From Solibacillus palustris (GTDB lineage: Bacteria > Bacillota > Bacilli > Bacillales_A > Planococcaceae), in assembly GCF_022549215.1 (NCBI RefSeq), contig NZ_JAKZFC010000007.1:120130-184129 (forward strand): a stretch of 64,000 bases of DNA. Reading direction: 5' to 3'. Positions within the stretch are counted from its first letter, which is position 1. The number at the start of each line of letters is the position of its first letter. The position numbers and the translations under genes are program-made. The notes beneath the pieces are model-generated. The model was not told the origin of the DNA. It did no database searches and saw nothing but the letters and a program-made list of their open reading frames with translations. This document shows positions 1 through 64,000 of this stretch, in pieces.

Positions 1-1161
1 TGTTATTGTATGCATGGCTTTAATTCTTCTCGATTCTCGAATATATGGATACTTTGCTAGCCCATCCTCTGTACCCATAACATCCTTTCGAAGCCTTAAA
101 CTAGGAAAACCTTTTCCCCCATCTAATCTTGGCGCCTCTGTTTGAAGCCAGTATAAGAGGGATAAGCTTTGTTGTTTAGCATTTTTTAAGTTCTTCTCAA
201 TTTCCTCATTAGAAACTCCAATAATTGGCCCTAGAAAATAATCATTTTGCGCCCAATTTATTAGTGATATATCACCCTCATATAGCGCTCCATCAATATT
301 ATTAGTATCCAGTATTCTCCGATATGTAAACAAAGAGGGTATCTGTTGTTCATTGGGGAATAATGTGAATTCCTTTAATTTTGTCGTATCATCAGCATCT
401 ACTGCATACCAGCTAAATAAAGGAAGGTGCGAGAACTTTGGCATATAGTTACGCCAAAAATCATATTGCTCTGGCTTTTCAATAACAAAATTTCCACCCT
501 CTATATAATCAACAGCAAAAACATAAGTAAAGGACTGCATATCTTTCGGATTTGATTCTTCTAATGCATGAGGTTCCCCAGTAATTAATCTAGATTCAGC
601 ACCTGTTACATATTCAACCCCTGCAATTGGTAAGACATCACCACATTCAGTTGCATCCAAAAAATAGTGCCCACTCAATTCAATTTTTGCCAACTCATTG
701 ACATGTACAACTGTGATGGACTGTACCGTATCTCCGTCCTTTGTTGCCTCTATCGGTTTATAGTTATATAAAATTTTTATTTTCCCACTATTTACAAAGG
801 GTGCCAGCATATCGGAAATTACATTTAGCGCAACTTTAGGCTCATGTGCCAGCCTACTCACCCAGCCATTGCCAGGATTCAATAAATCATTTTCTTTTGC
901 TTCTTTAGTAAGTGGATAGTTGTCACGATAATATTGACGCACTCGATTCCTAAATTCTCGGTACGTGCTCGTGCAGCCAAAGTGCTCAATCCATCGATGT
1001 TCATCTGGCGGTACTCCTTGACTTGTAAGTTGTCCACCTAACCAATCTGTTTCCTCCGTCATAATAACCTGATAGCCCATTTTGGCAACCGCTAATGCTG
1101 CCATACAACCTCCTAGGCCTCCACCTATTACAATAACATCCGAATTTTCTTGTTTCATCAT
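1..1161 (-). CDS. FAD-dependent oxidoreductase, 3' end beyond the window
   Basis: 387 codons are open from a double ATG at 1161/1158 to the left edge, so the C-terminus is missing. A good ribosome site (AAAGGGGGG) lies 7 bases upstream of the first ATG. The N-terminus carries the dinucleotide-binding signature VIVIGGGLGGCMAALAVA and then a W-L-G-G-Q motif, as in the FAD_oxidored family (PF12831), whose members oxidise sugar- or cyclitol-like substrates or are uncharacterised. No signal peptide is seen, so it is probably cytoplasmic. It lies 41 bp downstream of the DUF4127 gene and a sugar ABC transporter on the same strand, which suggests oxidation of an imported carbohydrate. The substrate cannot be read from the sequence. 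Confidence 0.8.
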   Translation of the reverse strand, partial: MMKQENSDVIVIGGGLGGCMAALAVAKMGYQVIMTEETDWLGGQLTSQGVPPDEHRWIEHFGCTSTYREFRNRVRQYYRDNYPLTKEAKENDLLNPGNGWVSRLAHEPKVALNVISDMLAPFVNSGKIKILYNYKPIEATKDGDTVQSITVVHVNELAKIELSGHYFLDATECGDVLPIAGVEYVTGAESRLITGEPHALEESNPKDMQSFTYVFAVDYIEGGNFVIEKPEQYDFWRNYMPKFSHLPLFSWYAVDADDTTKLKEFTLFPNEQQIPSLFTYRRILDTNNIDGALYEGDISLINWAQNDYFLGPIIGVSNEEIEKNLKNAKQQSLSLLYWLQTEAPRLDGGKGFPSLRLRKDVMGTEDGLAKYPYIRESRRIKAMHTIT

Positions 1162-1202
1162 ATAGAAGCCCCCCTTTAGTCACTAGCTTTCTCATTCCTT
1201 GC

Positions 1203-2720
1203 CTATTTGATATGTTCAACAGTCAAGCCAACTTCAAACATCCGGCTCCATGGCATCGTACATTCCTTGATGTGTATGCTATTTTCATCATCGATTAGAT
1301 GCTCTTGTATAAATGAGGTTAGTTGTGATTGCACAATGTTAGCAACGACCCCTTTTTTGCCATCCACACGGAAGTAATTGTAACCTAGCTCAGGTAATCT
1401 GTTATTCGTTACATCATTCCTTACATAGCTACAATATCCCGCATCTTCTACATAGCGTAATGCTAAAAAATTGCGATGGGCTTGTGATTCCCCAAAAATA
1501 TTGTAAAACATCCCCTGCGCTATGCATGTACCTAATGAATTTGAACTTGTATTCCAACCTGCATAGCCAGCCAATGAGAAAAGAATGTTTTTATATTTCA
1601 TTAATTTTAATAGCTCTAAGTCTGAACCATTCGCGAAAGCTACATCCGCTACGATACAAGGAATAGTTCGTTTCTTCACCGTGAATTCAAGCTGCTCAAC
1701 AAAATCAATAAGATTTCGATTCACTTGATAAGTTGTACTCAGGTCCCCTTGACAGGAAGCCTCTAACATTGGTTCTACAGGTGCATTTACAAATAAAACA
1801 AGATCCGCTTCTTGCATATTTGTCGTCATCAGTCCCCCCGCAGCTAATATTTGATATTTAAGTGTCTCCAATAATGGCCTGTCTTCGTATAGTGGCGTAA
1901 CTGCAGGTCCTTGACTACTCGAAAATACCGGATAAATCAACGGTCTCTTGTCTTTAAAAGCGTTCAACATTCTGGCAAGTAAAGTGCAACCAACTTCATC
2001 CGCGCCTGGATACATATAGACATCTAGTTCTAAATGATGGGCTGCAATAGCTCCTCTTACTGCCTGTTGATCCATAGCGGTCCAACCATAGGGAGCCGAA
2101 TCATCTTGCGGAATAATAAGAAAATCAATGATTCCCTTGCTCACATATTCGAGTACAAGTTGATTGACACCGACATTAACCTTTCTTCTAGCTAAATAAT
2201 CCTCAACATGCTCTTTAGGCAATTGACACTTTAATGCTTCACATTCCTTTTTCTCCTCCAATGATGCGAGGTTAGCAGCTATTAAATGTGAAAGTTCGCC
2301 ATACCGGAAAATTTCCTTTCCCCAGTACTCATAGTAATCGGGCTCTTCATCATTACTAGAATACTGAGGACATCTCATAATGAGATTAAAAGCATATATT
2401 TTTACGTTTGAGTTACCCGCTTTAATTCTTGAAAGTTTGTTTAGTATTTTTTCGCAATCCTCTAACGACAATTGATGCAGTCTTGAAGGGATAATTCCGC
2501 CAAATAATAATGTATCTATTGAAAGAATAAGACCATCTGCATCCATGGACTCCTTATATAACCAATCCCATAGTTGTTCTATGTCCCCTGGTTTCTTTTT
2601 TTCCCCCATTAAATTTAAACTAGGGCGTACGAGATTTACTTCCGTTTGGTCGGTTAAAAGGTTTGGAAAAGAATAATTACATGGTCGCTCATCTAATGGA
2701 ACATAAACAATTTTTTGCAT
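1203..2720 (-). CDS. DUF4127 family protein
   Basis: A 505-residue protein that opens with YVPLDERPCN at residues 6-15, the hallmark of DUF4127 (PF13552), and has the family's usual length of about 500. Other polar blocks such as IPQDDSAPYGW and YPGADEVGCTLLAR look like active-site loops. No signal peptide or membrane segment is seen. The start is supported by GAGGGGGTG upstream of the ATG. The molecular function of DUF4127 is not established to my knowledge. Its place between a sugar ABC transporter and an FAD oxidoreductase suggests a role in processing an imported glycan or glycoside. Repeat copy A lies just upstream, between this gene and the permease gene. Confidence 0.85.
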   Translation of the reverse strand: MQKIVYVPLDERPCNYSFPNLLTDQTEVNLVRPSLNLMGEKKKPGDIEQLWDWLYKESMDADGLILSIDTLLFGGIIPSRLHQLSLEDCEKILNKLSRIKAGNSNVKIYAFNLIMRCPQYSSNDEEPDYYEYWGKEIFRYGELSHLIAANLASLEEKKECEALKCQLPKEHVEDYLARRKVNVGVNQLVLEYVSKGIIDFLIIPQDDSAPYGWTAMDQQAVRGAIAAHHLELDVYMYPGADEVGCTLLARMLNAFKDKRPLIYPVFSSSQGPAVTPLYEDRPLLETLKYQILAAGGLMTTNMQEADLVLFVNAPVEPMLEASCQGDLSTTYQVNRNLIDFVEQLEFTVKKRTIPCIVADVAFANGSDLELLKLMKYKNILFSLAGYAGWNTSSNSLGTCIAQGMFYNIFGESQAHRNFLALRYVEDAGYCSYVRNDVTNNRLPELGYNYFRVDGKKGVVANIVQSQLTSFIQEHLIDDENSIHIKECTMPWSRMFEVGLTVEHIK

Positions 2721-2751
2721 GTATACACCCCCTCGTAATCGATGTTTATCA

Positions 2752-2940
2752 ATTACGCCCCAGCGTAATTGCGTCCAGATTTTTTCGAGCTCGCTCGAAA
2801 ACCTCCCCTAAAAAATCTGTGACATCCGCCGGAGCTTAACTTGATTCAGCCGGGGTTTGAATCCCCACTGAATAGAATTACTTTTTCGGCATTCATCCCC
2901 CACTTATAGAAGTAGGGGACTTCTGCTGAATCATGTTAAA
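2752..2940 (-). repeat. Structured intergenic repeat, copy A
   Basis: One of three related elements (others at 13540-13726 and 49991-50121). In order it holds a palindrome ATTACGC/GCGTAAT (2752-2769), a stem CAGATTTTTT/AAAAAATCTG (2776-2785 with 2810-2819) enclosing a small hairpin CGAG/CTCG, a conserved block around GTGACATCCGCCGG, and a distal hairpin region with TTGATTCAG and CTGAATCA arms. Stem bases differ between copies but still pair. On the minus strand the element ends about 30 bp before the DUF4127 start and begins about 15 bp after the permease stop. Confidence 0.85.
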
Positions 2941-2955
2941 AAATTTGCAGACCAT

Positions 2956-3801
2956 CTATCCTTTTATAGCTCCTGAAATGCCTTCCATAAAGTATTTTTG
3001 AGTTAATAAAAATACGATAATAATAGGAAGAACAGAGATAACCGTTCCAGCTGCTATCCATCCAAAGTTATAAGAAAACTGTCCATTTAGGAAACTTAAA
3101 GCAGAAGCTAATGGGTACTTGTCTGTATTCAATACGATAATTGGCCATAAAAAGCTGTTCCAACTTGCCATAAATTCGAATAAGGCAACAACAGCAATCG
3201 CTGGTTTTATCATCGGCATCATCAGTTGCCACCAAATACGTAATTCAGAGGCACCATCCATCTTTCCAGAATCCCTAATGTCGCTAGGAATCCCCATAAA
3301 TGCCTGCCTAAATAGAAATACATTAAAAACGGTTACTAAGCCTGGAAGTACCACGCCAGTAAATGTATTGATTAAACCAAGCTTATTTATTGTTAAATAA
3401 TTGACAACTAGACCCGCAGCAGCAGGGATAATCATCGTAGCAATCAACGCCACAAAAATAATATTCTTCCCTTTAAACTTGAATATAGCTAATGGATATG
3501 CGGTTAAACTACATAATAAAATACTGAATACCACACCAAAAAATGTGATAATGACTGTATTCCATATGTATTTAAGGAAATCCATATACTGCCAAACATC
3601 TACATAATTTTTAAAATCAATAAATGTCGGAAATATAGCAGGTGGAAAAGCAAATACATTTTTCCCAGGCATTAGCGAAACACTTAGTAACCAAAGGAAT
3701 GGCCCCATCATTAAAAGAGCAAATAGCATTAACGGTATATAAATAAGGACTTTATTTTGAATGGTTTTTAGTAGTTTTCTATTTTTCATCGCTTTATCCA
3801 T
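2956..3801 (-). CDS. Carbohydrate ABC transporter permease (MalG/UgpE type)
   Basis: 281 residues with about six membrane segments. It carries the binding-protein-dependent transport motif near residues 185-200 (DGASELRIWWQLMMPMIKPA), which docks onto the ATPase. This family forms the channel with a MalF-type partner and imports sugars or glycerol-phosphate-type substrates across the cytoplasmic membrane. Its ATG overlaps the stop of the upstream partner permease by one base (TAATG), indicating translational coupling. No ATPase lies in the operon; the MsmX-like ATPase at 7420-8529 is the obvious candidate energiser. The exact substrate is unknown. Confidence 0.9.
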   Translation of the reverse strand: MDKAMKNRKLLKTIQNKVLIYIPLMLFALLMMGPFLWLLSVSLMPGKNVFAFPPAIFPTFIDFKNYVDVWQYMDFLKYIWNTVIITFFGVVFSILLCSLTAYPLAIFKFKGKNIIFVALIATMIIPAAAGLVVNYLTINKLGLINTFTGVVLPGLVTVFNVFLFRQAFMGIPSDIRDSGKMDGASELRIWWQLMMPMIKPAIAVVALFEFMASWNSFLWPIIVLNTDKYPLASALSFLNGQFSYNFGWIAAGTVISVLPIIIVFLLTQKYFMEGISGAIKG

Positions 3802-4700
3802 TAATATGGATTTACACCACCCTTCTTATTAAATAGGAAGATGAAAATACTAAAGAACATAATAATAAAACTAATAATTAACCCTAATGCTGATGAATAT
3901 CCAAATTCAAATACTTCGAATCCTTGTTCGTAAATATAGAGGCTACTCGTTAACGTTGCATTCCCAGGACCTCCAGATGTCAGGACAAATACTTCATCAA
4001 ACACACGTATCGCTGACATGAGGGAAATCAATGTGCAGAAAAACACATATGGTTTTAATAAAGGAATGGTGATTTTTCTAATGACTTGGAAGTTGCTTGC
4101 CCCATCTATCTTCGCTGCCTCAATGCAGTCTGTCGGAACTGCCTGTAAGCCTGCAAGATAAATCATCATATAATAGCCCAACCCTTTCCACAGGGTAATA
4201 AACATTACTGCCCAAAGTGCCGTATCCTTATCAGATAACCAACTGATTTTTTCATTTATAATGCCAATAGACAGTAGTATGTAGTTCAAAACCCCATTTG
4301 AACTCATTAACCAACCCCAAATAATCGAAACCGCAACCATCGATGTAACGACAGGAATATAAAAGGCAGCTCGGAAAAATTTAATCCCCGCTATCTTTCG
4401 ATTGACTAATATCGCCATAAATATCGATATAATTTGAATAAAAGGAACAATAATCATATAAAACAGCGAATTTTTAACAGACGCAATAAAATTGACATCA
4501 GAAAATGCCCGTTTAAAGTTTTCAAACCCTACAAATTTTGTTTCGCCGATCACCGAATAATTTGTAAAGGCTAGAGGGACACTATAAATAATCGGCCAAA
4601 AGGTAAAAATAGCGAGCAATATGAGTCCTGGAGCCATAAATAACCATGCTGTTTGGACTTCTGAAAATCTACTTAATTTTGCAACTCTTTTCTGTTTCAA
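3801..4700 (-). CDS. Carbohydrate ABC transporter permease (MalF/UgpA type)
   Basis: 299 residues, six predicted membrane segments, with the EAA-type loop AAKIDGASNFQVIRKITIPL near residues 195-214. It is the heteromeric partner of the next permease in importing a carbohydrate. The start is a TTG at 4700 preceded by GGAGGGAAG. It lies 58 bp downstream of the binding-protein gene and overlaps the following permease by one base, giving the usual order of binding protein, permease 1, permease 2. Confidence 0.9.
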   Translation of the reverse strand: MKQKRVAKLSRFSEVQTAWLFMAPGLILLAIFTFWPIIYSVPLAFTNYSVIGETKFVGFENFKRAFSDVNFIASVKNSLFYMIIVPFIQIISIFMAILVNRKIAGIKFFRAAFYIPVVTSMVAVSIIWGWLMSSNGVLNYILLSIGIINEKISWLSDKDTALWAVMFITLWKGLGYYMMIYLAGLQAVPTDCIEAAKIDGASNFQVIRKITIPLLKPYVFFCTLISLMSAIRVFDEVFVLTSGGPGNATLTSSLYIYEQGFEVFEFGYSSALGLIISFIIMFFSIFIFLFNKKGGVNPY

Positions 4701-4758
4701 AGGACTTCCCTCCTATCGAAAATGGGCAGAAATGCATCTGCCCATTCGTTTTTTGTCT

Positions 4759-6066
4759 TTAGCGACTTAAAATATCGTTAATTTCTTTTTCAGCTGCATC
4801 CAATTCAGTATTAAGATCTTGTTCATTAATATAGATATTTTGCAGGCGCTTATTAAAGGCTTTATTTACATCATTCGCATTTTCAATACCTAGGTAAAAG
4901 TCCGACGCTTTATCTAAACTTTCAACAGATGCTGTTAATGCTTGCCCCTCTAATGTTCCATCGTTTTTATAGAAGAATTCATCCTTTGCAGCTGCTTTCG
5001 TTGAAGGCAGTGTACTTGCTACTTTAGAGAATGCCAATTGATTTGCATCGTTTGTTACATAGTGTGCAAATGCAGTTGCTGCTTCAACATTATCAGAAGC
5101 ATTTGGTACAACTAGATTCATAGAGTTCGTAAAACGAATCCCTGCTTTTCCAAGTGGTGCTGGCACGGCAATCGTTTTCTTGTATACATCTGGTGAAGCC
5201 GTTTTTAATTGATTAATAAATGATGAACTCGAGATAATCATCGCTACTTGCTCACTACCAAATAGTTGAACTTGTTGGGCGAATGCAGGAATATCCTTAG
5301 GAATAACCCCTGCTTTAATTAGCTCTATATTGCTTTGGATATACGCTTTTACTTCATCATTATTAAATGCCGCTTTTCCTCCTTCAGCCACTTTGAACCC
5401 TTCTTCAAGAATAGAGCGCGTTTCCATCGTGAAAACATAACCGAAAGAACCCGTTTTTTCTTGAATTTGTTCACCCCAGTTAGCCAAATCTGCTTTTGTT
5501 TGTGGAGGATTATTAATATCTAGTCCAGCTTTTTCTACTAAGTCTGTGTTGATATAAAGCACAGGAATTCCTGTATACCAAGGCAATGCATATGCACCAT
5601 TATCAACTACTGTAGAATTGTAGATTCCGTCAAAATAGATACTTCGCTGTTCTTCTGTTAATTGTTTATTAAAGTCTGTTAATGCACCTTTTGAAGCCAT
5701 TTGACTTGCCAATTCAGTATTTAAATTGACAACATCTGGTGCTTGCTTACTCGCAATGCTTGTTAATAATTTATTTTGGATTGCGTCATACGGGAAGTCT
5801 TTCCAATCAATTTTTACACCTGGATTCTCTTTCTCATAATTCGCTATTAATTCATTAAAGTAATCATTAAATGTTGGTTGAAGAGAAATCGTCCAAAACT
5901 CGACAGACGTGTTTTCCACCTTGTCTTTCGGAGCTTCAACTTTCTTACCGGATTCTTCCGGAGCATCAACTTCTTTTCCGGATTCTTCCTCATTACACGC
6001 AGCTAAAATACCTAAAACAAAAATAAACATCATTGCTACTAATAGTACTTTTTTTAGTCCACTCAT
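4759..6066 (-). CDS. Sugar-binding lipoprotein of an ABC transporter
   Basis: 435 residues. A lipoprotein signal peptide ends in L-A-A-C (Cys at about residue 24), so the mature protein is anchored outside the membrane. It is followed by a charged linker with a small tandem duplication (GKEVDAPEES / GKKVEAPKD) and an extracellular solute-binding fold of family 1 (PF01547/PF13416), as seen in blocks such as FWTISLQPTFNDYFNELI and DVVNLNTELA. It should deliver a mono- or oligosaccharide to the two permeases encoded just downstream. Its promoter region contains a catabolite-control-like operator at 6124-6147, and the gene faces a divergent PucR-type regulator. Confidence 0.9.
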   Translation of the reverse strand: MSGLKKVLLVAMMFIFVLGILAACNEEESGKEVDAPEESGKKVEAPKDKVENTSVEFWTISLQPTFNDYFNELIANYEKENPGVKIDWKDFPYDAIQNKLLTSIASKQAPDVVNLNTELASQMASKGALTDFNKQLTEEQRSIYFDGIYNSTVVDNGAYALPWYTGIPVLYINTDLVEKAGLDINNPPQTKADLANWGEQIQEKTGSFGYVFTMETRSILEEGFKVAEGGKAAFNNDEVKAYIQSNIELIKAGVIPKDIPAFAQQVQLFGSEQVAMIISSSSFINQLKTASPDVYKKTIAVPAPLGKAGIRFTNSMNLVVPNASDNVEAATAFAHYVTNDANQLAFSKVASTLPSTKAAAKDEFFYKNDGTLEGQALTASVESLDKASDFYLGIENANDVNKAFNKRLQNIYINEQDLNTELDAAEKEINDILSR

Positions 6067-6123
6067 AACTTTCTCCCCCCATTATTTTTATACATTTCTA
6101 CTAATTTCCCTACCTCCTAGTTT

Positions 6124-6147
6124 TTACTTGTTAACGCTTACAAGTAA
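6124..6147. promoter_or_regulatory. Palindromic operator, cre-like (CcpA or LacI-type)
   Basis: Perfect 8-base arms TTACTTGT and ACAAGTAA surround TAACGCTT. The core TGTTAACGCTTACA matches the CcpA cre consensus TGWAANCGNTNWCA at 13 of 14 positions. It lies about 60 bp upstream of the binding-protein start. The arms extend beyond a normal cre, so a dedicated LacI-family regulator is an alternative reader. Confidence 0.6.
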
Positions 6148-6216
6148 TCATAAACTACACTTTAGGATATGTAAATAATTTTCCGAATATTTTTAATTTT
6201 AGAAAATTTTTTACAG

Positions 6217-6230
6217 AATAAACGCTAACA
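6217..6230. promoter_or_regulatory. Second cre-like site in the divergent region
   Basis: AATAAACGCTAACA fits the cre consensus at 12 of 14 positions, about 85 bp upstream of the chosen start of the PucR-type regulator. With the stronger site at 6124-6147 it suggests catabolite control of both divergent units. Confidence 0.4.
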
Positions 6231-6316
6231 ACCCCTATCCATTGACAAAGTTATCCTTTTCAAGCAAATTAATAACAAGTAATGAGAATTATTTTCTAGT
6301 AGAAGGAGCAGCGCAT

Positions 6317-7216
6317 ATGATTGAAAAACTAGCGAACCATTTTCAAGTGGCTTTTACTACCGAATTCACACTTAAAGACACAAACAACTATTGGTTCCAA
6401 ACAGAAGACGGGCAAATTTTTGGCCTTTTAAAATCCGCGCTTTCTGATGTCGAACTCGGCCTCTTACAATCATTATTTTTACAAATTGAGGATACAGAAG
6501 CGAATTCAAACACCGCAATTGTTCAATTACATTGGCAACAATTCTTATTCGGTCACTCAAACGACTTACCTTTTTCGGAAGATGTTGAATCCATTCGTTT
6601 TTTTTATTTTCGTTTGAAACAACCAATCATTGACCCGATTAACTTTGAAGAAGCGATTAAAGGGGCTTTCCAGCAACCGATCGTTCTATGGATTAACAAT
6701 ATGTATGGAATTATCATTGAAGAAAAACCGCAAAGTATTTTTGATAAAGAGGAATTTATCCAGTTAAGCGACACATTAACAAGTGACTTTCTTGTTGTTA
6801 TTTATAGTTTTATCGGACAATTACATAAAGCAGATTTATTTTTAAAAGAAAAATTCAGTCTAGAAAAACAATGCTTTCAAGAACTTCTTCCTTATGTTGA
6901 ACAAGAAAAAACAGTCCTATTTTATGAAGCTTTCCCTATGCTTTTAGTTACATCAGCACATTCAATCGATCAAAAAATACTCTCCAACCATTTAATAGAA
7001 AGTCTACAGGACGGAGAAATGCTACATACGTTAAAAGTGTTTTTACAATATAATTTGAATGCTTCTCTAGCCGCTAAAAGGTTGCATATTCATCGAAATA
7101 GCTTGCAATACCGTTTTGATAAATTAATCAATAAAACAGGTATTGACTGTCGAGAGTTCTCAAATGCAGCATTTCTAGCGCTTGTTATTCCATTATTGAC
7201 CAGGAGAATCGATTAA
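6317..7216 (+). CDS. PucR/CdaR-type transcriptional regulator
   Basis: 299 residues from the ATG at 6317, chosen because AGAAGGAG lies 8 bases upstream; an in-frame TTG at 6242 has no good ribosome site. The C-terminal 60 residues contain a helix-turn-helix of the PucR C-terminal type (RLHIHRNSLQYRFDKL), a region also seen in CdaR/sugar-diacid regulators. The N-terminal two thirds are a divergent sensory part without a recognisable GAF or PAS motif. It is divergent from the sugar transporter and upstream of the ATPase gene, so it probably controls one or both. The ligand is unknown. Confidence 0.75.
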   Translation: MIEKLANHFQVAFTTEFTLKDTNNYWFQTEDGQIFGLLKSALSDVELGLLQSLFLQIEDTEANSNTAIVQLHWQQFLFGHSNDLPFSEDVESIRFFYFRLKQPIIDPINFEEAIKGAFQQPIVLWINNMYGIIIEEKPQSIFDKEEFIQLSDTLTSDFLVVIYSFIGQLHKADLFLKEKFSLEKQCFQELLPYVEQEKTVLFYEAFPMLLVTSAHSIDQKILSNHLIESLQDGEMLHTLKVFLQYNLNASLAAKRLHIHRNSLQYRFDKLINKTGIDCREFSNAAFLALVIPLLTRRID

Positions 7217-7383
7217 TTTCTCAGCAATAAACTAGTAGAACCTCCATATTAGTCAAATTGTTAAACGCGTTGCTAGCTACTGAAATGACTGAGGAGCCAA
7301 TTTTGTACACATTGCCCTACAAATTATCAGAAATTTTTGTGCAGTTTGAATATTTACATTTGCCACTCATTTCCACTACACTA

Positions 7384-7398
7384 TGTAAAACGCTTTCA
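7384..7398. promoter_or_regulatory. cre-like site before the ATPase gene
   Basis: TGTAAAACGCTTTCA resembles a cre box with one extra base in one half (reverse: TGAAAGCGTTTTAC). It lies about 20 bp upstream of the ATPase start codon, where binding would block transcription. Confidence 0.4.
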
Positions 7399-7419
7399 TT
7401 TTTAAGGGGGATATTGATA

Positions 7420-8529
7420 ATGGCTGAACTCAAGTTAGAAAATATTTATAAAATTTATGAAAAAGATGTAACAGCGGTAAAAGATTTTAACCTTGAAATT
7501 AAAGATAAAGAGTTTATTGTTTTCGTTGGTCCATCGGGTTGTGGTAAATCGACGACACTGCGTATGGTGGCTGGTTTAGAGGAAATTTCAAAAGGTGAAT
7601 TAATAATAGACGGAAAGCGGATGAATGATGTCGCGCCTAAAGACCGCGATATCGCGATGGTATTCCAAAACTATGCCCTCTATCCGCACATGAGTGTCTA
7701 CGATAATATGGCATTTGGTCTAAAATTACGAAAGCTACCAAAAGATGAAATTGATCGTCGTGTAAAGGAAGCTGCCAAAATTTTAGATCTTGAGCAATAC
7801 TTAGACCGTAAACCAAAAGCGTTATCGGGTGGTCAGCGTCAGCGTGTTGCTTTAGGACGTGCAATCGTTCGTGATGCAAGAGTTTTCTTAATGGATGAGC
7901 CATTATCAAATTTAGATGCAAAGCTTCGTGTACATATGCGTGCCGAAATCACTAAGCTTCATCAGCGATTACAAACAACTACCATTTATGTAACGCATGA
8001 CCAAACAGAAGCAATGACAATGGCAACTAGACTTGTTGTTATGAAGGACGGTATTATTCAACAAGTTGGGACACCAAAAGATGTGTACGAACGACCGAAT
8101 AATGTTTTTGTTGGTGGTTTTATTGGATCGCCTGCAATGAACTTCTTTACGGGTACCCTTTTAGACGGGAAAATCACTATTGGTAATGTTTCACTTTCCA
8201 TCCCAAAAGAAAAAATGAACTATTTACGTGAGAAAGGTTATGTAAACAAAGAAATTACGATGGGGGTTCGCCCGGAGGATTTCAATACTGATCTTTCATT
8301 CACTGAAGGTTCTCCAGATTCTAAAATTGATGTAAAAATCGATGTAGCGGAATTACTCGGTGCAGAAACAATTCTTTACTCCGACATCGAGGGACAACCA
8401 TTTATCTCGCGTGTCGATGCTTCCATAGATGTTAAACCAGGCGATGTTCTTACGGTGGCAATAAATATGGACAAAGCCCATTTCTTTGATAAAGAAACAG
8501 AAAATCGCATACATTTAGATCAAAACTAG
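7420..8529 (+). CDS. msmX: Sugar ABC transporter ATP-binding protein (MsmX/UgpC type)
   Basis: 369 residues from the ATG at 7420, which follows AAGGGGG; longer in-frame starts back to 7258 lack a ribosome site. Walker A is GPSGCGKS, the signature LSGGQRQR and Walker B VFLMDEPLSNLD, followed by the switch His of YVTHDQTEA. The C-terminal 130 residues form the TOBE/OB domain typical of MalK/MsmX proteins. In Bacillus such ATPases serve several sugar importers that lack their own. Here it is the likely motor for the permeases at 2956-4700, which lie on the other side of the regulator gene. The exact symbol is by analogy. Confidence 0.88.
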   Translation: MAELKLENIYKIYEKDVTAVKDFNLEIKDKEFIVFVGPSGCGKSTTLRMVAGLEEISKGELIIDGKRMNDVAPKDRDIAMVFQNYALYPHMSVYDNMAFGLKLRKLPKDEIDRRVKEAAKILDLEQYLDRKPKALSGGQRQRVALGRAIVRDARVFLMDEPLSNLDAKLRVHMRAEITKLHQRLQTTTIYVTHDQTEAMTMATRLVVMKDGIIQQVGTPKDVYERPNNVFVGGFIGSPAMNFFTGTLLDGKITIGNVSLSIPKEKMNYLREKGYVNKEITMGVRPEDFNTDLSFTEGSPDSKIDVKIDVAELLGAETILYSDIEGQPFISRVDASIDVKPGDVLTVAINMDKAHFFDKETENRIHLDQN

Positions 8530-8592
8530 AAAAATATGAGAGCACTTGTGAATAAACAGTAAGTTAATACTTTTTTGTTTAACTTCTATAGC

Positions 8593-8632
8593 AAATCCCC
8601 TTCTAAAAATTAGAGAAGGGGTTTTTTTTATT
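8593..8632 (+). terminator. Intrinsic terminator after the ATPase gene
   Basis: Stem CCCCTTCT/AGAAGGGG with a T8 tail, about 70 bp after the stop codon. Confidence 0.85.
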
Positions 8633-8755
8633 AGCAATCATTCTACTTTATCAGGCGTTTTGTGATGTAATTCGCGTTGTTACACGTTTAAGAAATACTA
8701 CAGCCGAAGAAATTGCCGGTATGTAAATTGCACGGTAGGGGATTCGTTATAAACT

Positions 8756-8787
8756 AAAAGCCTTATACTTGAGTATAAGGCTTTCAA
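8756..8787 (-). terminator. Terminator of the small protein gene at 8816
   Basis: AAAGCCTTATACT and AGTATAAGGCTTT form a near-perfect 13-bp stem just downstream of the 8816-9157 gene on the minus strand; it can act in both directions. Confidence 0.75.
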
Positions 8788-8815
8788 GATTTTAACTGTT
8801 AAAATCTATAAAAAA

Positions 8816-9157
8816 TTAAAGAATCGGTGTTAATTCTGAGTGCACAAACCGTTGGGCATCAATGATAACTCCTGAAGCTGTTCGACCGTAAACGCTATAT
8901 AATCCGCCAGTTTGGTTCGGAACAATTTCAACTTCATATTGAAACGCGCCTCCTAGACCCGGAGTTACAAAAGTAGAAGCATTTGCATTTGCAGCAAATG
9001 GTGTAGTAGATACTAGTTGTCTTGTTCCGTTAAGTTTAAAAACTCGGACTACTCCAGTAAGCAACCCTCCAGAGAGATTGAGAACTTTGATACGAACGTT
9101 AGTCGCATTAGCTGGTTGATTTCCTTGATTTTCAATTGGACCAGTAGTTAAAGGCAT
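8816..9157 (-). CDS. Small conserved beta-rich protein, function unknown
   Basis: 113 residues without signal peptide, Cys or membrane segment. It is rich in Val, Thr, Asn and Gly, with alternating polar and apolar stretches such as NVRIKVLNLSGG and YEVEIVPNQTGG, consistent with a small beta-sandwich. It ends with RFVHSELTPIL. I recall similar small proteins, starting MPxTTGPI and ending in a HSEL-type tail, as common in spore-forming bacilli and often associated with the spore surface, but I cannot name a family. It stands alone with its own terminator; AGGAGGTG lies upstream of the ATG. Confidence 0.7.
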   Translation of the reverse strand: MPLTTGPIENQGNQPANATNVRIKVLNLSGGLLTGVVRVFKLNGTRQLVSTTPFAANANASTFVTPGLGGAFQYEVEIVPNQTGGLYSVYGRTASGVIIDAQRFVHSELTPIL

Positions 9158-9490
9158 GTTAAATTCACCTCCTCAAAAGTAAAGGTTCATAATCTGCAGA
9201 TTATATTTTCATAGTATGCAGTAAGTTGTTACATACTCTAGTCTTATTACTCATGTTTTTATAAAAAATAAAAATTTGTGGTTTGTTTAGTAGAAAATGT
9301 ATCAATGGAAATCTGTAAACAAAGGTGAGCGAATATACCAAGACATATTACCGTAGTATGTACACCTAATCTGGTAAGAGTAATTTAGGCAACTGAACAG
9401 TATTCAAATGCTTTCAACTATAGTTATGGGCAATAAAAAAAAGCCATATATCCAATAATAGATAAATGGCTAAAATGTTAAATTGTTAAA
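9158..9490. other. Intergenic region with a perfect palindrome
   Basis: No gene is seen. ATAATCTGCAGATTAT at 9189-9204 is a perfect 16-bp palindrome about 35 bp upstream of the 8816-9157 gene start and may be an operator. A terminator for the ROK gene lies at 9435-9470. Confidence 0.5.
9435..9470 (-). terminator. Terminator of the ROK regulator gene
   Basis: On the minus strand AGCCATTTAT pairs with ATATATGGCT, followed by eight T residues, just past the stop at 9491. Confidence 0.75.
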
Positions 9491-10648
9491 TTAAATTTCC
9501 ATTTCAACCTTTTGCACAAACATGGCTGCACCTTTTACGACACCAGTTTCATTTAATTCGGAAAATTTAATTTGAATTCCTGTACCTATATCACGCCATA
9601 TGTGCTTTTCGCATTTAGCAAGCACGACGTTTTGTATTTTAATATTTTTTTCTAATGCTTCTCCGGTTACAATGACCTCGTCTGGTTCATAGATACAAAT
9701 TAAGTTGTTGATCGTAATCGCTAAATACGTTGCAATATGATCGATGAGTGGAATCGACCACTCTTCGTTTGCATGAATACCCTCCACAATTTTTTCAAGT
9801 GTGTTATATTCAGACCTTTGTGCTTCTGGAATAAATTGTTGCAAGGTATCTTCGCGCGTATAATTCGATAAACAACCACGATTACCACAGCTACATTGCT
9901 CGCCAAACGGATTAATTGTTAAATGGCTAATTTCACCGGCGTTATTTTTTAAACCTCGGTAAATTTCTCCATTTAAAATAATCGCTGCACCAATACCACT
10001 TCCGACCCCAATTAATATACTGTTTCTTTGAATTGGTTTAAAAAACTTACCGGATTCTGCAAATATTTGCATTTTTAATTCGTTGTCGATTGCAATTGTA
10101 CATTGAAAATGCTGTGCCAAATCGTCCCTAACATGCTTATTCTTCCATTTAAATTGTTCTGAAATGATAACAATTCCGCGCTCCTGATCGATTCGCCCTG
10201 GTATACCAATACCAATTCCGAGTAAACGCTCTTGAGAAATTTGATTTGTCAAAATGAGTTTTTGAATTTCTAGAACTAAATTATCAATAATCCATTCATA
10301 GCTCTCACTACGCATTAATGGAGTTTCAACAAAATCTACCAGTTCACAACTGAAGTTTAATAAGCCAATTCGTAACTTTGAACGGTCTATTTCTACACCG
10401 ATTGAGTAACGAGCTTCTGGGTTAACATTGATTAACGTTGGTCTTCTACCAATTGCCGTTTCTTCACTCATTGCTTCGATAATATAATCTTCCTCAATTA
10501 GCTCTTGGACAATGCGCGTAATTGTTGTAGGACTCATTTTCGTTATTTTGGCTAGTTGAATTCGAGAAATGGGTTCATGATTTCGAATTCTATCAAGTAC
10601 AATTTTTCGATTTTGTTTTTTCATTTGTACTTGATCATGCTTTAACAT
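9491..10648 (-). CDS. ROK family transcriptional regulator
   Basis: 385 residues. A winged helix-turn-helix occupies about residues 10-60 (ISRIQLAKITKMSPTTITRI), then a ROK sugar-kinase-like domain with the Gly-rich GVGSGIGAAIILNGEIYRG segment and the Cys cluster CSCGNRGCL that binds zinc in this family. This is the NagC/XylR/Mlc type of sugar-responsive repressor. The start follows GAGGTG. It is adjacent to and co-oriented with sugar isomerase and dehydrogenase genes, which it presumably controls in response to a sugar or sugar phosphate. Confidence 0.9.
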   Translation of the reverse strand: MLKHDQVQMKKQNRKIVLDRIRNHEPISRIQLAKITKMSPTTITRIVQELIEEDYIIEAMSEETAIGRRPTLINVNPEARYSIGVEIDRSKLRIGLLNFSCELVDFVETPLMRSESYEWIIDNLVLEIQKLILTNQISQERLLGIGIGIPGRIDQERGIVIISEQFKWKNKHVRDDLAQHFQCTIAIDNELKMQIFAESGKFFKPIQRNSILIGVGSGIGAAIILNGEIYRGLKNNAGEISHLTINPFGEQCSCGNRGCLSNYTREDTLQQFIPEAQRSEYNTLEKIVEGIHANEEWSIPLIDHIATYLAITINNLICIYEPDEVIVTGEALEKNIKIQNVVLAKCEKHIWRDIGTGIQIKFSELNETGVVKGAAMFVQKVEMEI

Positions 10649-10663
10649 TGTTGCGTCACCTCT

Positions 10664-11548
10664 TTATTTATACATCTGTATAAATTTTACTGCCTCCGAA
10701 ATGTCCTGTATAGGGTTATTTTTCACTTCTCGTTCGATTGTTAAATACCCTGAATATCCGATTTCCTCTAGCATCGCAAAATACTGTTGAAAATCCACAT
10801 CACCTTGCCCTAATGGTAGCTCTCTAAAAAAATCACCGTTTGCTACCATTTCTGCTATATTTTCATGCGATGTTTCGACATCGTTATGCAAATAACCGTA
10901 TACATCCTTTGGGTTCGTTGGCTTTAGTTGAATGCCATCTTTGACATGGGTATGCACAATATAATCCTTTAATAATTTCACGCCTGCAACTGGGTCATCC
11001 TTTGTCACCATTACCATATTGGCAGGGTCAAAGTTTACCGAAACGCCCTTTGTCGATAGCTTATCTAAAAACTTTTTTAATGTTTGCGCTTTTTCTGGAC
11101 CTGTTTCAATTGCAAAATAAGCCCCTTTTTCAGATGCGTATGTTCCTAATTCTTCACAGGCTGCTAACATTGTTGCATAAATTGGGTCATTTTCATCTTC
11201 TGGAATGATCCCGATATGCGTTGTGACAATTGTTGTTCCCAAATCTATTGCTAGATCTAATATTCTTTTCGATTTACGAATTTTTTCTGGATTTGCTTCT
11301 GCATCTTGAAAACCATGGCCACCTAAATCTCCACATAGTGCAGAGATTTCTAATCCTAGTGAATCGATATAGGCTTTTAATTCAAGTCGAGCTGCTTCGT
11401 TCATTACATCTGGATCTAAGTCGCCACTAACTGCATAAATTTGAACACCATCCGCACCCATTTCTTTTGCAGCATGTAAGCCTTCTTTTAGAGGGAGTTG
11501 TAAGCTATCAACAATGACACCAATTTTATTTTGAAGTTTCAAACTCAT
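10664..11548 (-). CDS. Sugar phosphate isomerase/epimerase (TIM barrel)
   Basis: 294 residues from the ATG at 11548, which has AGGGAGGGAAG upstream; a longer frame to 11593 lacks one. AP-endonuclease-2/xylose-isomerase-like TIM barrel (PF01261): metal-site blocks TTHIGIIPED, AIETGPEKAQ, NFDPANMVM, VHTHVKDG and TIEREV supply the Glu, Asp and His ligands. Such enzymes epimerise or isomerise keto-sugars or cyclitols. It overlaps the end of the Gfo/Idh/MocA gene by 23 bp and precedes the ROK gene, so it belongs to the same operon. The exact substrate is unknown. Confidence 0.85.
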   Translation of the reverse strand: MSLKLQNKIGVIVDSLQLPLKEGLHAAKEMGADGVQIYAVSGDLDPDVMNEAARLELKAYIDSLGLEISALCGDLGGHGFQDAEANPEKIRKSKRILDLAIDLGTTIVTTHIGIIPEDENDPIYATMLAACEELGTYASEKGAYFAIETGPEKAQTLKKFLDKLSTKGVSVNFDPANMVMVTKDDPVAGVKLLKDYIVHTHVKDGIQLKPTNPKDVYGYLHNDVETSHENIAEMVANGDFFRELPLGQGDVDFQQYFAMLEEIGYSGYLTIEREVKNNPIQDISEAVKFIQMYK

Positions 11549-12602
11549 AATATACTTCCCTCCCTGTTTGTGCTGAAGTGTAGATGCCTTCAAGAATTTT
11601 CATAATTTCTACACCATCTTCCACCGGTGCTTCAGAAGGTTTGTTCTCTAATATTGCGTTAACAAAGCTATCAATCTCACTTTGGAACGCCGCGTTAAAG
11701 TCAAACGTTAAATAATCGATTTGTGGATGAACATTTAATATTGTATCGAATTCTTCCGCAACAATTTTTAACTCTGGCTCTAGCTCAGCTCCACCTTTTG
11801 TACCGAATAACTTTACACTAAGTTCATTTTGGGTTGCATGCAATGTATAGGAAACATCGACCATTAACGATGCACCATTTTCAAACGTAATGATGGCATT
11901 TGCCAAATCTTCGACAGAATTTTTTGAGGCATCATAATCCGCTGTCTTATAAAACGAAAGATTTTTGACATTGCTTCGGTTACCTAAATTTTTATACGTG
12001 TTGCCAGATACTTTTGCTACTTTTGGTTTCCCCATTAAGTACCAACAAATATCAATAATATGGACACCTAAATCGATTAACGGTCCACCACCCGATTTTT
12101 CGACATCAGCAAACCAGCCACCTGGATTCCCTAAACGTCGATTACAAGTTGCTTTTGCATAATAGATTTCGCCAAGTCTTCCTGCATCTACAAATTGCTT
12201 CAACACTTTTGTATTTGTTGCAAATCGACGTACATAGCCAACTTGGAATACTTTTTGTGCCTTTTGCGCAGCCGCTTGAATTTCTAAGCTTTCGGCATAT
12301 GTCATCGCGAGTGGCTTTTCGACTAACACATGGAGGCCGCTTTCTAACGCGCGAATGGCCAATGGTGCATGCGTATTATTCCATGTACAAATGCTAACTG
12401 CTTGAAGTGCTTCATCTGAAAACAATTCATCTAAGCTCTCATAAACTTTTGTTGCACCGAATTGCTGTGCCTTATCCTTTGCTCGTTCAAGGGAAACATC
12501 GTAAACACCGAATAGTTCAGCGTTTGCGTTTTTTTCGTAAGACCCTAAATGTAAGTCTGAAATCGACCCCGTACCAATTACAGCAACTTTTAATTTACTC
12601 AT
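11526..12602 (-). CDS. Gfo/Idh/MocA family NAD(P)-dependent oxidoreductase
   Basis: 358 residues from the ATG at 12602, chosen for GGAGGAAG upstream and the ATGA overlap with the preceding stop. An N-terminal Rossmann fold begins VAVIGTGSISDLH; the catalytic-lysine motif appears as VEKPLAM near residue 95, and a D-L-G-V-H-I-I-D segment supplies the later His. The family oxidises or reduces sugars and inositols at a ring hydroxyl, often making 3-keto sugars. Flanked by two TIM-barrel epimerases, it fits a redox-epimerisation route for a sugar or glycoside. Confidence 0.9.
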   Translation of the reverse strand: MSKLKVAVIGTGSISDLHLGSYEKNANAELFGVYDVSLERAKDKAQQFGATKVYESLDELFSDEALQAVSICTWNNTHAPLAIRALESGLHVLVEKPLAMTYAESLEIQAAAQKAQKVFQVGYVRRFATNTKVLKQFVDAGRLGEIYYAKATCNRRLGNPGGWFADVEKSGGGPLIDLGVHIIDICWYLMGKPKVAKVSGNTYKNLGNRSNVKNLSFYKTADYDASKNSVEDLANAIITFENGASLMVDVSYTLHATQNELSVKLFGTKGGAELEPELKIVAEEFDTILNVHPQIDYLTFDFNAAFQSEIDSFVNAILENKPSEAPVEDGVEIMKILEGIYTSAQTGREVYYEFETSK

Positions 12603-13495
12603 GCTTTCACTTCCTCCGCAATTACACATTCATTCCATAAACGCTTTAAGTTTTCCATGCCAAGTTTTGAACCTAGCGCGCAATCTTCCATTCCTTCAAA
12701 TTCAACTGTTAAATACCCATCGTAGCCAGAACCTTTTACAATTTTAATTACTTCACGCATTTTGATATCCCCATGACCGATAATTGCGCCGCGGATGTAA
12801 TTATCTTGTACTGTGCGGAACCATTCGCCACCACCTGGGTTTTCATAATATGGGCGGATGTAAAAATCTTTAAAATGAACGCGTGCAGCATACGGTATGT
12901 TTTTTTGCACCCCTACTAACGGTTCTTCATCAATGCATAGGAAATTTCCTACATCAAGCGTTGTTTTGAAATTATCGCGATTGACTGCGTGAATTAATGA
13001 TTGCACACGGTCACTTGTTTGCACATTAAAGCCATGGTTTTCAATTGTCGTTGTAATACCAAATTGATTTGCATAATCTGCCAGCATTTGGCTACCGCGT
13101 ACCATTTTATCAAAATGCTTATTGTAAAAATGAATGGATGTATCTTCTTTTGGAATTGTAAACAATGTTACATCATGGCGTAGTACTTTAATGCCCATGA
13201 AATGAATGACATCGATATGTTTCTTTAAACGTTCTACTTCTTCTAGTAATGCTTCCTCTGTATCATGCACAAAGTTCGCTGGTAATGAATAGCCTGATAG
13301 TTCTAAACCTAGCTCTGCAGCTGTGTCTCTAATTTGACCCGCTAATTCATAGTTATCAACTACAGTAAATTCGTATGGCACTAGTTCAACGTGCTCTCCG
13401 CCATTTTCCTTTACCCAATGTAAAACATCGATTACGTTCATTTCACCTGAACGCATTTTTTTAATCATGCTATAAGTACTTAATCCAATTTTCAT
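12599..13495 (-). CDS. Sugar phosphate isomerase/epimerase (IolE/IolI-like TIM barrel)
   Basis: 298 residues of the PF01261 barrel, with candidate metal ligands in TTIENHGF, TTLDVGNFLCID, ARVHFKDF and TVEFEGMEDC. It starts after GAGGAGAGAG and its TGA overlaps the following ATG by four bases, so translation is coupled to the dehydrogenase. It is the first gene of this catabolic run on the minus strand. It differs clearly from the neighbour at 10664-11548, so the two probably do successive or different isomerisations. Confidence 0.85.
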   Translation of the reverse strand: MKIGLSTYSMIKKMRSGEMNVIDVLHWVKENGGEHVELVPYEFTVVDNYELAGQIRDTAAELGLELSGYSLPANFVHDTEEALLEEVERLKKHIDVIHFMGIKVLRHDVTLFTIPKEDTSIHFYNKHFDKMVRGSQMLADYANQFGITTTIENHGFNVQTSDRVQSLIHAVNRDNFKTTLDVGNFLCIDEEPLVGVQKNIPYAARVHFKDFYIRPYYENPGGGEWFRTVQDNYIRGAIIGHGDIKMREVIKIVKGSGYDGYLTVEFEGMEDCALGSKLGMENLKRLWNECVIAEEVKA

Positions 13496-13539
13496 AATTC
13501 TCTCTCCTCAGTTTGTAGTTTATGCTTCCTGTTCATTCA

Positions 13540-13726
13540 ATTACGTCTCGACGTAATCGCGTCCAGATTTTTTCGAGAACACTCGAAAAACTCCACTAAA
13601 AAATCTGTGACATCCGCTGGGGCGTAACTTGATTCAGTCGTGATTTAAGCCGCTACTGAATAACAACCCTATCTGACATTCATCCTCGATTATAAAAGTA
13701 GCGAACTTCTACTGAATCGAGTTAAC
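13540..13726 (-). repeat. Structured intergenic repeat, copy B
   Basis: Second copy of the element at 2752-2940. The first palindrome is ATTACGT/ACGTAAT (C-G of copy A replaced by T-A), the inner hairpin is CGAG-aaca-CTCG, and the distal arms are AACTTGATTCAG and CTGAATCGAGTT. Its far end overlaps the last codons of the ATPase gene, whose TAG stop at 13709-13711 lies inside the repeat. It sits 45 bp upstream of the epimerase start at 13495. Confidence 0.85.
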
Positions 13727-14689
13727 TAAATGACAGGCAACCGCCTGCTGTGAATTCACTTGCTGAATGTCCGGAATTTTACTTTTGCAAATATCCATCG
13801 CATATGGGCAACGCGTGTGGAATGTGCAGCCTGATGGTGGATTTTTAGGATTCGGAATATCCCCAGTTAAAATAATTTTTTCTCGGCGCAATGTTGGGTC
13901 TGCGATTGGAACAGATGATAATAATGCTTTTGTGTAGGGATGAAGTGGATTATTAAATATCGCTTCCTTATCCCCTTGTTCCACAATTGTTCCTAAATAC
14001 ATTACTCCTACACGATGGCTAATATGTTCGACAACACTTAAATCATGAGAGATAAATAAAAAGGAAACATTATATTCCTGCTGCAAACGCTTTAGTAAAT
14101 TTAAAATTTGTGATTGAATCGACACATCTAGCGCTGAAACGGGTTCATCTGCAATAATTAATTTCGGCTTTGTAATTAGTGCCCGTGCAATGCCGATACG
14201 CTGACGCTGACCACCACTAAATTCATGGGCATAGCGATTTGCCTGTTCCACATTCAGTCCTACGATCTCCAACATTTCATAGACCAGCTTTTCTCGTTCT
14301 TGCTTATTCAGCTTCGTATGAATTACTAATGGCTCTGCAATTAAATCCTTTACCTTCATTCGTGGATTTAATGACGCATACGGGTCTTGGAAAATCATTT
14401 GCACTGTTTCACGTAATTGTGTTAGCTCACTGTATTTTGCTTTGGCGATATCATTGCCATTGACGAAAATTTTGCCTTCTGTTGGGTCAATCAATCTTGT
14501 GATCAGTCGACCAGTCGTGGATTTACCGCATCCACTCTCGCCTACTAAACTAAACGTTTCCCCTTCCTTAATATCAAAGGATACATCTAATACAGCATTG
14601 ACGAATTCCTTCTTTTCAAATAATCCCCCTGCCACTTGAAACTGCTTTTTCAAACTTTGAACTGAAATAATATTCGTCATATTAACCAT
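13709..14689 (-). CDS. Oligopeptide/dipeptide-type ABC transporter ATPase (OppF/DppF)
   Basis: 326 residues: Walker A GESGCGKS, signature FSGGQRQR, Walker B LIIADEPVSALD, and the C-terminal oligopeptide-transporter domain with CTFHTRCPYAMDICK, whose cysteines can bind an iron-sulfur cluster in this family. The start at 14689 (AAAGGATG upstream) overlaps the preceding stop by 8 bases. It is the last gene of the five-gene transporter operon. Its final residues (about VNSIQ) and stop are encoded by repeat copy B, so the natural C-terminus may have been altered by insertion of the repeat. Confidence 0.9.
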   Translation of the reverse strand: MVNMTNIISVQSLKKQFQVAGGLFEKKEFVNAVLDVSFDIKEGETFSLVGESGCGKSTTGRLITRLIDPTEGKIFVNGNDIAKAKYSELTQLRETVQMIFQDPYASLNPRMKVKDLIAEPLVIHTKLNKQEREKLVYEMLEIVGLNVEQANRYAHEFSGGQRQRIGIARALITKPKLIIADEPVSALDVSIQSQILNLLKRLQQEYNVSFLFISHDLSVVEHISHRVGVMYLGTIVEQGDKEAIFNNPLHPYTKALLSSVPIADPTLRREKIILTGDIPNPKNPPSGCTFHTRCPYAMDICKSKIPDIQQVNSQQAVACHLVNSIQ

Positions 14690-15668
14690 TCACATCCTTT
14701 GTTTCATAAAGCCAGCATGCACACTTCGCATCGCTGCCTACGCTATACACGGGGGGCTCTTGTTTTAAGCATTTTTCAATTGACTTGTCACAGCGCGGTG
14801 CAAATTTACAGCCCATTGGCATATTCATCGGTGATGGAACCTGGCCTTTAATAGAATCTAATTCTTCCTTCTTCTCTCCTAGCTTTGGCACAGATGCAAT
14901 GAGCCCTTGTGTGTACGGATGCTTTGGACTAGCAAAAAGCTCAAATACACTCGCTTCTTCTACAACTTCACCTGCATACATGACAACTACACGGTCACAC
15001 ATTTCAGCAACAATACCTAAATCATGCGTGATTAATAATATCGCAGTTTCATTTTCATCCTTTAAATTTCGCATTAACTGCAGAATCTGTGCCTGTATCG
15101 TTACGTCAAGAGCCGTTGTTGGTTCATCGGCAATTAGCAAGCTTGGATGACAAGCCATTGCAATGGCTATCATTACACGCTGCCTCATCCCCCCTGATAA
15201 TTGGTGAGGGTGCTCATTCATTATTTCCTCTGCACGCCCAATACCAACCTTTTTGAGCATATCAATAGCATGGAGCTCACTTTCCTTTTTGCTTAGTCCT
15301 AAATGCAATTGAATGACTTCTGTTAGTTGTCTACCAATTTTCATAACAGGGTTTAATGATGTCATCGGCTCCTGAAAAATCATTGATAAATTTTTCCCAC
15401 GAAGTTTTCGCATTTCCTTTTCTGATAAGGTAGTAAGTTCTTGACCGTCAAATTTTATCGAGCCATTGTTTATCTTTCCGGTTGTACCATGAAACAGGCG
15501 CATGATTGATAAGGATGTAATGCTTTTTCCGCTACCCGATTCGCCTACTAAGCCCAGCACTTCCCCTTTTCGAATCGAAAAATTGACACCACGTAAGATT
15601 TTTATTTGTTGTTTATCACGTTGAAAGGATGTCTCTAATTGTTGAACTTCTAATAAAGATTGTGCCAT
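14682..15668 (-). CDS. Oligopeptide/dipeptide-type ABC transporter ATPase (OppD/DppD)
   Basis: 328 residues from the ATG at 15668, six bases after GGAGG; the ATG at 15674 abuts the ribosome site and is less likely. Walker A GESGSGKS, signature LSGGMRQR, Walker B LLIADEPTTALD, and C-terminal CKFAPRCDKSIEKC. It pairs with the downstream ATPase as a heterodimer powering uptake through the two permeases encoded upstream. Standard family length. Confidence 0.9.
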   Translation of the reverse strand: MAQSLLEVQQLETSFQRDKQQIKILRGVNFSIRKGEVLGLVGESGSGKSITSLSIMRLFHGTTGKINNGSIKFDGQELTTLSEKEMRKLRGKNLSMIFQEPMTSLNPVMKIGRQLTEVIQLHLGLSKKESELHAIDMLKKVGIGRAEEIMNEHPHQLSGGMRQRVMIAIAMACHPSLLIADEPTTALDVTIQAQILQLMRNLKDENETAILLITHDLGIVAEMCDRVVVMYAGEVVEEASVFELFASPKHPYTQGLIASVPKLGEKKEELDSIKGQVPSPMNMPMGCKFAPRCDKSIEKCLKQEPPVYSVGSDAKCACWLYETKDVNG

Positions 15669-15680
15669 TTGCATCCTCCT

Positions 15681-16574
15681 TTAATTATTCTTTGTTTTAG
15701 GATCTAGTACATCACGTAGGCCATCACCTATTAAGTTAAATGCCAAAACGGTTAAAAAGATGGCAATTCCAGGCATTAAAACAAGATGGGTATTCGTTCC
15801 TAAATAATCTCGCCCACTACTTAGCATCACACCCCATTCAGGTGTTTCAGGGCTTGCACCTAAACCTAAGAAGCTTAAACTTGATGCTGCTAAAATAGCT
15901 GTACCTACACGCATTGTTACAAAGATAATTAGCTCACTTATTGTTTCCGGAAAAATGTGCTTAAAAATGATCCGTGTTCGTGAAGCACCCATCGAACGTG
16001 CCGCTTCTACATAGACATTTTCTTTTGCATTTAATGTAGCCCCACGCACTAATCTCGCAAAGGACGGAATACTAAAAATCATTACGGCAATAATTACGTT
16101 GTTAATGCCTGGTCCTAAAATGGCTACGATGGCAATGGCTAATAATAAATCCGGGAATGAGAACAATACATCACAAAAACGCATAATAATTTTGTCTACC
16201 CATCCACCGAAAAAACCACTAATTAATCCAATAACTGTCCCTAAAATTAAGCCTAAAAATACCGCACTAAAGCTGACAAGAAGTGAAATTTTTGACCCGA
16301 CAATGAGGCGACTGAAAATATCACGTCCATATTCATCAGTCCCTGCAAAATGAGCCATGCTCGGACCTTCTAATATTGCATCGTAATTTGGTTCGTACGG
16401 GTCATATGGCGCTACATATGGTCCAATAAAAGCAATGGCTATCAATAATAAAATGAAGCTGCTTGCGATTAATGCTACTTTTTTTTGTCGGAAATTTTTC
16501 CAAAATTCTTTCACAGGTGAGTATTTTATCACCTTTTGTTGGCGTTCTTGATTTTCTATAATAGTAGTTGACAC
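15681..16574 (-). CDS. Opp/Dpp-type ABC transporter permease (DppC/OppC)
   Basis: 297 residues with the N-terminal OppC segment, about six membrane helices and the coupling loop EAARSMGASRTRIIFKHIFP near residues 180-199. The motif GTDEYGRDIFSR is diagnostic of DppC/OppC proteins. It imports peptides, nickel or, in some bacteria, oligosaccharides. It is separated by 12 bp from each neighbour within the transporter operon. Confidence 0.9.
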   Translation of the reverse strand: MSTTIIENQERQQKVIKYSPVKEFWKNFRQKKVALIASSFILLLIAIAFIGPYVAPYDPYEPNYDAILEGPSMAHFAGTDEYGRDIFSRLIVGSKISLLVSFSAVFLGLILGTVIGLISGFFGGWVDKIIMRFCDVLFSFPDLLLAIAIVAILGPGINNVIIAVMIFSIPSFARLVRGATLNAKENVYVEAARSMGASRTRIIFKHIFPETISELIIFVTMRVGTAILAASSLSFLGLGASPETPEWGVMLSSGRDYLGTNTHLVLMPGIAIFLTVLAFNLIGDGLRDVLDPKTKNN

Positions 16575-16586
16575 AAGTAAGCCTCC

Positions 16587-17510
16587 TTATGAATTCAACT
16601 GAATTTTCGGATTTAAAATTTTGTAGAGTACATCTACAATTAAGTTCACTAAAATAAATTCCAATGCAAATAATAATAACGCAGACTGGATAACAGGATA
16701 ATCACGGAATGCGATGGAATCGATTAATAAACGCCCCATTCCTGGGAAACTAAATACGGTTTCAACGACAACGGAACCACCTAATAAAAAGCCGAATTGT
16801 AGCCCAGCAATCGTTACTACGGAAATTAAAGAGTTTCGTAATGCATGACCAAAAATCACTGTTTTTTCTGATAAGCCTTTTGCCCGGCTCGTTCGAATAT
16901 AATCCGCTTGTAATGTTTCTAATAATGAAGATCTTGTAAAACGAGCAATCATAGACATAATACCTGCGCCCAATGTAATCGAGGGTAAAATATAGCTCTG
17001 TAAGCTGTCGATTCCACCAGTTGGAAGCCAACCTAACTGCACTGAGAAAAATTGAATTAATAGTAACCCTAACCAGAACCCTGGAAGAGAAATACCGGAT
17101 ACAGCTACAATCATCCCCAAATAATCAGGCCATCTATTTTTAAATACAGCCGTTAATACACCAATTAACAACCCAAATATCGTTGCCCAAATCATTGCGA
17201 AAAATGTTAAATAAACAGACGGCATAAATCTTGTTTTAAACATGTCAATTACAGGTAAGCCCGTCGTTAATGATGTGCCAAGATTGCCCGTAACCATGTT
17301 TTTCATATAGTCGAAATATTGTGTAATAACTGGTTTGTTCAAGCCTAATTCTTGTCGTACATTTTCTACTTCTTCAAGCGTGGCATCCTTTCCAGCTACT
17401 AAACGTGCCGGATCCCCAGGAATTAAATGAATAAATAAAAATGTCACAATGGACACAACAATTAAAATTGGAATAACCTCTACCAATCTTCGAGAAATAA
17501 ACTTAAGCAC
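16587..17510 (-). CDS. Opp/Dpp-type ABC transporter permease (DppB/OppB)
   Basis: 307 residues, six membrane helices; IHLIPGDPARLVAGKDA near the N-terminus and the loop DYIRTSRAKGLSEKTVIFGH are typical of DppB/OppB. It is the heterodimer partner of the next gene. A 74-bp gap separates it from the binding-protein gene, a common place for RNA processing that leaves more binding protein than permease. Confidence 0.9.
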   Translation of the reverse strand: MLKFISRRLVEVIPILIVVSIVTFLFIHLIPGDPARLVAGKDATLEEVENVRQELGLNKPVITQYFDYMKNMVTGNLGTSLTTGLPVIDMFKTRFMPSVYLTFFAMIWATIFGLLIGVLTAVFKNRWPDYLGMIVAVSGISLPGFWLGLLLIQFFSVQLGWLPTGGIDSLQSYILPSITLGAGIMSMIARFTRSSLLETLQADYIRTSRAKGLSEKTVIFGHALRNSLISVVTIAGLQFGFLLGGSVVVETVFSFPGMGRLLIDSIAFRDYPVIQSALLLFALEFILVNLIVDVLYKILNPKIQLNS

Positions 17511-17584
17511 CGATAATCCCCCCTTTTCACCACCGAAATATGTAAGAGACGGAAGCTATTGCTACCGCCCCCTAACATTAATAA

Positions 17585-19195
17585 TTATTTAACTTTTGCA
17601 TCTCGAACGTCTAAGCCACCGCCAGGATTCACAATTACGCCACTTACATCCGAACGTACTCCATAGACAATTTCATCAACCCCTAAGAAAATCCATGGCG
17701 CACTAGCATAAACTTCTTCTTGCAGTTGTCCATACAAGTCTTCTTGCTTCGATTGATCTGAAATTGAGTTTGCTTCATCCATTAGCTTATCTGCTGTTGG
17801 ATTGTTGTAATATGCAGTGTTTGCACTGTTAGGAGGGAACGAGCTACTATGGAATAATGGTTTTGTTGCATTTGTCACATCAGATGGATAAGCAGACCAA
17901 CTTACATACCACATCATCAGTTTTGCTTCTTCTGGTGTTTGTGCACCATAAATTTCGTCTGATAATGTTGCTTCCTCCATTGATTTAATCTCAACTTTTA
18001 CGTTAATTTTACTTAATTGTTGTTGAATGAATTGCATACCTTTCATCGTATCCGAGTTGGTATTGCCCCAGATTTCAATTTCAAAACCATCTGGATAGCC
18101 AGCTTCTGCTAATAAAGATTTCGCTTTTTCAACATCAAAGTTATACATTTCTTGCTTTTTATAGAAAATCGTTTTTGATGGAATAATTGAATCTAAAGGT
18201 AAACCTAAGCCTGAATTTACTACTTTTATAAATGCATCTTTATCCACAGCGTGGTTTAAAGCAAGACGCACTTTTTCATTATTTAATGGCTCTTTAAATG
18301 TATTTAAAGATACATAGCGTGCAATTGTTGAAGGCACCTGATTAATTTCAACATCTTTGTTGCTATTTAATTCATTAATATTTTGAGGTGGTACAGGATA
18401 AATAACATCTGCTTCACCTGTTTTTAACATGGCTACGCGTGAACCATTTTCAGGTACGGGTTTATACGTAATTTTCGATACACGATCTGCGCCATCCCAA
18501 TAATCTTCATTGCGCTCAACTGTTAAGTGATCCCCTTGAATCCATTCAACAAATTTGTATGGACCTGTTCCAACAACTGACTTTGGAATTTCAGCAGCCT
18601 GTTCCTTAATCATTTTCGGACTAATCATCTTCGCTGCAGCAAAGCGCGTAATCATCGGTCCGTATGGTTCTGTTAGCGTTACTTTCACTTCGTAATCGCT
18701 TACAACATCCACTGACTTTACAATATTAAATCCACGTGAATACAAACGTAATTTTTCATCATTCATAATTCGTTCCACGTTCACTTTTACTGCTTCTGCA
18801 TTGAATGCTTCACCGTCATGGAATTGAACGCCCTCACGTAATTTGAATGAATACTCTAATGCATCATCGCTTACATTATATTCAGTCGCTAACACGTTAA
18901 TAATATTTCCTTCGCCATCATAACCAAGTAAGCCCTCTAACATTGCACTTTGAACTGAGTTAGAGTTCGTATCCCCTGTGTTATGTGGATCCATTGAAAT
19001 GAAATTCTCATTTACTGCGATAACAATTTCATCGGAATTCTCACCTGTAGTTGTATCTTTAGAATAAGTTGTTTCACTTTTTGTGCTTGAATCAGTAGCG
19101 CTATCATTAGATGCACTATTGCTGTCATCAGAAGAACATGCAACTAAAAATAACATTACAACAAGTAGCCATGCTAAATTTTTTACATACTTCAT
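17585..19195 (-). CDS. Family 5 solute-binding lipoprotein (Opp/Dpp type)
   Basis: 536 residues from the ATG at 19195, which follows AAGGGGTGTAGGAG; the open frame to 19330 has no supported start. The signal peptide ends LFLVAC (lipidated Cys), then a Ser/Thr/Asp-rich linker and the SBP_bac_5 fold (PF00496), with YSFKLREGVQFHDGEAFNAE and VVGTGPYKFVEW. It captures peptides or related ligands. Because the operon follows a ROK/sugar-isomerase cluster on the same strand, an oligosaccharide ligand is possible. That is inference; nothing in the sequence decides it. Confidence 0.9.
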   Translation of the reverse strand: MKYVKNLAWLLVVMLFLVACSSDDSNSASNDSATDSSTKSETTYSKDTTTGENSDEIVIAVNENFISMDPHNTGDTNSNSVQSAMLEGLLGYDGEGNIINVLATEYNVSDDALEYSFKLREGVQFHDGEAFNAEAVKVNVERIMNDEKLRLYSRGFNIVKSVDVVSDYEVKVTLTEPYGPMITRFAAAKMISPKMIKEQAAEIPKSVVGTGPYKFVEWIQGDHLTVERNEDYWDGADRVSKITYKPVPENGSRVAMLKTGEADVIYPVPPQNINELNSNKDVEINQVPSTIARYVSLNTFKEPLNNEKVRLALNHAVDKDAFIKVVNSGLGLPLDSIIPSKTIFYKKQEMYNFDVEKAKSLLAEAGYPDGFEIEIWGNTNSDTMKGMQFIQQQLSKINVKVEIKSMEEATLSDEIYGAQTPEEAKLMMWYVSWSAYPSDVTNATKPLFHSSSFPPNSANTAYYNNPTADKLMDEANSISDQSKQEDLYGQLQEEVYASAPWIFLGVDEIVYGVRSDVSGVIVNPGGGLDVRDAKVK

Positions 19196-19480
19196 TTCTC
19201 CTACACCCCTTAGTAATTTTATATAAATATCTCTACATAAAGTAGAAATATAAATACCTAATATTAATTTATTCCAGTGAAGAAAATAATTAATTAACAA
19301 TAAATTAGCATAACAAAAACAGAATATCAACTATTTTTAGAATATTTAAAATTAATAGTTTACTTATCGTTTGCATTTGCCTACACAGCGCAATTTAGAA
19401 ATTTAATAATTATTATGTTAGACCTAGCATTGAGCAAATTTATTTTAAATAAATAGATCAAGTGCCATCTACTTATTTTC

Positions 19481-19561
19481 GGCGGGCTACGGCATGACCG
19501 CGTTAGAGCCATGTCGTACATGTCTCTACCACTGTCACTAATGCCGCATGCAAGGCCCGCC
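19481..19561. repeat. Nested 81-bp inverted-repeat element
   Basis: Outer arms GGCGGGC (19481-19487) and GCCCGCC (19555-19561) and inner arms CGGCAT/ATGCCG frame a core with AGAG-CATGT...ACATG-TCTCT symmetry. It is GC-rich within an AT-rich spacer. It may be a miniature mobile element, a structured RNA or a bidirectional terminator without a T tract. Confidence 0.6.
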
Positions 19562-19884
19562 AAACTAAAATGTTACTTTTCCCCATATAGTTAAGAGCGC
19601 AAAATGCTGCTGCTTGCGCTATCGCGAGGCAGCGGTGATGAATAAAATTTTACGCTGTATACAATATTGTATCTTTGATTAAAAGTTAGCTACGGCAATA
19701 AAATTAGCTACTTTTATTGAATCAAAATAAAATCATACTTAGACTAACTTTTACTTTATTTCAATAACAGCGCTTGATTCACCAAACTTTATTCAAAATC
19801 TTTGTTATAAAAACCAACTTTAGTTTGATAGTTGAGTACCGCGAAGTGAAGTAAGGCTCAAATGCCGTATGGTTTGAGCCTTGC

Positions 19885-20010
19885 TTTGCGACGAAAACGT
19901 AGCGACAGGAGCACATTTCTTACGGCGACTCCTGAGACCTGCGTGTGTGCGAAAAAAAACAACGTTGCTCCTGCGGTTCTTAGTCGCTAAACGTTTGTCA
20001 ACACTTTGAA
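19885..20010. repeat. Folded element with the GCGACAGGAGC motif
   Basis: TTTGCGACGAAAACGTAGCG is followed by ACAGGAGCA; TGCTCCTG and GTCGCTA downstream can pair with CAGGAGCA and TAGCGAC, giving a long interrupted stem of about 120 bases. The 28-base core recurs at 53466-53495 and 53565-53594. Confidence 0.55.
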
Positions 20011-20049
20011 GCCACGCCCCCAGGAAAAAGTGGATCGAAAGCTAAGAGC

Positions 20050-20092
20050 GCCACATCGTGTGGCAACGCATTCATGACCAACATCGTGTTGG
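20050..20092. repeat. Two mini-hairpins with ACATCGTGT core
   Basis: GCCACATCGTGTGGC (20050-20064) and CCAACATCGTGTTGG (20078-20092) are perfect hairpins with the same core and different outer base pairs. A third of the same type lies at 20973-20987, past the response regulator gene. Confidence 0.75.
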
Positions 20093-20153
20093 CCCCCCGT
20101 AGCGTAGCAGAACGGATTTTATTAAATAAATGCAATTGGTTCCAAATTCTGTA

Positions 20154-20181
20154 TTGAAAAATGCTCGTTATGAGTTAGACT
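20154..20181 (+). promoter_or_regulatory. Possible sigma-A promoter of the response regulator
   Basis: TTGAAA (20154-20159) and TAGACT (20176-20181) with 16-bp spacing, about 34 bp before the start codon. Confidence 0.35.
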
Positions 20182-20214
20182 ATAAATAGTGTCTGAAATG
20201 AATGAGGGATTTTA

Positions 20215-20913
20215 ATGCAACAACAGATTTTACTTGTCGATCCAAATACACAATGGACGGAGAAGTTAGCGGCTTTTTTAAGTGAAAATAGTTTTATTGT
20301 CACCGTTACTTCCTCTGCCGAACAGGCGATGGAAATATTTCATCAATCTTATCCTTGCATGGTTATTATGGAGTTAAAGTTGCCAAACGGTTCAGGCGAG
20401 ATGTTTTGTAAGTGGATTCGTGCCAATCAAACGGCCGATGTTTCGATTATTATGGTAACCGAAAAAAATCATGTGGAAGATAAAATTAATGGCTTAACAA
20501 TAGGTGCAGATGATTATTTAACGAAGCCCGTGTATTTAGAGGAATTGCTGGCACATATGCATGCTGTACTACGGCGTACTGGTTTATTTTGTCAAAAAAT
20601 TATTCACAATGGGCTGTGCATCAAACCGCGCAAAGGTGAGGTGTATTTAAATGGCGCACCGATTCAGTTAACAAAGCATGAATTTATGCTTCTATATTAT
20701 TTGATGGACCATCCTAATCAGATTATTTCACGAGAGGCGTTAATAGAACAATTATATCCGAATATTGAAAAGGAAATTTTCGATCGTTCAATCGATGCAC
20801 ATATAAAAAAATTGCGTGCCAAAATTGAAGTAGACCGCAAACAGCCAAAACGCATTGTAACCGTACGTGGCGAGGGCTATAAATACATACCAGATGAAGA
20901 ACAAAAGCGCTAA
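20215..20913 (+). CDS. Orphan OmpR/PhoB-type response regulator with Glu at the phospho-acceptor site
   Basis: 232 residues: receiver domain about 4-118 and winged-helix DNA-binding domain about 130-228 (ITVRGEGYKY-type ending, here IVTVRGEGYKYIP). The receiver keeps the Thr (IIMVTEKN) and the Lys (LTKPV). The usual Asp is Glu53 (VIMELKLP), and the N-terminal acidic pair is reduced to D9-P10. Glu at this site often mimics phosphorylation, so it may be active without a kinase; no kinase gene is adjacent. GAGGGA precedes the ATG. The TAA stop lies inside the left arm of the structured element at 20909-21076. Confidence 0.88.
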   Translation: MQQQILLVDPNTQWTEKLAAFLSENSFIVTVTSSAEQAMEIFHQSYPCMVIMELKLPNGSGEMFCKWIRANQTADVSIIMVTEKNHVEDKINGLTIGADDYLTKPVYLEELLAHMHAVLRRTGLFCQKIIHNGLCIKPRKGEVYLNGAPIQLTKHEFMLLYYLMDHPNQIISREALIEQLYPNIEKEIFDRSIDAHIKKLRAKIEVDRKQPKRIVTVRGEGYKYIPDEEQKR

Positions 20914-21076
20914 AGCGCCTGTTCAGCCCCGAGTGGGCATAACACCACATCCATGTGGCATGCCCCCAATGACTCACATCGTGTGAGCCTCAGACATTGG
21001 AGGACCCGACGCAAAAGTAAACGTTCCACCACTTTTGCAGGAGGGATCGAAATGGCCGAGGGGCTGGCGCTTTAGC
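20909..21076. repeat. 168-bp multi-hairpin element closed by a long stem
   Basis: The ends GCTAAAGCGCC (20909-20919) and GCGCTTTAGC (21067-21076) pair, and CAGCCCC (20924-20930) pairs with GGGGCTG (21060-21066). Inside are hairpins TGGGCAT/ATGCCC enclosing CCACATccATGTGG, then CTCACATCGTGTGAG, then CGCAAAAGT/ACTTTTGC. It folds like a multi-branched RNA or DNA element and overlaps the stop codon of the response regulator gene. Confidence 0.7.
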
Positions 21077-21141
21077 CTAGACGTAAGATGAATTTTTGTA
21101 AAAGTTATCCACAATGCGATAATTTAAAGTATCCTTAACAA

Positions 21142-21188
21142 TAAAAAAAGGCTGTGCAAACGAATTCGATTTGCACAGCCTTCATTTT
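21142..21188 (-). terminator. Terminator between response regulator and cytochrome c genes
   Basis: AAGGCTGTGCAAA pairs with TTTGCACAGCCTT around an 8-10 base loop; T-rich on the minus strand side, just past the cytochrome stop, and usable in both directions. Confidence 0.85.
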
Positions 21189-21190
21189 CT

Positions 21191-22135
21191 TTATTGATAA
21201 TCTACTAAAACTTCTGCCCAATCAATCGTGCCATTTTGTGCTTGCTCACGGCGTTCTTTCGTCATAATATCTGACGGTTTATCCCCTTTAGGCCAGTCTG
21301 TATCATGCTTGCCCCACTCTGGACGGTCTTGCGTTAAAATGTAGGCCGCTAAGTCTGATGATTCTTGATCTGTTAATGTCATCTCCTGACCAACTGGCAT
21401 ATAAGCCTGAATAAAGCCTGCCATTTTCGACATACGCGCTAAGCCTGCTCCATCGTTAAAGGATGTTTCGCCCCAAAGTGCCGGACCTGTATTGGCACCT
21501 ATACCTGAACCATCTGCTGCGTGACATGAAATACATGATTTATTGAATAATTGCTCACCGTCTTGAACATTCGGTGTTGGTACTTGCTTTAAATCGACTG
21601 ATTTTGCCCATGGTCGTTTTTGCCCTGGCTCTACATCTTCAGATATATAATCAAAGTAAGCGACCATTGCTTCTAGTTCCTTAGAATCCGCTTCAAATGG
21701 CTTTCCGTTCATACTACGCACCATACAACCATTAATTCGTTTTTCAATTGTCACAATATCCCCTGCGCGTGCGATATATTTTGGATAATCAGCCTGTACC
21801 CCAACTAATGATGCAACTGTATCCAACCCTGCACCCGCATGACAGCTCGTACAAGATAAATTCGCGCCAACCTTGTCTTCCGCATAAACATGAGTCTCAT
21901 TCACTAAATTATAACCGTAAATAATTTCATCTAATTTTTCATGATCTTTTGGAATGTCTGCCATATTAATTTCAGGGAATTTGGGTTCTCTCTCTTGTGC
22001 CAATGCCATTGCATTTTTTTGTTCTACAAGCTCAGTAGTTGGTGCCGGATCAACGCTAATAAATGTGTTGTACACTCCTACACCTAACCCTATGGAAATA
22101 AATATACCTATAATTGCTGCAACTACACTTTTCAT
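21191..22135 (-). CDS. Membrane-anchored dihaem cytochrome c, TsdA-like
   Basis: 314 residues from the ATG at 22135 (GAGGGAGCG upstream). An N-terminal membrane helix (about 5-25) acts as anchor, followed by two class I cytochrome c domains with CTSCH and CISCH haem sites. Before the second domain comes RINGCMVRSMNG, a motif matching thiosulfate dehydrogenase/tetrathionate reductase (TsdA), whose Cys can ligate a haem iron. It therefore may oxidise thiosulfate or reduce tetrathionate outside the membrane, passing electrons to the respiratory chain. A general electron-transfer role is the alternative. The ccd maturation genes at 51.7-53.3 kb would serve it. Confidence 0.75.
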   Translation of the reverse strand: MKSVVAAIIGIFISIGLGVGVYNTFISVDPAPTTELVEQKNAMALAQEREPKFPEINMADIPKDHEKLDEIIYGYNLVNETHVYAEDKVGANLSCTSCHAGAGLDTVASLVGVQADYPKYIARAGDIVTIEKRINGCMVRSMNGKPFEADSKELEAMVAYFDYISEDVEPGQKRPWAKSVDLKQVPTPNVQDGEQLFNKSCISCHAADGSGIGANTGPALWGETSFNDGAGLARMSKMAGFIQAYMPVGQEMTLTDQESSDLAAYILTQDRPEWGKHDTDWPKGDKPSDIMTKERREQAQNGTIDWAEVLVDYQ

Positions 22136-22401
22136 TGCGCTCCCTCCTTTGACCATAGTTTACGAAACGATGTAACAAAAAGGAGCAAAATTTCCAAGTC
22201 GTCGCAATGCTTTCAAGAGAATATTACAATGTTATTTCAATAGCATAATTTTCATCAAATTTTCACATTAGGGGTGTACCGTGTTATAGAAAAATTTTAA
22301 TTTCCTACTAATTGTCGTGATTCCAGCAAAAAACAAGCATGTTTAATATGAAGCCTTTTCCATTTTGAACCGAAAATTGATTAGAATAGGAGAGATTTTT
22401 C

Positions 22402-22821
22402 ATGAAAAACAAATTAGGTTCAAGCGTAATCGGCAAAATAAGCTGGATGATTGCTTTTTTACTTGTCGTTTACGGAAGTATCATTATCAACAATCAAGCT
22501 AAAGCTTTCTCTAGCGCTACATATAATCTCACTCCGTACTTATGTGCATCTGCCATTACATCGATTATCATCGGTTCCTATATCGCACTTCTTTTCTTAA
22601 AGCAATTAAAGCTACAGTTCAACACGAGCCTATTCGTTTGTGTGACGATTCCATGCCTTGTTTTGACATTGTATTATCCAGTACTTGTAATCGCCCAAAC
22701 ATTCCTTGAAAATTTTCAATTCTTAGTCCCACATCAATTGGTACGCTTAACATCCGAAAATATTTTTGGTGTGGTAGCGGGATTGACGCTTGTTTTAAGT
22801 GTGTTTAAATGGAAGGATTGA
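22402..22821 (+). CDS. Small integral membrane protein, unknown function
   Basis: 139 residues with four hydrophobic helices (about 12-32, 45-67, 75-100 and 118-135) and no recognisable motif. It ends VFKWKD. The start follows AGGAGAGATTTTTC. It is a single-gene unit divergent from the cytochrome gene. Confidence 0.7.
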   Translation: MKNKLGSSVIGKISWMIAFLLVVYGSIIINNQAKAFSSATYNLTPYLCASAITSIIIGSYIALLFLKQLKLQFNTSLFVCVTIPCLVLTLYYPVLVIAQTFLENFQFLVPHQLVRLTSENIFGVVAGLTLVLSVFKWKD

Positions 22822-22970
22822 ATCATTTTATGATTAAAGGAAGATATTTCAGAAAAGAAATTACGAGCAAGATTTCAGCTATATTTTTGAAAATGATTGA
22901 ACACATTCACTTTAAAAAATCCCCACAAAATAATTCGGAAGCGTGTTTTCATGAAAATAAAAGGGTCTGT

Positions 22971-22997
22971 CCAAAAAAGTCATCTTTTGGACAGTGG
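22971..22997. repeat. CTGTCCAAAA hairpin
   Basis: CTGTCCAAAA and TTTTGGACAG surround a short loop, preceded by GGGT. The same arms recur at 51649-51681. The GGGTCTGTCCAAAA-like edge resembles terminal repeats of transposable elements, but no transposase is seen. Confidence 0.5.
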
Positions 22998-23254
22998 CGC
23001 AGTGGACACGTTATTCCGGCTTCCCCATTGCCGTGTAAAAAATAGCGTTTCACTATGCCTTTATATGGCTGTTGATGTGCGCTAAATAAACCATCATAAA
23101 AAAAAGCGTTGGTATGTTCTAAGATCGCTAGGCGATTAAAGCGTTACCTTGTTGGAGTATACAGAATTTGATTGTTCCACAGTTATTTATCGTGGTGAAA
23201 AATAAAGAAATTGTATAAAGTAGCCCATATTAAAATAATGTTTTAAATTTATAG

Positions 23255-23283
23255 TAGACATTTGTAATTTTTCATTGTATACT
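23255..23283 (+). promoter_or_regulatory. Sigma-A promoter of the cold-shock gene
   Basis: TAGACA (23255-23260), a 17-bp spacer and TATACT (23278-23283). Transcription would start near 23290, giving a leader of about 150 bases, typical of cold-shock genes whose leader folds with temperature. Confidence 0.65.
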
Positions 23284-23438
23284 GAAATCAATAAGTCAAC
23301 TTACAAAAAAATAATTAATTCACCTATTACAAAGAGTATTCGCGTTTTAGTTGGTACTTTTTGCAATATGTGAATTTTCTTCTTTTTAGTAGTAAATGAT
23401 CTTATTAAATAAATATACGATTATGGAGGTCATTTATT

Positions 23439-23639
23439 ATGGCACAAGGTACAGTTAAATGGTTTAACGCAGAAAAAGGTTTCGGTTTCATCGAAGTTGA
23501 AGGCGGTACAGACGTATTCGCACACTTCTCAGCTATCCAAGGTGAAGGTTTCAAATCACTTGAAGAAGGTCAAAAAGTTGAGTTTTCAGTAGAAGACGGT
23601 CAACGCGGACCACAAGCTGCTAACATCGTTAAACTTTAA
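23439..23639 (+). CDS. cspD: Cold-shock protein (CspB/CspD type)
   Basis: 66 residues, the full length of a bacterial cold-shock domain. RNP1 is KGFGFIEV and RNP2 is VFAHFSAI. It binds single-stranded RNA/DNA and helps translation and transcription at low temperature. GGAGGTC precedes the ATG by the right distance, a good promoter lies 160 bp upstream, and a strong terminator follows. The particular paralogue letter is a guess. Confidence 0.95.
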
Positions 23640-23660
23640 TTTTTATTGAAGTAACGACCA

Positions 23661-23697
23661 AAAGAGGTTCTCTTTCATTAGAGAACCTCTTTTTGTT
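23661..23697 (+). terminator. Terminator of the cold-shock gene
   Basis: AAAGAGGTTCTC pairs with GAGAACCTCTTT, followed by a T run. Confidence 0.9.
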
Positions 23698-23748
23698 ATT
23701 AAAATAATTCATGTTGTTTTTTAAACGATCTAAAGATCATCACTTTTA

Positions 23749-23960
23749 TTAAAAAAAACTTGTTACTGCTTGTAATTCTAAATCTACATTTAATTCTTTT
23801 ATCAAATTCGAATATTGTAGTTCAGATATAGGACCATAGATTTTTTCATCTTCTAATCGTATAATCCAATAATCCGATTCCCTTCCATGTGAGGGTAGGT
23901 TTCGTTTAGCAATTAAATACGATTGATTAAAATTTCCAGTCAGTTAGCTCATTAAGAACA
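23749..23960 (-). pseudogene. C-terminal remnant of a small protein gene with a frameshift
   Basis: On the minus strand about 65 codons read NFNQSYLIAKRNLPSHG and on to YWIIRLEDEKIYGP, ending ...VTSFF and TAA at 23751. The reading is protein-like (amphipathic, few rare codons), but just upstream the frame breaks (LTDWKF then stop) and no start is found. It resembles the C-terminus of DUF3997-type proteins as I remember them, a weak assignment. A decayed gene between the cold-shock and DUF402 genes. Confidence 0.5.
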
Positions 23961-23986
23961 CCCTTATTGCTTTCATTTATTTCTCG

Positions 23987-24544
23987 CTAAACCTGTTTTG
24001 GAATAGGATGATTTTGTAACAAATACTCCCGATGCTTCTTACTACTTGCCAAAAGATTGAACTCCCCTTGCTTTATCTGCTTTAACAGCTTATAAAACGT
24101 CGCATAAGCAAGCTCATATTGTGCATCTGAAATCCATTCGTTCTTGAGCGCTTGCACTATTTCATCCTCATCCTTTTTAATCACTTCCCCTGTTGGAAGT
24201 ACGATAATATCCAAAAACAAATCTTCCATATAGGGCTCGCCTTGATCGACACCATTCTCATTTGTTATATCGATATACCACTGAACAACTTCCCCTTTGG
24301 CATTGAACATTGTCGTTACCGCATAGTGCTCGTTCATTGGAAGCTGCTGTAGCCATGAGTAATCTATGTCTACAATACGTAGCTCTTGCCCTGCTTGCGT
24401 TGTCACAAGTGGCTCCTTTACTTCATGCATTTCGATGAGCGCAATATAGCCTGTAAAATCGGGTTCCTCTACCCACTGCTGCATATAGTGACGACAGGTT
24501 ATTCTGCTCCAATCATTTCGATGTAAATAACGTTTCTTCAGCAT
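23987..24544 (-). CDS. DUF402 family protein
   Basis: 185 residues. The block AVTTMFNAKGEVVQWYIDIT followed by YMEDLFLDIIVLPTGEVIKKDEDE matches DUF402 (PF04167, FomD-like), whose members use conserved acidic residues and metal to hydrolyse nucleotide-type substrates. It is 11 bp downstream of an acetyltransferase-like gene on the same strand, so the two are likely co-transcribed. Confidence 0.8.
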   Translation of the reverse strand: MLKKRYLHRNDWSRITCRHYMQQWVEEPDFTGYIALIEMHEVKEPLVTTQAGQELRIVDIDYSWLQQLPMNEHYAVTTMFNAKGEVVQWYIDITNENGVDQGEPYMEDLFLDIIVLPTGEVIKKDEDEIVQALKNEWISDAQYELAYATFYKLLKQIKQGEFNLLASSKKHREYLLQNHPIPKQV

Positions 24545-24555
24545 ACTATTGCCCC

Positions 24556-25413
24556 CTATTTTTGGTGATACATATAAGAATGCCAGCTTGCTTTATTTTC
24601 AAGCTCTAGTAAGTCTGCTAATTCATAAGCAAAATAGTCCGTCGTATCAATTTCAAATTCTACTGTTTCAAAAGACGCTTCTACTAAATAGAGCAACACC
24701 GTTTTTAATAAGCATTGCATTTCCACATGATTGATTTTCCCCATCCAACCAATCTCTACATGATTTTCTCCAACCGGATGCACAAACATATACGCACTAA
24801 TTTTATCCTCATCGATAATAATGCAAGGTGTTTCCATATCTGGTGTATCCTCTAGGACAGCATCACGCCAAAGTTCCCAGCTTTTATTCTTTGCTTCATT
24901 ATGTAAATGTGTCTGCTCGTAACTTGTTTTAACGAATGAAAACAGTTCCTTTTCTAGCCTAGAATTCGAGGTGATTTGCTGTAATGAATAGCTATTCGTT
25001 ATTTCCTCAACATGTTGCAGCTTTTGGAGTAAATCATTGATTGCATAGCTTTCCATATACGTTTTTCGAAATAAATGAAAGTCAAAGTTTTTCATATAGG
25101 CCAATTTTTCTGTTTCATATTCCCAGCACGATAATATGGCTTTATTGTATGGTGAAATGCTTTGAAGTAACTGTTCCATTAATTTTGGCATATAGCTTGT
25201 TGCGATGATTTGAATATATTTCGCTGTTGGATGATTTGGATTCGTCCAGCTGAATCCGATGCCTTCCACTTGATTTTGTTCTGTTACAATAAACATCTCC
25301 ATAAATCGTCGTGCATCAATTCGCCATTGTACTGCTTGTAATGGCTCTATTAGCAATGCATTTAGCTGCAAATCCTCAAGTGAATCTACTTGTTGAAGCG
25401 ATATATTTTCCAC
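24556..25413 (-). CDS. GNAT-like acetyltransferase, two-domain
   Basis: 285 residues without signal or membrane segments. The composition and segments such as CIIIDEDKISAYMFVHPVGE and HVEIGWMGKINHVEMQCLLK fit the beta4-alpha3 part of a C-terminal GNAT fold; the N-terminal half looks like a diverged second copy. The acceptor substrate is unknown. It is upstream of the DUF402 gene in a two-gene unit. Confidence 0.6.
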   Translation of the reverse strand: MENISLQQVDSLEDLQLNALLIEPLQAVQWRIDARRFMEMFIVTEQNQVEGIGFSWTNPNHPTAKYIQIIATSYMPKLMEQLLQSISPYNKAILSCWEYETEKLAYMKNFDFHLFRKTYMESYAINDLLQKLQHVEEITNSYSLQQITSNSRLEKELFSFVKTSYEQTHLHNEAKNKSWELWRDAVLEDTPDMETPCIIIDEDKISAYMFVHPVGENHVEIGWMGKINHVEMQCLLKTVLLYLVEASFETVEFEIDTTDYFAYELADLLELENKASWHSYMYHQK

Positions 25414-25569
25414 CGTATCTCCCCTTTAAAATTTTTATTCTAATTATATAATGAAATATATTATAAAATATGGTAAAATTGTAATAATTCTAACAGGAGG
25501 TAACGAACGATGTTACTTTATAATTGAGAAATGCTTTCAATCTCACATTCAAAAAGGAGCTGAAAGCAA

Positions 25570-25980
25570 ATGAAATTTCAAACAAACACTGAAAATATTA
25601 CAGAAACGATGTTAAACGGCTTTTTTGTCGATTGGCCAAGTCCGCCAAGTGCAGAAACTCATTTAACGTTATTACAAAACAGTGCTCATATTGTATTGGC
25701 AATTGATGAAGCCAAAAATCAAGTTGTTGGCTTTATTACAGCAATTAGTGATGGCGTGCTGAGTGCTTATATTCCGCTGCTTGAAGTATTACCAGCATAC
25801 AAAAATCAAGGTATTGGCAAACAATTAGTTGAGCAAATGCTAGTACAGCTTCAAAACATATATATGATCGATTTGTGCTGCGACGAAGATTTAGTACCGT
25901 ATTATGAAAACTTCGGTATGTTTAAAGGAAATGCTATGTTAAAGCGTAATTATAAAATACAGTCAGGTAAACTAATCTAA
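25570..25980 (+). CDS. GNAT family N-acetyltransferase
   Basis: 136 residues. The acetyl-CoA binding motif is LLEVLPAYKNQGIGKQLVEQ (Q-G-I-G core), followed by DLCCDEDLVPYYENFGM, as in single-domain GNAT enzymes. The start follows AAAAAGGAGCTG. Single-gene unit with a bidirectional terminator at its end. The acceptor is not predictable. Confidence 0.85.
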   Translation: MKFQTNTENITETMLNGFFVDWPSPPSAETHLTLLQNSAHIVLAIDEAKNQVVGFITAISDGVLSAYIPLLEVLPAYKNQGIGKQLVEQMLVQLQNIYMIDLCCDEDLVPYYENFGMFKGNAMLKRNYKIQSGKLI

Positions 25981-25984
25981 ATTT

Positions 25985-26030
25985 AAAAATCCAGCAAACA
26001 CAAATTTGTGTGCTTGCTGGATTTTTTATT
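25985..26030. terminator. Bidirectional terminator
   Basis: AAAATCCAGCAA and TTGCTGGATTTTTT with an inner CACA/TGTG pairing lie between convergent genes ending at 25980 and 26030. Confidence 0.9.
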
Positions 26031-27040
26031 TACATATAGCTTTCAATTTGCTTCCTTAACCCGTGCGCATCATCCACATACACACCTAAATACTTTACTT
26101 TTTTCTCAAAGCCACCGACAAAATGAATTGTTTGCGGTGCTTTAAATTCCAATACAAATGCGGGCTTTTCATCGGTATTACCAAGTACCTTCATATGATA
26201 GACTTCATTCAAGTCAAGCTCATTATGAATCGCTTCTATATGCCCCACGTAAAAACTGGTCCGCTTCATCAAGCCGTTTGAAAGATATAGCTTTTGTCCA
26301 TCCACTTTTGTTGGATTTAATATAAGCGCTCGTGCATCAGCAATTAAAAATAAGATCCCGTAAATCGACAAAATCGTATGTCCCCATGCAAGTATTGGCA
26401 TGCGGTCATGGAACAACCAATGGAACGCGACTGCTTCAAACGTCGCCGCATGAAAAATCATGATAAGTACAGGCATATACATCGTATTTTTATAAACGGT
26501 ATGCCCTTCCGTATTAGGCTTTTTGCGCCAACTTAAGCATGCATAGTAAAATACAAGCATTTCCGAGGCCAACACTTGAATAATGGGATTGCCTTTTGCT
26601 TTTTCAGCTACTAATCTTGGAAATGCAAAAAGTAATTGCTCGTGCTGCCCTTTGACCGTATTAATGATTGTTGGAACATATTTCACAAAAATAATAAGTA
26701 GCATGAGCTCAAACGCGATTAAACACGCTTCTACCGCAAAAGCTGACCATGTTAAATAGCGAAATGGCTCAATAAAGCTTGCTGGAATAATGATGCGCGC
26801 GAGAACAATTCCTCCAGCTGCAAAAATAATCGCCCTTTTTATTGACCAGTTTCTCGTATGAAATAATACAAGTGTTGGAGCCACAATTGCACAATCTACC
26901 AATGAGCCAACTACCATACCGCGTGCTTGCTCTACTGATAAGGTATCAATAAATGACAGTTGGTATGCGGTAATATTACCTAGTAAAATGATAAAAGCTG
27001 TAATGAGCCATTTATAATGCCATAACTTTTCAACAAACAC
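26030..27040 (-). CDS. Multi-pass membrane protein, unknown function
   Basis: 336 residues with about seven to eight hydrophobic helices up to residue 245 and a soluble C-terminal part of about 90 residues (FVLEFKAPQTIHFVGGFEKK). Similar proteins are often automatically labelled beta-carotene monooxygenase in bacilli, which I do not consider supported. Stand-alone gene, convergent with the acetyltransferase gene. Confidence 0.65.
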   Translation of the reverse strand: MFVEKLWHYKWLITAFIILLGNITAYQLSFIDTLSVEQARGMVVGSLVDCAIVAPTLVLFHTRNWSIKRAIIFAAGGIVLARIIIPASFIEPFRYLTWSAFAVEACLIAFELMLLIIFVKYVPTIINTVKGQHEQLLFAFPRLVAEKAKGNPIIQVLASEMLVFYYACLSWRKKPNTEGHTVYKNTMYMPVLIMIFHAATFEAVAFHWLFHDRMPILAWGHTILSIYGILFLIADARALILNPTKVDGQKLYLSNGLMKRTSFYVGHIEAIHNELDLNEVYHMKVLGNTDEKPAFVLEFKAPQTIHFVGGFEKKVKYLGVYVDDAHGLRKQIESYM

Positions 27041-27291
27041 CTTTTCTCCCCCATTTTCAACTTAATACATTCTAATAATACACTAATTATTGTTATATTT
27101 CCCTCGAGTTACCAAAACCGTAACATTTGCTATTTGACACAAAAAACACTACCCATTCCAGTAAATTTCTGCTTTAAATAACAAATCCCTTATTTAATCG
27201 CTGCATTCCCTATTTTTCTATATTTTCCGACAAAAAACTACACAAATCTGTCATAATTCTAAGTGATATTTTAAAAAGATAGGGTGAATTT

Positions 27292-28974
27292 ATGAGTATT
27301 GGAAAAAAATTAAATACAATTCTTTTCATTTTAATTGCAATCATTGCACTTTCAACAGTTATTAGTTTTAACAGTTATAACAACATTCAAGAAAGCACAA
27401 AAGAAGCGATGGATAATCGTATGACACAGGTGGCTATGATTGATGATATTCGCTATAATATAGCGATGCAGGGCTTATACGCACGTGCTATCATTATTGA
27501 CCCTAGTCAAAAAAACGAAGAAAATTTACGTACATATGCAAAAAAATTAGATGACAATATTGCTTATTTGCAAGAACACGCAGACACAGATGAAATGTTG
27601 CAACTTGTGCAGCAAGTGAGCAAATTCAATGACGACTTTAATGTGCAAGCTGGTCAAGTAATTGCAAACTATAAAACGAATATTACTGAGGCTAAAAATA
27701 TCGTAAAGAATAATCTACAATCAGCGAATGTCGATATTTTATCAACAGCTTTAGAAATGGAGAAAATTGAAAAGCAACGTTTAGAAGACATTAAAGTGGA
27801 AACTGCTAACGACATCCGTCTTTCAAAAATTACATCGGTTGTTGTATTAATCATAAGTTTGATCATTAGCGCAGCCGCTGTTTTATACATTCGCAAACGC
27901 ATTATAAAACCACTTGTTCAAGTTTCAGATGAGGCGACAAAAATTTCAGACGGAGATTTAACTGGTAAGGACATCCAAGTATTCTCCAAGGATGAAATCG
28001 GCAACTTAGCAAATACCTTCAATACAATGCGCTCAAACTTACGTAATTTAGTCTTTAATGTACAGCAAAATACTGAGCATTTAAGTGCCGCTTCAGAAGA
28101 ATTATCTGCAAGTACACAGGAAATAACAGCAACAACTAATGATGTAACACATCGCGTATTAGAAACAGCAGAAGCCGCACAAAATTCTAGCCAAATTGCC
28201 GCAGATAGTGCAATAGCGATGGAAGAAACAGCGATTGGCGTACAACGTATTGCCGAAACAACACAAACATTACACAGTAAAGCGTTAACGGCAAGTGAAG
28301 CGGCAGCTAGTGGTCGTAAAATTATTACCGAAGCCAAAGATCAAATGACAACAATTGATGGTTCGACTGTCACTGTCAATGAGTTAGTGACGAAACTCGC
28401 TAAACAAACAGAAGAAATCAGCAGTATTTCACAAGTAATTACTGCGATTACCGATCAAACAAACCTACTAGCTTTAAACGCTGCAATCGAGGCGGCGCGT
28501 GCAGGTGAACACGGTAAAGGCTTCGCAGTCGTAGCAGATGAAGTTCGTAAGCTTGCTGAGGAGTCGAAAAATTCAGCAACATCCATCGTTGCGCTAACTC
28601 AAGAAATTAAGCGTGACACAGCAGAAGTAGAAGAAGCCGTTCGAAACTCATTAGCCTCTGTTAAAGAAGGCGTCTTGATTATCGAGAAAGCTGGCAAATC
28701 ATTCAACCAAATTGAATTAGACGTAGAGGATATGAAAAATTCGATTCAGGATGTTTCGGCAACTTCCGAGCAATTATCAGCAAGTGCTGAGGAAGTTACC
28801 GCATCGGTTAATGAAATTGCGATTGGTGCAAACAAAGCATCTGAAAGCGTCGAAATGATTGCCGCAGCAATGGAAGAGCAATCGGCAAGCATGGAGCAAG
28901 TAAATCATGTTGCAATTTCAGTAACTGAAAGCTCACAGCAATTACAAATACAAATTCAACAATTCCGCGTGTAA
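27292..28974 (+). CDS. Methyl-accepting chemotaxis protein
   Basis: 560 residues: membrane helix about 9-28, an extracytoplasmic four-helix-bundle sensor of roughly 150 residues, a second helix about 182-201, a HAMP linker ([20 protein letters not shown] region) and a long signalling coiled coil with the conserved tip [18 protein letters not shown]. It senses an external ligand and controls CheA. Helical heptads with several Gln/Glu pairs suggest methylation sites. No che genes are nearby, so it is an isolated receptor. AGGGTG precedes the ATG. Confidence 0.95.
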
Positions 28975-29028
28975 ACATACATTTGACAGATGTTCCAATA
29001 AGTATATGTTTAAGCGGTGATCAGAAAT

Positions 29029-29075
29029 AAAAAGGAATCCATTTTGAAAAAAGATAGTTCAAAATGGATTCTTAT
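29029..29075 (+). terminator. Terminator after the chemotaxis receptor gene
   Basis: GAATCCATTTTGAA and TTCAAAATGGATTC form a 14-bp stem about 60 bp after the stop; the tail is only moderately T-rich. Confidence 0.7.
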
Positions 29076-29152
29076 ACAGCAGATTTAATTATCGGTTTAA
29101 AAATAAGTTTGATCATTTTCTAACTGTGCTCCTCCACAATCGCGCCAGATTC

Positions 29153-29659
29153 TTAATTAACAGTCTTCCGTAAGTTAGTAACATTATTAGGATTTGCTGA
29201 CCATTTACTCATTAATTCCATTTGTCTCTTCTTTAAATCGTCATAAGGTTCTTCAATAGCTTCAATTTCACGAAACTTCCTATCAAAGACTTTTGCATCT
29301 TTGATTTTTTTATAACCACCAAAACCTAGATCGTCATTTAGTAACCAAACAACCTTCTTTATTTTGGCAAAAAGAATTCCACCAGTACACATTGGACAGG
29401 GTTCCAAAGAAGTATATATTGTAAACTTTTCACCATTAATTTTAGCATTAAATATTGATTCTCCAGCATTACGGATAGCATCAATTTCAGCGTGGGCAGT
29501 TGCGTCTTGTTGGGGATGTACCTTATTGCGTCCCTTTGCAATTATGTTTCCATTTTCATCAACTATAATAGCCCCGACTGGATAGGTATTTTCATTCAGT
29601 GCCTTTTCTGCTTCATCAAGAGCCAACTCTAAAAAATATCTATCTTGATCGATATTCAT
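29153..29659 (-). CDS. Nucleoside/nucleobase deaminase (CMP/dCMP deaminase fold)
   Basis: 168 residues from the ATG at 29659, nine bases after GGGGGAGG; a TTG nine bases further upstream abuts that site. The zinc site is T-A-H-A-E-I-D-A-I plus SLEPCPMCTGGI, with the Glu of HAE as proton shuttle. This is the TadA/guanine-deaminase class. Length and context (no dnaX nearby) argue against the essential tRNA deaminase, so a free-nucleoside or base deaminase is more likely. It ends within a degenerate cassette-type repeat edge near 29150. Confidence 0.82.
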   Translation of the reverse strand: MNIDQDRYFLELALDEAEKALNENTYPVGAIIVDENGNIIAKGRNKVHPQQDATAHAEIDAIRNAGESIFNAKINGEKFTIYTSLEPCPMCTGGILFAKIKKVVWLLNDDLGFGGYKKIKDAKVFDRKFREIEAIEEPYDDLKKRQMELMSKWSANPNNVTNLRKTVN

Positions 29660-29694
29660 AAAAAACAACCTCCCCCAGCTCTTTATTTTTCACA

Positions 29695-29750
29695 CTATGG
29701 TCCCTTAATTCAAGAAAGATCGCAATTTGTATTCTGGAATTGCGCCCGAT
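29695..29750. repeat. Degenerate cassette-type repeat with CGCAATT hairpin
   Basis: CTATGGTCCCTTAATTCAAG is followed by CGCAATT...GAATTGCG, resembling the repeat at 60398-60460. It lies between the deaminase gene and the acetyltransferase gene upstream of it. Confidence 0.45.
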
Positions 29751-29763
29751 TGTGTAAGAATAA

Positions 29764-30318
29764 TTATTTGTTGTCTGAATACCACTTCAAAAACATTTCT
29801 CTCTCTATTACATTCAAAACGCACGGTGAATCTACTTGTGACTCTAATTTACTATGTTTCTCAGGAAACTTTGACTCTACACCAATCCTAATGTAAGGTA
29901 GTTTTTCCTGAGCCTTTTGAGAACGAATATTTATTAATTTTGCTCCTGCAAATACGTATTCTAAATTCAATTTTGTAAAGGCAATATGTAGAATTTCCGA
30001 TTTAGCTAATTCGTTATAACCTTTCCCCCAATATTGATGCCCTATCCAAGTACCAATATGACAAGTTTTATTGACGTCATCAATGTCTTTTAGTGTTATT
30101 ACCCCAATTAAATTTTCAGTTTCATCAAGGATGACCCTTGAATATTGCTTTCCTAGTCTTTCTTGTTCCAGAATAAACCCGATAAAATCAATAGTCCCTT
30201 CAAGTGAAGCTTGGTCATTGGTAAGTCCCAATGCATCTTTTACCTGGGGTGCTGTCGATAATGATGACATTGATTTTGCATAGATATTATTATGTGGTAC
30301 TAATGAAATCTTTAACAA
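29764..30318 (-). CDS. GNAT family N-acetyltransferase (RimJ/RimL type)
   Basis: 184 residues starting at a TTG (30318) preceded by AGGGGGAAT. The pattern IGTWIGHQYWGKGYNELAKSE supplies the acetyl-CoA loop (G-K-G-Y) and FTKLNLEYVFAGAKLINIRSQK the later helix of RimJ/RimL-like enzymes. It may acetylate a protein N-terminus or small molecule. It lies upstream of the deaminase gene on the same strand, separated by a repeat hairpin. Confidence 0.82.
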   Translation of the reverse strand: MLKISLVPHNNIYAKSMSSLSTAPQVKDALGLTNDQASLEGTIDFIGFILEQERLGKQYSRVILDETENLIGVITLKDIDDVNKTCHIGTWIGHQYWGKGYNELAKSEILHIAFTKLNLEYVFAGAKLINIRSQKAQEKLPYIRIGVESKFPEKHSKLESQVDSPCVLNVIEREMFLKWYSDNK

Positions 30319-30701
30319 TTATATTCCCCCTAAAATGGCGTAAACCCAATAATAACTAATTATATTTTATAACAAATTACTATCAATTCATATATAGAGT
30401 TTTAGAGCAACGTGAATTCAACGTATCACAAGCCTAAAGATCCCCCTCGTAAAATTTGGTTTTGAACCATACATGTGAAGTACATTTTATTTGTAAAACT
30501 TTTTTAAGCAACAAACGTGCTTTACCTCCTAACTTGATGGCTTTAATAGGCGTCCCAGAATTTATTCTTCGGTCCCCTTTTTATTTGAAAATAATAATTT
30601 TAGCAAACTATGAAACTTTTTCCGTCTTCAAGCGTATTTTAGTAGTAGGTGTTAATTCCAATTATTAATAGCTATTACTTATTTTGAAATGAGGGATCTT
30701 T
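30319..30701. other. Intergenic region, nothing recognised
   Basis: AT-rich spacer between divergent genes. Only short frames without ribosome sites are present, and no convincing hairpin was found. Confidence 0.5.
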
Positions 30702-32117
30702 TTGAAAAGATTACTAAAAAAATTATTTGCAATCATTATACTTCTTCTTATCATCCCACTTATTGTTGGTATTATTTATGCGCAAAAACCAATGCCAAAT
30801 GGCGTTTCGGTCGATGGCGAGCTACATGCGGATAGCGATGTGCGTTTTGTATATGATTTAACGTATGACAACAACGGTCGCGTTATGGAACAGCATTTAT
30901 ATGATGAAATGCTGCGAATTATTGATGAAGCGGAGCAAACACTTGTCATCGATATGTTTTTATACAACGATGATTACGACCGTTCTAAAGGTAACTATCC
31001 AACACGCGCCCATGATATTACGAACGCGGTTCTAGCTGCCATCGATGAAAATCCTACATTAAATGTCACAATCATCACCGACGCTATTAATACAGTGTAC
31101 GGCTCGACATTACCTGAAAACTTTTCTAAATTACAAGAGGCTGGCGCAGAAGTGATTTTCACCGATATGGAGCCACTTCCAGATTCAAACCCATTGTACT
31201 CAAGTATTTGGCGCTCGTATTTACAATGGTGGCCGACGTCACAAAACGGCTTTTTACCAAATGCCTTTAACCCAGACGGCGCAAAGGCTTCCTTTGGATC
31301 CTATTTCGACATGCTTAACTTTAAAGCGAATCACCGAAAAATTGTGTTAAATGAGCAGCAGGCACTTGTGACTTCTGCAAACTTAACCCATGATGGTAGT
31401 AGCTATCACTCGAATATTGGATTTGTTGTAACAGGTGCGATTTTAGAAGATTTGTACGCCTCTGAGCAAGCAGTTGCAAAGCTATCAAACATTACACTTA
31501 AAGAAGTTGATTGGAACTATCAAAGCGAGGTATCTGATGTTCAGACGAAAATTGTAACAGAGGGTAAAATTAAGAAAACGATGCTTGCGATGCTAAATGA
31601 TGCAGATGCAAACAGTGACGTTAAAATTGGTGTGTTTTATTTAGCAGACCGTGATGTCGTAAAGGCGATTAAAAAAGCAGCAAAAGAAGGTGCTACTGTC
31701 CAGGTAATTGTAGACCCTAACAAGGACGCATTTGGCTTAGAAAAAAATGGGATTCCAAATCGTCAAGTCGCTTCAGAGCTTGAAAAAAGTGGCGTCGAGA
31801 TTCGTTTTTATAACACACAAGGTGAGCAATACCATAGTAAATTTCTTTATGTAAAATCGGGTGAACAAGCCGAGCTGCTAGGTGGTTCAGCCAACTTCAC
31901 ACGACGAAATATTGCTGACTATAACCTAGAATCCAACTTGTATATGAAAATGCCCGCATCAAGCGAACTGGCGACATCGGTAGATACTTATTTTGAGCGT
32001 TTATGGCTAAATGAAAACGGACAATATACAGTTGATTTTGAAGTGTATGAAGATCCTGCACTATGGAAAAAAATCCCGTATTTCATTCAAGAAACGACAG
32101 GGCTTTCTACATTTTAA
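30702..32117 (+). CDS. Phospholipase D-like / cardiolipin synthase family protein
   Basis: 471 residues with a TTG start after GAGGGATC. An N-terminal membrane helix (about 8-27) anchors two PLD domains. The HKD motifs are NHRKIVL with a downstream TSANLTHDG, and YHSKFLYVKSGEQ with GGSANFTRRN, giving the paired His-Lys catalytic sites. Such enzymes transfer phosphatidyl groups (cardiolipin synthesis) or hydrolyse phosphodiesters at the membrane. Acidic-residue-rich loops face outward. Followed by a strong terminator; single-gene unit. Confidence 0.88.
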   Translation: MKRLLKKLFAIIILLLIIPLIVGIIYAQKPMPNGVSVDGELHADSDVRFVYDLTYDNNGRVMEQHLYDEMLRIIDEAEQTLVIDMFLYNDDYDRSKGNYPTRAHDITNAVLAAIDENPTLNVTIITDAINTVYGSTLPENFSKLQEAGAEVIFTDMEPLPDSNPLYSSIWRSYLQWWPTSQNGFLPNAFNPDGAKASFGSYFDMLNFKANHRKIVLNEQQALVTSANLTHDGSSYHSNIGFVVTGAILEDLYASEQAVAKLSNITLKEVDWNYQSEVSDVQTKIVTEGKIKKTMLAMLNDADANSDVKIGVFYLADRDVVKAIKKAAKEGATVQVIVDPNKDAFGLEKNGIPNRQVASELEKSGVEIRFYNTQGEQYHSKFLYVKSGEQAELLGGSANFTRRNIADYNLESNLYMKMPASSELATSVDTYFERLWLNENGQYTVDFEVYEDPALWKKIPYFIQETTGLSTF

Positions 32118-32123
32118 CTTGAT

Positions 32124-32165
32124 GAAAAGCGCGGTTTTGTACAAAATACAAAACCGCGCTTATTT
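32124..32165 (+). terminator. Terminator of the phospholipase D-like gene
   Basis: AAGCGCGGTTTTGTA pairs with TACAAAACCGCGCTT. Confidence 0.9.
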
Positions 32166-32240
32166 AAATTTCATTCCTAACCCTTCTTCCAATGTAAGCT
32201 GCGCGAAACATTTCAGCATGACTATACTAACCTGTTTAGT

Positions 32241-33143
32241 TTATTTTTCCTTCTCAATAACTTCTTTAACGATTTTAGCAAAAACATCCGTAGTTCTAAA
32301 CGTTTCTTCCAACGTATTTTCAACGCCGCCAATTTCTAATAACACAGAATTGTTTTGAAGATGCTGATTATATGTGTTTTGTGGATTTTCACCTTTTTTA
32401 AATACCCCTCTAGATAGTCCAGGATATAATTCTTCTAATTTATCATGAAGGCGAGTCGCGAATTCCCTATTTTGGTCATAATTATTGGATGTTGTTGATA
32501 CAACAAATGCAATTTTTGCATAATCTTTTCCATCAATATTGATCGTTGTATCCGATCTTTTTTGTGAATCTCTGTGTATGTCGAATACCATTTTTATACT
32601 TTCATACTCAGTTAATGCTTCTTGTAATTTCTCTCTTGATACGACATAGGAATCTTTAAATGATAATCCCCGTTCCTCTAAGATTTTTGATATATCGCTA
32701 TCATCTAAGATCGTGTTAATATGATGCTCTTTTAACTTTTCACTGAATTCCTTCCCTACTAATGTTACATTTTTTGAATCGCTAAATGCTTTTCTAGGAT
32801 CGGTTTCGTTAAGCTCTGGAATAAACGACTCAGTATTATGCGAATGATAAATGAACACTTCTGGATCCTGTTCTTCAACAGCCGAAGCGAATGGTTGATT
32901 TCCTATGTTACTTTGAACTTCTGTCATTACCTCTTGTCCACTGAAAAAGAACAACCATGATAATGTAGCGACAAAAAGTAAAGCGCCACTTGAAATGGCC
33001 GTTATCCTTTTAATCATTCCTTTTCGGTTCATGCTTCGCGCCTTTTGTCTTAGTTTCATTTCAGTTGATACGATGAAATCTTTACTCGGATTTTGAGGGT
33101 AGGTATCTTTAATCGTTTCAAACAAATCCTTTTCATTTTGCAT
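32241..33143 (-). CDS. SpoIIP-type protein with anti-sigma-like N-terminus
   Basis: 300 residues. Residues 1-45 are cytoplasmic, charged and resemble the N-terminus of ECF anti-sigma proteins; a membrane helix follows at about 46-67. The outer part carries the SpoIIP amidase/endopeptidase signature: YHSHNTESF, VFDIHRDS and LLEIGGVENTLEE, which hold the catalytic His and Glu residues. SpoIIP cleaves peptidoglycan during engulfment. Here the gene overlaps the ECF sigma gene by 11 bp, so the protein likely links wall cleavage or wall sensing to the sigma factor. It is shorter than sporulation SpoIIP. GAGGAGG precedes the ATG. Confidence 0.85.
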   Translation of the reverse strand: MQNEKDLFETIKDTYPQNPSKDFIVSTEMKLRQKARSMNRKGMIKRITAISSGALLFVATLSWLFFFSGQEVMTEVQSNIGNQPFASAVEEQDPEVFIYHSHNTESFIPELNETDPRKAFSDSKNVTLVGKEFSEKLKEHHINTILDDSDISKILEERGLSFKDSYVVSREKLQEALTEYESIKMVFDIHRDSQKRSDTTINIDGKDYAKIAFVVSTTSNNYDQNREFATRLHDKLEELYPGLSRGVFKKGENPQNTYNQHLQNNSVLLEIGGVENTLEETFRTTDVFAKIVKEVIEKEK

Positions 33144-33672
33144 TGATCAAAACCTCCTCGGCATCAAGATTGAGTTTTCTTTTGAGTTCTTTTAATGCGC
33201 GATGATAATCAACTTTTACTTTTGATTCCGTACATTGTAGAATTTCGGAAGTCTCTTTTACGGAAAATTCATTTATTCCACGAAGAATTACGACTGCTCG
33301 ATAATTCGGCTTTAACTTAGAAATCGCTCCATGTACAATCTGTTTAGTTTCCGAAATTTCAAACTCTTCATCAGGCGTGTTGTCATTCGATTCCAATAAT
33401 TTAAAAAATCCGTCTTTAAAAACGGAAGCAAACTTCTTTTTTCGATAATGATCCACTGCTACATGTTTTGCGATAGAGAAAATCCATGTTTTTATATTAT
33501 TTCCGTTATGAAAATTGTGTAAGCTTTTTAATACTCGAATAAACACTTCTTGGGTCATGTCCTCTGCATCGTTTTGATTTCCTGAAAAACAAACGAGAAA
33601 CCGATACACGTCTAAATAATGCTCATTGTAAATAGCAACAATACTCGACTCTAAGTTCTTTAAATCAATCAC
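33133..33672 (-). CDS. ECF-family RNA polymerase sigma factor
   Basis: 179 residues from a GTG at 33672 after AAGGGGGGAC. Region 2 includes VYRFLVCFSGNQNDAEDMTQ and WIFSIAKHVAVDHYRK; region 4 includes AVVILRGINEFSVKETSEIL with a helix-turn-helix end. It recruits polymerase to stress or envelope promoters. It is translationally overlapped by the SpoIIP/anti-sigma gene and probably autoregulated from the ECF-like promoter just upstream. Confidence 0.92.
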   Translation of the reverse strand: MIDLKNLESSIVAIYNEHYLDVYRFLVCFSGNQNDAEDMTQEVFIRVLKSLHNFHNGNNIKTWIFSIAKHVAVDHYRKKKFASVFKDGFFKLLESNDNTPDEEFEISETKQIVHGAISKLKPNYRAVVILRGINEFSVKETSEILQCTESKVKVDYHRALKELKRKLNLDAEEVLINAK

Positions 33673-33703
33673 GCTGTCCCCCCTTATTCTGTATTCACTT
33701 ATT

Positions 33704-33732
33704 ATTCGTATGAAGCATTAAAAAGGTTACAC
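33704..33732 (-). promoter_or_regulatory. ECF-type promoter of the sigma operon
   Basis: On the minus strand TGTAACC and CATACGAAT lie about 12-13 bases apart, and together resemble the AAC...CGA pattern of autoregulated ECF promoters. The site is 30-60 bp upstream of the sigma factor start. Confidence 0.45.
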
Positions 33733-33772
33733 TTATTTTGTTTTGACACTAACAATGAGTAAATTTGCTACC

Positions 33773-33986
33773 GAAAAGTAAGTGCAGTGCTCCTTATTTT
33801 TGGGAAATCGCACGCAAATGCCCTGAATTCGCACATAAACCTCTAAAATTCGCACTTATCTTGCGTGAATTCGCACATAAATCCTGAAAAATCGCACGTA
33901 TCCACGCACTCCGATTATATGATCGTCCGCCAAAGAATGAATCCAAGCCGACATAGAAAATCAAGCCCCTGTTTCGGTGATGAGCC
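33773..33986 (+). repeat. Phased-array repeat, copy 1 (CGCAC type, exact 21-bp period)
   Basis: CGCAC(A/G/T)TAAA-like cores start at 33809, 33830, 33851, 33872 and 33893, that is every 21 bp exactly. The other half of each unit is variable but often ends AATT. The element ends with GTTTCGGTGATGAGCC (33971-33986), shared with copies 2 and 3, preceded by a shared stretch with GACATAGAAAAT. Its left edge is not shared with the other copies. Confidence 0.8.
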
Positions 33987-34073
33987 TTTATTTTGGTATT
34001 TTAGTGAAAACGATAAAGAAGATTGCTTTTTCTATATGTTTAACTCCCCCAACTGCTTCGCTTAATAAAAAAA

Positions 34074-34104
34074 CACATTTCGCGCCATATAGCGCGAAAT
34101 GATG
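34074..34104 (-). terminator. Terminator of the hydrolase-rhodanese operon
   Basis: CATTTCGCGC and GCGCGAAATG form a perfect stem; on the minus strand it is followed by seven T residues. It lies about 30 bp past the hydrolase stop. Confidence 0.85.
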
Positions 34105-34135
34105 TCTTTTCATATGTAGATTTCCTTGAAAATAT

Positions 34136-34873
34136 TTATCTTTTCCTATTCGCTAAAAAATCAATTAAATCCTGCGCAATCTTTTCGCGTTCCTTACCAA
34201 GTGTTATTAAATGACCACTTTTTTCGTAGCTTATCTTTACGATTCGGTCACTTTGCGCGGCACTGGCAATCAGGTCAATGCTTTCATGAAATACGACTTC
34301 ATCCAGCATCCCTTTTGCTAAAAACAATGGCTGCTTAAGTTCACTCATTTCGCGCTGTGAGCCGACGATAAACTGCTGCAGGGCAATCATTTTTTCTGCT
34401 GGGCGAGGGAAATGCTCATTTAGAAAATTTTCAAGTTCCTCTTCCGTTGCCCCATTATTTTGGAGGTAACGCTGTGAGTAGAATTCTACACGCTTTTCTA
34501 GACCGGCAATCGGACGCTCCAAAACAGGTGATGATAGGAGTGCCAATGCATTACACGTCATGTATCGGTTCGCAAGGCGCATTCCTAGCACGCCACCAAG
34601 CGATTGCCCAATGACGGCAATCTGTTTGTATCCATCATCTACTAGATGTTCAAATGCTTGCTTAGCCCCCTGCCAGATTTGATCCATTGACGAAGCGAAT
34701 AATCGCTCTGGCGCGGCACCATGACCTGCTAAATTTGGTGCGTAGACCGTGTAGCCCGCTTCAAAAAGAATATGCGCTAAATGTTTCATTTCTTTCGCGT
34801 TACTCGTAAAACTATGCAGTAATAACACGGCCTGCTCACCGTTATGTTCATAAATATCTTCAACCTGTTGCAT
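34136..34873 (-). CDS. Alpha/beta hydrolase, carboxylesterase type
   Basis: 245 residues, no signal peptide. The nucleophile elbow is GQSLGG (Ser near residue 93), the oxyanion loop LLLHSFTS near residue 18, the acid in AKGMLDEVV and the His in KSGHLITL, as in Est30-type carboxylesterases of bacilli. It probably hydrolyses short-chain esters or monoacylglycerol-like lipids in the cytoplasm. Separated by 11 bp from the rhodanese gene upstream, same operon. Normal family length. Confidence 0.9.
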   Translation of the reverse strand: MQQVEDIYEHNGEQAVLLLHSFTSNAKEMKHLAHILFEAGYTVYAPNLAGHGAAPERLFASSMDQIWQGAKQAFEHLVDDGYKQIAVIGQSLGGVLGMRLANRYMTCNALALLSSPVLERPIAGLEKRVEFYSQRYLQNNGATEEELENFLNEHFPRPAEKMIALQQFIVGSQREMSELKQPLFLAKGMLDEVVFHESIDLIASAAQSDRIVKISYEKSGHLITLGKEREKIAQDLIDFLANRKR

Positions 34874-34884
34874 GTAAAAACTCC

Positions 34885-35253
34885 TTATTTATCGTCCAGC
34901 CCGCGCTCATTGTACGCACTAATGCCACCGCGTACATTTGTTACTTTTTTAACACCTAGCTTTTTCAGCTTTTTGCACGTTTCTAGTGAGCGCATACCTG
35001 AACGGCACATCACGACAATTTCTTTATCCATTGGTAATGCCTCAATGCCCAGCCCGTTTGGATCATTGATAAACGGTGCGACATGCATTTTATTGAAATC
35101 ACGCGCACTGCGCACATCAATAAAAATTTTATCGTCGTCACGTAGCATCGTTTGTAGCTCATCTGTCGAAATCGTATGAATCCCTTCTACCGGACGCTTT
35201 TTCCAAATAACAACCGCCGCACAAATGGCGAGAAGTATAATCGTTTCAATCAT
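34885..35253 (-). CDS. Membrane-anchored rhodanese-like protein
   Basis: 122 residues: an N-terminal hydrophobic helix (about 3-17) and a single rhodanese domain with IDVRSARDF and the active-site loop CRSGMRS, whose Cys carries a persulfide. It transfers sulfur to a thiophilic acceptor on the cytoplasmic face. First gene of a two-gene unit with the esterase; its leader region contains the structured element at 35368-35439. Confidence 0.9.
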   Translation of the reverse strand: MIETIILLAICAAVVIWKKRPVEGIHTISTDELQTMLRDDDKIFIDVRSARDFNKMHVAPFINDPNGLGIEALPMDKEIVVMCRSGMRSLETCKKLKKLGVKKVTNVRGGISAYNERGLDDK

Positions 35254-35367
35254 GTTGTTAAGCCCCCTTTATTGTATGTTTCCTATATATTAGCACGAAA
35301 TAAACTTATCGTAATATAGTATCTGCACGAAATTTATTTCTTCTATTATTTTAAAAATACAATAAAA

Positions 35368-35439
35368 GAGAGCACATCGGAACGAAATTTCATTCCAATA
35401 CACCCTCCCTTGCGGCTATGGGACTTTTTCAATGCTCTC
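35368..35439 (-). other. 72-bp structured element upstream of the rhodanese gene
   Basis: Outer arms GAGAGCA (35368-35374) and TGCTCTC (35433-35439) enclose a hairpin GGAACGAAATTTCATTCC (35379-35396). Read on the minus strand the outer arm is followed by TTTTATT, as in a terminator or attenuator. No known RNA class was recognised. Confidence 0.5.
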
Positions 35440-35490
35440 ATTAATTGAAGGCTATTTCATTTATCTGTGAAATCAATTTAAGCCATATTT

Positions 35491-35709
35491 GCTTGACCGT
35501 GTACATTTACACTGAGGTAAGAGGTAAAATATAGTGATTCGAGCATAAATCTCAAAAAGCGAGCATAAACACCGCAATTCCGAGCACAAAAACAAAAAAA
35601 ACCGAGCATAAGACCCGAAAACCCGAGCATATTTCACACAAGTCAGTCATGCAATAGCTCATCTAAAGCCGTTTAGGAAAATTCAACCCCAAGTTTTCGG
35701 TGATGAGCC
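35491..35709 (+). repeat. Phased-array repeat, copy 2 (CGAGC type)
   Basis: CGAGCATAAA-like cores start at 35540, 35560, 35581, 35603 and 35624 (spacings 20, 21, 22, 21). The left flank (GCTTGACC, then TTTACACTGAGGTAA and ATAGTGATTCGAGC) and the right flank (AATAGCTCATCTAAAGCC, then TTTTCGGTGATGAGCC) match copy 3 in reverse orientation. It lies between the rhodanese leader and a lipoprotein gene. Confidence 0.85.
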
Positions 35710-35727
35710 ACATATTAATTAAGTTAT

Positions 35728-36144
35728 TCACTTTTTTAAATTTGTAAAAATTATATATTTCTCACTAAGCTCCACATTTTTAATGTCAGAAACAGCGGTC
35801 ATTATATTATTCTTTATTTGTTGTTCCATTGTCATATCAAGCTTGTGCTCAATCGGTAAAAAAATTACACATACTATTTTGACGATTTCACCCGGTGAAA
35901 TAGGGGTTAAATTGACACTTATAGATTCTTTCTCAAGACCTGACTCATTTGCAATCATTTTTTCTAATGCCTGTTCTTCTGTAACTAAAAAGTTTGTATA
36001 TTCCGCAACTGGGAGATTTGTTTTCTCTTGTTCATTAATCACTTCTGCTTGTACCTTCTCAAATCTCGACTCTCCATTACATGCACCTAACAAAATGGCG
36101 CTTAATGCAATCCCAGTAGCTAATAATCTTTTAATTTCGATCAT
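35728..36144 (-). CDS. Small lipoprotein, unknown function
   Basis: 138 residues with a lipoprotein signal ending L-L-G-A-C (Cys near residue 22). The mature part has segments such as IVKIVCVIFLPIEHKLDMTM and a C-terminal VELSEKYIIFTNLKK; it recalls YhcN/YlaJ-type spore lipoproteins in size and layout, but no family motif is clear. AAAGGAAG precedes the ATG. Single gene next to an array repeat. Confidence 0.65.
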   Translation of the reverse strand: MIEIKRLLATGIALSAILLGACNGESRFEKVQAEVINEQEKTNLPVAEYTNFLVTEEQALEKMIANESGLEKESISVNLTPISPGEIVKIVCVIFLPIEHKLDMTMEQQIKNNIMTAVSDIKNVELSEKYIIFTNLKK

Positions 36145-36457
36145 ATTTCTTCCTTTCTTAAATAAATTTTCCCCGTTTTAAGCATCGTTCTTCTTAACTG
36201 AACTTCCTTTATTATTAATAAGATTATTACTATAGAAGGAACGAAAGAACTGCAATTACACACATATGCAGTTTTCCCATAAGAAGGACACATCATACCG
36301 TTAAGTGAATAACACTATCCGTTTTCGTTTTCTTATTGACTAAAATGACATGCTAATCAAATGAAAGCCCCTTTACATCCCCTTTGCCATTCATTTCAAA
36401 AAAATGTCACATTCCATCTTCCCCAATTGTCTAATATAGTTAAAGGGGGTGCAAAAA
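36145..36457. other. Intergenic region between lipoprotein and ECF operon
   Basis: Holds the two divergent promoter regions; the ECF-like promoter at 36405-36436 is the only element I can support. Confidence 0.5.
36405..36436 (+). promoter_or_regulatory. ECF-type promoter of the second sigma operon
   Basis: TGTCAC (36405-36410) and GTCTAATA (36429-36436) are separated by 18 bp, about 22 bp before the start codon. TGTCAC...CGTCTAATA-like pairs are typical of autoregulated ECF operons. Confidence 0.5.
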
Positions 36458-36955
36458 ATGCAGCAAAAAATAATGGCATTAAGCCAATCAAACACGATCC
36501 TAGAAAATATTGAAACAATTATTTCGAGCCACTATGACAAAATATATAAATATTGCTATAGCATTTTAAGAAATGTGGAAGACGCGGAAGATGCGGTGCA
36601 AGAGGTATTCTTAAAAGCCATGAAAAGTAATAATCTTTCATCGATTAATAATCCGAATGCTTGGCTTTATAAAGTTGCTTATTTTCACTGCATGAATAAG
36701 CTCAAGCGCAAAAAAATTCTCTCATTTGTCCCCTTCATTGAGTTTGAAAATACAGTAAATGTCGTGGAAAATGAGCAGGATGAACAGCTTCACAACATAT
36801 TAAATCAGCTAAAGCCGGACGAACGCGCATTAGTGGTGTTACGCATTATTGAAAATTATAGTTTCGAGGAAATTGCCGCTATCATGGACAAGCCCGCGCC
36901 AACGATTCGCAAGCGTTATGAACGTTTAAAAGAAAAAATCAGAAAAATGTTCTAG
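36458..36955 (+). CDS. ECF-family RNA polymerase sigma factor
   Basis: 165 residues from the ATG at 36458, after AAAGGGGGTG; an earlier GTG overlaps that site. Region 2: YKYCYSILRNVEDAEDAVQE and WLYKVAYFHCMNKLKR; region 4: ALVVLRIIENYSFEEIAAIM. It is followed after 15 bp by a single-pass membrane protein with anti-sigma layout. The signal it answers is unknown. Confidence 0.92.
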   Translation: MQQKIMALSQSNTILENIETIISSHYDKIYKYCYSILRNVEDAEDAVQEVFLKAMKSNNLSSINNPNAWLYKVAYFHCMNKLKRKKILSFVPFIEFENTVNVVENEQDEQLHNILNQLKPDERALVVLRIIENYSFEEIAAIMDKPAPTIRKRYERLKEKIRKMF

Positions 36956-36970
36956 AAACGGAGGGATCAC

Positions 36971-37921
36971 ATGAAAAACATGAAAGATTTTAACGATTTT
37001 GAAGAGCGATTCAAAAGCGAATATGAGCGCATTCAATCTGATAATAAACAGCACCTCATTCAAAACATCTGCTCTCCTACAAAGCGAAAAGCAAAAAAAT
37101 TATCAATCAGTTTTGTCATATGCATGTGCTTACTACTAGCAGTCGCAACGGTTGGCGCAATGGAATATACGGGTCTGACATTTTTTAAAAGCAACGAGGG
37201 GACAATGATCGAAATTACAAACATTAAAGAAGAGCACATGAAAGCCCATATTAATGCGGATGAAATTTCCCGTAAGAATGATGCGATCATAGCCGATTTG
37301 AAAAAAACAATTCCAGACGGGCATTTCCTATATTTCAAGGATATTGAGGTTTACGAACAAACTGGGATTATAGATTTATTTAAACTGACAAATCCCCCGA
37401 CAATTACTAAAATTGATGAAATCCCAAACGATATTACTCAGCATATTCATTTAGAGGATACACTTTTAGAAAACTATCATTTAAAAAATGGGACACTGTT
37501 ATATAAGTTTCCTGAGTATGACCTTGACCAAATGATGGAAATTATTGAACAACTGCAAGCACAAGCAAAGCAACAAAACCAACACTATGGCATTTTACAG
37601 GGCCAGCTTATCAATGAAATCGATGCCATAACGCTCCACTATGAAACAAAGGATTTCCCTAATTGGCAAGCATTTGAAATAAGCATTGATACGATTAATA
37701 CGCGTGTAGAAACAACAGAAAATTTATCAAATTATGTGCCTTTAAATAACGAACTAGGGATTGAAATGTACTATAGTGAAGAAGATCGTACGTTACGCTT
37801 TATTATGCAAGCACCTTCACAAAATTATCTCATCACCGTTCGCAACCCAATCATATCTAGACAAAATGTTGATGTACAGCGCTTTATTGAGGTTGCGAAA
37901 TCATTAACGGTAAATGAGTAA
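36971..37921 (+). CDS. Putative anti-sigma membrane protein
   Basis: 316 residues: a cytoplasmic N-terminus of about 43 residues with acidic helices (NDFEERFKSEYERIQ), one membrane helix (about 44-66) and a large outer domain ending RFIEVAKSLTVNE, similar in layout to DUF4367-containing anti-sigma proteins. Gene order sigma then membrane protein, with 15-bp spacing, supports it as the inhibitor of the upstream ECF factor. GGAGGGAT precedes the ATG. Confidence 0.72.
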   Translation: MKNMKDFNDFEERFKSEYERIQSDNKQHLIQNICSPTKRKAKKLSISFVICMCLLLAVATVGAMEYTGLTFFKSNEGTMIEITNIKEEHMKAHINADEISRKNDAIIADLKKTIPDGHFLYFKDIEVYEQTGIIDLFKLTNPPTITKIDEIPNDITQHIHLEDTLLENYHLKNGTLLYKFPEYDLDQMMEIIEQLQAQAKQQNQHYGILQGQLINEIDAITLHYETKDFPNWQAFEISIDTINTRVETTENLSNYVPLNNELGIEMYYSEEDRTLRFIMQAPSQNYLITVRNPIISRQNVDVQRFIEVAKSLTVNE

Positions 37922-37956
37922 GTTTAGACTAACTTCGTGATAATTATTGATTAAAT

Positions 37957-38006
37957 AGAACCAGTAAACGGTATTGGGCTTAGTTTGCTGGTTTATCTTT
38001 TTTTCT
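37957..38006 (+). terminator. Terminator of the ECF operon
   Basis: AACCAGTAAAC pairs with GTTTGCTGGTT, followed by ATCTTTTTTT. Confidence 0.8.
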
Positions 38007-38147
38007 AGCAATGAAAATCGTTAGTGCTTGAATGTCATAATTTTGTCATAAGCAATAGGTTTTCAACACGAAAACAGTGAAAACTCACGCATAATTCGCT
38101 ACAATGTAAATTGTGGAATTATTGACTAGAAAGGAGAATCGTTAAAT

Positions 38148-38693
38148 ATGAAAACATTCTTATTTTCGATTTTAGCTGCATTGTTATTATTCGTGCCAAA
38201 CGCAGCGGCACACACGTATATCAGTGAAACAATCCCACAGGACGGCTCAACTGTAACAGAAAACGTGCAGCAGATCGTGCTTACTTTTGAAGGGAAAATT
38301 GAGGAAGGTAGTACGTTTAAAGCGGTAGCAGCAGACGGTACAGAATACACACCGCAATCGATTTCACTTGTAGATGGTGTTTTAACGGGTACTTTTGATC
38401 CTGCACTTCCGAATGAAACTTATACAGTAAAATGGAACACCATTAGTCAAGACGGTCACCCTCTGTCTGGTGAATTTGGCTTTACAGTGGATGCTCCAAT
38501 AGTAGAACAACCAACTGAAAAAGTAGAAGATGAAAGCGATGAACAGGAGACGGTTGCACCTGTAGAAACGACAGAGCAAGTAAACGATGAGGATGCCGAA
38601 AAATCGAATTCTCCGTTAATGCTTGTAGTTGGTCTTTTAGTCATCATAATAATCATAAGTATAGTTGCATTAGCAAAGCGTAAAAAAGCATAA
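38148..38693 (+). CDS. CopC-domain copper-resistance-type protein
   Basis: 181 residues: signal peptide ending near A-A-A, mature protein starting HTYISETIPQDGS, so the new N-terminal His can bind copper as in CopC. A CopC beta barrel to about residue 115 contains the second His in DGHPLSGEFGF; an acidic Glu/Thr-rich linker and a C-terminal membrane helix follow, so it is anchored outside the cell. Translationally coupled to a CopD gene; together they likely import or handle copper. Confidence 0.9.
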   Translation: MKTFLFSILAALLLFVPNAAAHTYISETIPQDGSTVTENVQQIVLTFEGKIEEGSTFKAVAADGTEYTPQSISLVDGVLTGTFDPALPNETYTVKWNTISQDGHPLSGEFGFTVDAPIVEQPTEKVEDESDEQETVAPVETTEQVNDEDAEKSNSPLMLVVGLLVIIIIISIVALAKRKKA

Positions 38694-39772
38694 TGATGAC
38701 ACTTATTGTAGTAAGTCAGTTTCTTTTATATGCAAGTTTAAGTGTATTAATGGGTACATCTATTATGCATTGTATCCCGGAAAAATACCGCCCAGGCTTT
38801 CAAATTGCACCAAAATGGCTCATATTAAGCGTCGTTATTATTCCAATTGCAGCTTTTCTTCCTAATCTTCAACTGCTTTCGATTTTAGGTCCACAATTTG
38901 GCCTAATAGATTCGTTGTGGATGATTGTTTCGAAATATAAAGTGGGGCATGCTTGGCTTGCAATTTTTGTATTTGCATTATTGCTCATTGTAATTGTGCG
39001 CTCAGCAACTAAAAAAGCAGCAACTTGGCTTTATGTATGTTCCATTTTCGTACTAATGGCCATCATGGCAGCAATCGGCTATGCTAGTCATGCTGGTTCG
39101 ATGTCTGGTATGGCTGGCTCATTTCTCGACTTCATACATTTATTAGCAGTCAGTGTGTGGCTTGGTATTTTAGTAATCGTTGGCTATTTTTCAACGGACA
39201 CGAAAAATTGGAGCGCCTTTTTGCAATGGTTCTCCCCTACTGCACTTGCTGCCTTTACATCGATTGCGATAAGCGGTGTTTTAATGATGGAGGCAATCGT
39301 CCCTAAATATGTGACAAGCTGGGCAAGTACATATGGACAATTTTTATTTATTAAGCATGTGTTACTCGTACCATTAGCCATCATTATTTTAGCCAATGGA
39401 GTTCTGATAAAATTAAAAATCAATCAGCCGCTATTTGAGCCACGCACTTGGGTGAAAATCGAGTTGACATTACTTGCGGCTATCTTAGTAGTAACGGCCA
39501 TTTTTACTGAGCAACAGCCGCCAAACTTTACGGTCGAAGCCATTTCACCGTTTTTCGAATTATTTTATCAAGATAGCGTTGCAGCTGGAATGCGAGCCTA
39601 TTTACAAATGACTGGAATCGGCTTAATGTTCTTCCTGTTAACAGCAGTCTTTATTGTATTGACCATAGTGAGTTATCTAAAAAAATTCCCAACCATTGTA
39701 GCAGCATCGCTTGTCTTTGCGATCGCGTTATGCTTTTACATGGGCTTTATGTCGATTGTATTTTTTAAATAA
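38693..39772 (+). CDS. CopD family copper transport membrane protein
   Basis: 359 residues with about eight membrane helices. The CopD segment HLLAVSVWLGILVIVGYF and the central helices with His (IKHVLLVPLAI) match copper resistance D proteins (PF05425). Its ATG shares one base with the stop of the CopC gene (TAATG), showing coupling. It probably moves copper across the cytoplasmic membrane, perhaps to supply cuproenzymes such as cytochrome oxidase, whose SCO1 assembly factor is encoded at 49.1 kb. Confidence 0.9.
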   Translation: MMTLIVVSQFLLYASLSVLMGTSIMHCIPEKYRPGFQIAPKWLILSVVIIPIAAFLPNLQLLSILGPQFGLIDSLWMIVSKYKVGHAWLAIFVFALLLIVIVRSATKKAATWLYVCSIFVLMAIMAAIGYASHAGSMSGMAGSFLDFIHLLAVSVWLGILVIVGYFSTDTKNWSAFLQWFSPTALAAFTSIAISGVLMMEAIVPKYVTSWASTYGQFLFIKHVLLVPLAIIILANGVLIKLKINQPLFEPRTWVKIELTLLAAILVVTAIFTEQQPPNFTVEAISPFFELFYQDSVAAGMRAYLQMTGIGLMFFLLTAVFIVLTIVSYLKKFPTIVAASLVFAIALCFYMGFMSIVFFK

Positions 39773-39847
39773 CGAATAATAGAAGTTGTTGACTTGGAAT
39801 AAAGATTGTTAAAAATATAGCAATAAATGATAATTGTTATAGAAAAT

Positions 39848-39896
39848 CATAGCCCTTTTTTGAACAAGATTGTTCAAAAAGGGGCTATTTTTCATA
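39848..39896. terminator. Strong terminator after CopD
   Basis: ATAGCCCCTTTTTGAAC pairs with GTTCAAAAAGGGGCTAT, followed by TTTTT. Confidence 0.92.
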
Positions 39897-39904
39897 TATG
39901 TATA

Positions 39905-39963
39905 GAAAGAGCTACCCTAAAGGCAGCCTTGTTCTGCTAAAGCCCCCCTTTAGTTTAGGAACT
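39905..39963 (-). repeat. Lone relative of the composite cassette repeat
   Basis: GAGCTACC-ctaaa-GGCAGC hairpin followed by the palindrome GTTCTGCTAAAG / CTTTAGTTTAGGAAC around CCCCC. It matches the second half of the repeats at 59-64 kb, with GTTC/GAAC replacing CTTa/tAAG at the tips. It contains the stop codon of the DUF1232 gene. Confidence 0.65.
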
Positions 39964-40333
39964 GATAAATTTTCATAACAGCCCATACCGCAATTACGCC
40001 CCAAATCAATACTATTATTGAGCCGACTATCCAATTTTTCGGCTTACCGTTTTTCATCATTTCTTCCGCCTTAACTTCACAATCAGCTAATACATCTTTC
40101 GGTATCATCTTCAAAGCAAGCATTATCCCTAATGGTAGAAGAATTACATCATCTAAATAGCCAAGAATGGGTATGAAATCTGGTATTAGGTCAATCGGAC
40201 TGAAGGCATAAGCGACAACACAAGCAGTAAATGCTTTAACATACCAAGGTACTCTTACATCTTTACAAGCATAGTAAAGAATAAATATCTGTCTTTTTAA
40301 ATTCCTTGCCCAAGCCTTCATTTTCGCAAACAT
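39950..40333 (-). CDS. DUF1232 (YkvA-like) membrane protein
   Basis: 127 residues from the ATG at 40333, preceded by AGGTGA. The DUF1232 core is AFSPIDLIPDFIPILGYLDDVILLP (given as AFSPIDLIPDFIPILGY at about residues 45-61), followed by a C-terminal membrane helix. Function unknown. The last codons and the stop lie within the cassette-type repeat at 39905-39963, so the gene end abuts or is formed by the repeat, as for genes in the 59-64 kb array. Confidence 0.85.
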   Translation of the reverse strand: MFAKMKAWARNLKRQIFILYYACKDVRVPWYVKAFTACVVAYAFSPIDLIPDFIPILGYLDDVILLPLGIMLALKMIPKDVLADCEVKAEEMMKNGKPKNWIVGSIIVLIWGVIAVWAVMKIYQFLN

Positions 40334-40407
40334 TTTTATCACCTAATTACAGTTTATTTTATTTACAATATAACAATAACTGAAGCATTTTGTTAGCTAT
40401 GTATTGA

Positions 40408-40617
40408 AGTCCTTTTCAACTAATTAGGCAAGTAGTGAAAGTTAATCCATTGTCTAATCAAAACTTTAGTACGCCGATTTCGATTTTATATGTAGATAGT
40501 CCAGGAGCTGGTTTTTATATCTACTCTGTTAATGTCCTTAATGGTAGAAGTCCTCTTTTACCTTTAAGTTCAGGAATTAGATCAACCATTATTACAGCAA
40601 CTATATATAATGTTTAA
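40408..40617 (+). pseudogene. C-terminal fragment of a small beta-rich protein
   Basis: About 69 open codons read VNPLSNQNFSTPISILYVDS, then PGAGFYIYSVNVLNGRS and end ITATIYNV. The sequence is protein-like and of the type of small spore-surface-related proteins, but no ribosome site or ATG exists and the frame is closed upstream at 40405. Likely a truncated remnant; a GTG-started tiny gene at 40435 is the alternative. Confidence 0.4.
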
Positions 40618-40766
40618 GAATACGATTAACCTTAATTGATTCCACTATTTCTTAAGAACAATTCACACTAAAAAGTATGCTGAGAACCTATTGATGAATG
40701 ATATGTCACAACACTTATTAGGTGATATGTGTGTCATGCAAAGCAGGAATTACTTTTTCACAGATA

Positions 40767-40813
40767 ATAAAAAATGCATTGGAAGTTGTGCCTTCCAATG
40801 CATTTTTTATTTA
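40767..40813. terminator. Terminator downstream of gdh, bidirectional
   Basis: AAAAAATGCATTGGAA pairs with TTCCAATGCATTTTTT, a 16-bp stem. Confidence 0.92.
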
Positions 40814-40919
40814 CACTATTCTTTTACTATTTTTTACCAAACAAATGAACGCAGCAATGATTATTATAAAAATTAACTGCTCTTAATGTGAGATATAATT
40901 ATATTTTCGTTACTGTTAC

Positions 40920-41720
<801 letters not shown>

Positions 41721-42578
41721 TTATCCTTTCGCCAACCCTAGCATAATTCCAGCAGCGACAATAAAAATAATCCCAATGAAAATGGCTATAAGTTGTCGTT
41801 TTGTTTTTTTCTCACCAATGATAAATATTCCACCTAAAGTTGAAATCACGATTCCCATTTGGGAAAGAGAAAAACTTGTGGCTACTCCTACACGTGGCTG
41901 AGAAATAAATAAAAACATATTCCCCGCAGCCCAAATTAAACCCGGGATAATATTACGGATTGCATATTTGTTAAATGGTTTATGCTTAAAGGTTAATAAA
42001 ACACCACCTATAACCATCCCGATTGCTTGTGGCAATAAAGCAGACCATCCACTTACATTAAACAAGCGTATGATCACCACATAGACTAAATATCCGAATG
42101 TTGAAACAAGTAGAATTAAAATCCCCTTTTTCAATTTGCCACGATTGTTTTCTTTTTTCTCTTCTGGATTCGGAAGAGATGTAAGAACAATCCCAACAAT
42201 AATACTAATAAGCGCTAGAATACCTAATATAACCGACATTGTCGTTGACCATTCATGAAACACAATTACGCCAAATAAAGTTGTGGCTACTAACTGTAAA
42301 CCTGTTGAAATCGGCATTGTTTTAGAAACGCCCATTAAATCAATACTTTTCAATTGATTAGATTGTCCTAATGCCCAAAAAAGGCCTGATACAATGCCGA
42401 CTCCCAACACTAAAGGTGTCAGTTCAGGTTTAACTACAAAATAAACCCCTATGGAGTAGAGAAGTGCACCAATTGTGGTTCCTAGCACTTGACTATAAGG
42501 GCCACCACCAAGCTTGACATTAAATAGCACAATACTTCCCCAAAACAGAGCTGGTAAAATTGCTAGGAAGATATCCAT
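41721..42578 (-). CDS. glcU: Glucose uptake protein GlcU
   Basis: 285 residues with ten membrane helices, in the GRP/sugar transporter family (PF06800). It starts MDIFLAILPALFWGSIVLFN and contains GLFWALGQSNQLKSIDLMGV, both typical of GlcU. It imports glucose by proton symport and supplies the dehydrogenase encoded just downstream. No separate promoter is seen between the two genes. Confidence 0.94.
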   Translation of the reverse strand: MDIFLAILPALFWGSIVLFNVKLGGGPYSQVLGTTIGALLYSIGVYFVVKPELTPLVLGVGIVSGLFWALGQSNQLKSIDLMGVSKTMPISTGLQLVATTLFGVIVFHEWSTTMSVILGILALISIIVGIVLTSLPNPEEKKENNRGKLKKGILILLVSTFGYLVYVVIIRLFNVSGWSALLPQAIGMVIGGVLLTFKHKPFNKYAIRNIIPGLIWAAGNMFLFISQPRVGVATSFSLSQMGIVISTLGGIFIIGEKKTKRQLIAIFIGIIFIVAAGIMLGLAKG

Positions 42579-42934
42579 CTTTTGCTCACCTATCTATAAT
42601 AAATTTTTTATTGATTAGCTATTCAGCCCAGTACTGTAAATGTTTCGCTTGCTGTATTACAGCTCTTTGCATGTTTATTACGAATATTAATTCTTCTCAT
42701 TTAAAGGAGAGAAACACAATAGTAATATGAAACGTAATAAAAACTTTTATACCATTGATATAAAACGGACTAAAAGCTAAATGGGAACCAAATCAAAGAG
42801 TTCGTATTCAAAACAACATTTTTGCGTTACGATATTGAGCAATTGACTCTCATATGAAAACCCTCCCTCTAAGGTATCTACATACATAAAAAAACCAGTT
42901 CCGCAACGGTACTGGTTAGAAATATTTCTATTCA
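42579..42934. other. Upstream region of glcU
   Basis: No gene seen. A terminator lies at its right end (42888-42918); the remainder should contain the glcU promoter, probably for a sporulation sigma factor, which I cannot pin down. Confidence 0.45.
42888..42918 (-). terminator. Terminator past the nitroreductase remnant
   Basis: AACCAGTACCG pairs with CGGAACTGGTT on the minus strand and is followed by T7. Confidence 0.85.
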
Positions 42935-43223
42935 TTACTTAAAAAATTTAATTCGCTCTTCAAGTGGTCGGAATTCTTTTTTACCTGGTGTGACCGTTGG
43001 ATTACCAAAGGGCATTTGACAATAAGTTTCCAATTTTCAGTTATAGACCATTCTTTTTTTACTTCATCATCAATTAGTGGATTATAATGTTGTAAAGACG
43101 CTCCTAATCCCTCTGCTTCCAATCCTGCCCACACTACTATTTGTTCATACCTGATGCTTGATCTGACCAAATCATAGGGTGCAAATTGCTCTTGAAGTGA
43201 TTTAACTACAGCCTCATCTTCTT
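42935..43223 (-). pseudogene. Nitroreductase family gene, N-truncated and frameshifted
   Basis: The minus strand reads SLQEQFAPYDLVRSSIRYEQ then VVWAGLEAEGLGASLQHYNP, clearly the C-terminal half of an oxygen-insensitive nitroreductase (FMN enzyme). After ENWKLIV the correct continuation QMPFGNPTVTPGKKEFRPLE lies in another frame and ends at TAA 42935, so one indel has broken the gene. The N-terminal half with the FMN-binding start is missing. The flanking terminator is still intact. Confidence 0.85.
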
Positions 43224-43308
43224 ATATTATTTATAACGATATTTTGCTGTTTCCCCAATTATAAGAAATACAAGAATTATAACTAACATTTAAATCTTTT
43301 TTATTAAA

Positions 43309-44121
43309 CTACAGATTACTCGGCAAAGTAACTTCCTTTAGAATAGTTACTTTCCAAGAAATAATGGTAGTACTATCTCGGACATTGTTTTCTTGGATAG
43401 TTTGAAATAGTGTTTTTATGCTTTCTTCTTCCTTAGAGATAACGAAAGAATCATAGATGCTTTTAGGGTTTGAATAGGGTTCATTTGGACATTCAATTAG
43501 ACCATCTGTGGTTAGTAAAATGCGATTTTCTCCTTGTCTTAACTCTCTTATTCCCACACTGTAACAAGGTACTGCTTGTTCAAACGTATTGACTTGTCCT
43601 ATCCATTCATAGAATTGTCTTTGATTTATTTGGTATTGACCTAACGCAGATAATTCTGGATGGAATAAATAAAGAACGCAGTCGCCAACAGAAAACCACC
43701 ACATATATTTATCTTTTCTAACTACAATTAAGCAAGCAGTCTCGCCTTGGACATTTCGGCAGGTATTTAAGAATTCTCTAGATTGAAACATGCTTAATAT
43801 TTTTTCTTCTAGCGTCTTAAATGTATTTTGAGATATTTTCATGGACAATATCTTCTTTATTTGAAACTTTTCTTCTTCGAATAATTCTACTATTTTTTCT
43901 GCACTCTCGGCTGTGTTATGTGCATCTAAAATAATAACGAACTCCCAATCCTCGTTTTCGTTCAACCATACAAGGCATCCATCTTCATTCTTATATTGCC
44001 CTGCATTTGAATTTCCGCCATATCGCCCCACAATGATATGGTTTACATACTGGGTATTTTCTCTATCCACAAAGTTTTCTTGACTTCCAACCCAACTAAA
44101 ATCTTTGATGTTATTATACAT
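43309..44121 (-). CDS. PP2C-like protein phosphatase
   Basis: 270 residues, no membrane segment. Ordered PP2C blocks: FVIILDAHNTAES (metal-binding Asp, replacing the usual DGHGG), GETACLIVVRKDKYMWWFSVGDC, LLTTDGLIECP, and RDSTTIISWKV near the end, where the final metal-binding Asp is kept. It likely dephosphorylates Ser/Thr proteins, though the altered first motif may weaken activity. It overlaps the HIT gene by 8 bp. Confidence 0.75.
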   Translation of the reverse strand: MYNNIKDFSWVGSQENFVDRENTQYVNHIIVGRYGGNSNAGQYKNEDGCLVWLNENEDWEFVIILDAHNTAESAEKIVELFEEEKFQIKKILSMKISQNTFKTLEEKILSMFQSREFLNTCRNVQGETACLIVVRKDKYMWWFSVGDCVLYLFHPELSALGQYQINQRQFYEWIGQVNTFEQAVPCYSVGIRELRQGENRILLTTDGLIECPNEPYSNPKSIYDSFVISKEEESIKTLFQTIQENNVRDSTTIISWKVTILKEVTLPSNL

Positions 44122-44566
44122 ATTGGTTATTCTCTAAGTATGTTTTTAAACGATTACAAAGGTCAATAACTTCATTGTTACTACCCATAGGAGCATTCTC
44201 CCAATCGTAAACTTCCATCGGTCCCCAATGCTCTTTTGGTGTGTTAGGATAACGAGCAACTAGGTGCATATGCAGATGCGGAACAGAATTCCCCGAAACA
44301 AGTGCATAGATATGTTCAGCGTTTTCTGAATCTTTTAGTGCTTTACTAACTCTTGCCATAATGACACCGAATGCTGTTGCTTCTTCTACTGTCATTTCTG
44401 CAAGTGTAGGTACGTGTCTTTTTAAGTCAATCATAATATGACCTAAATAGTTGGGTTGACCATTTCTATCAATGTGTCCCACATACACATGTTCATCTTC
44501 ATAAATCATAACCCCAGACGTTTCGATATTCCCTGTATGTTTATTGCAAATAAAACAGTCCTTCAT
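44114..44566 (-). CDS. HIT family hydrolase
   Basis: 150 residues with the catalytic triad motif HLHMHL near residue 115 and an N-terminal C-F-I-C pair that can bind zinc together with a His. HIT proteins hydrolyse nucleotide phosphoramidates or dinucleoside polyphosphates. It precedes and overlaps the PP2C-like gene; the pairing suggests a joint role in removing phosphate or nucleotide marks, which is inference. Confidence 0.88.
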   Translation of the reverse strand: MKDCFICNKHTGNIETSGVMIYEDEHVYVGHIDRNGQPNYLGHIMIDLKRHVPTLAEMTVEEATAFGVIMARVSKALKDSENAEHIYALVSGNSVPHLHMHLVARYPNTPKEHWGPMEVYDWENAPMGSNNEVIDLCNRLKTYLENNQYV

Positions 44567-44667
44567 AGGAATCCCCCCTTTTAGTGTTTATAGAAATATA
44601 ACACAACATTTGGATAATTTCCCCATTTTTTATTTCCCTTTAAGAAGGGCGACTTATTATGTAAACA

Positions 44668-44706
44668 AAAGGAGACACGTATTCAAATGAGAATGTGTCC
44701 CCGATA
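44668..44706 (-). terminator. Terminator of the LysE gene region
   Basis: On the minus strand GGGGACAC pairs with GTGTCTCC, followed by TTTTG. Confidence 0.55.
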
Positions 44707-44774
44707 AGGTTGTTATTTAGTGTTTCTCCCCGTTTATAGAACTCTTTGCTGAACGCTGCTAGGGGGCTAGGTAA

Positions 44775-45395
44775 TTACGCCTTTTCAAACGCTAACTTAA
44801 TTCCAAAGCCAATGAGTACAATCCCCGTAACCATTTCGATTGCGGCCTGTGTAGATGGGCGCTTCATAAATGTGCGGATTTTGTCGAGTAACACCACATA
44901 GAAGAAAAACCATGCAAATGTCAGTACCGTATAAATTATGCCCATCACTAAAAATGACCAAAAAGCATCCGCGCTAGGTGCTAAAAATTGTGGTAAAAAC
45001 GTTAAAAAAAAGACAGCAACCTTGGGATTAGTAATATTCGTGATAAAGCCTTGCTTAAAGAACGTATTGCCCTTTGCCTCGACAAGTACTTCCTCTTCAA
45101 CTTGATTTTTCTTTGCACGCATACTGATAAGCGTTCTTATCCCTAAATAACATAAATAGGCGGCACCAATATATTTAATAATTGTAAAGGCAACAGCGGA
45201 TTTTACGATTATAGCAGATAAACCTGCGACTGCCGCAATCGTATGAATGGATAGCCCAACGCAAGAGCCAATCATCGTCTGCATACCGCCCTTACGTCCT
45301 CCGATTACCGTATTTTTCGTTACAATTGCTGTATCTGGTCCTGGTAAAATAATGAGTAACACACAGGCGATGATGAACAAAGTCACACTCGTCAT
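44775..45395 (-). CDS. LysE family amino-acid exporter
   Basis: 206 residues with six membrane helices. It opens with the LysE motif LLIILPGPDTAIVTKNTVIG and has the middle helix NITNPKVAVFFLTFLPQFL. Such proteins (RhtB/LysE) export amino acids or their derivatives. Stand-alone gene. Confidence 0.9.
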   Translation of the reverse strand: MTSVTLFIIACVLLIILPGPDTAIVTKNTVIGGRKGGMQTMIGSCVGLSIHTIAAVAGLSAIIVKSAVAFTIIKYIGAAYLCYLGIRTLISMRAKKNQVEEEVLVEAKGNTFFKQGFITNITNPKVAVFFLTFLPQFLAPSADAFWSFLVMGIIYTVLTFAWFFFYVVLLDKIRTFMKRPSTQAAIEMVTGIVLIGFGIKLAFEKA

Positions 45396-45467
45396 AATTC
45401 ACATCACTTTCCTTTTTAAGTTTTCTGACTATTTGAATTATAACAAGTGTGATGGGGTTTGACGAGA

Positions 45468-45508
45468 TAAAAAAACCCCAAATGCATGAATACATTTAGG
45501 GTGAAAAT
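45468..45508 (-). terminator. Terminator of the large surface protein gene
   Basis: On the minus strand ACCCTAAATG pairs with CATTTGGGGT, followed by T7. Confidence 0.85.
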
Positions 45509-45510
45509 TA

Positions 45511-48500
45511 CTATGGTTGTTTTACTAGGTCATATAATGATTTCTGCTCAACCGTCAGCTTATCAATAGCTTGCTTTAGTTTACTTTGATCTTCAGCATT
45601 TTCAAGCTCTTTTTCTAACTGAATTACCGTACGCACCGCCTTTAGATCCTTTTCAGCGCTCATAATATACGAATAGTTCACCACTAATTTGCGCTCTTTT
45701 GAATCCAGTGCCTTGTATTCTTTCGTAAACTGATTTAATTGTTGTTCAAAATTGGCTATTTTTGCTAGCGGTGAGTCACCAGCTAAGACAACATTATAAA
45801 TACCACTGACAATGATTGCACCAATTCGAGTATTTAAATCAGATGCTGCCCCCGTTGCTCCGTCCATCCAACTGAATAGTATTTCAGAGTACATACCTTT
45901 TCCATCTGTATTAGGGTAAGTGCTTAATAATTGCTGCTGTACTTGCGTTAATTTTAAATAGCTCTTATAAATCGAATCCTTTTGTGAATAAGTTGGATTC
46001 TCACCAAGCTTCACCATTTTGGCAACAAAGGAATCAACCGTTTTTACATCCTTTTCCATTGCTTGATATTGTTTATAATATGTTAATGTTTTGAGCTGTG
46101 TAGTTGATAAATATTGCAATTGCTTTTGAAGCTCTTTAAATTCTACGATATTATAATTTCCAACCTCGAAAAAGTCTGTCAACAAATCATTAAGTTCTTG
46201 TAAAGTTGACGAACCTGATGATGAATATTTATCGCTTACTTCTGTATATGTTCCAAAAATCAAGCCTTTTTGCACAGGTTGTAGCTTATCAAATGATTGT
46301 TTAGCACTGGCGAATTTTTTCTCGTCGCTCACAGCTAATAAGCGTTTTTTTACAGAATCCGCCTTCGATAAATGACTAGATGCTGTTGAAATAAGGGCAT
46401 AATTATGCACCAATTTTTTCTCGAATGAGTTTAAAGATTTATACATTGATTTTGCTGTATTAATCGCCAGCTGTAAATCCGCATCCGTATTCATGCCACC
46501 ACTATTCGCTAGCGCCGTACTTTCTGCCGTCTTTAATAACTCAGCGATTTTTTCAATCTGTGACACTACTTCACTACTTTTACTGCTATCATACTCACCT
46601 TTACCAGCAAATTCCTCATCATCAATAATCGCAGTAATACTGGCGATGGCACTCTTTAACGCATCACCATCTACTAAGCTTTTTTGTTCGATTGTTAGCT
46701 TTGTATAGGCTTTATAGGCAGAATTGTATTTACTATGCGCTGATTTCATTTTACTAATATACTTTGAACGGTTTTCATCCCCTTCATAGTTTGTCGCCTC
46801 TGCTTCTGCTTCCTCAGCCTTTACAACGGACATCGCTACACGTTTCGCCGCAGATACATCTTTTTTCACTTGGCTTACGGATTTATAGTTTGTCAATAGC
46901 TTTTTCTGTTCAGAAGTTAGTAGCTTATAATCAATGGCAATTCCATCTAACTCACTCTCTAACATTTCAATATCAAGTGGGTACTCTTTACCTGTGCCAG
47001 CTACTGGTAAAATATCATTAATTCGATCAATAAGATTTTGTACTGCTTCTTTAGCATCTTCTTGATTCTGTTCTTCATCGTACGTAAATGGATTTAGTAA
47101 CTTCTCCATTGTATCTACTGATATTAATGATGCTTGAGCTAAGTTTAATTTATTGTAGGCCTTTTCTGCGGCAATAATTGCACTTGCCTTCTTCTTATCA
47201 GTTAATGTGCTAATTTTATTTATTTTTTCAATAACCTCGCGTGCTTTTTTCACATCCGCTTGTGCTATTTTTAACATATCTGTTTTGAGTAGTGCCTGGT
47301 ACGCGTTATCAAATGTTTTTGCCTCGTCTAAATATTGCTTAATTTTTTCCTCGAAAGCTTTTAGTTCCACAAAGTCATTTGAATCGTTATCGAAAACAAT
47401 TTTATACTCGCCATCAAAAATTTCTGCTGTAACTTTATCATTAAATGCCTTGACTGCTTTGTTCGTTACATAATCAATATCATTATCACCAATTTTTACA
47501 ATCCATTCATGCAATTGAGCGATTGATGGGGCAGCATTATCTACTTCAAATAAATGATAAATTTCCTTTTGTTTTGCTGTTAATTTATTGAAAGATTGGC
47601 GCAATGAATTAACCGATTTTAATAATTCCGCTTGCTTAATAGTCGTATCTATACCCGTTACGAGGTTTGTATAATCAGAATTAAGTTTGCTAAAGTCCTT
47701 TGTTAAAGGTTCTACTACTTTAAAGGCTTGCGCGTATTCCTCTAGCTTTGAATAATTCGTAATCGCTGCTTTGGCACTGTCATTTAGCTGATTATAGGAA
47801 TCTAATAATCCATTTACTTTAGCTTGTAAATCTGTATATTTTTTAAACTCAATTAATTTGTTAATGTTATCAATTAAATCTTTGATAGGTTCGTTACTAG
47901 TACCAATTCCAATCGTCGTACTATCTACAGTCGCGATGTTTGGAACTGAAATCGTTACCGTTACTTCAAATCTTTTATACCCTTGCTTTTCGCTATCTAC
48001 CGGAATTGTAAAGGTCTTCCCTGTTGCATTTGGCAAAGTAAACTGGTTGTCATTTCCATTAAAGGCTACCCATTTATATTGCACCTCATAATCTTCAGCA
48101 CTTAAGATCTCGCCACCATCCCCAATAATTTCCGAATGGTCTATCTGAATCTTATCGCCTGGTAAAAGTTCAGTCGTCAGTGGGAGTTCTGTTTGCTTAC
48201 CATTTACTTTTACTGAATAGGTAACCGGATTTAAGCCAAATTTAAGCTCATCAATTTTTACAGTTTTCTTATAAGCTTTTCCTGATTCTGTTTTTACAAC
48301 AAATAGAACTTCTTTTCCTGAAAATTCAATTGGAATTTCTAAGTCAATAGCGTTTTCTCCGACTAATAATTTGTATTGACTTCCATCTACTAAATACCAT
48401 TCATAACCCGAAATCACTTCATTTTCATCTGGAATATTTAAACTTTTCATCGTGATTGTTGAATTAACTCGAGGTGAATTAATACCTTCTTCATATCCAA

Positions 48501-48894
48501 CATCAGCTGTTAAAGTACCAAGTGCTTCTACCGAAATTTCTTTAAAATATTTCTTCTGCCCCTCTGTTGTGACAACAAGCTTCACCTTTTTTCCTTCTGC
48601 ATGCATAGGCAACTTGAATTCAGCTGCTTGTGAACTAGCTATTGTTGCGTCGCCAATAAACCATTCATAGGAAACAATTTTATCCACTGTTTCAGTAGGT
48701 GTTCCGTCTTCAGCTGTAGCAGGCGTTTTAATTTCTGTGAGTGCTGCTTTAACCGTATCTCCTACTGAATATGTACCAGCTGCAATTAAATCATCCTTTT
48801 CAATAGGTAGAATATCCTCTGCACCGACCATCACCGGTACAACAAATGCTGCTGAGGTTACGGCTGTAGCTGCTAATATTTTCTTGTAATTCAT
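45511..48894 (-). CDS. Large secreted repeat protein (cell-surface type)
   Basis: 1127 residues. A signal peptide (MNYKKILAATAVTSA, cleavage after V-G-A) is followed by about 330 residues of Ig-like beta domains with the recurring motif SYEWFIGD / GYEWYLVDG / QYKWVAFNG. Then about ten helical repeats of 70-90 residues each carry a QK-x-L motif (LTSEQKKLLTNYKSV, LTIEQKSLVDGDAL, LDSKERKLVVNYSYI). It ends mid-pattern with LTVEQKSLYDL. No LPxTG anchor and no SLH domain is visible. It may be a secreted wall-associated or S-layer-accessory protein. The ribosome site AGGAGAG precedes the ATG. Confidence 0.8.
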   Translation of the reverse strand: MNYKKILAATAVTSAAFVVPVMVGAEDILPIEKDDLIAAGTYSVGDTVKAALTEIKTPATAEDGTPTETVDKIVSYEWFIGDATIASSQAAEFKLPMHAEGKKVKLVVTTEGQKKYFKEISVEALGTLTADVGYEEGINSPRVNSTITMKSLNIPDENEVISGYEWYLVDGSQYKLLVGENAIDLEIPIEFSGKEVLFVVKTESGKAYKKTVKIDELKFGLNPVTYSVKVNGKQTELPLTTELLPGDKIQIDHSEIIGDGGEILSAEDYEVQYKWVAFNGNDNQFTLPNATGKTFTIPVDSEKQGYKRFEVTVTISVPNIATVDSTTIGIGTSNEPIKDLIDNINKLIEFKKYTDLQAKVNGLLDSYNQLNDSAKAAITNYSKLEEYAQAFKVVEPLTKDFSKLNSDYTNLVTGIDTTIKQAELLKSVNSLRQSFNKLTAKQKEIYHLFEVDNAAPSIAQLHEWIVKIGDNDIDYVTNKAVKAFNDKVTAEIFDGEYKIVFDNDSNDFVELKAFEEKIKQYLDEAKTFDNAYQALLKTDMLKIAQADVKKAREVIEKINKISTLTDKKKASAIIAAEKAYNKLNLAQASLISVDTMEKLLNPFTYDEEQNQEDAKEAVQNLIDRINDILPVAGTGKEYPLDIEMLESELDGIAIDYKLLTSEQKKLLTNYKSVSQVKKDVSAAKRVAMSVVKAEEAEAEATNYEGDENRSKYISKMKSAHSKYNSAYKAYTKLTIEQKSLVDGDALKSAIASITAIIDDEEFAGKGEYDSSKSSEVVSQIEKIAELLKTAESTALANSGGMNTDADLQLAINTAKSMYKSLNSFEKKLVHNYALISTASSHLSKADSVKKRLLAVSDEKKFASAKQSFDKLQPVQKGLIFGTYTEVSDKYSSSGSSTLQELNDLLTDFFEVGNYNIVEFKELQKQLQYLSTTQLKTLTYYKQYQAMEKDVKTVDSFVAKMVKLGENPTYSQKDSIYKSYLKLTQVQQQLLSTYPNTDGKGMYSEILFSWMDGATGAASDLNTRIGAIIVSGIYNVVLAGDSPLAKIANFEQQLNQFTKEYKALDSKERKLVVNYSYIMSAEKDLKAVRTVIQLEKELENAEDQSKLKQAIDKLTVEQKSLYDLVKQP

Positions 48895-49077
48895 AAGACA
48901 TCTCTCCTAACTTTTCCATTTCAGTATACATAACATCTTCTACATTTTGGTTAATTATAAGGAATTTACTAAAAACCTGGGATAACAAAAGATATATGCA
49001 ATAGTTTTAATTCATAATCTACATTTATTATCGGAAATATCTTATAAAAGATTAGTAAAAATGCCTATTTGTGCATA

Positions 49078-49107
49078 AAAAAACTGTACCCTATTGGAGT
49101 ACAGTTG
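49078..49107 (-). terminator. Terminator of the SCO1 gene
   Basis: AACTGTACTC and GGGTACAGTT pair on the minus strand, followed by T7. Confidence 0.85.
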
Positions 49108-49115
49108 ATGGTTGC

Positions 49116-49718
49116 TTATTTACCTTGCTTTATCAATGCCTCAAGGTCCGACACAATTGTGTCGTATGGCACCTCGGTATTCCCTGATTGAACGCCGTTG
49201 TAGTTTTTCACTGCGACACCGTTTTGGTCAACTAGGAAAAAGGTATTCGCATGAATAGGGTTTTCAGTCTGTGCAACAACCGCTGTTTTAAACGAGCCTT
49301 TTGCATATTGCTCGATAAATTTTGGGTCATAGCCGTTTAATAAATACCATTTGGATTCATCTGCGACGCCATAATTTCCGATGTATTTTGTTAATACATC
49401 CGCTGAGTCTGTATTCGGATCTACTGTAAAGGCGACAATTTTATAGTCTTCAATCCCTTTTTCAATTAGCTCATCTTGAATCATTTTCATGTTGTACGTC
49501 ATCGGAGGGCAAATATCTGGGCAGTTCGTATAAATGAACATTGCTAGCCATGGCTCACCTTTTAAATCATCCAATGAAACGGGATTACCACGATGATCTT
49601 GTACATTAAAATTATCTAGTTCAAAATTGGTTGTTGCTTTAAATTGGTAGTTGCTACAAGCACTTAGTATAAGCACCAGCATACTTACTGTTGCTATTAG
49701 TGCAAATCGTTTTGTCAT
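49116..49718 (-). CDS. SCO1/SenC family copper-binding lipoprotein
   Basis: 200 residues. Lipoprotein signal ending L-S-A-C; thioredoxin-like fold with the copper-binding pair in YTNCPDICPPMT and the third ligand His in PIHANTFFLVD. It delivers copper or reduces the CuA site during cytochrome c oxidase assembly outside the membrane. Single gene; functional links with CopC/CopD (38-39.8 kb) and the ccd cluster (51.7-53.3 kb) are plausible. Confidence 0.93.
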   Translation of the reverse strand: MTKRFALIATVSMLVLILSACSNYQFKATTNFELDNFNVQDHRGNPVSLDDLKGEPWLAMFIYTNCPDICPPMTYNMKMIQDELIEKGIEDYKIVAFTVDPNTDSADVLTKYIGNYGVADESKWYLLNGYDPKFIEQYAKGSFKTAVVAQTENPIHANTFFLVDQNGVAVKNYNGVQSGNTEVPYDTIVSDLEALIKQGK

Positions 49719-49824
49719 GTCTCTCTCTCCACTCTTCCAATCATTACCTTCATCTTAAAGTAAGTTTCCAAGTTGTACAATAGCAAATACTCGAAATTTT
49801 CATTGCAATTTTGTGAAATGGATT

Positions 49825-49971
49825 TCACAATTCACTGTTTTTTCGTGGTGCATTCAACGAAACGAGCGCGGTATGAATCGCCTCAAGCTTCGTTTCAATT
49901 CGATATAACAAATAAAATGAAATAAAGATTGGAAACGTTACGTCTTGAACAAGCGCAATCCATTGTTCCAT
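49825..49971 (-). CDS. YvrJ family small membrane protein
   Basis: 48 residues from the ATG at 49971, with GAGGGGAAT upstream; a longer frame to 50091 runs into repeat copy C and has no start signal. It reads MEQWIALVQDVTFPIFISFY and on to R-I-E-T-K-L, the YvrJ pattern (PF12841). Commonly found after DUF1659 and DUF2922 genes in bacilli, as here. Role unknown. Confidence 0.88.
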   Translation of the reverse strand: MEQWIALVQDVTFPIFISFYLLYRIETKLEAIHTALVSLNAPRKNSEL

Positions 49972-49990
49972 GAAATTCCCCTCCCTTATC

Positions 49991-50121
49991 ATTTTCGCCT
50001 TGGCGTAAATGCGTCCAGATTTTTTCAAGTATGCTTGAAAAATCCCTCTAAAAAATCTGTGACATCCGCCGGGGCCATGAACTTGCATCATTCAGGGTTC
50101 AAACACTGGATGATGCAAGTT
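49991..50121 (-). repeat. Structured intergenic repeat, copy C
   Basis: Shorter third copy. First palindrome CGCC/GGCG, the CAGATTTTTT/AAAAAATCTG stem, and inner hairpin CAAG-tatg-CTTG, where copies A and B have CGAG/CTCG. Instead of the long distal part it has one hairpin, AACTTGCATCAT / ATGATGCAAGTT. It ends 20 bp before the YvrJ start. Confidence 0.85.
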
Positions 50122-50125
50122 ATCA

Positions 50126-50163
50126 TGAAAAAACCGGCAAAGTCTGTACTTTACCGGCTTCGT
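50126..50163 (-). terminator. Terminator between DUF2922 gene and repeat C
   Basis: AAGCCGGTAAAGT pairs with ACTTTGCCGGTT on the minus strand, followed by TTTT. It lies just past the DUF2922 stop and would partly isolate YvrJ. Confidence 0.8.
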
Positions 50164-50166
50164 TGG

Positions 50167-50397
50167 TTATGCATTTAGTTCAAAATCTGTCACATTTCGC
50201 TCGACGATTTTCGCTGATTTCTTCACATTGAACAACAACCCTTCACGTGAAAAAATGCCTTGGTCGACAATCGTTTGCATCGCTGCATTTACCTCAGCTT
50301 CCGTCAGGCTTGCTTTTGGGTTGGCGACATTAAGTGTCATCGTTTTCCCCGCCGAATTGGCAAGCGTCATTTGTAATACTTGTGCCATGTCCTTCAC
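50167..50397 (-). CDS. DUF2922 family protein
   Basis: 76 residues: LQMTLANSAGKTMTLNVANP followed by KASLTEAEVNAAMQTIVDQG matches DUF2922 (PF11148). Small cytoplasmic protein of unknown role. GGAGGTG precedes the ATG, and the gene is 22 bp downstream of the DUF1659 gene in the usual trio. Confidence 0.9.
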   Translation of the reverse strand: MKDMAQVLQMTLANSAGKTMTLNVANPKASLTEAEVNAAMQTIVDQGIFSREGLLFNVKKSAKIVERNVTDFELNA

Positions 50398-50419
50398 CTC
50401 CTCCCACTAGTCGCAAAGC

Positions 50420-50647
50420 TTATTGTGCTACTAGATCTTTTGTTGTTTTTACCGTTTCAATATACGTGTAGTCCGTTAAACCGACTAACGCCTGTGCTAC
50501 TGCTTGAATTTGAGCGGCAGTGACATTATTGGAAACGTTGCGGTACGTAGAGCCATTGATGATTGGCTCATCATTTGCGTCTAGACCTGTTTCGTAGTAC
50601 ACCGTGATTGTCGAACTTAAGAATCCGAAATCGTTCATGTTGATCAC
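50420..50647 (-). CDS. DUF1659 family protein
   Basis: 75 residues ending ALVGLTDYTYIETVKTTKDL plus VAQ; the pattern VYYETGLDANDEPIINGSTY fits DUF1659 (PF07872). Small protein of unknown role, first gene of the DUF1659-DUF2922-YvrJ group. GAGGTGATC precedes the start codon. Confidence 0.9.
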   Translation of the reverse strand: MINMNDFGFLSSTITVYYETGLDANDEPIINGSTYRNVSNNVTAAQIQAVAQALVGLTDYTYIETVKTTKDLVAQ

Positions 50648-51134
50648 CTCCTTACCTTATATATGTCATTAGATTTTGAAAAAAGGGAAAGGTCGGTGAA
50701 AGTTTTTTTGACTTTTTTTCGTTTTGTAGACGCATCACCGAAACAGGGGGGATTTTCTACATTGGCATTAGGAGGTGAGCTAACGCATGTCCACTTTGGG
50801 TGAAATACGCGCGCTTTTAGAGGTTTTTGCGCGATATCAAACGAGATATGCTCGGATTTTTGGATTTATGCGCGAAATAAAAGTGGATATGCTCGCTTTT
50901 CAAAATATATGCTCGAATCACCACATTTTTCATTTTATCTCAATGTAAACATACCTGTACAAGCGTTTATGAATTAAATTGCATGTCAAACTGATCGTGA
51001 TGCACATTTTGCATGAAATCGTACGAATTGGTGGCTTTAATGATGTGAATTTGTGGGTATTATTGAAAAATTTATACTTTCTATCACCGAAAAATTATAT
51101 AATAGATTTTAGTGAGAAAAAGAGGTGAGTAATT
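50648..51134. other. Divergent intergenic region with the array repeat copy 3
   Basis: Most of it is the array element at 50731-50965. The remaining right part should hold the promoter of the DUF2621 gene. Confidence 0.6.
50731..50965 (-). repeat. Phased-array repeat, copy 3 (inverted, mixed CGAGC/CGCGC)
   Basis: Read on the minus strand it contains six CG(A/C)GC cores; on the plus strand the GC(T/G)CG blocks end at 50813, 50833, 50854, 50874, 50895 and 50915 (spacings 20, 21, 20, 21, 20). The edge CGCATCACCGAAAC (50731-50744) is the complement of the shared end of copies 1 and 2, and the other edge matches the left flank of copy 2. Confidence 0.85.
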
Positions 51135-51569
51135 GTGGGCTTAGAAGGTTGGTTTTTATGGTTTATCGTATTTTGGGTATTTGCGTTAGTGGGACTTATG
51201 GGCATCGGAGGCTTCTTCATGTTCCGCAAGTTTTTAAAATCGCTTCCAAAACAAGATGGCAAATCCGATTTAGACTGGCAAAATATTTATTTAGATAAAA
51301 CGATTCATCTATGGGGTGAAGAGGAAAAAGAGTTACTTCGGGAGTTAGTGAGCCCTGTACCAGAGCTGTTTCGTCAGGTAGCAAAGGAAAAAATTGCGGG
51401 CAAAATTGGCGAAATTGCATTAACTGAACATGCAACGAAAATCAATATGGATTTAATCATTCGGGGCTATATTATCGCTTCACCAAAACGCGATCATAAG
51501 TTTTTACGCAAAAAATTAAACGAAATGAAAATCGATACAACCCCTTACAATCATTTATTTGAAGCATAA
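51135..51569 (+). CDS. yneK: DUF2621 family membrane-anchored protein (YneK-like)
   Basis: 144 residues: an N-terminal membrane helix (about 5-29) and a soluble, charged domain with LLRELVSPVPELFRQVAKEK, typical of DUF2621 (PF11084). In Bacillus subtilis the homologue yneK neighbours ccdA-yneI-ccdC, as here, but in this window it is convergent with them. Function unknown. AGAGGTGAG precedes the GTG start. Confidence 0.82.
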   Translation: MGLEGWFLWFIVFWVFALVGLMGIGGFFMFRKFLKSLPKQDGKSDLDWQNIYLDKTIHLWGEEEKELLRELVSPVPELFRQVAKEKIAGKIGEIALTEHATKINMDLIIRGYIIASPKRDHKFLRKKLNEMKIDTTPYNHLFEA

Positions 51570-51572
51570 AAA

Positions 51573-51614
51573 AGGTCTTGTCCGGAAAGTAATTTCTGGA
51601 CAAGACCTTTTCTC
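51573..51614 (+). terminator. Terminator of the DUF2621 gene
   Basis: AAAGGTCTTGTCC pairs with GGACAAGACCTTT, followed by TC-rich sequence; located directly after the stop codon. Confidence 0.85.
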
Positions 51615-51648
51615 CGCCCTAAAGCGGATAAATAATACAAGAACGAAG

Positions 51649-51686
51649 CACTGTCCAAAAAGTAATTACTTTTTGGACAGCTCCTT
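51649..51686 (-). terminator. CTGTCCAAAAAG hairpin, terminator of the ccd cluster
   Basis: CTGTCCAAAAAGTAAT and ATTACTTTTTGGACAG form a perfect 16-bp stem next to the end of the ccdC gene, with the same arms as the hairpin at 22971-22997. Confidence 0.75.
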
Positions 51687-51687
51687 T

Positions 51688-52179
51688 TTATGAAACAATT
51701 TGTGATTTCTCAAGCTTTTTGTATTTTATGAGCATGCCAATTCGCCAAGGTAACAGCATCGCGAATGCTAATATGAAGAACATTCCACCCAATTCGCCTA
51801 CATCAAAATTATCAGCAAATATTATTTTCATAATAATACGGAAAATTAATAATCCAATTAATATAAAAGGAAACGCTTTTGATTGCTTCATATAAATTGC
51901 GCCTTCACGTACTTCAAATTTTGACGTGGCAATTAATATCGTAGAGAATACTAAGCCTACCGCTACTGCTTCTAAAATTTGTGGAGGTGCAACACGAAAT
52001 TCCTCGAATAAAAACATCGATGCACCCGTTGACATGGCAATAGGTGGAATGAGTATTTTTTTTGCGTTTACTGGCTTTTTTTGTGCTCGTATGCGAATAA
52101 ATAACGCGAATGTTCCCATTGCTGCAGCCATTATCGTCGTACCTATTAATAAATAGTAAGCAGGTATGTTGTCAAACAT
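51688..52179 (-). CDS. ccdC: CcdC-like cytochrome c biogenesis membrane protein
   Basis: 163 residues with about five membrane helices (PAYYLLIGTTIMAAAMGTFA onwards). Layout and position match CcdC (YneJ) of bacilli, which works with CcdA in cytochrome c maturation, although its exact role is unclear. 12 bp downstream of the receiver-domain gene. Serves the cytochrome c at 21.2 kb, by inference. Confidence 0.85.
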   Translation of the reverse strand: MFDNIPAYYLLIGTTIMAAAMGTFALFIRIRAQKKPVNAKKILIPPIAMSTGASMFLFEEFRVAPPQILEAVAVGLVFSTILIATSKFEVREGAIYMKQSKAFPFILIGLLIFRIIMKIIFADNFDVGELGGMFFILAFAMLLPWRIGMLIKYKKLEKSQIVS

Positions 52180-52191
52180 CCTATTCCCCCT

Positions 52192-52572
52192 CTAATGTTG
52201 ACTGGAATATGTTAAGTTGAGGACGTTAAATGCAACCATTTTTAATTGCTCTTCTTGGAAAGGTTTCGTAATAAAATCCTTCGCGCCACTTTCAATTGCA
52301 GCCTTCACTTTTTTTTGCTGACCAAGAGCCGTGACCATAATTACCTTCGCCTCGACATCCTTTTCAACAATAATTTTCACTGCTTCAATCCCTGTCATAA
52401 CTGGCATCGTGATATCCATCGTGACAAGATCTGGTTTTAATTGGTCATATAATGCGACCGCTTCTTTTCCGTTTGCAGCCTCACCTATGACCTCAAAGCC
52501 CCATTCTTTAAACATATTTCCTATAGTGACACGCATAAACAGCGAATCATCGACAACTAAAACTGTTGGCAT
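52192..52572 (-). CDS. yneI: Single-domain response regulator (CcdB/YneI-like)
   Basis: 126 residues, a CheY-like receiver only: acidic pair in LVVDDSLF, phospho-acceptor Asp in VTMDITMPVMTG, Thr/Ser position in IMVTALG and Lys in FITKPF are all kept. In bacilli this gene lies between ccdA and ccdC and is called ccdB or yneI; the partner kinase and output are unknown. This is an intact receiver, in contrast to the Glu53 regulator at 20.2 kb. Confidence 0.9.
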   Translation of the reverse strand: MPTVLVVDDSLFMRVTIGNMFKEWGFEVIGEAANGKEAVALYDQLKPDLVTMDITMPVMTGIEAVKIIVEKDVEAKVIMVTALGQQKKVKAAIESGAKDFITKPFQEEQLKMVAFNVLNLTYSSQH

Positions 52573-52627
52573 TTAGCAATCACACCACTTTCCTTAGTAT
52601 AACACGTAGAAATTGCACACGAAACTA

Positions 52628-53338
52628 TTAGAACCCTGTAAAGCCTCCTAAAATTGAAGTAAAAATCGTGATGATGTATGTAAGTCCATCAAAGAATAAT
52701 AAAATTCCGACAGCAATCATAATATAGCCACCAATTTTCACGATTTTTTGACTATGCTCACGAATCCAGTTCATACGAGAGATGAAGAATGATAACGTAA
52801 AGAATGGGATTGCAAAGCCTAAATAATATGCAAGCATATACCACATCGCAGAATCAGGATTAGTCCCACCTAGCGCAATAATTGACATTAAAATCGGCCC
52901 TGTACACGGCGTCCAACCTGCCGCAAATGCTAAACCAATTAATACCGAACCAAAATAACCCGATGGACGATGTTTAAATTGAAATTTGCGATCCTTCATT
53001 AAAAAATCAAGTTGTAATAAGCCAACGATCATTAAGCCAAATGTCACGATTAAAATCGCCCCAATTTGGCGCATTAAGTCTTGATATTGCCAGAAAAACT
53101 CTTGTGCAAAGGAAGTACCAAAGCCAATCGCAATAAAAATAATCGAAAAACCAAGTAGGAAAAATAAAGTATGTAAGATAGCTCGTTTTTGCATCATCCC
53201 TCGCTCGCCTTTAAGTTCGTCTAACGTCATGCCGGTAATATACGACAGAAATGCAGGATAAAGCGGTAAGGTGCACGGCGAAATAAAACTTAAGAAGCCA
53301 GCACCAAACGCTAAGATGACATTTAAATCTGTGTTCAT
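52628..53338 (-). CDS. ccdA: Cytochrome c biogenesis protein CcdA
   Basis: 236 residues from the ATG at 53338 (GAGGGGGAT upstream); the open frame extends 14 codons further without support. Six membrane helices with the redox Cys in SPCTLPLYPAF (helix 1) and GWTPCTGPIL (helix 4). CcdA carries electrons from cytoplasmic thioredoxin to the outside to keep apocytochrome c thiols reduced. First gene of ccdA-yneI-ccdC. Confidence 0.95.
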   Translation of the reverse strand: MNTDLNVILAFGAGFLSFISPCTLPLYPAFLSYITGMTLDELKGERGMMQKRAILHTLFFLLGFSIIFIAIGFGTSFAQEFFWQYQDLMRQIGAILIVTFGLMIVGLLQLDFLMKDRKFQFKHRPSGYFGSVLIGLAFAAGWTPCTGPILMSIIALGGTNPDSAMWYMLAYYLGFAIPFFTLSFFISRMNWIREHSQKIVKIGGYIMIAVGILLFFDGLTYIITIFTSILGGFTGF

Positions 53339-53465
53339 GCTGCTCAAATCCCCCTCACATTGATGCATCAATCGTACCAAATTTTCACAAACATTACCCC
53401 TTTTTCGTTTGTGAACATTTTTTGTCAGGGAATCCCACCCTAACCTCCGTTATAGGTTGGGGATT

Positions 53466-53495
53466 GATTTGCGACGATAGCATAGCGACAGGAGC
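53466..53495 (+). repeat. GCGACAGGAGC repeat, first copy of a tandem pair
   Basis: GATTTGCGACGATAGCATAG followed by CGACAGGAGC. The related copy at 53565-53594 lies 99 bp downstream, and the core recurs at 19885-19912. Neither lies in a gene. Confidence 0.65.
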
Positions 53496-53564
53496 ACCGC
53501 ATCAAGCGGATTATAAACACTTGAGGGGCATTTTGTATAATAATCCCCAATTTTTGCACTTCCT

Positions 53565-53594
53565 GATTTGCGAAGATAGCACAGCGACAAGATC
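53565..53594 (+). repeat. GCGACAGGAGC repeat, second copy
   Basis: GATTTGCGAAGATAGCACAG followed by CGACAAGATC; five differences from the copy 99 bp upstream. Confidence 0.6.
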
Positions 53595-53611
53595 TCCATT
53601 TGCAGAAGCAA

Positions 53612-53998
53612 TCAACGAATCATATCAATTACAAAGAGGCTCGAATAGATAATCGATGTAAACACGATAACGATGACAATTGTGATCGTTTGAAAACGAA
53701 CTAGCCACCGCCAACAACTTTCTTCCGGGTGATTTTCCTTCCATTTCATAACAGCTTTAAAATTGATAAACCAGCAATGGAGCGTAATGATCAGTGACGG
53801 CACAGTGTACAATGCGAATAATAGTATCACTTGCTGCAATGTCGAAATTGAATACTTGCCATAGCTAATGATGAAGTAAGGTACGATAAACCAAAATACG
53901 GATGTAAAAATTAGCACAACCCCGACTAAAAAATGGAGCCACAAATATTCATGATGCGTTTGACGAAAATATTTTAATGCTATTTGCAAGCCCTTCAC
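53612..53998 (-). CDS. Small membrane protein, unknown function
   Basis: 128 residues with three membrane helices (about 20-45, 58-75 and 100-122) and an aromatic-rich loop with Cys-Trp pairs (HCWFINF, ESCWRWL). No family recognised. GAAGGGC precedes the start. Lone gene between repeats and a terminator. Confidence 0.65.
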   Translation of the reverse strand: MKGLQIALKYFRQTHHEYLWLHFLVGVVLIFTSVFWFIVPYFIISYGKYSISTLQQVILLFALYTVPSLIITLHCWFINFKAVMKWKENHPEESCWRWLVRFQTITIVIVIVFTSIIYSSLFVIDMIR

Positions 53999-54117
53999 CT
54001 ACTTTTTAGTTTACTATTCCCTGCATTTTATGTATTTAAAACAAGATTGGTGTATGAAATGTAAAGAGGTCATATATCTTGCGCTTCCAAATAACTGAAT
54101 AGAACAGCTTACATGCA

Positions 54118-54163
54118 AAAAGCCAAAAAACACGACAATAAAAGTGTTTTTTGGCTTTAGTAA
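54118..54163 (-). terminator. Terminator of the 54225 gene
   Basis: AAAGCCAAAAAACAC pairs with GTGTTTTTTGGCTTT, a 15-bp stem. Confidence 0.88.
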
Positions 54164-54224
54164 GTAGTTCCAAATTTTTATTTTTGGAACGCATTTTTTA
54201 CATTGGTTCAATTCAACGATTAAA

Positions 54225-54854
54225 CTAGCTATTGATTTCAAATCCTTCGACATTCACGATTTTTATACTAAAAGAATCACCAATGGATGATAATTTTAGT
54301 TCCATTGAATTTAAGAGTTGCTTCGCTTTCTGCTCTATTTCCAACGCTACCTTTTGTGCATGTTTATCCGAACCTTTTAAGGACGTTTGAATGATAATGT
54401 GTTGCTGCTGTACTGTACTAATATAATCTATTTCTTGGTAATCTTTAAGACCGATTATTAACGTTTCGAGCATCTGATGAGCTTCTTTGTTGATACCTCC
54501 ACTTAAATCGCTAATCCAATTAAATCTGTTTAAAACAATACTGTAATCCTTTAAAACCGTGCTTTTGATTTCACTTCTTACGAGCGATTCCATGTCCGCT
54601 TTAACAGAATTGAAATACGCTTCATCCCCCACTACTTGGATCACCAATTGATTGTTTGAGGTGGTTTTCACGTCAACACCTACATACCGTTCATGTAGTG
54701 TTTCAGCTATCATATTTAATGTAGCTTGTTCTAAAGAAATGAATGGTTTTTGAATGACTTCATGAGCATCTAATTCAGACGGGACTTTCAACAAGTACAA
54801 TAAGATTAAGCTCAATATGAATATTACAATAGCAATCCATATCTTTTTTAACAT
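54225..54854 (-). CDS. Membrane-anchored extracytoplasmic protein, DUF4030-like
   Basis: 209 residues: an N-terminal membrane helix (about 5-22) and a soluble outer domain made of repeated beta-alpha units with QLVIQVVGDEAYFNSVKADM and HIIIQTSLKGSDKHAQKVAL. The layout suggests DUF4030, a family of unknown function in bacilli; this is from memory and weak. AGGAGGC precedes the ATG. Single gene. Confidence 0.55.
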   Translation of the reverse strand: MLKKIWIAIVIFILSLILLYLLKVPSELDAHEVIQKPFISLEQATLNMIAETLHERYVGVDVKTTSNNQLVIQVVGDEAYFNSVKADMESLVRSEIKSTVLKDYSIVLNRFNWISDLSGGINKEAHQMLETLIIGLKDYQEIDYISTVQQQHIIIQTSLKGSDKHAQKVALEIEQKAKQLLNSMELKLSSIGDSFSIKIVNVEGFEINS

Positions 54855-54973
54855 ACGATGCCTCCTGTTAAAAAGATATGTCGTAAATTATCTAAAAAAC
54901 ACTTATATTGATGAAAGCTACGAAACGTTTTTAGGAAACGTTCCATCTTGAACAATGGCCTCCAAAACAAAAA

Positions 54974-55000
54974 TGATCACGAGACAATCCCGTGATCCTC
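54974..55000. terminator. Hairpin past the 55053 gene
   Basis: GATCACGAG and CCGTGATC pair around a short loop; on the minus strand it is followed by ATTTTTG. Confidence 0.55.
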
Positions 55001-55052
55001 CTCCAAAATCGCAGCATCTGACAATACAATTAAGTCATTGTTTATCCAGAAA

Positions 55053-55352
55053 TCACGAGTAAAATTCTTTTAATTTTCTTGGTAAGGTTTTATTCATAAT
55101 GAATCCTGCAAAAGCTAATCCGATCAAAATAAATATAATGGCCAAAACTTTATTTAACCAAGCTATTTGTATAATATCCGTTAGATTGGAACCCCCAATA
55201 ATTATTATCGCACCTACAGCCCACGCAAATAAGAATCCTAAGGTGTACTGTAACCATTCTTTTTTAGAAAGTTGCTTAAAAATCGCCTTATTTTTATAAA
55301 ATTTCATAATTGAGAAAATCAATAATAATCCTAACATTAAATTTCCAATCAC
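55053..55352 (-). CDS. Small membrane protein, unknown function
   Basis: 99 residues with three membrane helices (about 2-15, 34-53 and 66-86) and charged termini (TLPRKLKEFYS). No motif recognised. AGTGAGGGAT precedes the start codon. First of the small membrane genes typical of the right side of the window. Confidence 0.65.
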   Translation of the reverse strand: MIGNLMLGLLLIFSIMKFYKNKAIFKQLSKKEWLQYTLGFLFAWAVGAIIIIGGSNLTDIIQIAWLNKVLAIIFILIGLAFAGFIMNKTLPRKLKEFYS

Positions 55353-55435
55353 TACAATCCCTCACTTAGAAAGTTTAATTTTATTTAATTAATATTCTGC
55401 CATATACAACTTCATTTACCCTTTAAGAGTTACCA

Positions 55436-55475
55436 AATCGTCGTTTGGTAATCTTTCATGAAAGAATGTTATTCA
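55436..55475. repeat. CGTTTGGTAA short repeat
   Basis: CGTTTGGTAATCTTTCAT and AAAGAATGTTATTCAAC resemble 59092-59128 (CGTTTGGTAACCATTCAT, AAAGAAAGATGTTCAG). A short dispersed repeat associated with gene ends in this accessory region; it overlaps the end of the serine hydrolase gene. Confidence 0.55.
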
Positions 55476-56400
55476 ACAATTCTCTCTCATCCTGCCAACT
55501 ACCTAATAGCTCTTCGAAAATGAGTGCCGGTGCAGATTGCTGATCTTTTTGTAGATGGCTTTTTACCACCGCCATAATATTTAACTTCGGAACAATAAAT
55601 ATATATTGTCCAAATATGCCATTAGCATAGTAATAATCAATCGAGGTGTTAGTATTAGTATTTTCATAAGTCCATAGCTGATAGCCATATCCATATGTAC
55701 CTTCTTTTGTGGTTTTAGTTTGTTTATATGGTCTTTTTGCCTGAATGATCCAGTTGGATGATATCACCTGATTTGAATTAAATCGCCCTTCGTTTAAAAA
55801 TAACAGTCCAATCTTCACCATATCCTCTAATTTTAATGAAATACTAAAACCACCCCCGTGAATTCCTTGTGGATCCCTTTGCCAAGTGTATTTATTTATC
55901 CCTAATGGACAGAATAAATATTTTTCAGCAAATGAAGCGGTGGAAATTCCAGAAATTTTTTGTATTATCGCACTTAGTAAATGAGAGTCTCCAGAATTAT
56001 ATTGAAAGGTTGATCCTGGTTTATGTATAATCGGTTGTCCTAGTATGAATTTAACCCAATTTTTTGATCCTTGGAAATTCCCTACTTTTAACCCCGAAGT
56101 CATGGTCAGCAAATGAAATATTGTAATTTCTTTCTTTTGCGGATCATTAGACTCTAATATTTCTGGAAAATAGTTTTGAATGGGTTCGTGAATATTTTTT
56201 ATTAATCCCTTTTCTACCATAATTCCAATTAATATAGAAACAATGCTCTTTGTGATGGAATAAACCTTTGACGGCTTTTCTACGACCTTTTTATTCTTCA
56301 AGTATTCGTAGATCCTTGTATTCCCTTTATAGATGACAAAAGCTTCAATTCTAATACTTTTAAGTTTCTTTTCTAACTCATTAAAAGATATTTTACTCAT
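55456..56400 (-). CDS. Serine hydrolase of the beta-lactamase/esterase family
   Basis: 314 residues without signal peptide. The Ser-x-x-Lys motif is S48-I-T-K51 (KVYSITKSIVSILIG), the second motif YNSGDSHLLSA, and a late GGGFSISL block, as in PF00144 (class C beta-lactamase-like, 6-aminohexanoate-dimer hydrolase type). It hydrolyses amides or esters in the cytoplasm; resistance to beta-lactams is not implied. Stop region overlaps a short repeat. Confidence 0.85.
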   Translation of the reverse strand: MSKISFNELEKKLKSIRIEAFVIYKGNTRIYEYLKNKKVVEKPSKVYSITKSIVSILIGIMVEKGLIKNIHEPIQNYFPEILESNDPQKKEITIFHLLTMTSGLKVGNFQGSKNWVKFILGQPIIHKPGSTFQYNSGDSHLLSAIIQKISGISTASFAEKYLFCPLGINKYTWQRDPQGIHGGGFSISLKLEDMVKIGLLFLNEGRFNSNQVISSNWIIQAKRPYKQTKTTKEGTYGYGYQLWTYENTNTNTSIDYYYANGIFGQYIFIVPKLNIMAVVKSHLQKDQQSAPALIFEELLGSWQDERELLNNILS

Positions 56401-56779
56401 TCCTCTATTATCTCCCTTTCACAAACACCATACTCGAATTACCATATGTATTCAATTTTTCAAGGGATTATTCCTCCATTAAATGGCCCTTTAATGAAAA
56501 CCGGCGCAGATCCTTGTTACAGAATTGTACCCGATCGTTGAATATTTACCATTTTTTAGCTGTATGGCGTAAATGAAGGGATAATCCAATATATAAGCTT
56601 ATTGCTTTTCTGATATCATCCACATTTATTTCATTATTTCTGACAAATTAACTTAAGTATATTCTCCAGTCCTTTCAGATTTATGTAATTATGTTATTGT
56701 GACATTATTATCTTATTCTTGAGTAAACATTCATCAAAAGATAGTATATAGTTTGGGATATAATTAGGAAGGAGACAAC
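56401..56779. other. Intergenic region with degenerate cassette repeat and a promoter
   Basis: 56470-56540 resembles the cassette repeats (CATTAAATGGCCCTTTAATG, then GGCGCAGATC...GAATTGTACC), strongly decayed. The right part holds the promoter of the MFS gene. Confidence 0.5.
56719..56747 (+). promoter_or_regulatory. Promoter of the MFS transporter gene
   Basis: TTGAGT (56719-56724), 17-bp spacer, TAGTAT (56742-56747). A perfect TATAAT also occurs at 56758-56763 but is close to the ribosome site. Confidence 0.45.
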
Positions 56780-57949
56780 ATGGATAAGCGTATTTATTTT
56801 TTAATGATTCTATCCTTTATAATAGGTCTGGTTGAACTGATCATTAGCGGGATTTTAGATTTGATTGCAGAGGATTTACATGTAAGCATCGGCCAAGCAG
56901 GTTTGCTGATCACTGTTTTTGCTGTCATTTTTGCAGTTACATCGCCAATTTTACTTGTCATGACAGCTAAAATAGAAAGAAAAAGGCTAACATTAGTTTG
57001 CTTGTACATTTTTTTAATTGGTTGTATCGTAACAGTATTTGCACCTACTTTTTCTATTTTGTTTATAGGAAGAATTATATTAGCATTAAGTGGAGCGCTA
57101 TTAATCATATTGTGTTTAGTTATGGCTCCTAGCTTAGTAGAAGAACAGTATAGAGGTAGGGCTATTGGGATCGTCTCTGTGGGAGTAAGTGCTTCGTTAG
57201 TTTTAGGGGTACCGCTCGGGCTTATCATCGGAGATAGTTTTGGCTGGAGAGCACCATTCGTACTGATAACTATTTTAACAGCATTATCAATTATTGGGGT
57301 TCATGTATTAATGGGAAGAATACAACCGAAACCTCAAATTCCGTTGAGGAATCAGCTTTTAGCATTTAAAAATCACAAAACCACATTAGGGCTAACAACG
57401 ACATTCTTCTATATGACAGGCCATACGATTATGTATGCCTATTTTAAGCCTTATTTAGAAGCGACCACTGATTTTAATGCTACTTGGATTAGTGTCATCT
57501 ATTTCATTTTCGGTTTTTCTGCTGTAATTGGTGGAGGTCTTGGCGGTGTAATGGCAGATTTATTGGGATCAAGAAAAACAATGATTATTGCCCTAGTCGT
57601 ATTTAGCGCTTTATTCTTTATATTTCCATATTCAACAGATTCATTTCCAGTATTTCTTATCATAATTATCATTTGGGGGATTCTCAGTTGGGCGATTTCG
57701 CCGGCTATGCAATCTTATTTAATTGAAATAGCGCCTGAATCATCGGAAATTCAGCAAAGCTTGAATAATTCAGCTCTTCATTTAGGTGTTGCTGTTGGTT
57801 CAGTGATTGGGGCTGGAATTGTAGATACACTATCAGTTGAAGTAAATCCATTTGCAGGTGGAATATTCATCATTTTATCATTCATTACTGTCATCATTTC
57901 TATTAGCAGTAAGAAAAAAACAGCTTATAATACAAAGAGCGCAATTTGA
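56780..57949 (+). CDS. MFS transporter (DHA1, sugar/drug efflux type)
   Basis: 389 residues with twelve membrane helices. The loop between helices 2 and 3 is TAKIERKRLTLVCLYIFLIG, and motif C-like GVPLGLIIGDSFGWRAPF follows, as in arabinose-efflux-like DHA1 transporters. It exports small molecules using the proton gradient; substrate unknown. GGAAGGAG precedes the ATG. Lone plus-strand gene among minus-strand genes. Confidence 0.88.
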   Translation: MDKRIYFLMILSFIIGLVELIISGILDLIAEDLHVSIGQAGLLITVFAVIFAVTSPILLVMTAKIERKRLTLVCLYIFLIGCIVTVFAPTFSILFIGRIILALSGALLIILCLVMAPSLVEEQYRGRAIGIVSVGVSASLVLGVPLGLIIGDSFGWRAPFVLITILTALSIIGVHVLMGRIQPKPQIPLRNQLLAFKNHKTTLGLTTTFFYMTGHTIMYAYFKPYLEATTDFNATWISVIYFIFGFSAVIGGGLGGVMADLLGSRKTMIIALVVFSALFFIFPYSTDSFPVFLIIIIIWGILSWAISPAMQSYLIEIAPESSEIQQSLNNSALHLGVAVGSVIGAGIVDTLSVEVNPFAGGIFIILSFITVIISISSKKKTAYNTKSAI

Positions 57950-57985
57950 GATATTTCAAGTTGCGCTCTTTTAATGTATATCTCT
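57943..57985 (+). terminator. Terminator of the MFS gene
   Basis: AAAGAGCGCAA pairs with TTGCGCTCTTT, overlapping the stop codon region. Confidence 0.85.
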
Positions 57986-58077
57986 TTTCCTACACGGTAG
58001 TTTTAGCTGAAACTGGACTTAATTCTAATAAAAATGCAGATTTAAAGCGTTAATAAATTTTCTATAAATACAGGTTT

Positions 58078-58200
58078 TTATTCAGATAACACACCTGCAG
58101 CGTTTTCTGCAAAATCTTGAAAAGTCTTATTGTAGCTATGTTTATATACCTTAGCATAAAAAGCTGTATAAATAATATTCAAAGGAAAAGCCACGAAAGG
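58078..58200 (-). pseudogene. Possible C-terminal gene remnant
   Basis: About 40 minus-strand codons read FVAFPLNIIYTAFYAKVYKH, then SYNKTFQDFAENAAG and VLSE, ending TAA at 58080. The text looks like real protein, but the frame closes upstream and a continuation (FWNTEKAKKCCEINLSWLF) appears in another frame. No family recognised; a decayed gene is the best reading. Confidence 0.35.
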
Positions 58201-58261
58201 TTGATTTCACAGCATTTCTTAGCTTTTTCTGTATTCCAAAACTTTTATTTGGGAACGTTTT

Positions 58262-58993
58262 TTAATTTTCTAATGAATAAATATGATTGTGCTGTTGTGA
58301 TGATTTTAATTTTTTATAAAGGAAAATTGAATAAGTAACTAAGATTGCAAGAATCACAAATGTAAAAATATCGTCACCATCTTTAGAAGCCAGAACAATA
58401 AAAGTATTATTGATCCCATGGAATAATATTGTAACTATTAACGGTTGTCCTAATGCGATTAATAGAGCTAAAACCATACCAGTCGAAAATGCGTAGCTTA
58501 TTTGGATAATTGTACTCAACAAGTCTTGACCACCAAGAAGTTGTAAAGAATGGGTTATTGCAAATAAAAGGCTTGATACTGTAACCGCAAGTATAATCCC
58601 ATTTCCTCTTAATACCGATATCATAAATCCTCTATAAATCACTTCTTCTATAAAGGCAATAATAAGTATATGAGTTATCATTACTAAAATTACATTCGAA
58701 TAATCCCCTAAACTAAGCCCACCATTTCCTAGGTATAAAATTATTAAAATAATTAAAAGTGGCATTGAATATAATAATGTTTCTTTTACTGAACGAGTAG
58801 AAAATAGGTTCAATGCTGTTCGACTTTTTTTAGAGAATAATAAATAACCGTATAACAATAAAGCAAATGGTACTAAGCCCAAATAGGAGAGAAACGGATC
58901 GTTAGTGGAAGTTATTGAAACATACGCACCATTGACAATAAAAAACGCTAAGACGAGAAATTCTAAACCAATTACTTTCAAAAATGGTTTCAT
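58262..58993 (-). CDS. CPBP family intramembrane metalloprotease
   Basis: 243 residues with about eight membrane helices. The catalytic EExxxR motif is EEVIYRGF, followed by FAITHSLQ and HGINNTF, the three motifs of CPBP/Abi proteins (PF02517). In other bacteria such proteins process peptides or give self-immunity to bacteriocins. No bacteriocin gene is seen nearby. Stand-alone gene in the accessory region. Confidence 0.9.
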   Translation of the reverse strand: MKPFLKVIGLEFLVLAFFIVNGAYVSITSTNDPFLSYLGLVPFALLLYGYLLFSKKSRTALNLFSTRSVKETLLYSMPLLIILIILYLGNGGLSLGDYSNVILVMITHILIIAFIEEVIYRGFMISVLRGNGIILAVTVSSLLFAITHSLQLLGGQDLLSTIIQISYAFSTGMVLALLIALGQPLIVTILFHGINNTFIVLASKDGDDIFTFVILAILVTYSIFLYKKLKSSQQHNHIYSLEN

Positions 58994-59091
58994 ATATTAC
59001 GCCACATCCTCGTTGTTATAAATTGTAAATATTTTACTGAAAATATTATACACCATTAAATTATTTGAGAGGAAAAGAAATATTCCAAAAG

Positions 59092-59160
59092 CATCGTTTG
59101 GTAACCATTCATAAAAGAAAGATGTTCAGTAAAATGGCCCTATTCATGAAGTAAGGGCAC
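59092..59160 (-). repeat. Degenerate cassette repeat with CGTTTGGTAACC edge
   Basis: CGTTTGGTAACCATTCAT edge, then GTTCAGTAAAATGGCCCTAT and TGAAGTAAGGGC, a decayed relative of the repeats at 60-64 kb. It lies downstream of the 59293-60264 gene. Confidence 0.5.
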
Positions 59161-59292
59161 AATTTTTACTGCAGAAATGCGCACTTTAACGGAAGATAGT
59201 TTTGAATATCTATGCTGCAGAGATACTATAAAAGTCATTTCAAATGAAATAAGGCTGGTAAAAACATTTTTAAGATTCGCATGAAATAAAAA

Positions 59293-60264
59293 TCACAAAG
59301 CTCTTCTATCCCAATCTACATTTTTCAATTCAGGAGCAATTAGAAGTAACTCCTTTATGTTCGCAATTTTATCTCCATGTCTCTTCCAAGCTTTCACCAC
59401 TTTTGAACTACAATTATGAAGGCCCCAGATTGATAATAGATATAAAGATAATCCATATTTATTTAATTTATGCTGATACTGAATAGCTAAGTTAAATACT
59501 CTAACACTTTCTTCATGCATGTTAAGTCTGGTTAATGTACAACCTAAATTATTTAAAGCTACTGTAATAGAACGCTTTGTAAGGCGGGAACTGTTTAATT
59601 GCTCCCAACTGCCTAAAACAAAGGGATCACTCTCCATTGGAATAAGTGAATCATCGAGTATTTCTAAGAGCTTATGATTAATCAAATGAGCAATTTTTTC
59701 CGATGACTCTTTGATCAATTCTTGTTCTTCTAGTTTAGAAGCTTTTTCTAATAGAAACGAATAATAGGTTAATTCTGCAAAAGGATTGTTTTCCCATTCA
59801 CTGTCCTCTTGTATCAAGTCCAACATATTAATAAGGGGGACATCAATGCTTGAAAACTTCTCCAAGCTTAAAAGAGAAGAGACTGCTGCACGATGACTTT
59901 CAAATCTTACTCCTCTGTTACTTTCGTTTCTTAAAGAATGCTCACATGCATATAAGTACCAGTCATACCATTCTTCAAAATAATTACCTAATGATAATGT
60001 TAAAGATTGTGTGCCATCCGAAACAAACCAGTGCAGTTTATCAGGAGCTAAAGTTATCTTTCCCCATTTAACAAATTCACAGTGAATCTCATATTCTTGG
60101 TGGGGTTTACGCATGATAGCAAGCCTATCGGAAATGTTCCAATATACCCATGCTTTTTCTTCTACTGTGAGTGTTCTGTTGTTACGAAATTCTTCTAATA
60201 GCACTAAGATTTCCTCATTCTTTTCATCTGCTAGTAATTGATTGAATTTCTCATAAATGTTCAA
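59293..60264 (-). CDS. Helical protein of unknown function, TPR-like
   Basis: 323 residues, no signal or membrane segment. Mostly alpha-helical; the C-terminal third (VALNNLGCTLTRLNMHEESV, then FNLAIQYQHKLNKYGLSLYL) resembles a tetratricopeptide pair, and Trp-rich segments (EEWYDWYLYACEHSL) occur in the middle. No enzyme motif. GAAAGGTTG precedes the ATG. Gene content suggests accessory function such as a scaffold or an immunity protein; both are guesses. Confidence 0.6.
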   Translation of the reverse strand: MNIYEKFNQLLADEKNEEILVLLEEFRNNRTLTVEEKAWVYWNISDRLAIMRKPHQEYEIHCEFVKWGKITLAPDKLHWFVSDGTQSLTLSLGNYFEEWYDWYLYACEHSLRNESNRGVRFESHRAAVSSLLSLEKFSSIDVPLINMLDLIQEDSEWENNPFAELTYYSFLLEKASKLEEQELIKESSEKIAHLINHKLLEILDDSLIPMESDPFVLGSWEQLNSSRLTKRSITVALNNLGCTLTRLNMHEESVRVFNLAIQYQHKLNKYGLSLYLLSIWGLHNCSSKVVKAWKRHGDKIANIKELLLIAPELKNVDWDRRAL

Positions 60265-60397
60265 CGAATCAACCTTTCTTTAATAAAAATACCAGTACTA
60301 TTAGTATAAAAATGAACAACAGCAATTTATATTGTTTATATACTTTAGCTGCATAGCAGTTTCCATTTTTTATAAATTCTATATCTAAAGTGAATGT

Positions 60398-60460
60398 CCT
60401 TCTTCAATTAACTGGCCCTTTAGCTAAAGAAGGCGCAATTCTTTTTCAAGAATTGCGCCC
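60398..60460 (-). repeat. Cassette repeat R8: palindrome plus GGCGCAATTCTT hairpin
   Basis: Palindrome CCTTCTTCAATTAA / TTTAGCTAAAGAAGG around CTGGCCC (60398-60433), followed directly by a perfect 12-bp hairpin GGCGCAATTCTT / AAGAATTGCGCC (60432-60459). The palindrome tips are changed in step with each other relative to other copies. Confidence 0.8.
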
Positions 60461-60495
60461 TATAACGAAAAGACACGCATTTTTACATGAGTGTC

Positions 60496-60564
60496 TTAAT
60501 TACAGTTTATAGAATTTTGCATATAAATTTTAGAAATTTCTGATGCCAATGACTTTAAATTCAA
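60496..60564 (-). CDS. 22-codon small ORF or N-terminal remnant
   Basis: AGGGGGGAT precedes a TTG start (60564) followed by 22 codons beginning NLKSLASEISKIYMQN and ending INCN; a GACAC/GTGTC hairpin with TTTT follows at about 60468-60494. Either a real small peptide or the 5' end of a deleted cassette gene. A strong ribosome site and a terminator make it more than chance. Confidence 0.4.
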   Translation of the reverse strand: MNLKSLASEISKIYMQNSINCN

Positions 60565-60612
60565 ATTTATCCCCCCTATATATCTTTGTATTTATAACAA
60601 ATCCTAACAATT

Positions 60613-60712
60613 CTTTTCTTCAACTAATCTGCGTCTTTAGTTCAATAAAGAAATAAAGAGCTGCATATGCAACTCAATGACCTTCAAGTAAAGCTCCCGT
60701 TAGTTTAACAAG
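60613..60712 (-). repeat. Cassette repeat R7 (complete)
   Basis: First palindrome CTTCAACTAAT / CTTTAGTTCAATAAAG around CTGCG (60618-60650), terminator hairpin GAGctGC-atat-GCaaCTC (60658-60675) with T-rich flank on the minus strand, second palindrome CTTCAAGTAAAG / CGTTAGTTTAACAAG (60682-60712). It follows the 60750-61037 gene. Confidence 0.85.
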
Positions 60713-60749
60713 AAAATAACTTAATTCTTTATCTTACTTCCCAATATTC

Positions 60750-61037
60750 TTATATGAATTCAAACGCAAACATTAAACCTAAAGGGATAGTTAACCAAAG
60801 CAGAGAATTACTCAATATTATTTTAAAATGAGAAGCATTTTCTAATTTGTCTTTGGAAACGAATCTCCACATCAGTAGTACTCCAAAAGCCCATATCGGT
60901 ATGACTAAAAAGAATTCTGGTGTCAAAGTATCAGATTCACCTAATGCCCCTTCTGCAAAAAACCAAGAAATAAATAATGCAACAAAACCAGTAAATATAA
61001 CATTACCTATAACTAAAACTTTTTTATCATTCAACAA
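60750..61037 (-). CDS. Small membrane protein, second of a pair
   Basis: 95 residues with three membrane helices (about 8-28, 42-58 and 72-93) and a short charged loop VSKDKLENASHF. No motif recognised. The gap to the preceding gene is 11 bp and contains GGAGGG, so the two form a bicistronic cassette. Followed by repeat R7. Confidence 0.65.
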   Translation of the reverse strand: MLNDKKVLVIGNVIFTGFVALFISWFFAEGALGESDTLTPEFFLVIPIWAFGVLLMWRFVSKDKLENASHFKIILSNSLLWLTIPLGLMFAFEFI

Positions 61038-61048
61038 AATCCCTCCGA

Positions 61049-61312
61049 TTACTCGAATAACGAAACATCATTTAACTTTTTTACGAAATTTAAAATCCAC
61101 CTTATAACTCCAATCACCAGAATGAGAATACCATTAGCTATTGTTATAAATCCTAAAAATGCCCCACCATAGCCTGCACCTTCTCCTGTTCCCCCAGAAC
61201 TCCAATTGTAAAAATGAAGAAATACAGCCCCACTTGAAAAACCAATCACTGGAGCAAGTACCATCATAATGATGCCCGATACCATAAGATTTAATATTCC
61301 TTTTCTAAACAA
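61049..61312 (-). CDS. Small Gly-rich membrane protein, first of a pair
   Basis: 87 residues: two membrane helices (about 7-30 and 50-72) joined by a Gly/Ser-rich loop NWSSGGTGEGAGYGGAF. No family recognised. Co-transcribed with the next gene. The glycine-rich loop is unusual; a bacteriocin-like or holin-like role is possible but unsupported. Confidence 0.65.
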   Translation of the reverse strand: MFRKGILNLMVSGIIMMVLAPVIGFSSGAVFLHFYNWSSGGTGEGAGYGGAFLGFITIANGILILVIGVIRWILNFVKKLNDVSLFE

Positions 61313-61407
61313 CGTTAAGTGATACTAAGATCAAGACATATAATATCAAAATTAAATTTCCCACAATCCCCCCCTCGCTTCATTTTACCATAATTAACCA
61401 TAATATC

Positions 61408-61525
61408 AGTTTAACTATTCTGACTTTTAATTGAGTAGCAACAATCTTTTTGAAATCAGCCTAAGAAAAAGATGGGATCTCTATGGAATCCCATCTTGAA
61501 GTAAAGCCCCCTTTAGTTTAATAAG
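61408..61525 (-). repeat. Cassette repeat R6 with a different terminator
   Basis: A decayed first palindrome (AGTTTAACTATTCTGACT, 61408-61435), an unrelated terminator hairpin AAGATGGGAT / AATCCCATCTT (61467-61497) with T5 on the minus strand, then the standard second palindrome CTTGAAGTAAAG / CTTTAGTTTAATAAG (61495-61525). It follows the 61551-61832 gene. Confidence 0.75.
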
Positions 61526-61550
61526 AAATCATTCGTTGAACCTTAGATTT

Positions 61551-61832
61551 TTACATAACTATTTGATTAGTTATTAATCCTAAAATTACAAACCCAACAA
61601 TAAAAGCACCTATGTGAATTAAAATCTTATATCTCAACTTAATTTTTAACAAGAAATATAACCTAAAGGTGAAATAAATTATTATCAAATCAATAGGTGT
61701 CTTAATCAGTGAAACAGTAAATTTATTATTGATATGGAACTGTTCATAAATAAAGTCCCTAAAAAAAGAATTATTTGCTAAAGCAATCATAGAAAAAACG
61801 ACTTGATAAACAAAAAACTTAAAAAGGTTCAC
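61551..61832 (-). CDS. Small basic membrane protein
   Basis: 93 residues from a GTG at 61832 (GGGGAG upstream). Three membrane helices (about 3-18, 40-58 and 70-90) and a basic loop LKIKLRYKI. No motif recognised. Single-gene unit followed by repeat R6. Confidence 0.6.
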   Translation of the reverse strand: MNLFKFFVYQVVFSMIALANNSFFRDFIYEQFHINNKFTVSLIKTPIDLIIIYFTFRLYFLLKIKLRYKILIHIGAFIVGFVILGLITNQIVM

Positions 61833-61912
61833 ACAATTCCAACTCCCCTATAATCCAATCTTGATTATATTCTTGTTTTACTTCTCCTAAAGTATTGTTT
61901 TACTAATTATTT

Positions 61913-62008
61913 GTTATTCAACTATCCTGCCCCTTTAGTTCAATAAGAAAAAAGAGCTGCCTAAGCAACTCAATGTTCTTAAAGTAAAGCCCCCGTTAGT
62001 AAAATAAG
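61913..62008 (-). repeat. Cassette repeat R5 (complete)
   Basis: First palindrome GTTATTCAACTATC / TTTAGTTCAATAAG around CTGCCCC (61913-61947), terminator GAGctGCctaaGCaaCTC (61954-61971) with A6/T6 flank, second palindrome 61978-62008 (loop AGCCCCCG). Confidence 0.88.
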
Positions 62009-62031
62009 AGGGGAGTCAAATTTATGCAGAT

Positions 62032-62150
62032 TTACAACGATAAGACTTCAATTTCATTCATGGTATTTAAGTCTTTTTCCAAACTTTGATTTGTGAACTT
62101 TATTAGGTTTATTAATGTATACGTTATAAATCCATGTTTTACTAAAACAC
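62032..62150 (-). pseudogene. C-terminal remnant of a cassette gene
   Basis: About 39 minus-strand codons, open into the repeat fragment at 62145: GVLVKHGFITYTLINLIKF, then TNQSLEKDLNTMNEIEVLSL and TAA at 62034. Protein-like, but the 5' part is absent and replaced by a half repeat, so a recombination or deletion has fused a repeat to the tail of a gene. Confidence 0.45.
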
Positions 62151-62215
62151 CGTTAGTTGAAGAAGAAAAGTGAAGCGTATGCAACAATCGCGCCCTTATG
62201 TGGAACAAAAAATTC
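62143..62215 (-). repeat. Cassette half-repeat R4b
   Basis: ACTAAAACACCGTTAGTTGAAGAAG remnants (CCGTTAGTTGAAGAAG at about 62150-62165) followed by GTATGCAACAATCGCGCCC; only the second palindrome's right arm is clear. Confidence 0.45.
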
Positions 62216-62237
62216 TATACTAGTTTAGAAAATCCCT

Positions 62238-62491
62238 TTAACTATCTACTCTTTGCGGGTTTTGCCAGTATATAAAGCCATCCTTAGAATAAGTTCGACT
62301 CATTCCTATCTTTTCAAGGACTCTTATTGACGCTACATTCTCTTCAGCACACTCCGCGACTATTTTATCAACCTGGTTGGAAGAAAGGGCCCAATCTTTA
62401 AGTGTGGCCCCATTTCATACTTATCAGAAAAAGCATTATAGCTCTCCGCAGTACAAGGAACGATTAACAAACGATCAGTTTTGATTTCCAA
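62238..62491 (-). pseudogene. GNAT acetyltransferase gene with internal deletion
   Basis: Starts at a TTG (62491) after GGGAGGAAT: EIKTDRLLIVPCTAESYNAF, the normal start of a RimJ/RimL-type acetyltransferase. After YEMGPHLK the reading jumps, in a different frame, to SSNQVDKIVAECAEENVASI and RVLEKIGMSRTYSKDGFIYW, the C-terminal part. Roughly the middle 70-90 residues with the acetyl-CoA site are missing. A dead cassette gene between repeats R4 and R4b. Confidence 0.85.
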
Positions 62492-62551
62492 ATTATATTC
62501 CTCCCAATTTTAATTAATTTTACCATTTAAAATCTACAGATTCCATTACTG

Positions 62552-62648
62552 CTTATTGAACTAAACTGCCCCTTTAGTTCAATAAAAAAAGAGCTGCCTA
62601 AGCAACTCAACGATCTTCGCTAAAGCCCGCGTTAGTTTAAGTGAAAAG
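62552..62648 (-). repeat. Cassette repeat R4 (complete, clearest copy)
   Basis: First palindrome with perfect 13-base arms CTTATTGAACTAAA / TTTAGTTCAATAA around CTGCCCC (62552-62586), terminator GAGctGCctaaGCaaCTC (62591-62608) with T7 on the minus strand, second palindrome CTTCGCTAAAG / CGTTAGTTTAAG (62615-62641). It follows the 62651-62875 gene. Confidence 0.9.
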
Positions 62649-62650
62649 TT

Positions 62651-62875
62651 TCACAATCTACACATTTTATGTAATAACGTTTTTACTAATAGTATCAGAA
62701 AAATAATCAGAAACAGCATTACAATAGAGAATAGATACATTCCTAGTCCTGCCCAAACTCCTTCCTCAAATTCTTCTATAATATTATCAAGATTAAAGAT
62801 AAGCTTGATAACAAAGTTTGAAATAAAAATAAATGCGGTCAAGATAGCAGTGTCTTTTATAATCTTCAATGTCAA
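62651..62875 (-). CDS. Small membrane protein
   Basis: 74 residues from a TTG at 62875 (AAGGGTGG upstream). Two membrane helices (about 9-27 and 46-65) with an acidic loop NLDNIIEEFEEGVW and a basic C-terminus LLHKMCRL. No family recognised. Followed 3 bp later by repeat R4. Confidence 0.6.
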   Translation of the reverse strand: MTLKIIKDTAILTAFIFISNFVIKLIFNLDNIIEEFEEGVWAGLGMYLFSIVMLFLIIFLILLVKTLLHKMCRL

Positions 62876-63035
62876 TAATCCACCCTTTTTTTACTATTCA
62901 ATTTAATGTTGTCCACTTAACTGACTATACGTCCTAATAAACTCTCTAAACGAATATCCTCTTTTATTATACAAGTTTGATTTTTTTATTAAATATTGTA
63001 AATGGTTTAAAATTACTCCAAACGAAATATACTTG

Positions 63036-63070
63036 CTTATTGAACTAAACTGCCCCGTTAGTTGAATAAG
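63036..63070 (-). repeat. Cassette repeat R3: hybrid palindrome without terminator
   Basis: CTTATTGAACTAAA, CTGCCCC, GTTAGTTGAATAAG: the left arm is that of the first palindrome and the right arm that of the second. The terminator between them is absent, as expected from recombination across the shared CCCC loop region. Confidence 0.85.
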
Positions 63071-63091
63071 AGAAACAATGATTTAACTATT

Positions 63092-63364
63092 CTATTCAAA
63101 TAAATTAGTCGAAAAAATACCAACAACAATTAACAAAGATATGCTCCAAAATATTAAACCAACAAAACGGTTATTGAGTGCATAAATCGTCAATCCAAGA
63201 GAAGGTAAGTATAAAGCGATAGCTATAAGCATCATAGGATTGAGTAAAGTCCCTTGAAGCCAATGTTCATTTAACTCATAATTCACTTTAATAAGTAAAG
63301 CAGCTACTACACTTAGAATTATAGCAATGATTCCACTTAAAGAACGTTTTGCTACTCTCATCAT
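63092..63364 (-). CDS. Small membrane protein
   Basis: 90 residues with three membrane helices (about 8-26, 42-60 and 67-87) and basic N-terminus MMRVAKRSL. GAGGTGAAG precedes the ATG. No family recognised. It lies between repeats R2 and R3. Confidence 0.65.
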   Translation of the reverse strand: MMRVAKRSLSGIIAIILSVVAALLIKVNYELNEHWLQGTLLNPMMLIAIALYLPSLGLTIYALNNRFVGLIFWSISLLIVVGIFSTNLFE

Positions 63365-63379
63365 TCTTCACCTCAATTA

Positions 63380-63473
63380 CTTCTTAAACTATCCTGCTCC
63401 TTTAGTTCAATAAAAAAAGGAGCTGCCTAAGCAACTCAACAATCTTCACTAAAGCCCCTGTTAGTTGAATAAT
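63380..63473 (-). repeat. Cassette repeat R2 (complete)
   Basis: First palindrome CTTCTTAAACTATC / TTTAGTTCAATAAA around CTGCTCC (63380-63414), terminator GGAGctGCctaaGCaaCTC (63419-63437) with T7 on the minus strand, second palindrome CTTCACTAAAG / TGTTAGTTGAATAAT (63444-63473). It follows the glyoxalase-type gene. Confidence 0.88.
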
Positions 63474-63482
63474 AAAAGAATC

Positions 63483-63845
63483 TTAAATTTCTTTAATAAT
63501 CTCTACTCTGTTTCCAAAAGGGTCTCTAAACTCAAAACGTTCAAAATTTGGAATTGGTACTGAATCTAATATTTTTATATTATTTTCCATCAATACTCTT
63601 CTCCAATATGATACATCTTCTACCTGGTATGCTAAGTGGGCTTTCGTTGTTAATCTATTAAAGCCATCTTCTGTACCTACATGCACCTCTTTATCACCAA
63701 CTTGTAACCAAAAGCCCCCTCTTCCTTGAAGTGAAATTGGCTTTTCAATTTCTTCTAGTTTCAATACATTACAATAAAAATTCTTACCTTCCTCTTCAGC
63801 ACCTTTTGGAATAGTTATCTGTGCGTGATGTAATCCAAGAATCAT
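63483..63845 (-). CDS. VOC family (glyoxalase/bleomycin-resistance-like) protein
   Basis: 120 residues, a single vicinal-oxygen-chelate unit pair: GLHHAQITIPKG with the first metal His, KEVHVGTEDGF, KAHLAYQVEDV and a terminal FEFRDPFGNRVEIIKEI. Such proteins are metal-dependent enzymes or binding proteins for small toxic molecules. AGGGGGTATC precedes the ATG. The gene lies in the repeat-separated array and is followed 10 bp later by repeat R2. Confidence 0.88.
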   Translation of the reverse strand: MILGLHHAQITIPKGAEEEGKNFYCNVLKLEEIEKPISLQGRGGFWLQVGDKEVHVGTEDGFNRLTTKAHLAYQVEDVSYWRRVLMENNIKILDSVPIPNFERFEFRDPFGNRVEIIKEI

Positions 63846-63946
63846 ATAGATACCCCCTAAGTATTAAAACTATTTCTTATCTTTATTGTACTTTATAATA
63901 TATATATTTCAAATTATGTATTATTTATGTAAACTCATTATTATTT

Positions 63947-64000
63947 CTTAATGAATTAAACTGCTTCTTTAGTTCAATAAGAAAAAAGAGCTGCATACGT
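63947..64000 (-). repeat. Cassette repeat R1, cut by the right edge
   Basis: First palindrome CTTAATGAATTAAA / TTTAGTTCAATAAG around CTGCTTC, then AAAAAAGAGCTGCATACG..., the start of the terminator hairpin. It shows that the array continues beyond the window. Confidence 0.8.

What the first reader, a model, noticed from the sequence alone, without database searches (positions are those of the whole stretch)
60398..64000. Cassette-like array: small genes separated by a composite palindrome-terminator-palindrome repeat
Seen: six minus-strand genes or gene pairs, and several decayed ones, are each followed by the same composite element (R2, R4, R5 and R7 complete; R1 cut by the edge; R3, R6 and R8 variants). 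Each complete copy has a 35-bp palindrome (arms like CTTATTGAACTAAA, loop CTGCCCC), a GAGctGC...GCaaCTC terminator, and a second palindrome with loop AGCCCCYG. Inference: gene plus repeat behaves as an exchangeable cassette, giving a terminator-insulated unit that can be shuffled at the palindromes, by analogy with integron cassettes but with different sites.
Basis: partly seen in the sequence, partly recalled or inferred. Interest (0 to 1): 0.8.

Follow-up and report, generated by a model that had tools for sequence, protein, structure and literature searches.

The report
Gene-cassette arrays carrying their own recombinase
The end of this bacterial sequence holds part of a long row of small interchangeable genes, separated by short palindromic sites at which two strains of one species differ in gene order, and these genes are likely cut out and rejoined there by a recombinase enzyme whose own gene sits in the same kind of row; this looks like an integron-type gene-capture system in Gram-positive bacteria, where integrons are very rare.

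Summary
Window 60398-64000 has 13 copies of a ~33-bp core site, all on the minus strand; shuffled DNA gave 3 per 925 kb. The genome and relatives hold hundreds of such sites in one-way arrays. Homologous units in different places stop matching at the core spacer (about AACTAA^CGGGG^CAG). Between two strains of one species, 3 of 39 core flanks keep their neighbour, against 28 of 32 points in a flank chosen as colinear. A Xer/XerA-like tyrosine recombinase lies inside such arrays, with a core on both sides in 35 of 54 loci, and its near clade co-occurs with arrays in 151 family genomes. Best reading: a gene-cassette system that likely works by double-strand core-site recombination, integron-like in behaviour but not an integron (integrase score far below cut-off; no common attC-like fold). 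Cassette exchange is strongly supported; the recombinase's role is inferred from position and co-occurrence. No reaction has been observed, and some array-rich genomes lack the recombinase.

The parts
59104..59173 (-). core-like site with GGGCCA spacer (type M); colinearity with the same-species strain G001 stops inside it at 59150
59293..60264 (-). 323-aa gene, no Pfam or NCBIfam match; the unit around it (about 59179-60418) recurs at 91-92% in related genome G007, next to an element
60399..60432 (-). core site, GGGCCA-spacer variant
60616..60648 (-). R core
60658..60675 (-). terminator hairpin of a mini-unit
60682..60711 (-). L core
60750..61037 (-). 95-aa ORF of a two-gene unit; no family match; pieces of the unit recur in G007
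61049..61312 (-). 87-aa ORF of the same two-gene unit; no family match
61469..61497 (-). terminator hairpin next to an L core, with no R core behind it
61494..61524 (-). L core
61551..61832 (-). 93-aa ORF, no family match
61914..61947 (-). R core
61954..61971 (-). terminator hairpin of a mini-unit
61977..62006 (-). L core
62136..62164 (-). solo L-type core
62170..62550 (-). decayed gene unit; the same unit, longer by about 200 bp, lies in an array of G001 (98.7% and 96.6%)
62552..62585 (-). R core
62591..62608 (-). terminator hairpin of a mini-unit
62620..62641 (-). L core
62651..62875 (-). 74-aa ORF, no family match
63036..63070 (-). solo R core between two gene units
63092..63364 (-). 90-aa ORF, no family match; whole unit recurs in own genome contig C33 at 91% (88.9% including the flanking cores)
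63380..63413 (-). R core
63420..63437 (-). terminator hairpin of a mini-unit
63448..63472 (-). L core
63483..63845 (-). 120-aa glyoxalase-family gene (PF00903); whole unit recurs in an array of G001 at 97.5%
63947..63981 (-). R core, followed by an element cut at the contig end

Best explanation
This is part of a gene-cassette array: small genes and ~60-bp terminator pieces separated by ~33-bp core sites, which are likely excised and reinserted by a Xer/XerA-like tyrosine recombinase encoded inside such arrays. Shown by comparison: the units are bounded by cores, they lie in different orders in two strains of one species, and the change-over falls at the core spacer (about AACTAA^CGGGG^CAG). 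Shown by position: the recombinase gene lies between two cores, like any other unit, in most loci examined. Inferred: the recombinase binds the two inverted arms of a core as double-stranded DNA, exchanges strands in the asymmetric GC-rich spacer, releases units as circles, and inserts them at other cores; the asymmetric spacer keeps units head to tail; the terminator mini-unit insulates neighbours. Inferred: arrays face away from the replication origin through selection for co-directional genes, through limits on excision as in sedentary chromosomal integrons, or both.
For: Core specificity: 784 cores in fetched stretches of three genomes (925 kb) against 3 in the same length of shuffled DNA. 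Change-over point: 288 pairs in 53 families share the gene end but not what follows; 257 pairs in 50 families share the gene start but not what precedes. In the first set identity holds to position -1 (0.96), falls to 0.61 at +5 and to background (0.38 against 0.36) at +11; in the second it is little above background at -7 (0.41 against 0.28) and +2 (0.64 against 0.62) and 0.92 at +5, where background is 0.41 (position 0 is the first base after AACTAA). In one same-species example the shared sequence ends at ...CTTCAACTAAC. Neighbour loss within a species: 3 of 39 and 2 of 47 core flanks keep their neighbour, against 28 of 32 points in a flank chosen because it is colinear. Ends of homologous blocks lie in an element in both genomes for 24 of 41 (G0-G1), 55 of 140 (G0-G7) and 48 of 78 (G1-G7); a random point of an array is in an element 7.5-9.3% of the time. 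Recombinase: PF00589, catalytic R-K-H-R-H-Y present; a core within 350 bp upstream in 46 of 54 loci, downstream in 40, both in 35, in the near clade 80-91 bp before the start and, with one exception, 52-66 bp after the end; 71 of 77 related loci carry the element model built only from the own genome; genome-level co-occurrence of the near clade with ten or more elements 23/2/13/113, Fisher p = 6.5e-16. R-core inner arm TATGG: 21 of 69 R cores in loci of the more distant clade, 1 of 249 in the near clade (61 of the 77 loci).
Against: No excised circle or recombination reaction has been seen. Strain G001 has arrays but no recombinase match above the level of ordinary XerD. 13 of 36 genomes with ten or more elements lack a near-clade recombinase (2 of the 13 have a distant-clade one), so arrays may be partly relics or served in trans; and of 16 genomes with a distant-clade recombinase only 2 have ten or more elements. 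The near-clade count includes fragments. The cut-offs (10 elements, 82% identity) were chosen after seeing the lists. In the own genome only 2 of 18 PF00589 loci have an element within about 1.5 kb: the intact gene and one decayed copy; the truncated near-copy and four other short or decayed fragments have none. The stretch between two cores shows weak linkage to both neighbours (about 0.2-0.3), so which core is cut in a given event is not settled. Three of 56 loci (L063, L082, L084) have the recombinase and no core. The core profiles were trained partly on these loci. Site-recombinase covariation may only reflect common descent.
Confidence: 0.82

Rival explanations
1. Repeat-mediated homologous recombination: the elements are dispersed terminator repeats, and RecA-type exchange between ~100-bp repeats shuffles the genes with no dedicated enzyme.
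For: Elements are numerous and alike (mostly 80-94% to the window's copies); 13 of 36 array-rich genomes lack a near-clade recombinase.
Against: Change-over is confined to the core, and occurs at solo cores where little more than AACTAA and part of the spacer is shared. Cores bracket the recombinase gene, and array-rich genomes are enriched for it.
Confidence: 0.08
2. A true integron variant: the composite is an attC-like site folded from single-stranded DNA, the cassette is gene plus composite, and the recombinase is an IntI.
For: The two halves are roughly inverted copies; the recombinase faces against the array with an R core next to its start in the near clade, as intI and attI do; orientation away from the origin resembles sedentary integrons. 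Outer-arm pairing is slightly above shuffles (79.2 against 77.6%, reached by 14 of 500; covariation score reached by 10 of 500), within what the tool says unstructured related sequences can give.
Against: Integron integrase model TIGR02249 89.4 bits against cut-off 265; K-to-H spacing 66 residues. No excess complementarity of outer arms within an element or across a cassette. No consensus fold. Crossovers at both cores and at solo cores. Recombinase in several places, also in sense orientation.
Confidence: 0.06
3. MITE-like elements: the composite (and its recombinase-bearing long form) is a transposable unit that inserts behind genes; genes do not move.
For: The recombinase sits between the L core/terminator and the R core in the near clade, like a long form of the composite.
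Against: Gene units themselves recur in other places with changed neighbours, and 318 of 784 cores have no composite.
Confidence: 0.04

Closest known systems
Integrons, especially sedentary chromosomal integrons
   Same: One-way arrays of small, often unknown genes bounded by recombination sites, shuffled within a species, linked to a tyrosine recombinase; GNAT and Nudix genes the most frequent families here (their frequency in integrons is recalled); orientation tied to replication (passages of PMC8946536 seen; abstract of PMC11023631).
   Different: Sequence-conserved cores of two inverted arms and a short spacer instead of folded attC; recombinase not IntI; recombinase carried as a unit, in several copies or none; several arrays per genome; terminator as a separate mini-unit. 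IntegronFinder 2.0 found one complete integron and a few CALIN in Firmicutes (passages of PMC9024848); PMC8618304 lists Firmicutes among phyla with integrons (one passage).
dif modules (pdif/XerCD) of Acinetobacter plasmids
   Different: Those use the host XerCD and dif-like sites on plasmids; here a dedicated recombinase lies in the arrays, sites are in direct orientation, arrays are mainly chromosomal and long. A dif sequence of B. subtilis (recalled) gave 0 matches in 6 genomes at 3 mismatches.
Simple (Xer-like) tyrosine recombinases, XerA/XerC/XerD
   Same: Domain build and catalytic residues; best solved relatives by sequence 4a8e, 1a0p, 5hxy and by fold 5hxy XerA.
   Different: Below the XerC and XerD cut-offs (199.7 of 335, 204.9 of 330), just above NF040815 XerA (222.1 of 220); multi-copy in some genomes, up to 95% identical across genera, placed in cassette arrays.
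MIC231-type mobile insertion cassettes of Bacillus cereus (recalled, not searched)
   Same: Mobile gene cassettes in Bacillus.
   Different: Moved by an IS231 transposase at its terminal repeats; no core-site arrays (recalled).

Membership tests
Integron | IntI integrase with its specific catalytic-domain insertion | tested here: not met
   TIGR02249 89.4 bits, cut-off 265; K-H spacing 66. The larger IntI spacing is recalled; that integron integrases carry an insertion, not fully conserved, is from passages of PMC8138268.
Integron | attC sites: conserved fold rather than sequence, outer and inner arms pairing | tested here: inconclusive
   No consensus fold in 51 sequences; no excess outer-arm complementarity in 59 elements or 44 neighbour pairs; weak excess for outer pairing. 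Core sequence is strongly conserved.
Integron | single platform: intI plus attI at one end of the array | tested here: not met
   Recombinase inside arrays, with elements on both sides in many loci; most own-genome arrays have no intact one nearby.
Integron | cassette is one gene plus its attC | tested here: not met
   Interior of the composite weakly linked to either neighbour; 318 of 784 cores stand alone.
Integron | cassettes excised as circles by the integrase | not testable with these tools
   needs reads or an assay
dif module | pdif/dif-like sites used by XerCD | tested here: inconclusive
   One recalled dif sequence searched: 0 of 6 genomes. XerCD action on the cores was not tested.
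dif module | neighbouring sites in alternating orientation (recalled) | tested here: not met
   710 of 731 neighbouring cores in the same orientation.
Xer/XerA-like simple tyrosine recombinase | core-binding plus catalytic domain with R-K-H-R-H/W-Y | tested here: met
   PF00589 and PF02899; residues 138, 162, 228, 231, 254, 263; R, K, first H and Y in 38 of 38 rows, second R and second H in 37 of 38.
REP/RAYT repeats | linked RAYT (IS200-like) transposase | not tested
   -

The most novel reading that the evidence does not exclude
A third, independently evolved gene-cassette platform besides integrons and dif modules, native to Bacillales: double-strand core sites, a dedicated Xer/XerA-type recombinase that travels as one of its own cassettes, and terminators that are themselves cassettes. 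It supplies large, strain-variable gene reservoirs (over a hundred and in some genomes several hundred sites), also on plasmids, in a group where integrons are very rare.
Probability: 0.65. Interest if true: 0.92.

Novelty: new variant of a known kind. Interest (0 to 1): 0.86.

Why it matters
Integrons are described as extremely rare in Firmicutes (passages of PMC9024848). If confirmed, a cassette system of comparable size exists there under other rules: 75 of 151 sampled genomes of the family have at least one element at E<=1e-5 and 36 have ten or more. It would explain strain-to-strain turnover of small unknown genes in this group, give a sequence-defined way to list cassette genes, and make a question testable: what a cassette platform needs, if it does not need folded single-stranded sites and a fixed integrase locus.

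Tried and rejected
attC-like folding was my first idea. The complementarity test was negative and RNAalifold gave no pair, so I dropped it as the main reading, although one search shows a small excess. The linkage test was first run against a genus-blind background and repeated with genome-matched pairs, because the first gave inflated linkage of the interior. In one search most pairs that shared an upstream flank shared only the element interior, so the count was redone on gene flanks alone. The class 'no second core 40-80 bp away' (388 of 780) still holds composites with one undetected half; removes these (74) and leaves 318 of 784 solo. Rfam search gave one chance-level match. B. subtilis dif pattern: 0 matches. 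Phages: no match. Promoter-like sites in the window are at shuffle level (21 against 22.1), so nothing is said on promoters. The AlphaFold model is only moderate (pLDDT 77.7, pTM 0.54); fold matches are used as support only. Literature: ten searches; no listed row described such arrays in Bacillales. Only the top rows were seen where more papers matched (for example 15 of 314), and the library holds open-licence papers only, so this is not proof of absence.
Full report
WHAT IS THERE. Window 60398-64000 is the visible end of an array that runs off contig C40. A core is two inverted arms around an asymmetric GC-rich spacer: L type AACTAA-CGGGTGC-TTTA(C/G)TT, R type AACTAA-CGGGGCAG-(G/T)TTAGTT (51 picked elements, mostly from named genera). 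L and R cores commonly enclose a terminator hairpin whose pairs covary (85.7% of cells paired, 0 of 500 shuffles reach it). In fetched stretches of three genomes there are 719 core-to-core units up to 4 kb: 200 of 40-80 bp (172 of them L to R), 41 between 80 and 200 bp, 469 of 200 bp or more with median 765 bp; neighbouring cores point the same way in 710 of 731 cases. Of 784 cores, 392 have a partner 40-80 bp away, 74 have none but lie in a near-full element match, and 318 are solo.

WHERE IT IS FOUND. The own genome has arrays on contigs C1, C7, C9, C10, C12, C33, C39 and C40, several of them at contig ends. In 151 genomes of the family, 75 have an element at E<=1e-5 and 36 have ten or more (the search counted at most about 27 per genome). 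Four closed genomes searched more deeply gave 114-150 matches each, the search scoring at most 150 candidates. Several family genomes coincide in coordinates with named records of Psychrobacillus, Paenisporosarcina, Lysinibacillus and Viridibacillus (inference), so the family is the one that holds these genera (Psychrobacillus is placed in Bacillaceae, Caryophanales, in the taxonomy held here). The window's genus is not named. Elements also lie on 18 of 72,556 plasmid records, including a 6-kb Sporosarcina plasmid with one ASCH-domain gene bounded by an R core and a composite, and on none of 50,697 phage records.

UNITS ARE EXCHANGED AT THE CORES. G001 is a strain of the same species with a closed chromosome. 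Array stretches of G000 and G001 share cassette-sized blocks, mostly above 92% identity, in scrambled order. Of the window's own units, the glyoxalase unit (63475-63947) and the decayed unit (62170-62550) match G001 over their full length in an array, the 90-aa unit matches contig C33 of the own genome, and the 323-aa unit matches G007; the 74-aa and 93-aa units gave no match there. At the window's own place, colinearity with G001 runs from 50494 to 59150, with three inserts in the window, and stops inside a core-like site; no element but one partial match was found in the 20 kb beyond in G001. Over all cores tested, the upstream flank of G000 was found in G001 for 39 of 238 cores and only 3 kept the same downstream flank; the reverse gave 47 of 161 and 2; against G007, G001 gave 0 of 47 and G000 3 of 51. 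Control points in the flank already known to be colinear: 28 of 32. Only fetched stretches were compared, and both cores of a composite count.

THE EXCHANGE POINT. Pairs of cores that share the gene end but not the sequence beyond (288 pairs, 53 families), and pairs that share the gene start but not the sequence before (257 pairs, 50 families), place the change-over between the last base of AACTAA and about +5 in the spacer, with a weaker tail to +10 on the gene-end side. One direct case: the same gene end in G000 and G001 is identical through ...CTTCAACTAAC; G000 then continues into the recombinase unit and G001 into other sequence. Linkage of element positions agrees: left-arm columns 4-12 go with the upstream gene (0.74, 95% interval 0.62-0.83) and not the downstream one (0.04); right-arm columns 87-102 go with the downstream gene (0.65-0.68) and not the upstream one (0.08); the interior is weakly tied to either (43 and 48 pairs).

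THE RECOMBINASE. Eighteen places in the own genome match PF00589, 17 over the cut-off. One intact 279-aa gene (contig C12, locus L013:7271-8110, minus) lies in an array. A truncated near-copy (L014:3010-3480) lies about 2 kb past an element, and of the 18 places only the intact gene and one decayed copy have an element within about 1.5 kb. Of 77 named loci of close relatives, 71 carry the element model that was built only from the own genome. In 54 loci with enough flank, out of 56 examined of the 77, a core lies within 350 bp upstream in 46, downstream in 40 and on both sides in 35; in the near clade at 80-91 bp before the start and, but for one locus, 52-66 bp after the end. Sequence outside these cores differs from locus to locus, so the recombinase gene is itself a unit. 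It faces against the array in the near clade and with it in the distant one. Near-clade recombinase, whole or fragment, and ten or more elements: both 23, recombinase only 2, elements only 13, neither 113; of 16 genomes with a distant-clade recombinase 2 have ten or more elements (thresholds chosen after viewing). Two intact copies in G007 are 99% identical to the own one. Inner arms of R cores differ with recombinase clade, which fits co-evolution or shared descent. The protein family is large: 1019 proteins at E<=1e-40.

ORIENTATION. In six closed genomes, 212 of 231 listed copies and 48 of 56 arrays point away from the replication origin, taking the point opposite dnaA as terminus and, for four genomes, rounded lengths (origins). 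Two of the genomes have dnaA far from position 1, and their arrays switch accordingly, with 5 of 52 copies of one against the rule. Most of the exceptions lie near the assumed terminus, where GC skew sides with the elements in the two genomes looked at. Against an ordinary 75% co-orientation of genes (assumed), the array count is only modestly unusual (p = 0.04). Sedentary integrons show a similar bias (passages of PMC8946536).

CARGO. In 242 intervals the longest ORF runs with the element in 217, against it in 20, and is absent in 5. The 217 ORFs fall into 165 families. Of 150 scanned, 11 match a GNAT and 7 a Nudix model, with methyltransferases, glyoxalases and others behind; a few match defence-associated models, mostly one member each. 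Of six ORFs scanned in 60398-64000, five have no match, as has the 323-aa gene.

MECHANISM, KNOWN AND INFERRED. Shown: units, boundaries, within-species shuffling, recombinase between cores, co-occurrence of the near clade. Inferred: the recombinase acts on these cores, as double-stranded DNA, through excised circles. Against it: arrays without an intact recombinase (G001 and others), few elements with distant-clade recombinases in this family, three recombinase loci without cores, and no direct observation of a reaction.

NOVELTY. It fails tested integron features (IntI score and spacing, single platform, gene-plus-attC unit), and dif modules differ in orientation pattern and recombinase source. 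None of the papers listed in ten searches describes it in what I saw. I file it as a new variant of tyrosine-recombinase cassette systems and keep open that it is a platform of its own.

Noticed in passing
after R cores at unit starts, e.g. L190:27-69; window 59104-59173 and 60399-60432 have the related GGGCCA spacer: A 44-bp motif with its own core-like palindrome and GGGCCA spacer (type M) follows many R cores; 192 profile matches, both strands counted, at the third round. It may be a second site class for another recombinase.
   Followed up: partly
many units, e.g. the core at L017:14027: A recurrent leader (TTTAGTGCAACAAGGAGTACCTTC...) opens many units after an R core, and a recurrent end (...TGTGAAGAAATGTACTTAAACTAAC) closes others before a core.
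   Followed up: no
window 54960-55481, 56498-56590 and 58000-58146: Three inserts of about 520, 94 and 148 bp are present in G000 and missing from the colinear place in G001.
   Followed up: no
window 58030-58280: A short repeat with many matches among the 16 genus genomes.
   Followed up: no
L190 (NZ_CP146249.1) 1-720: A 6-kb Sporosarcina psychrophila plasmid with a MobV relaxase carries one ASCH-domain gene bounded by an R core and a composite; the 266-kb plasmid of the same strain encodes a 94.6%-identical recombinase.
   Followed up: partly
window 39932-39960: A single L-type core stands alone outside the array.
   Followed up: no
L212:3285-3305: One IMG/VR contig holds an exact match to the R-core pattern.
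   Followed up: no
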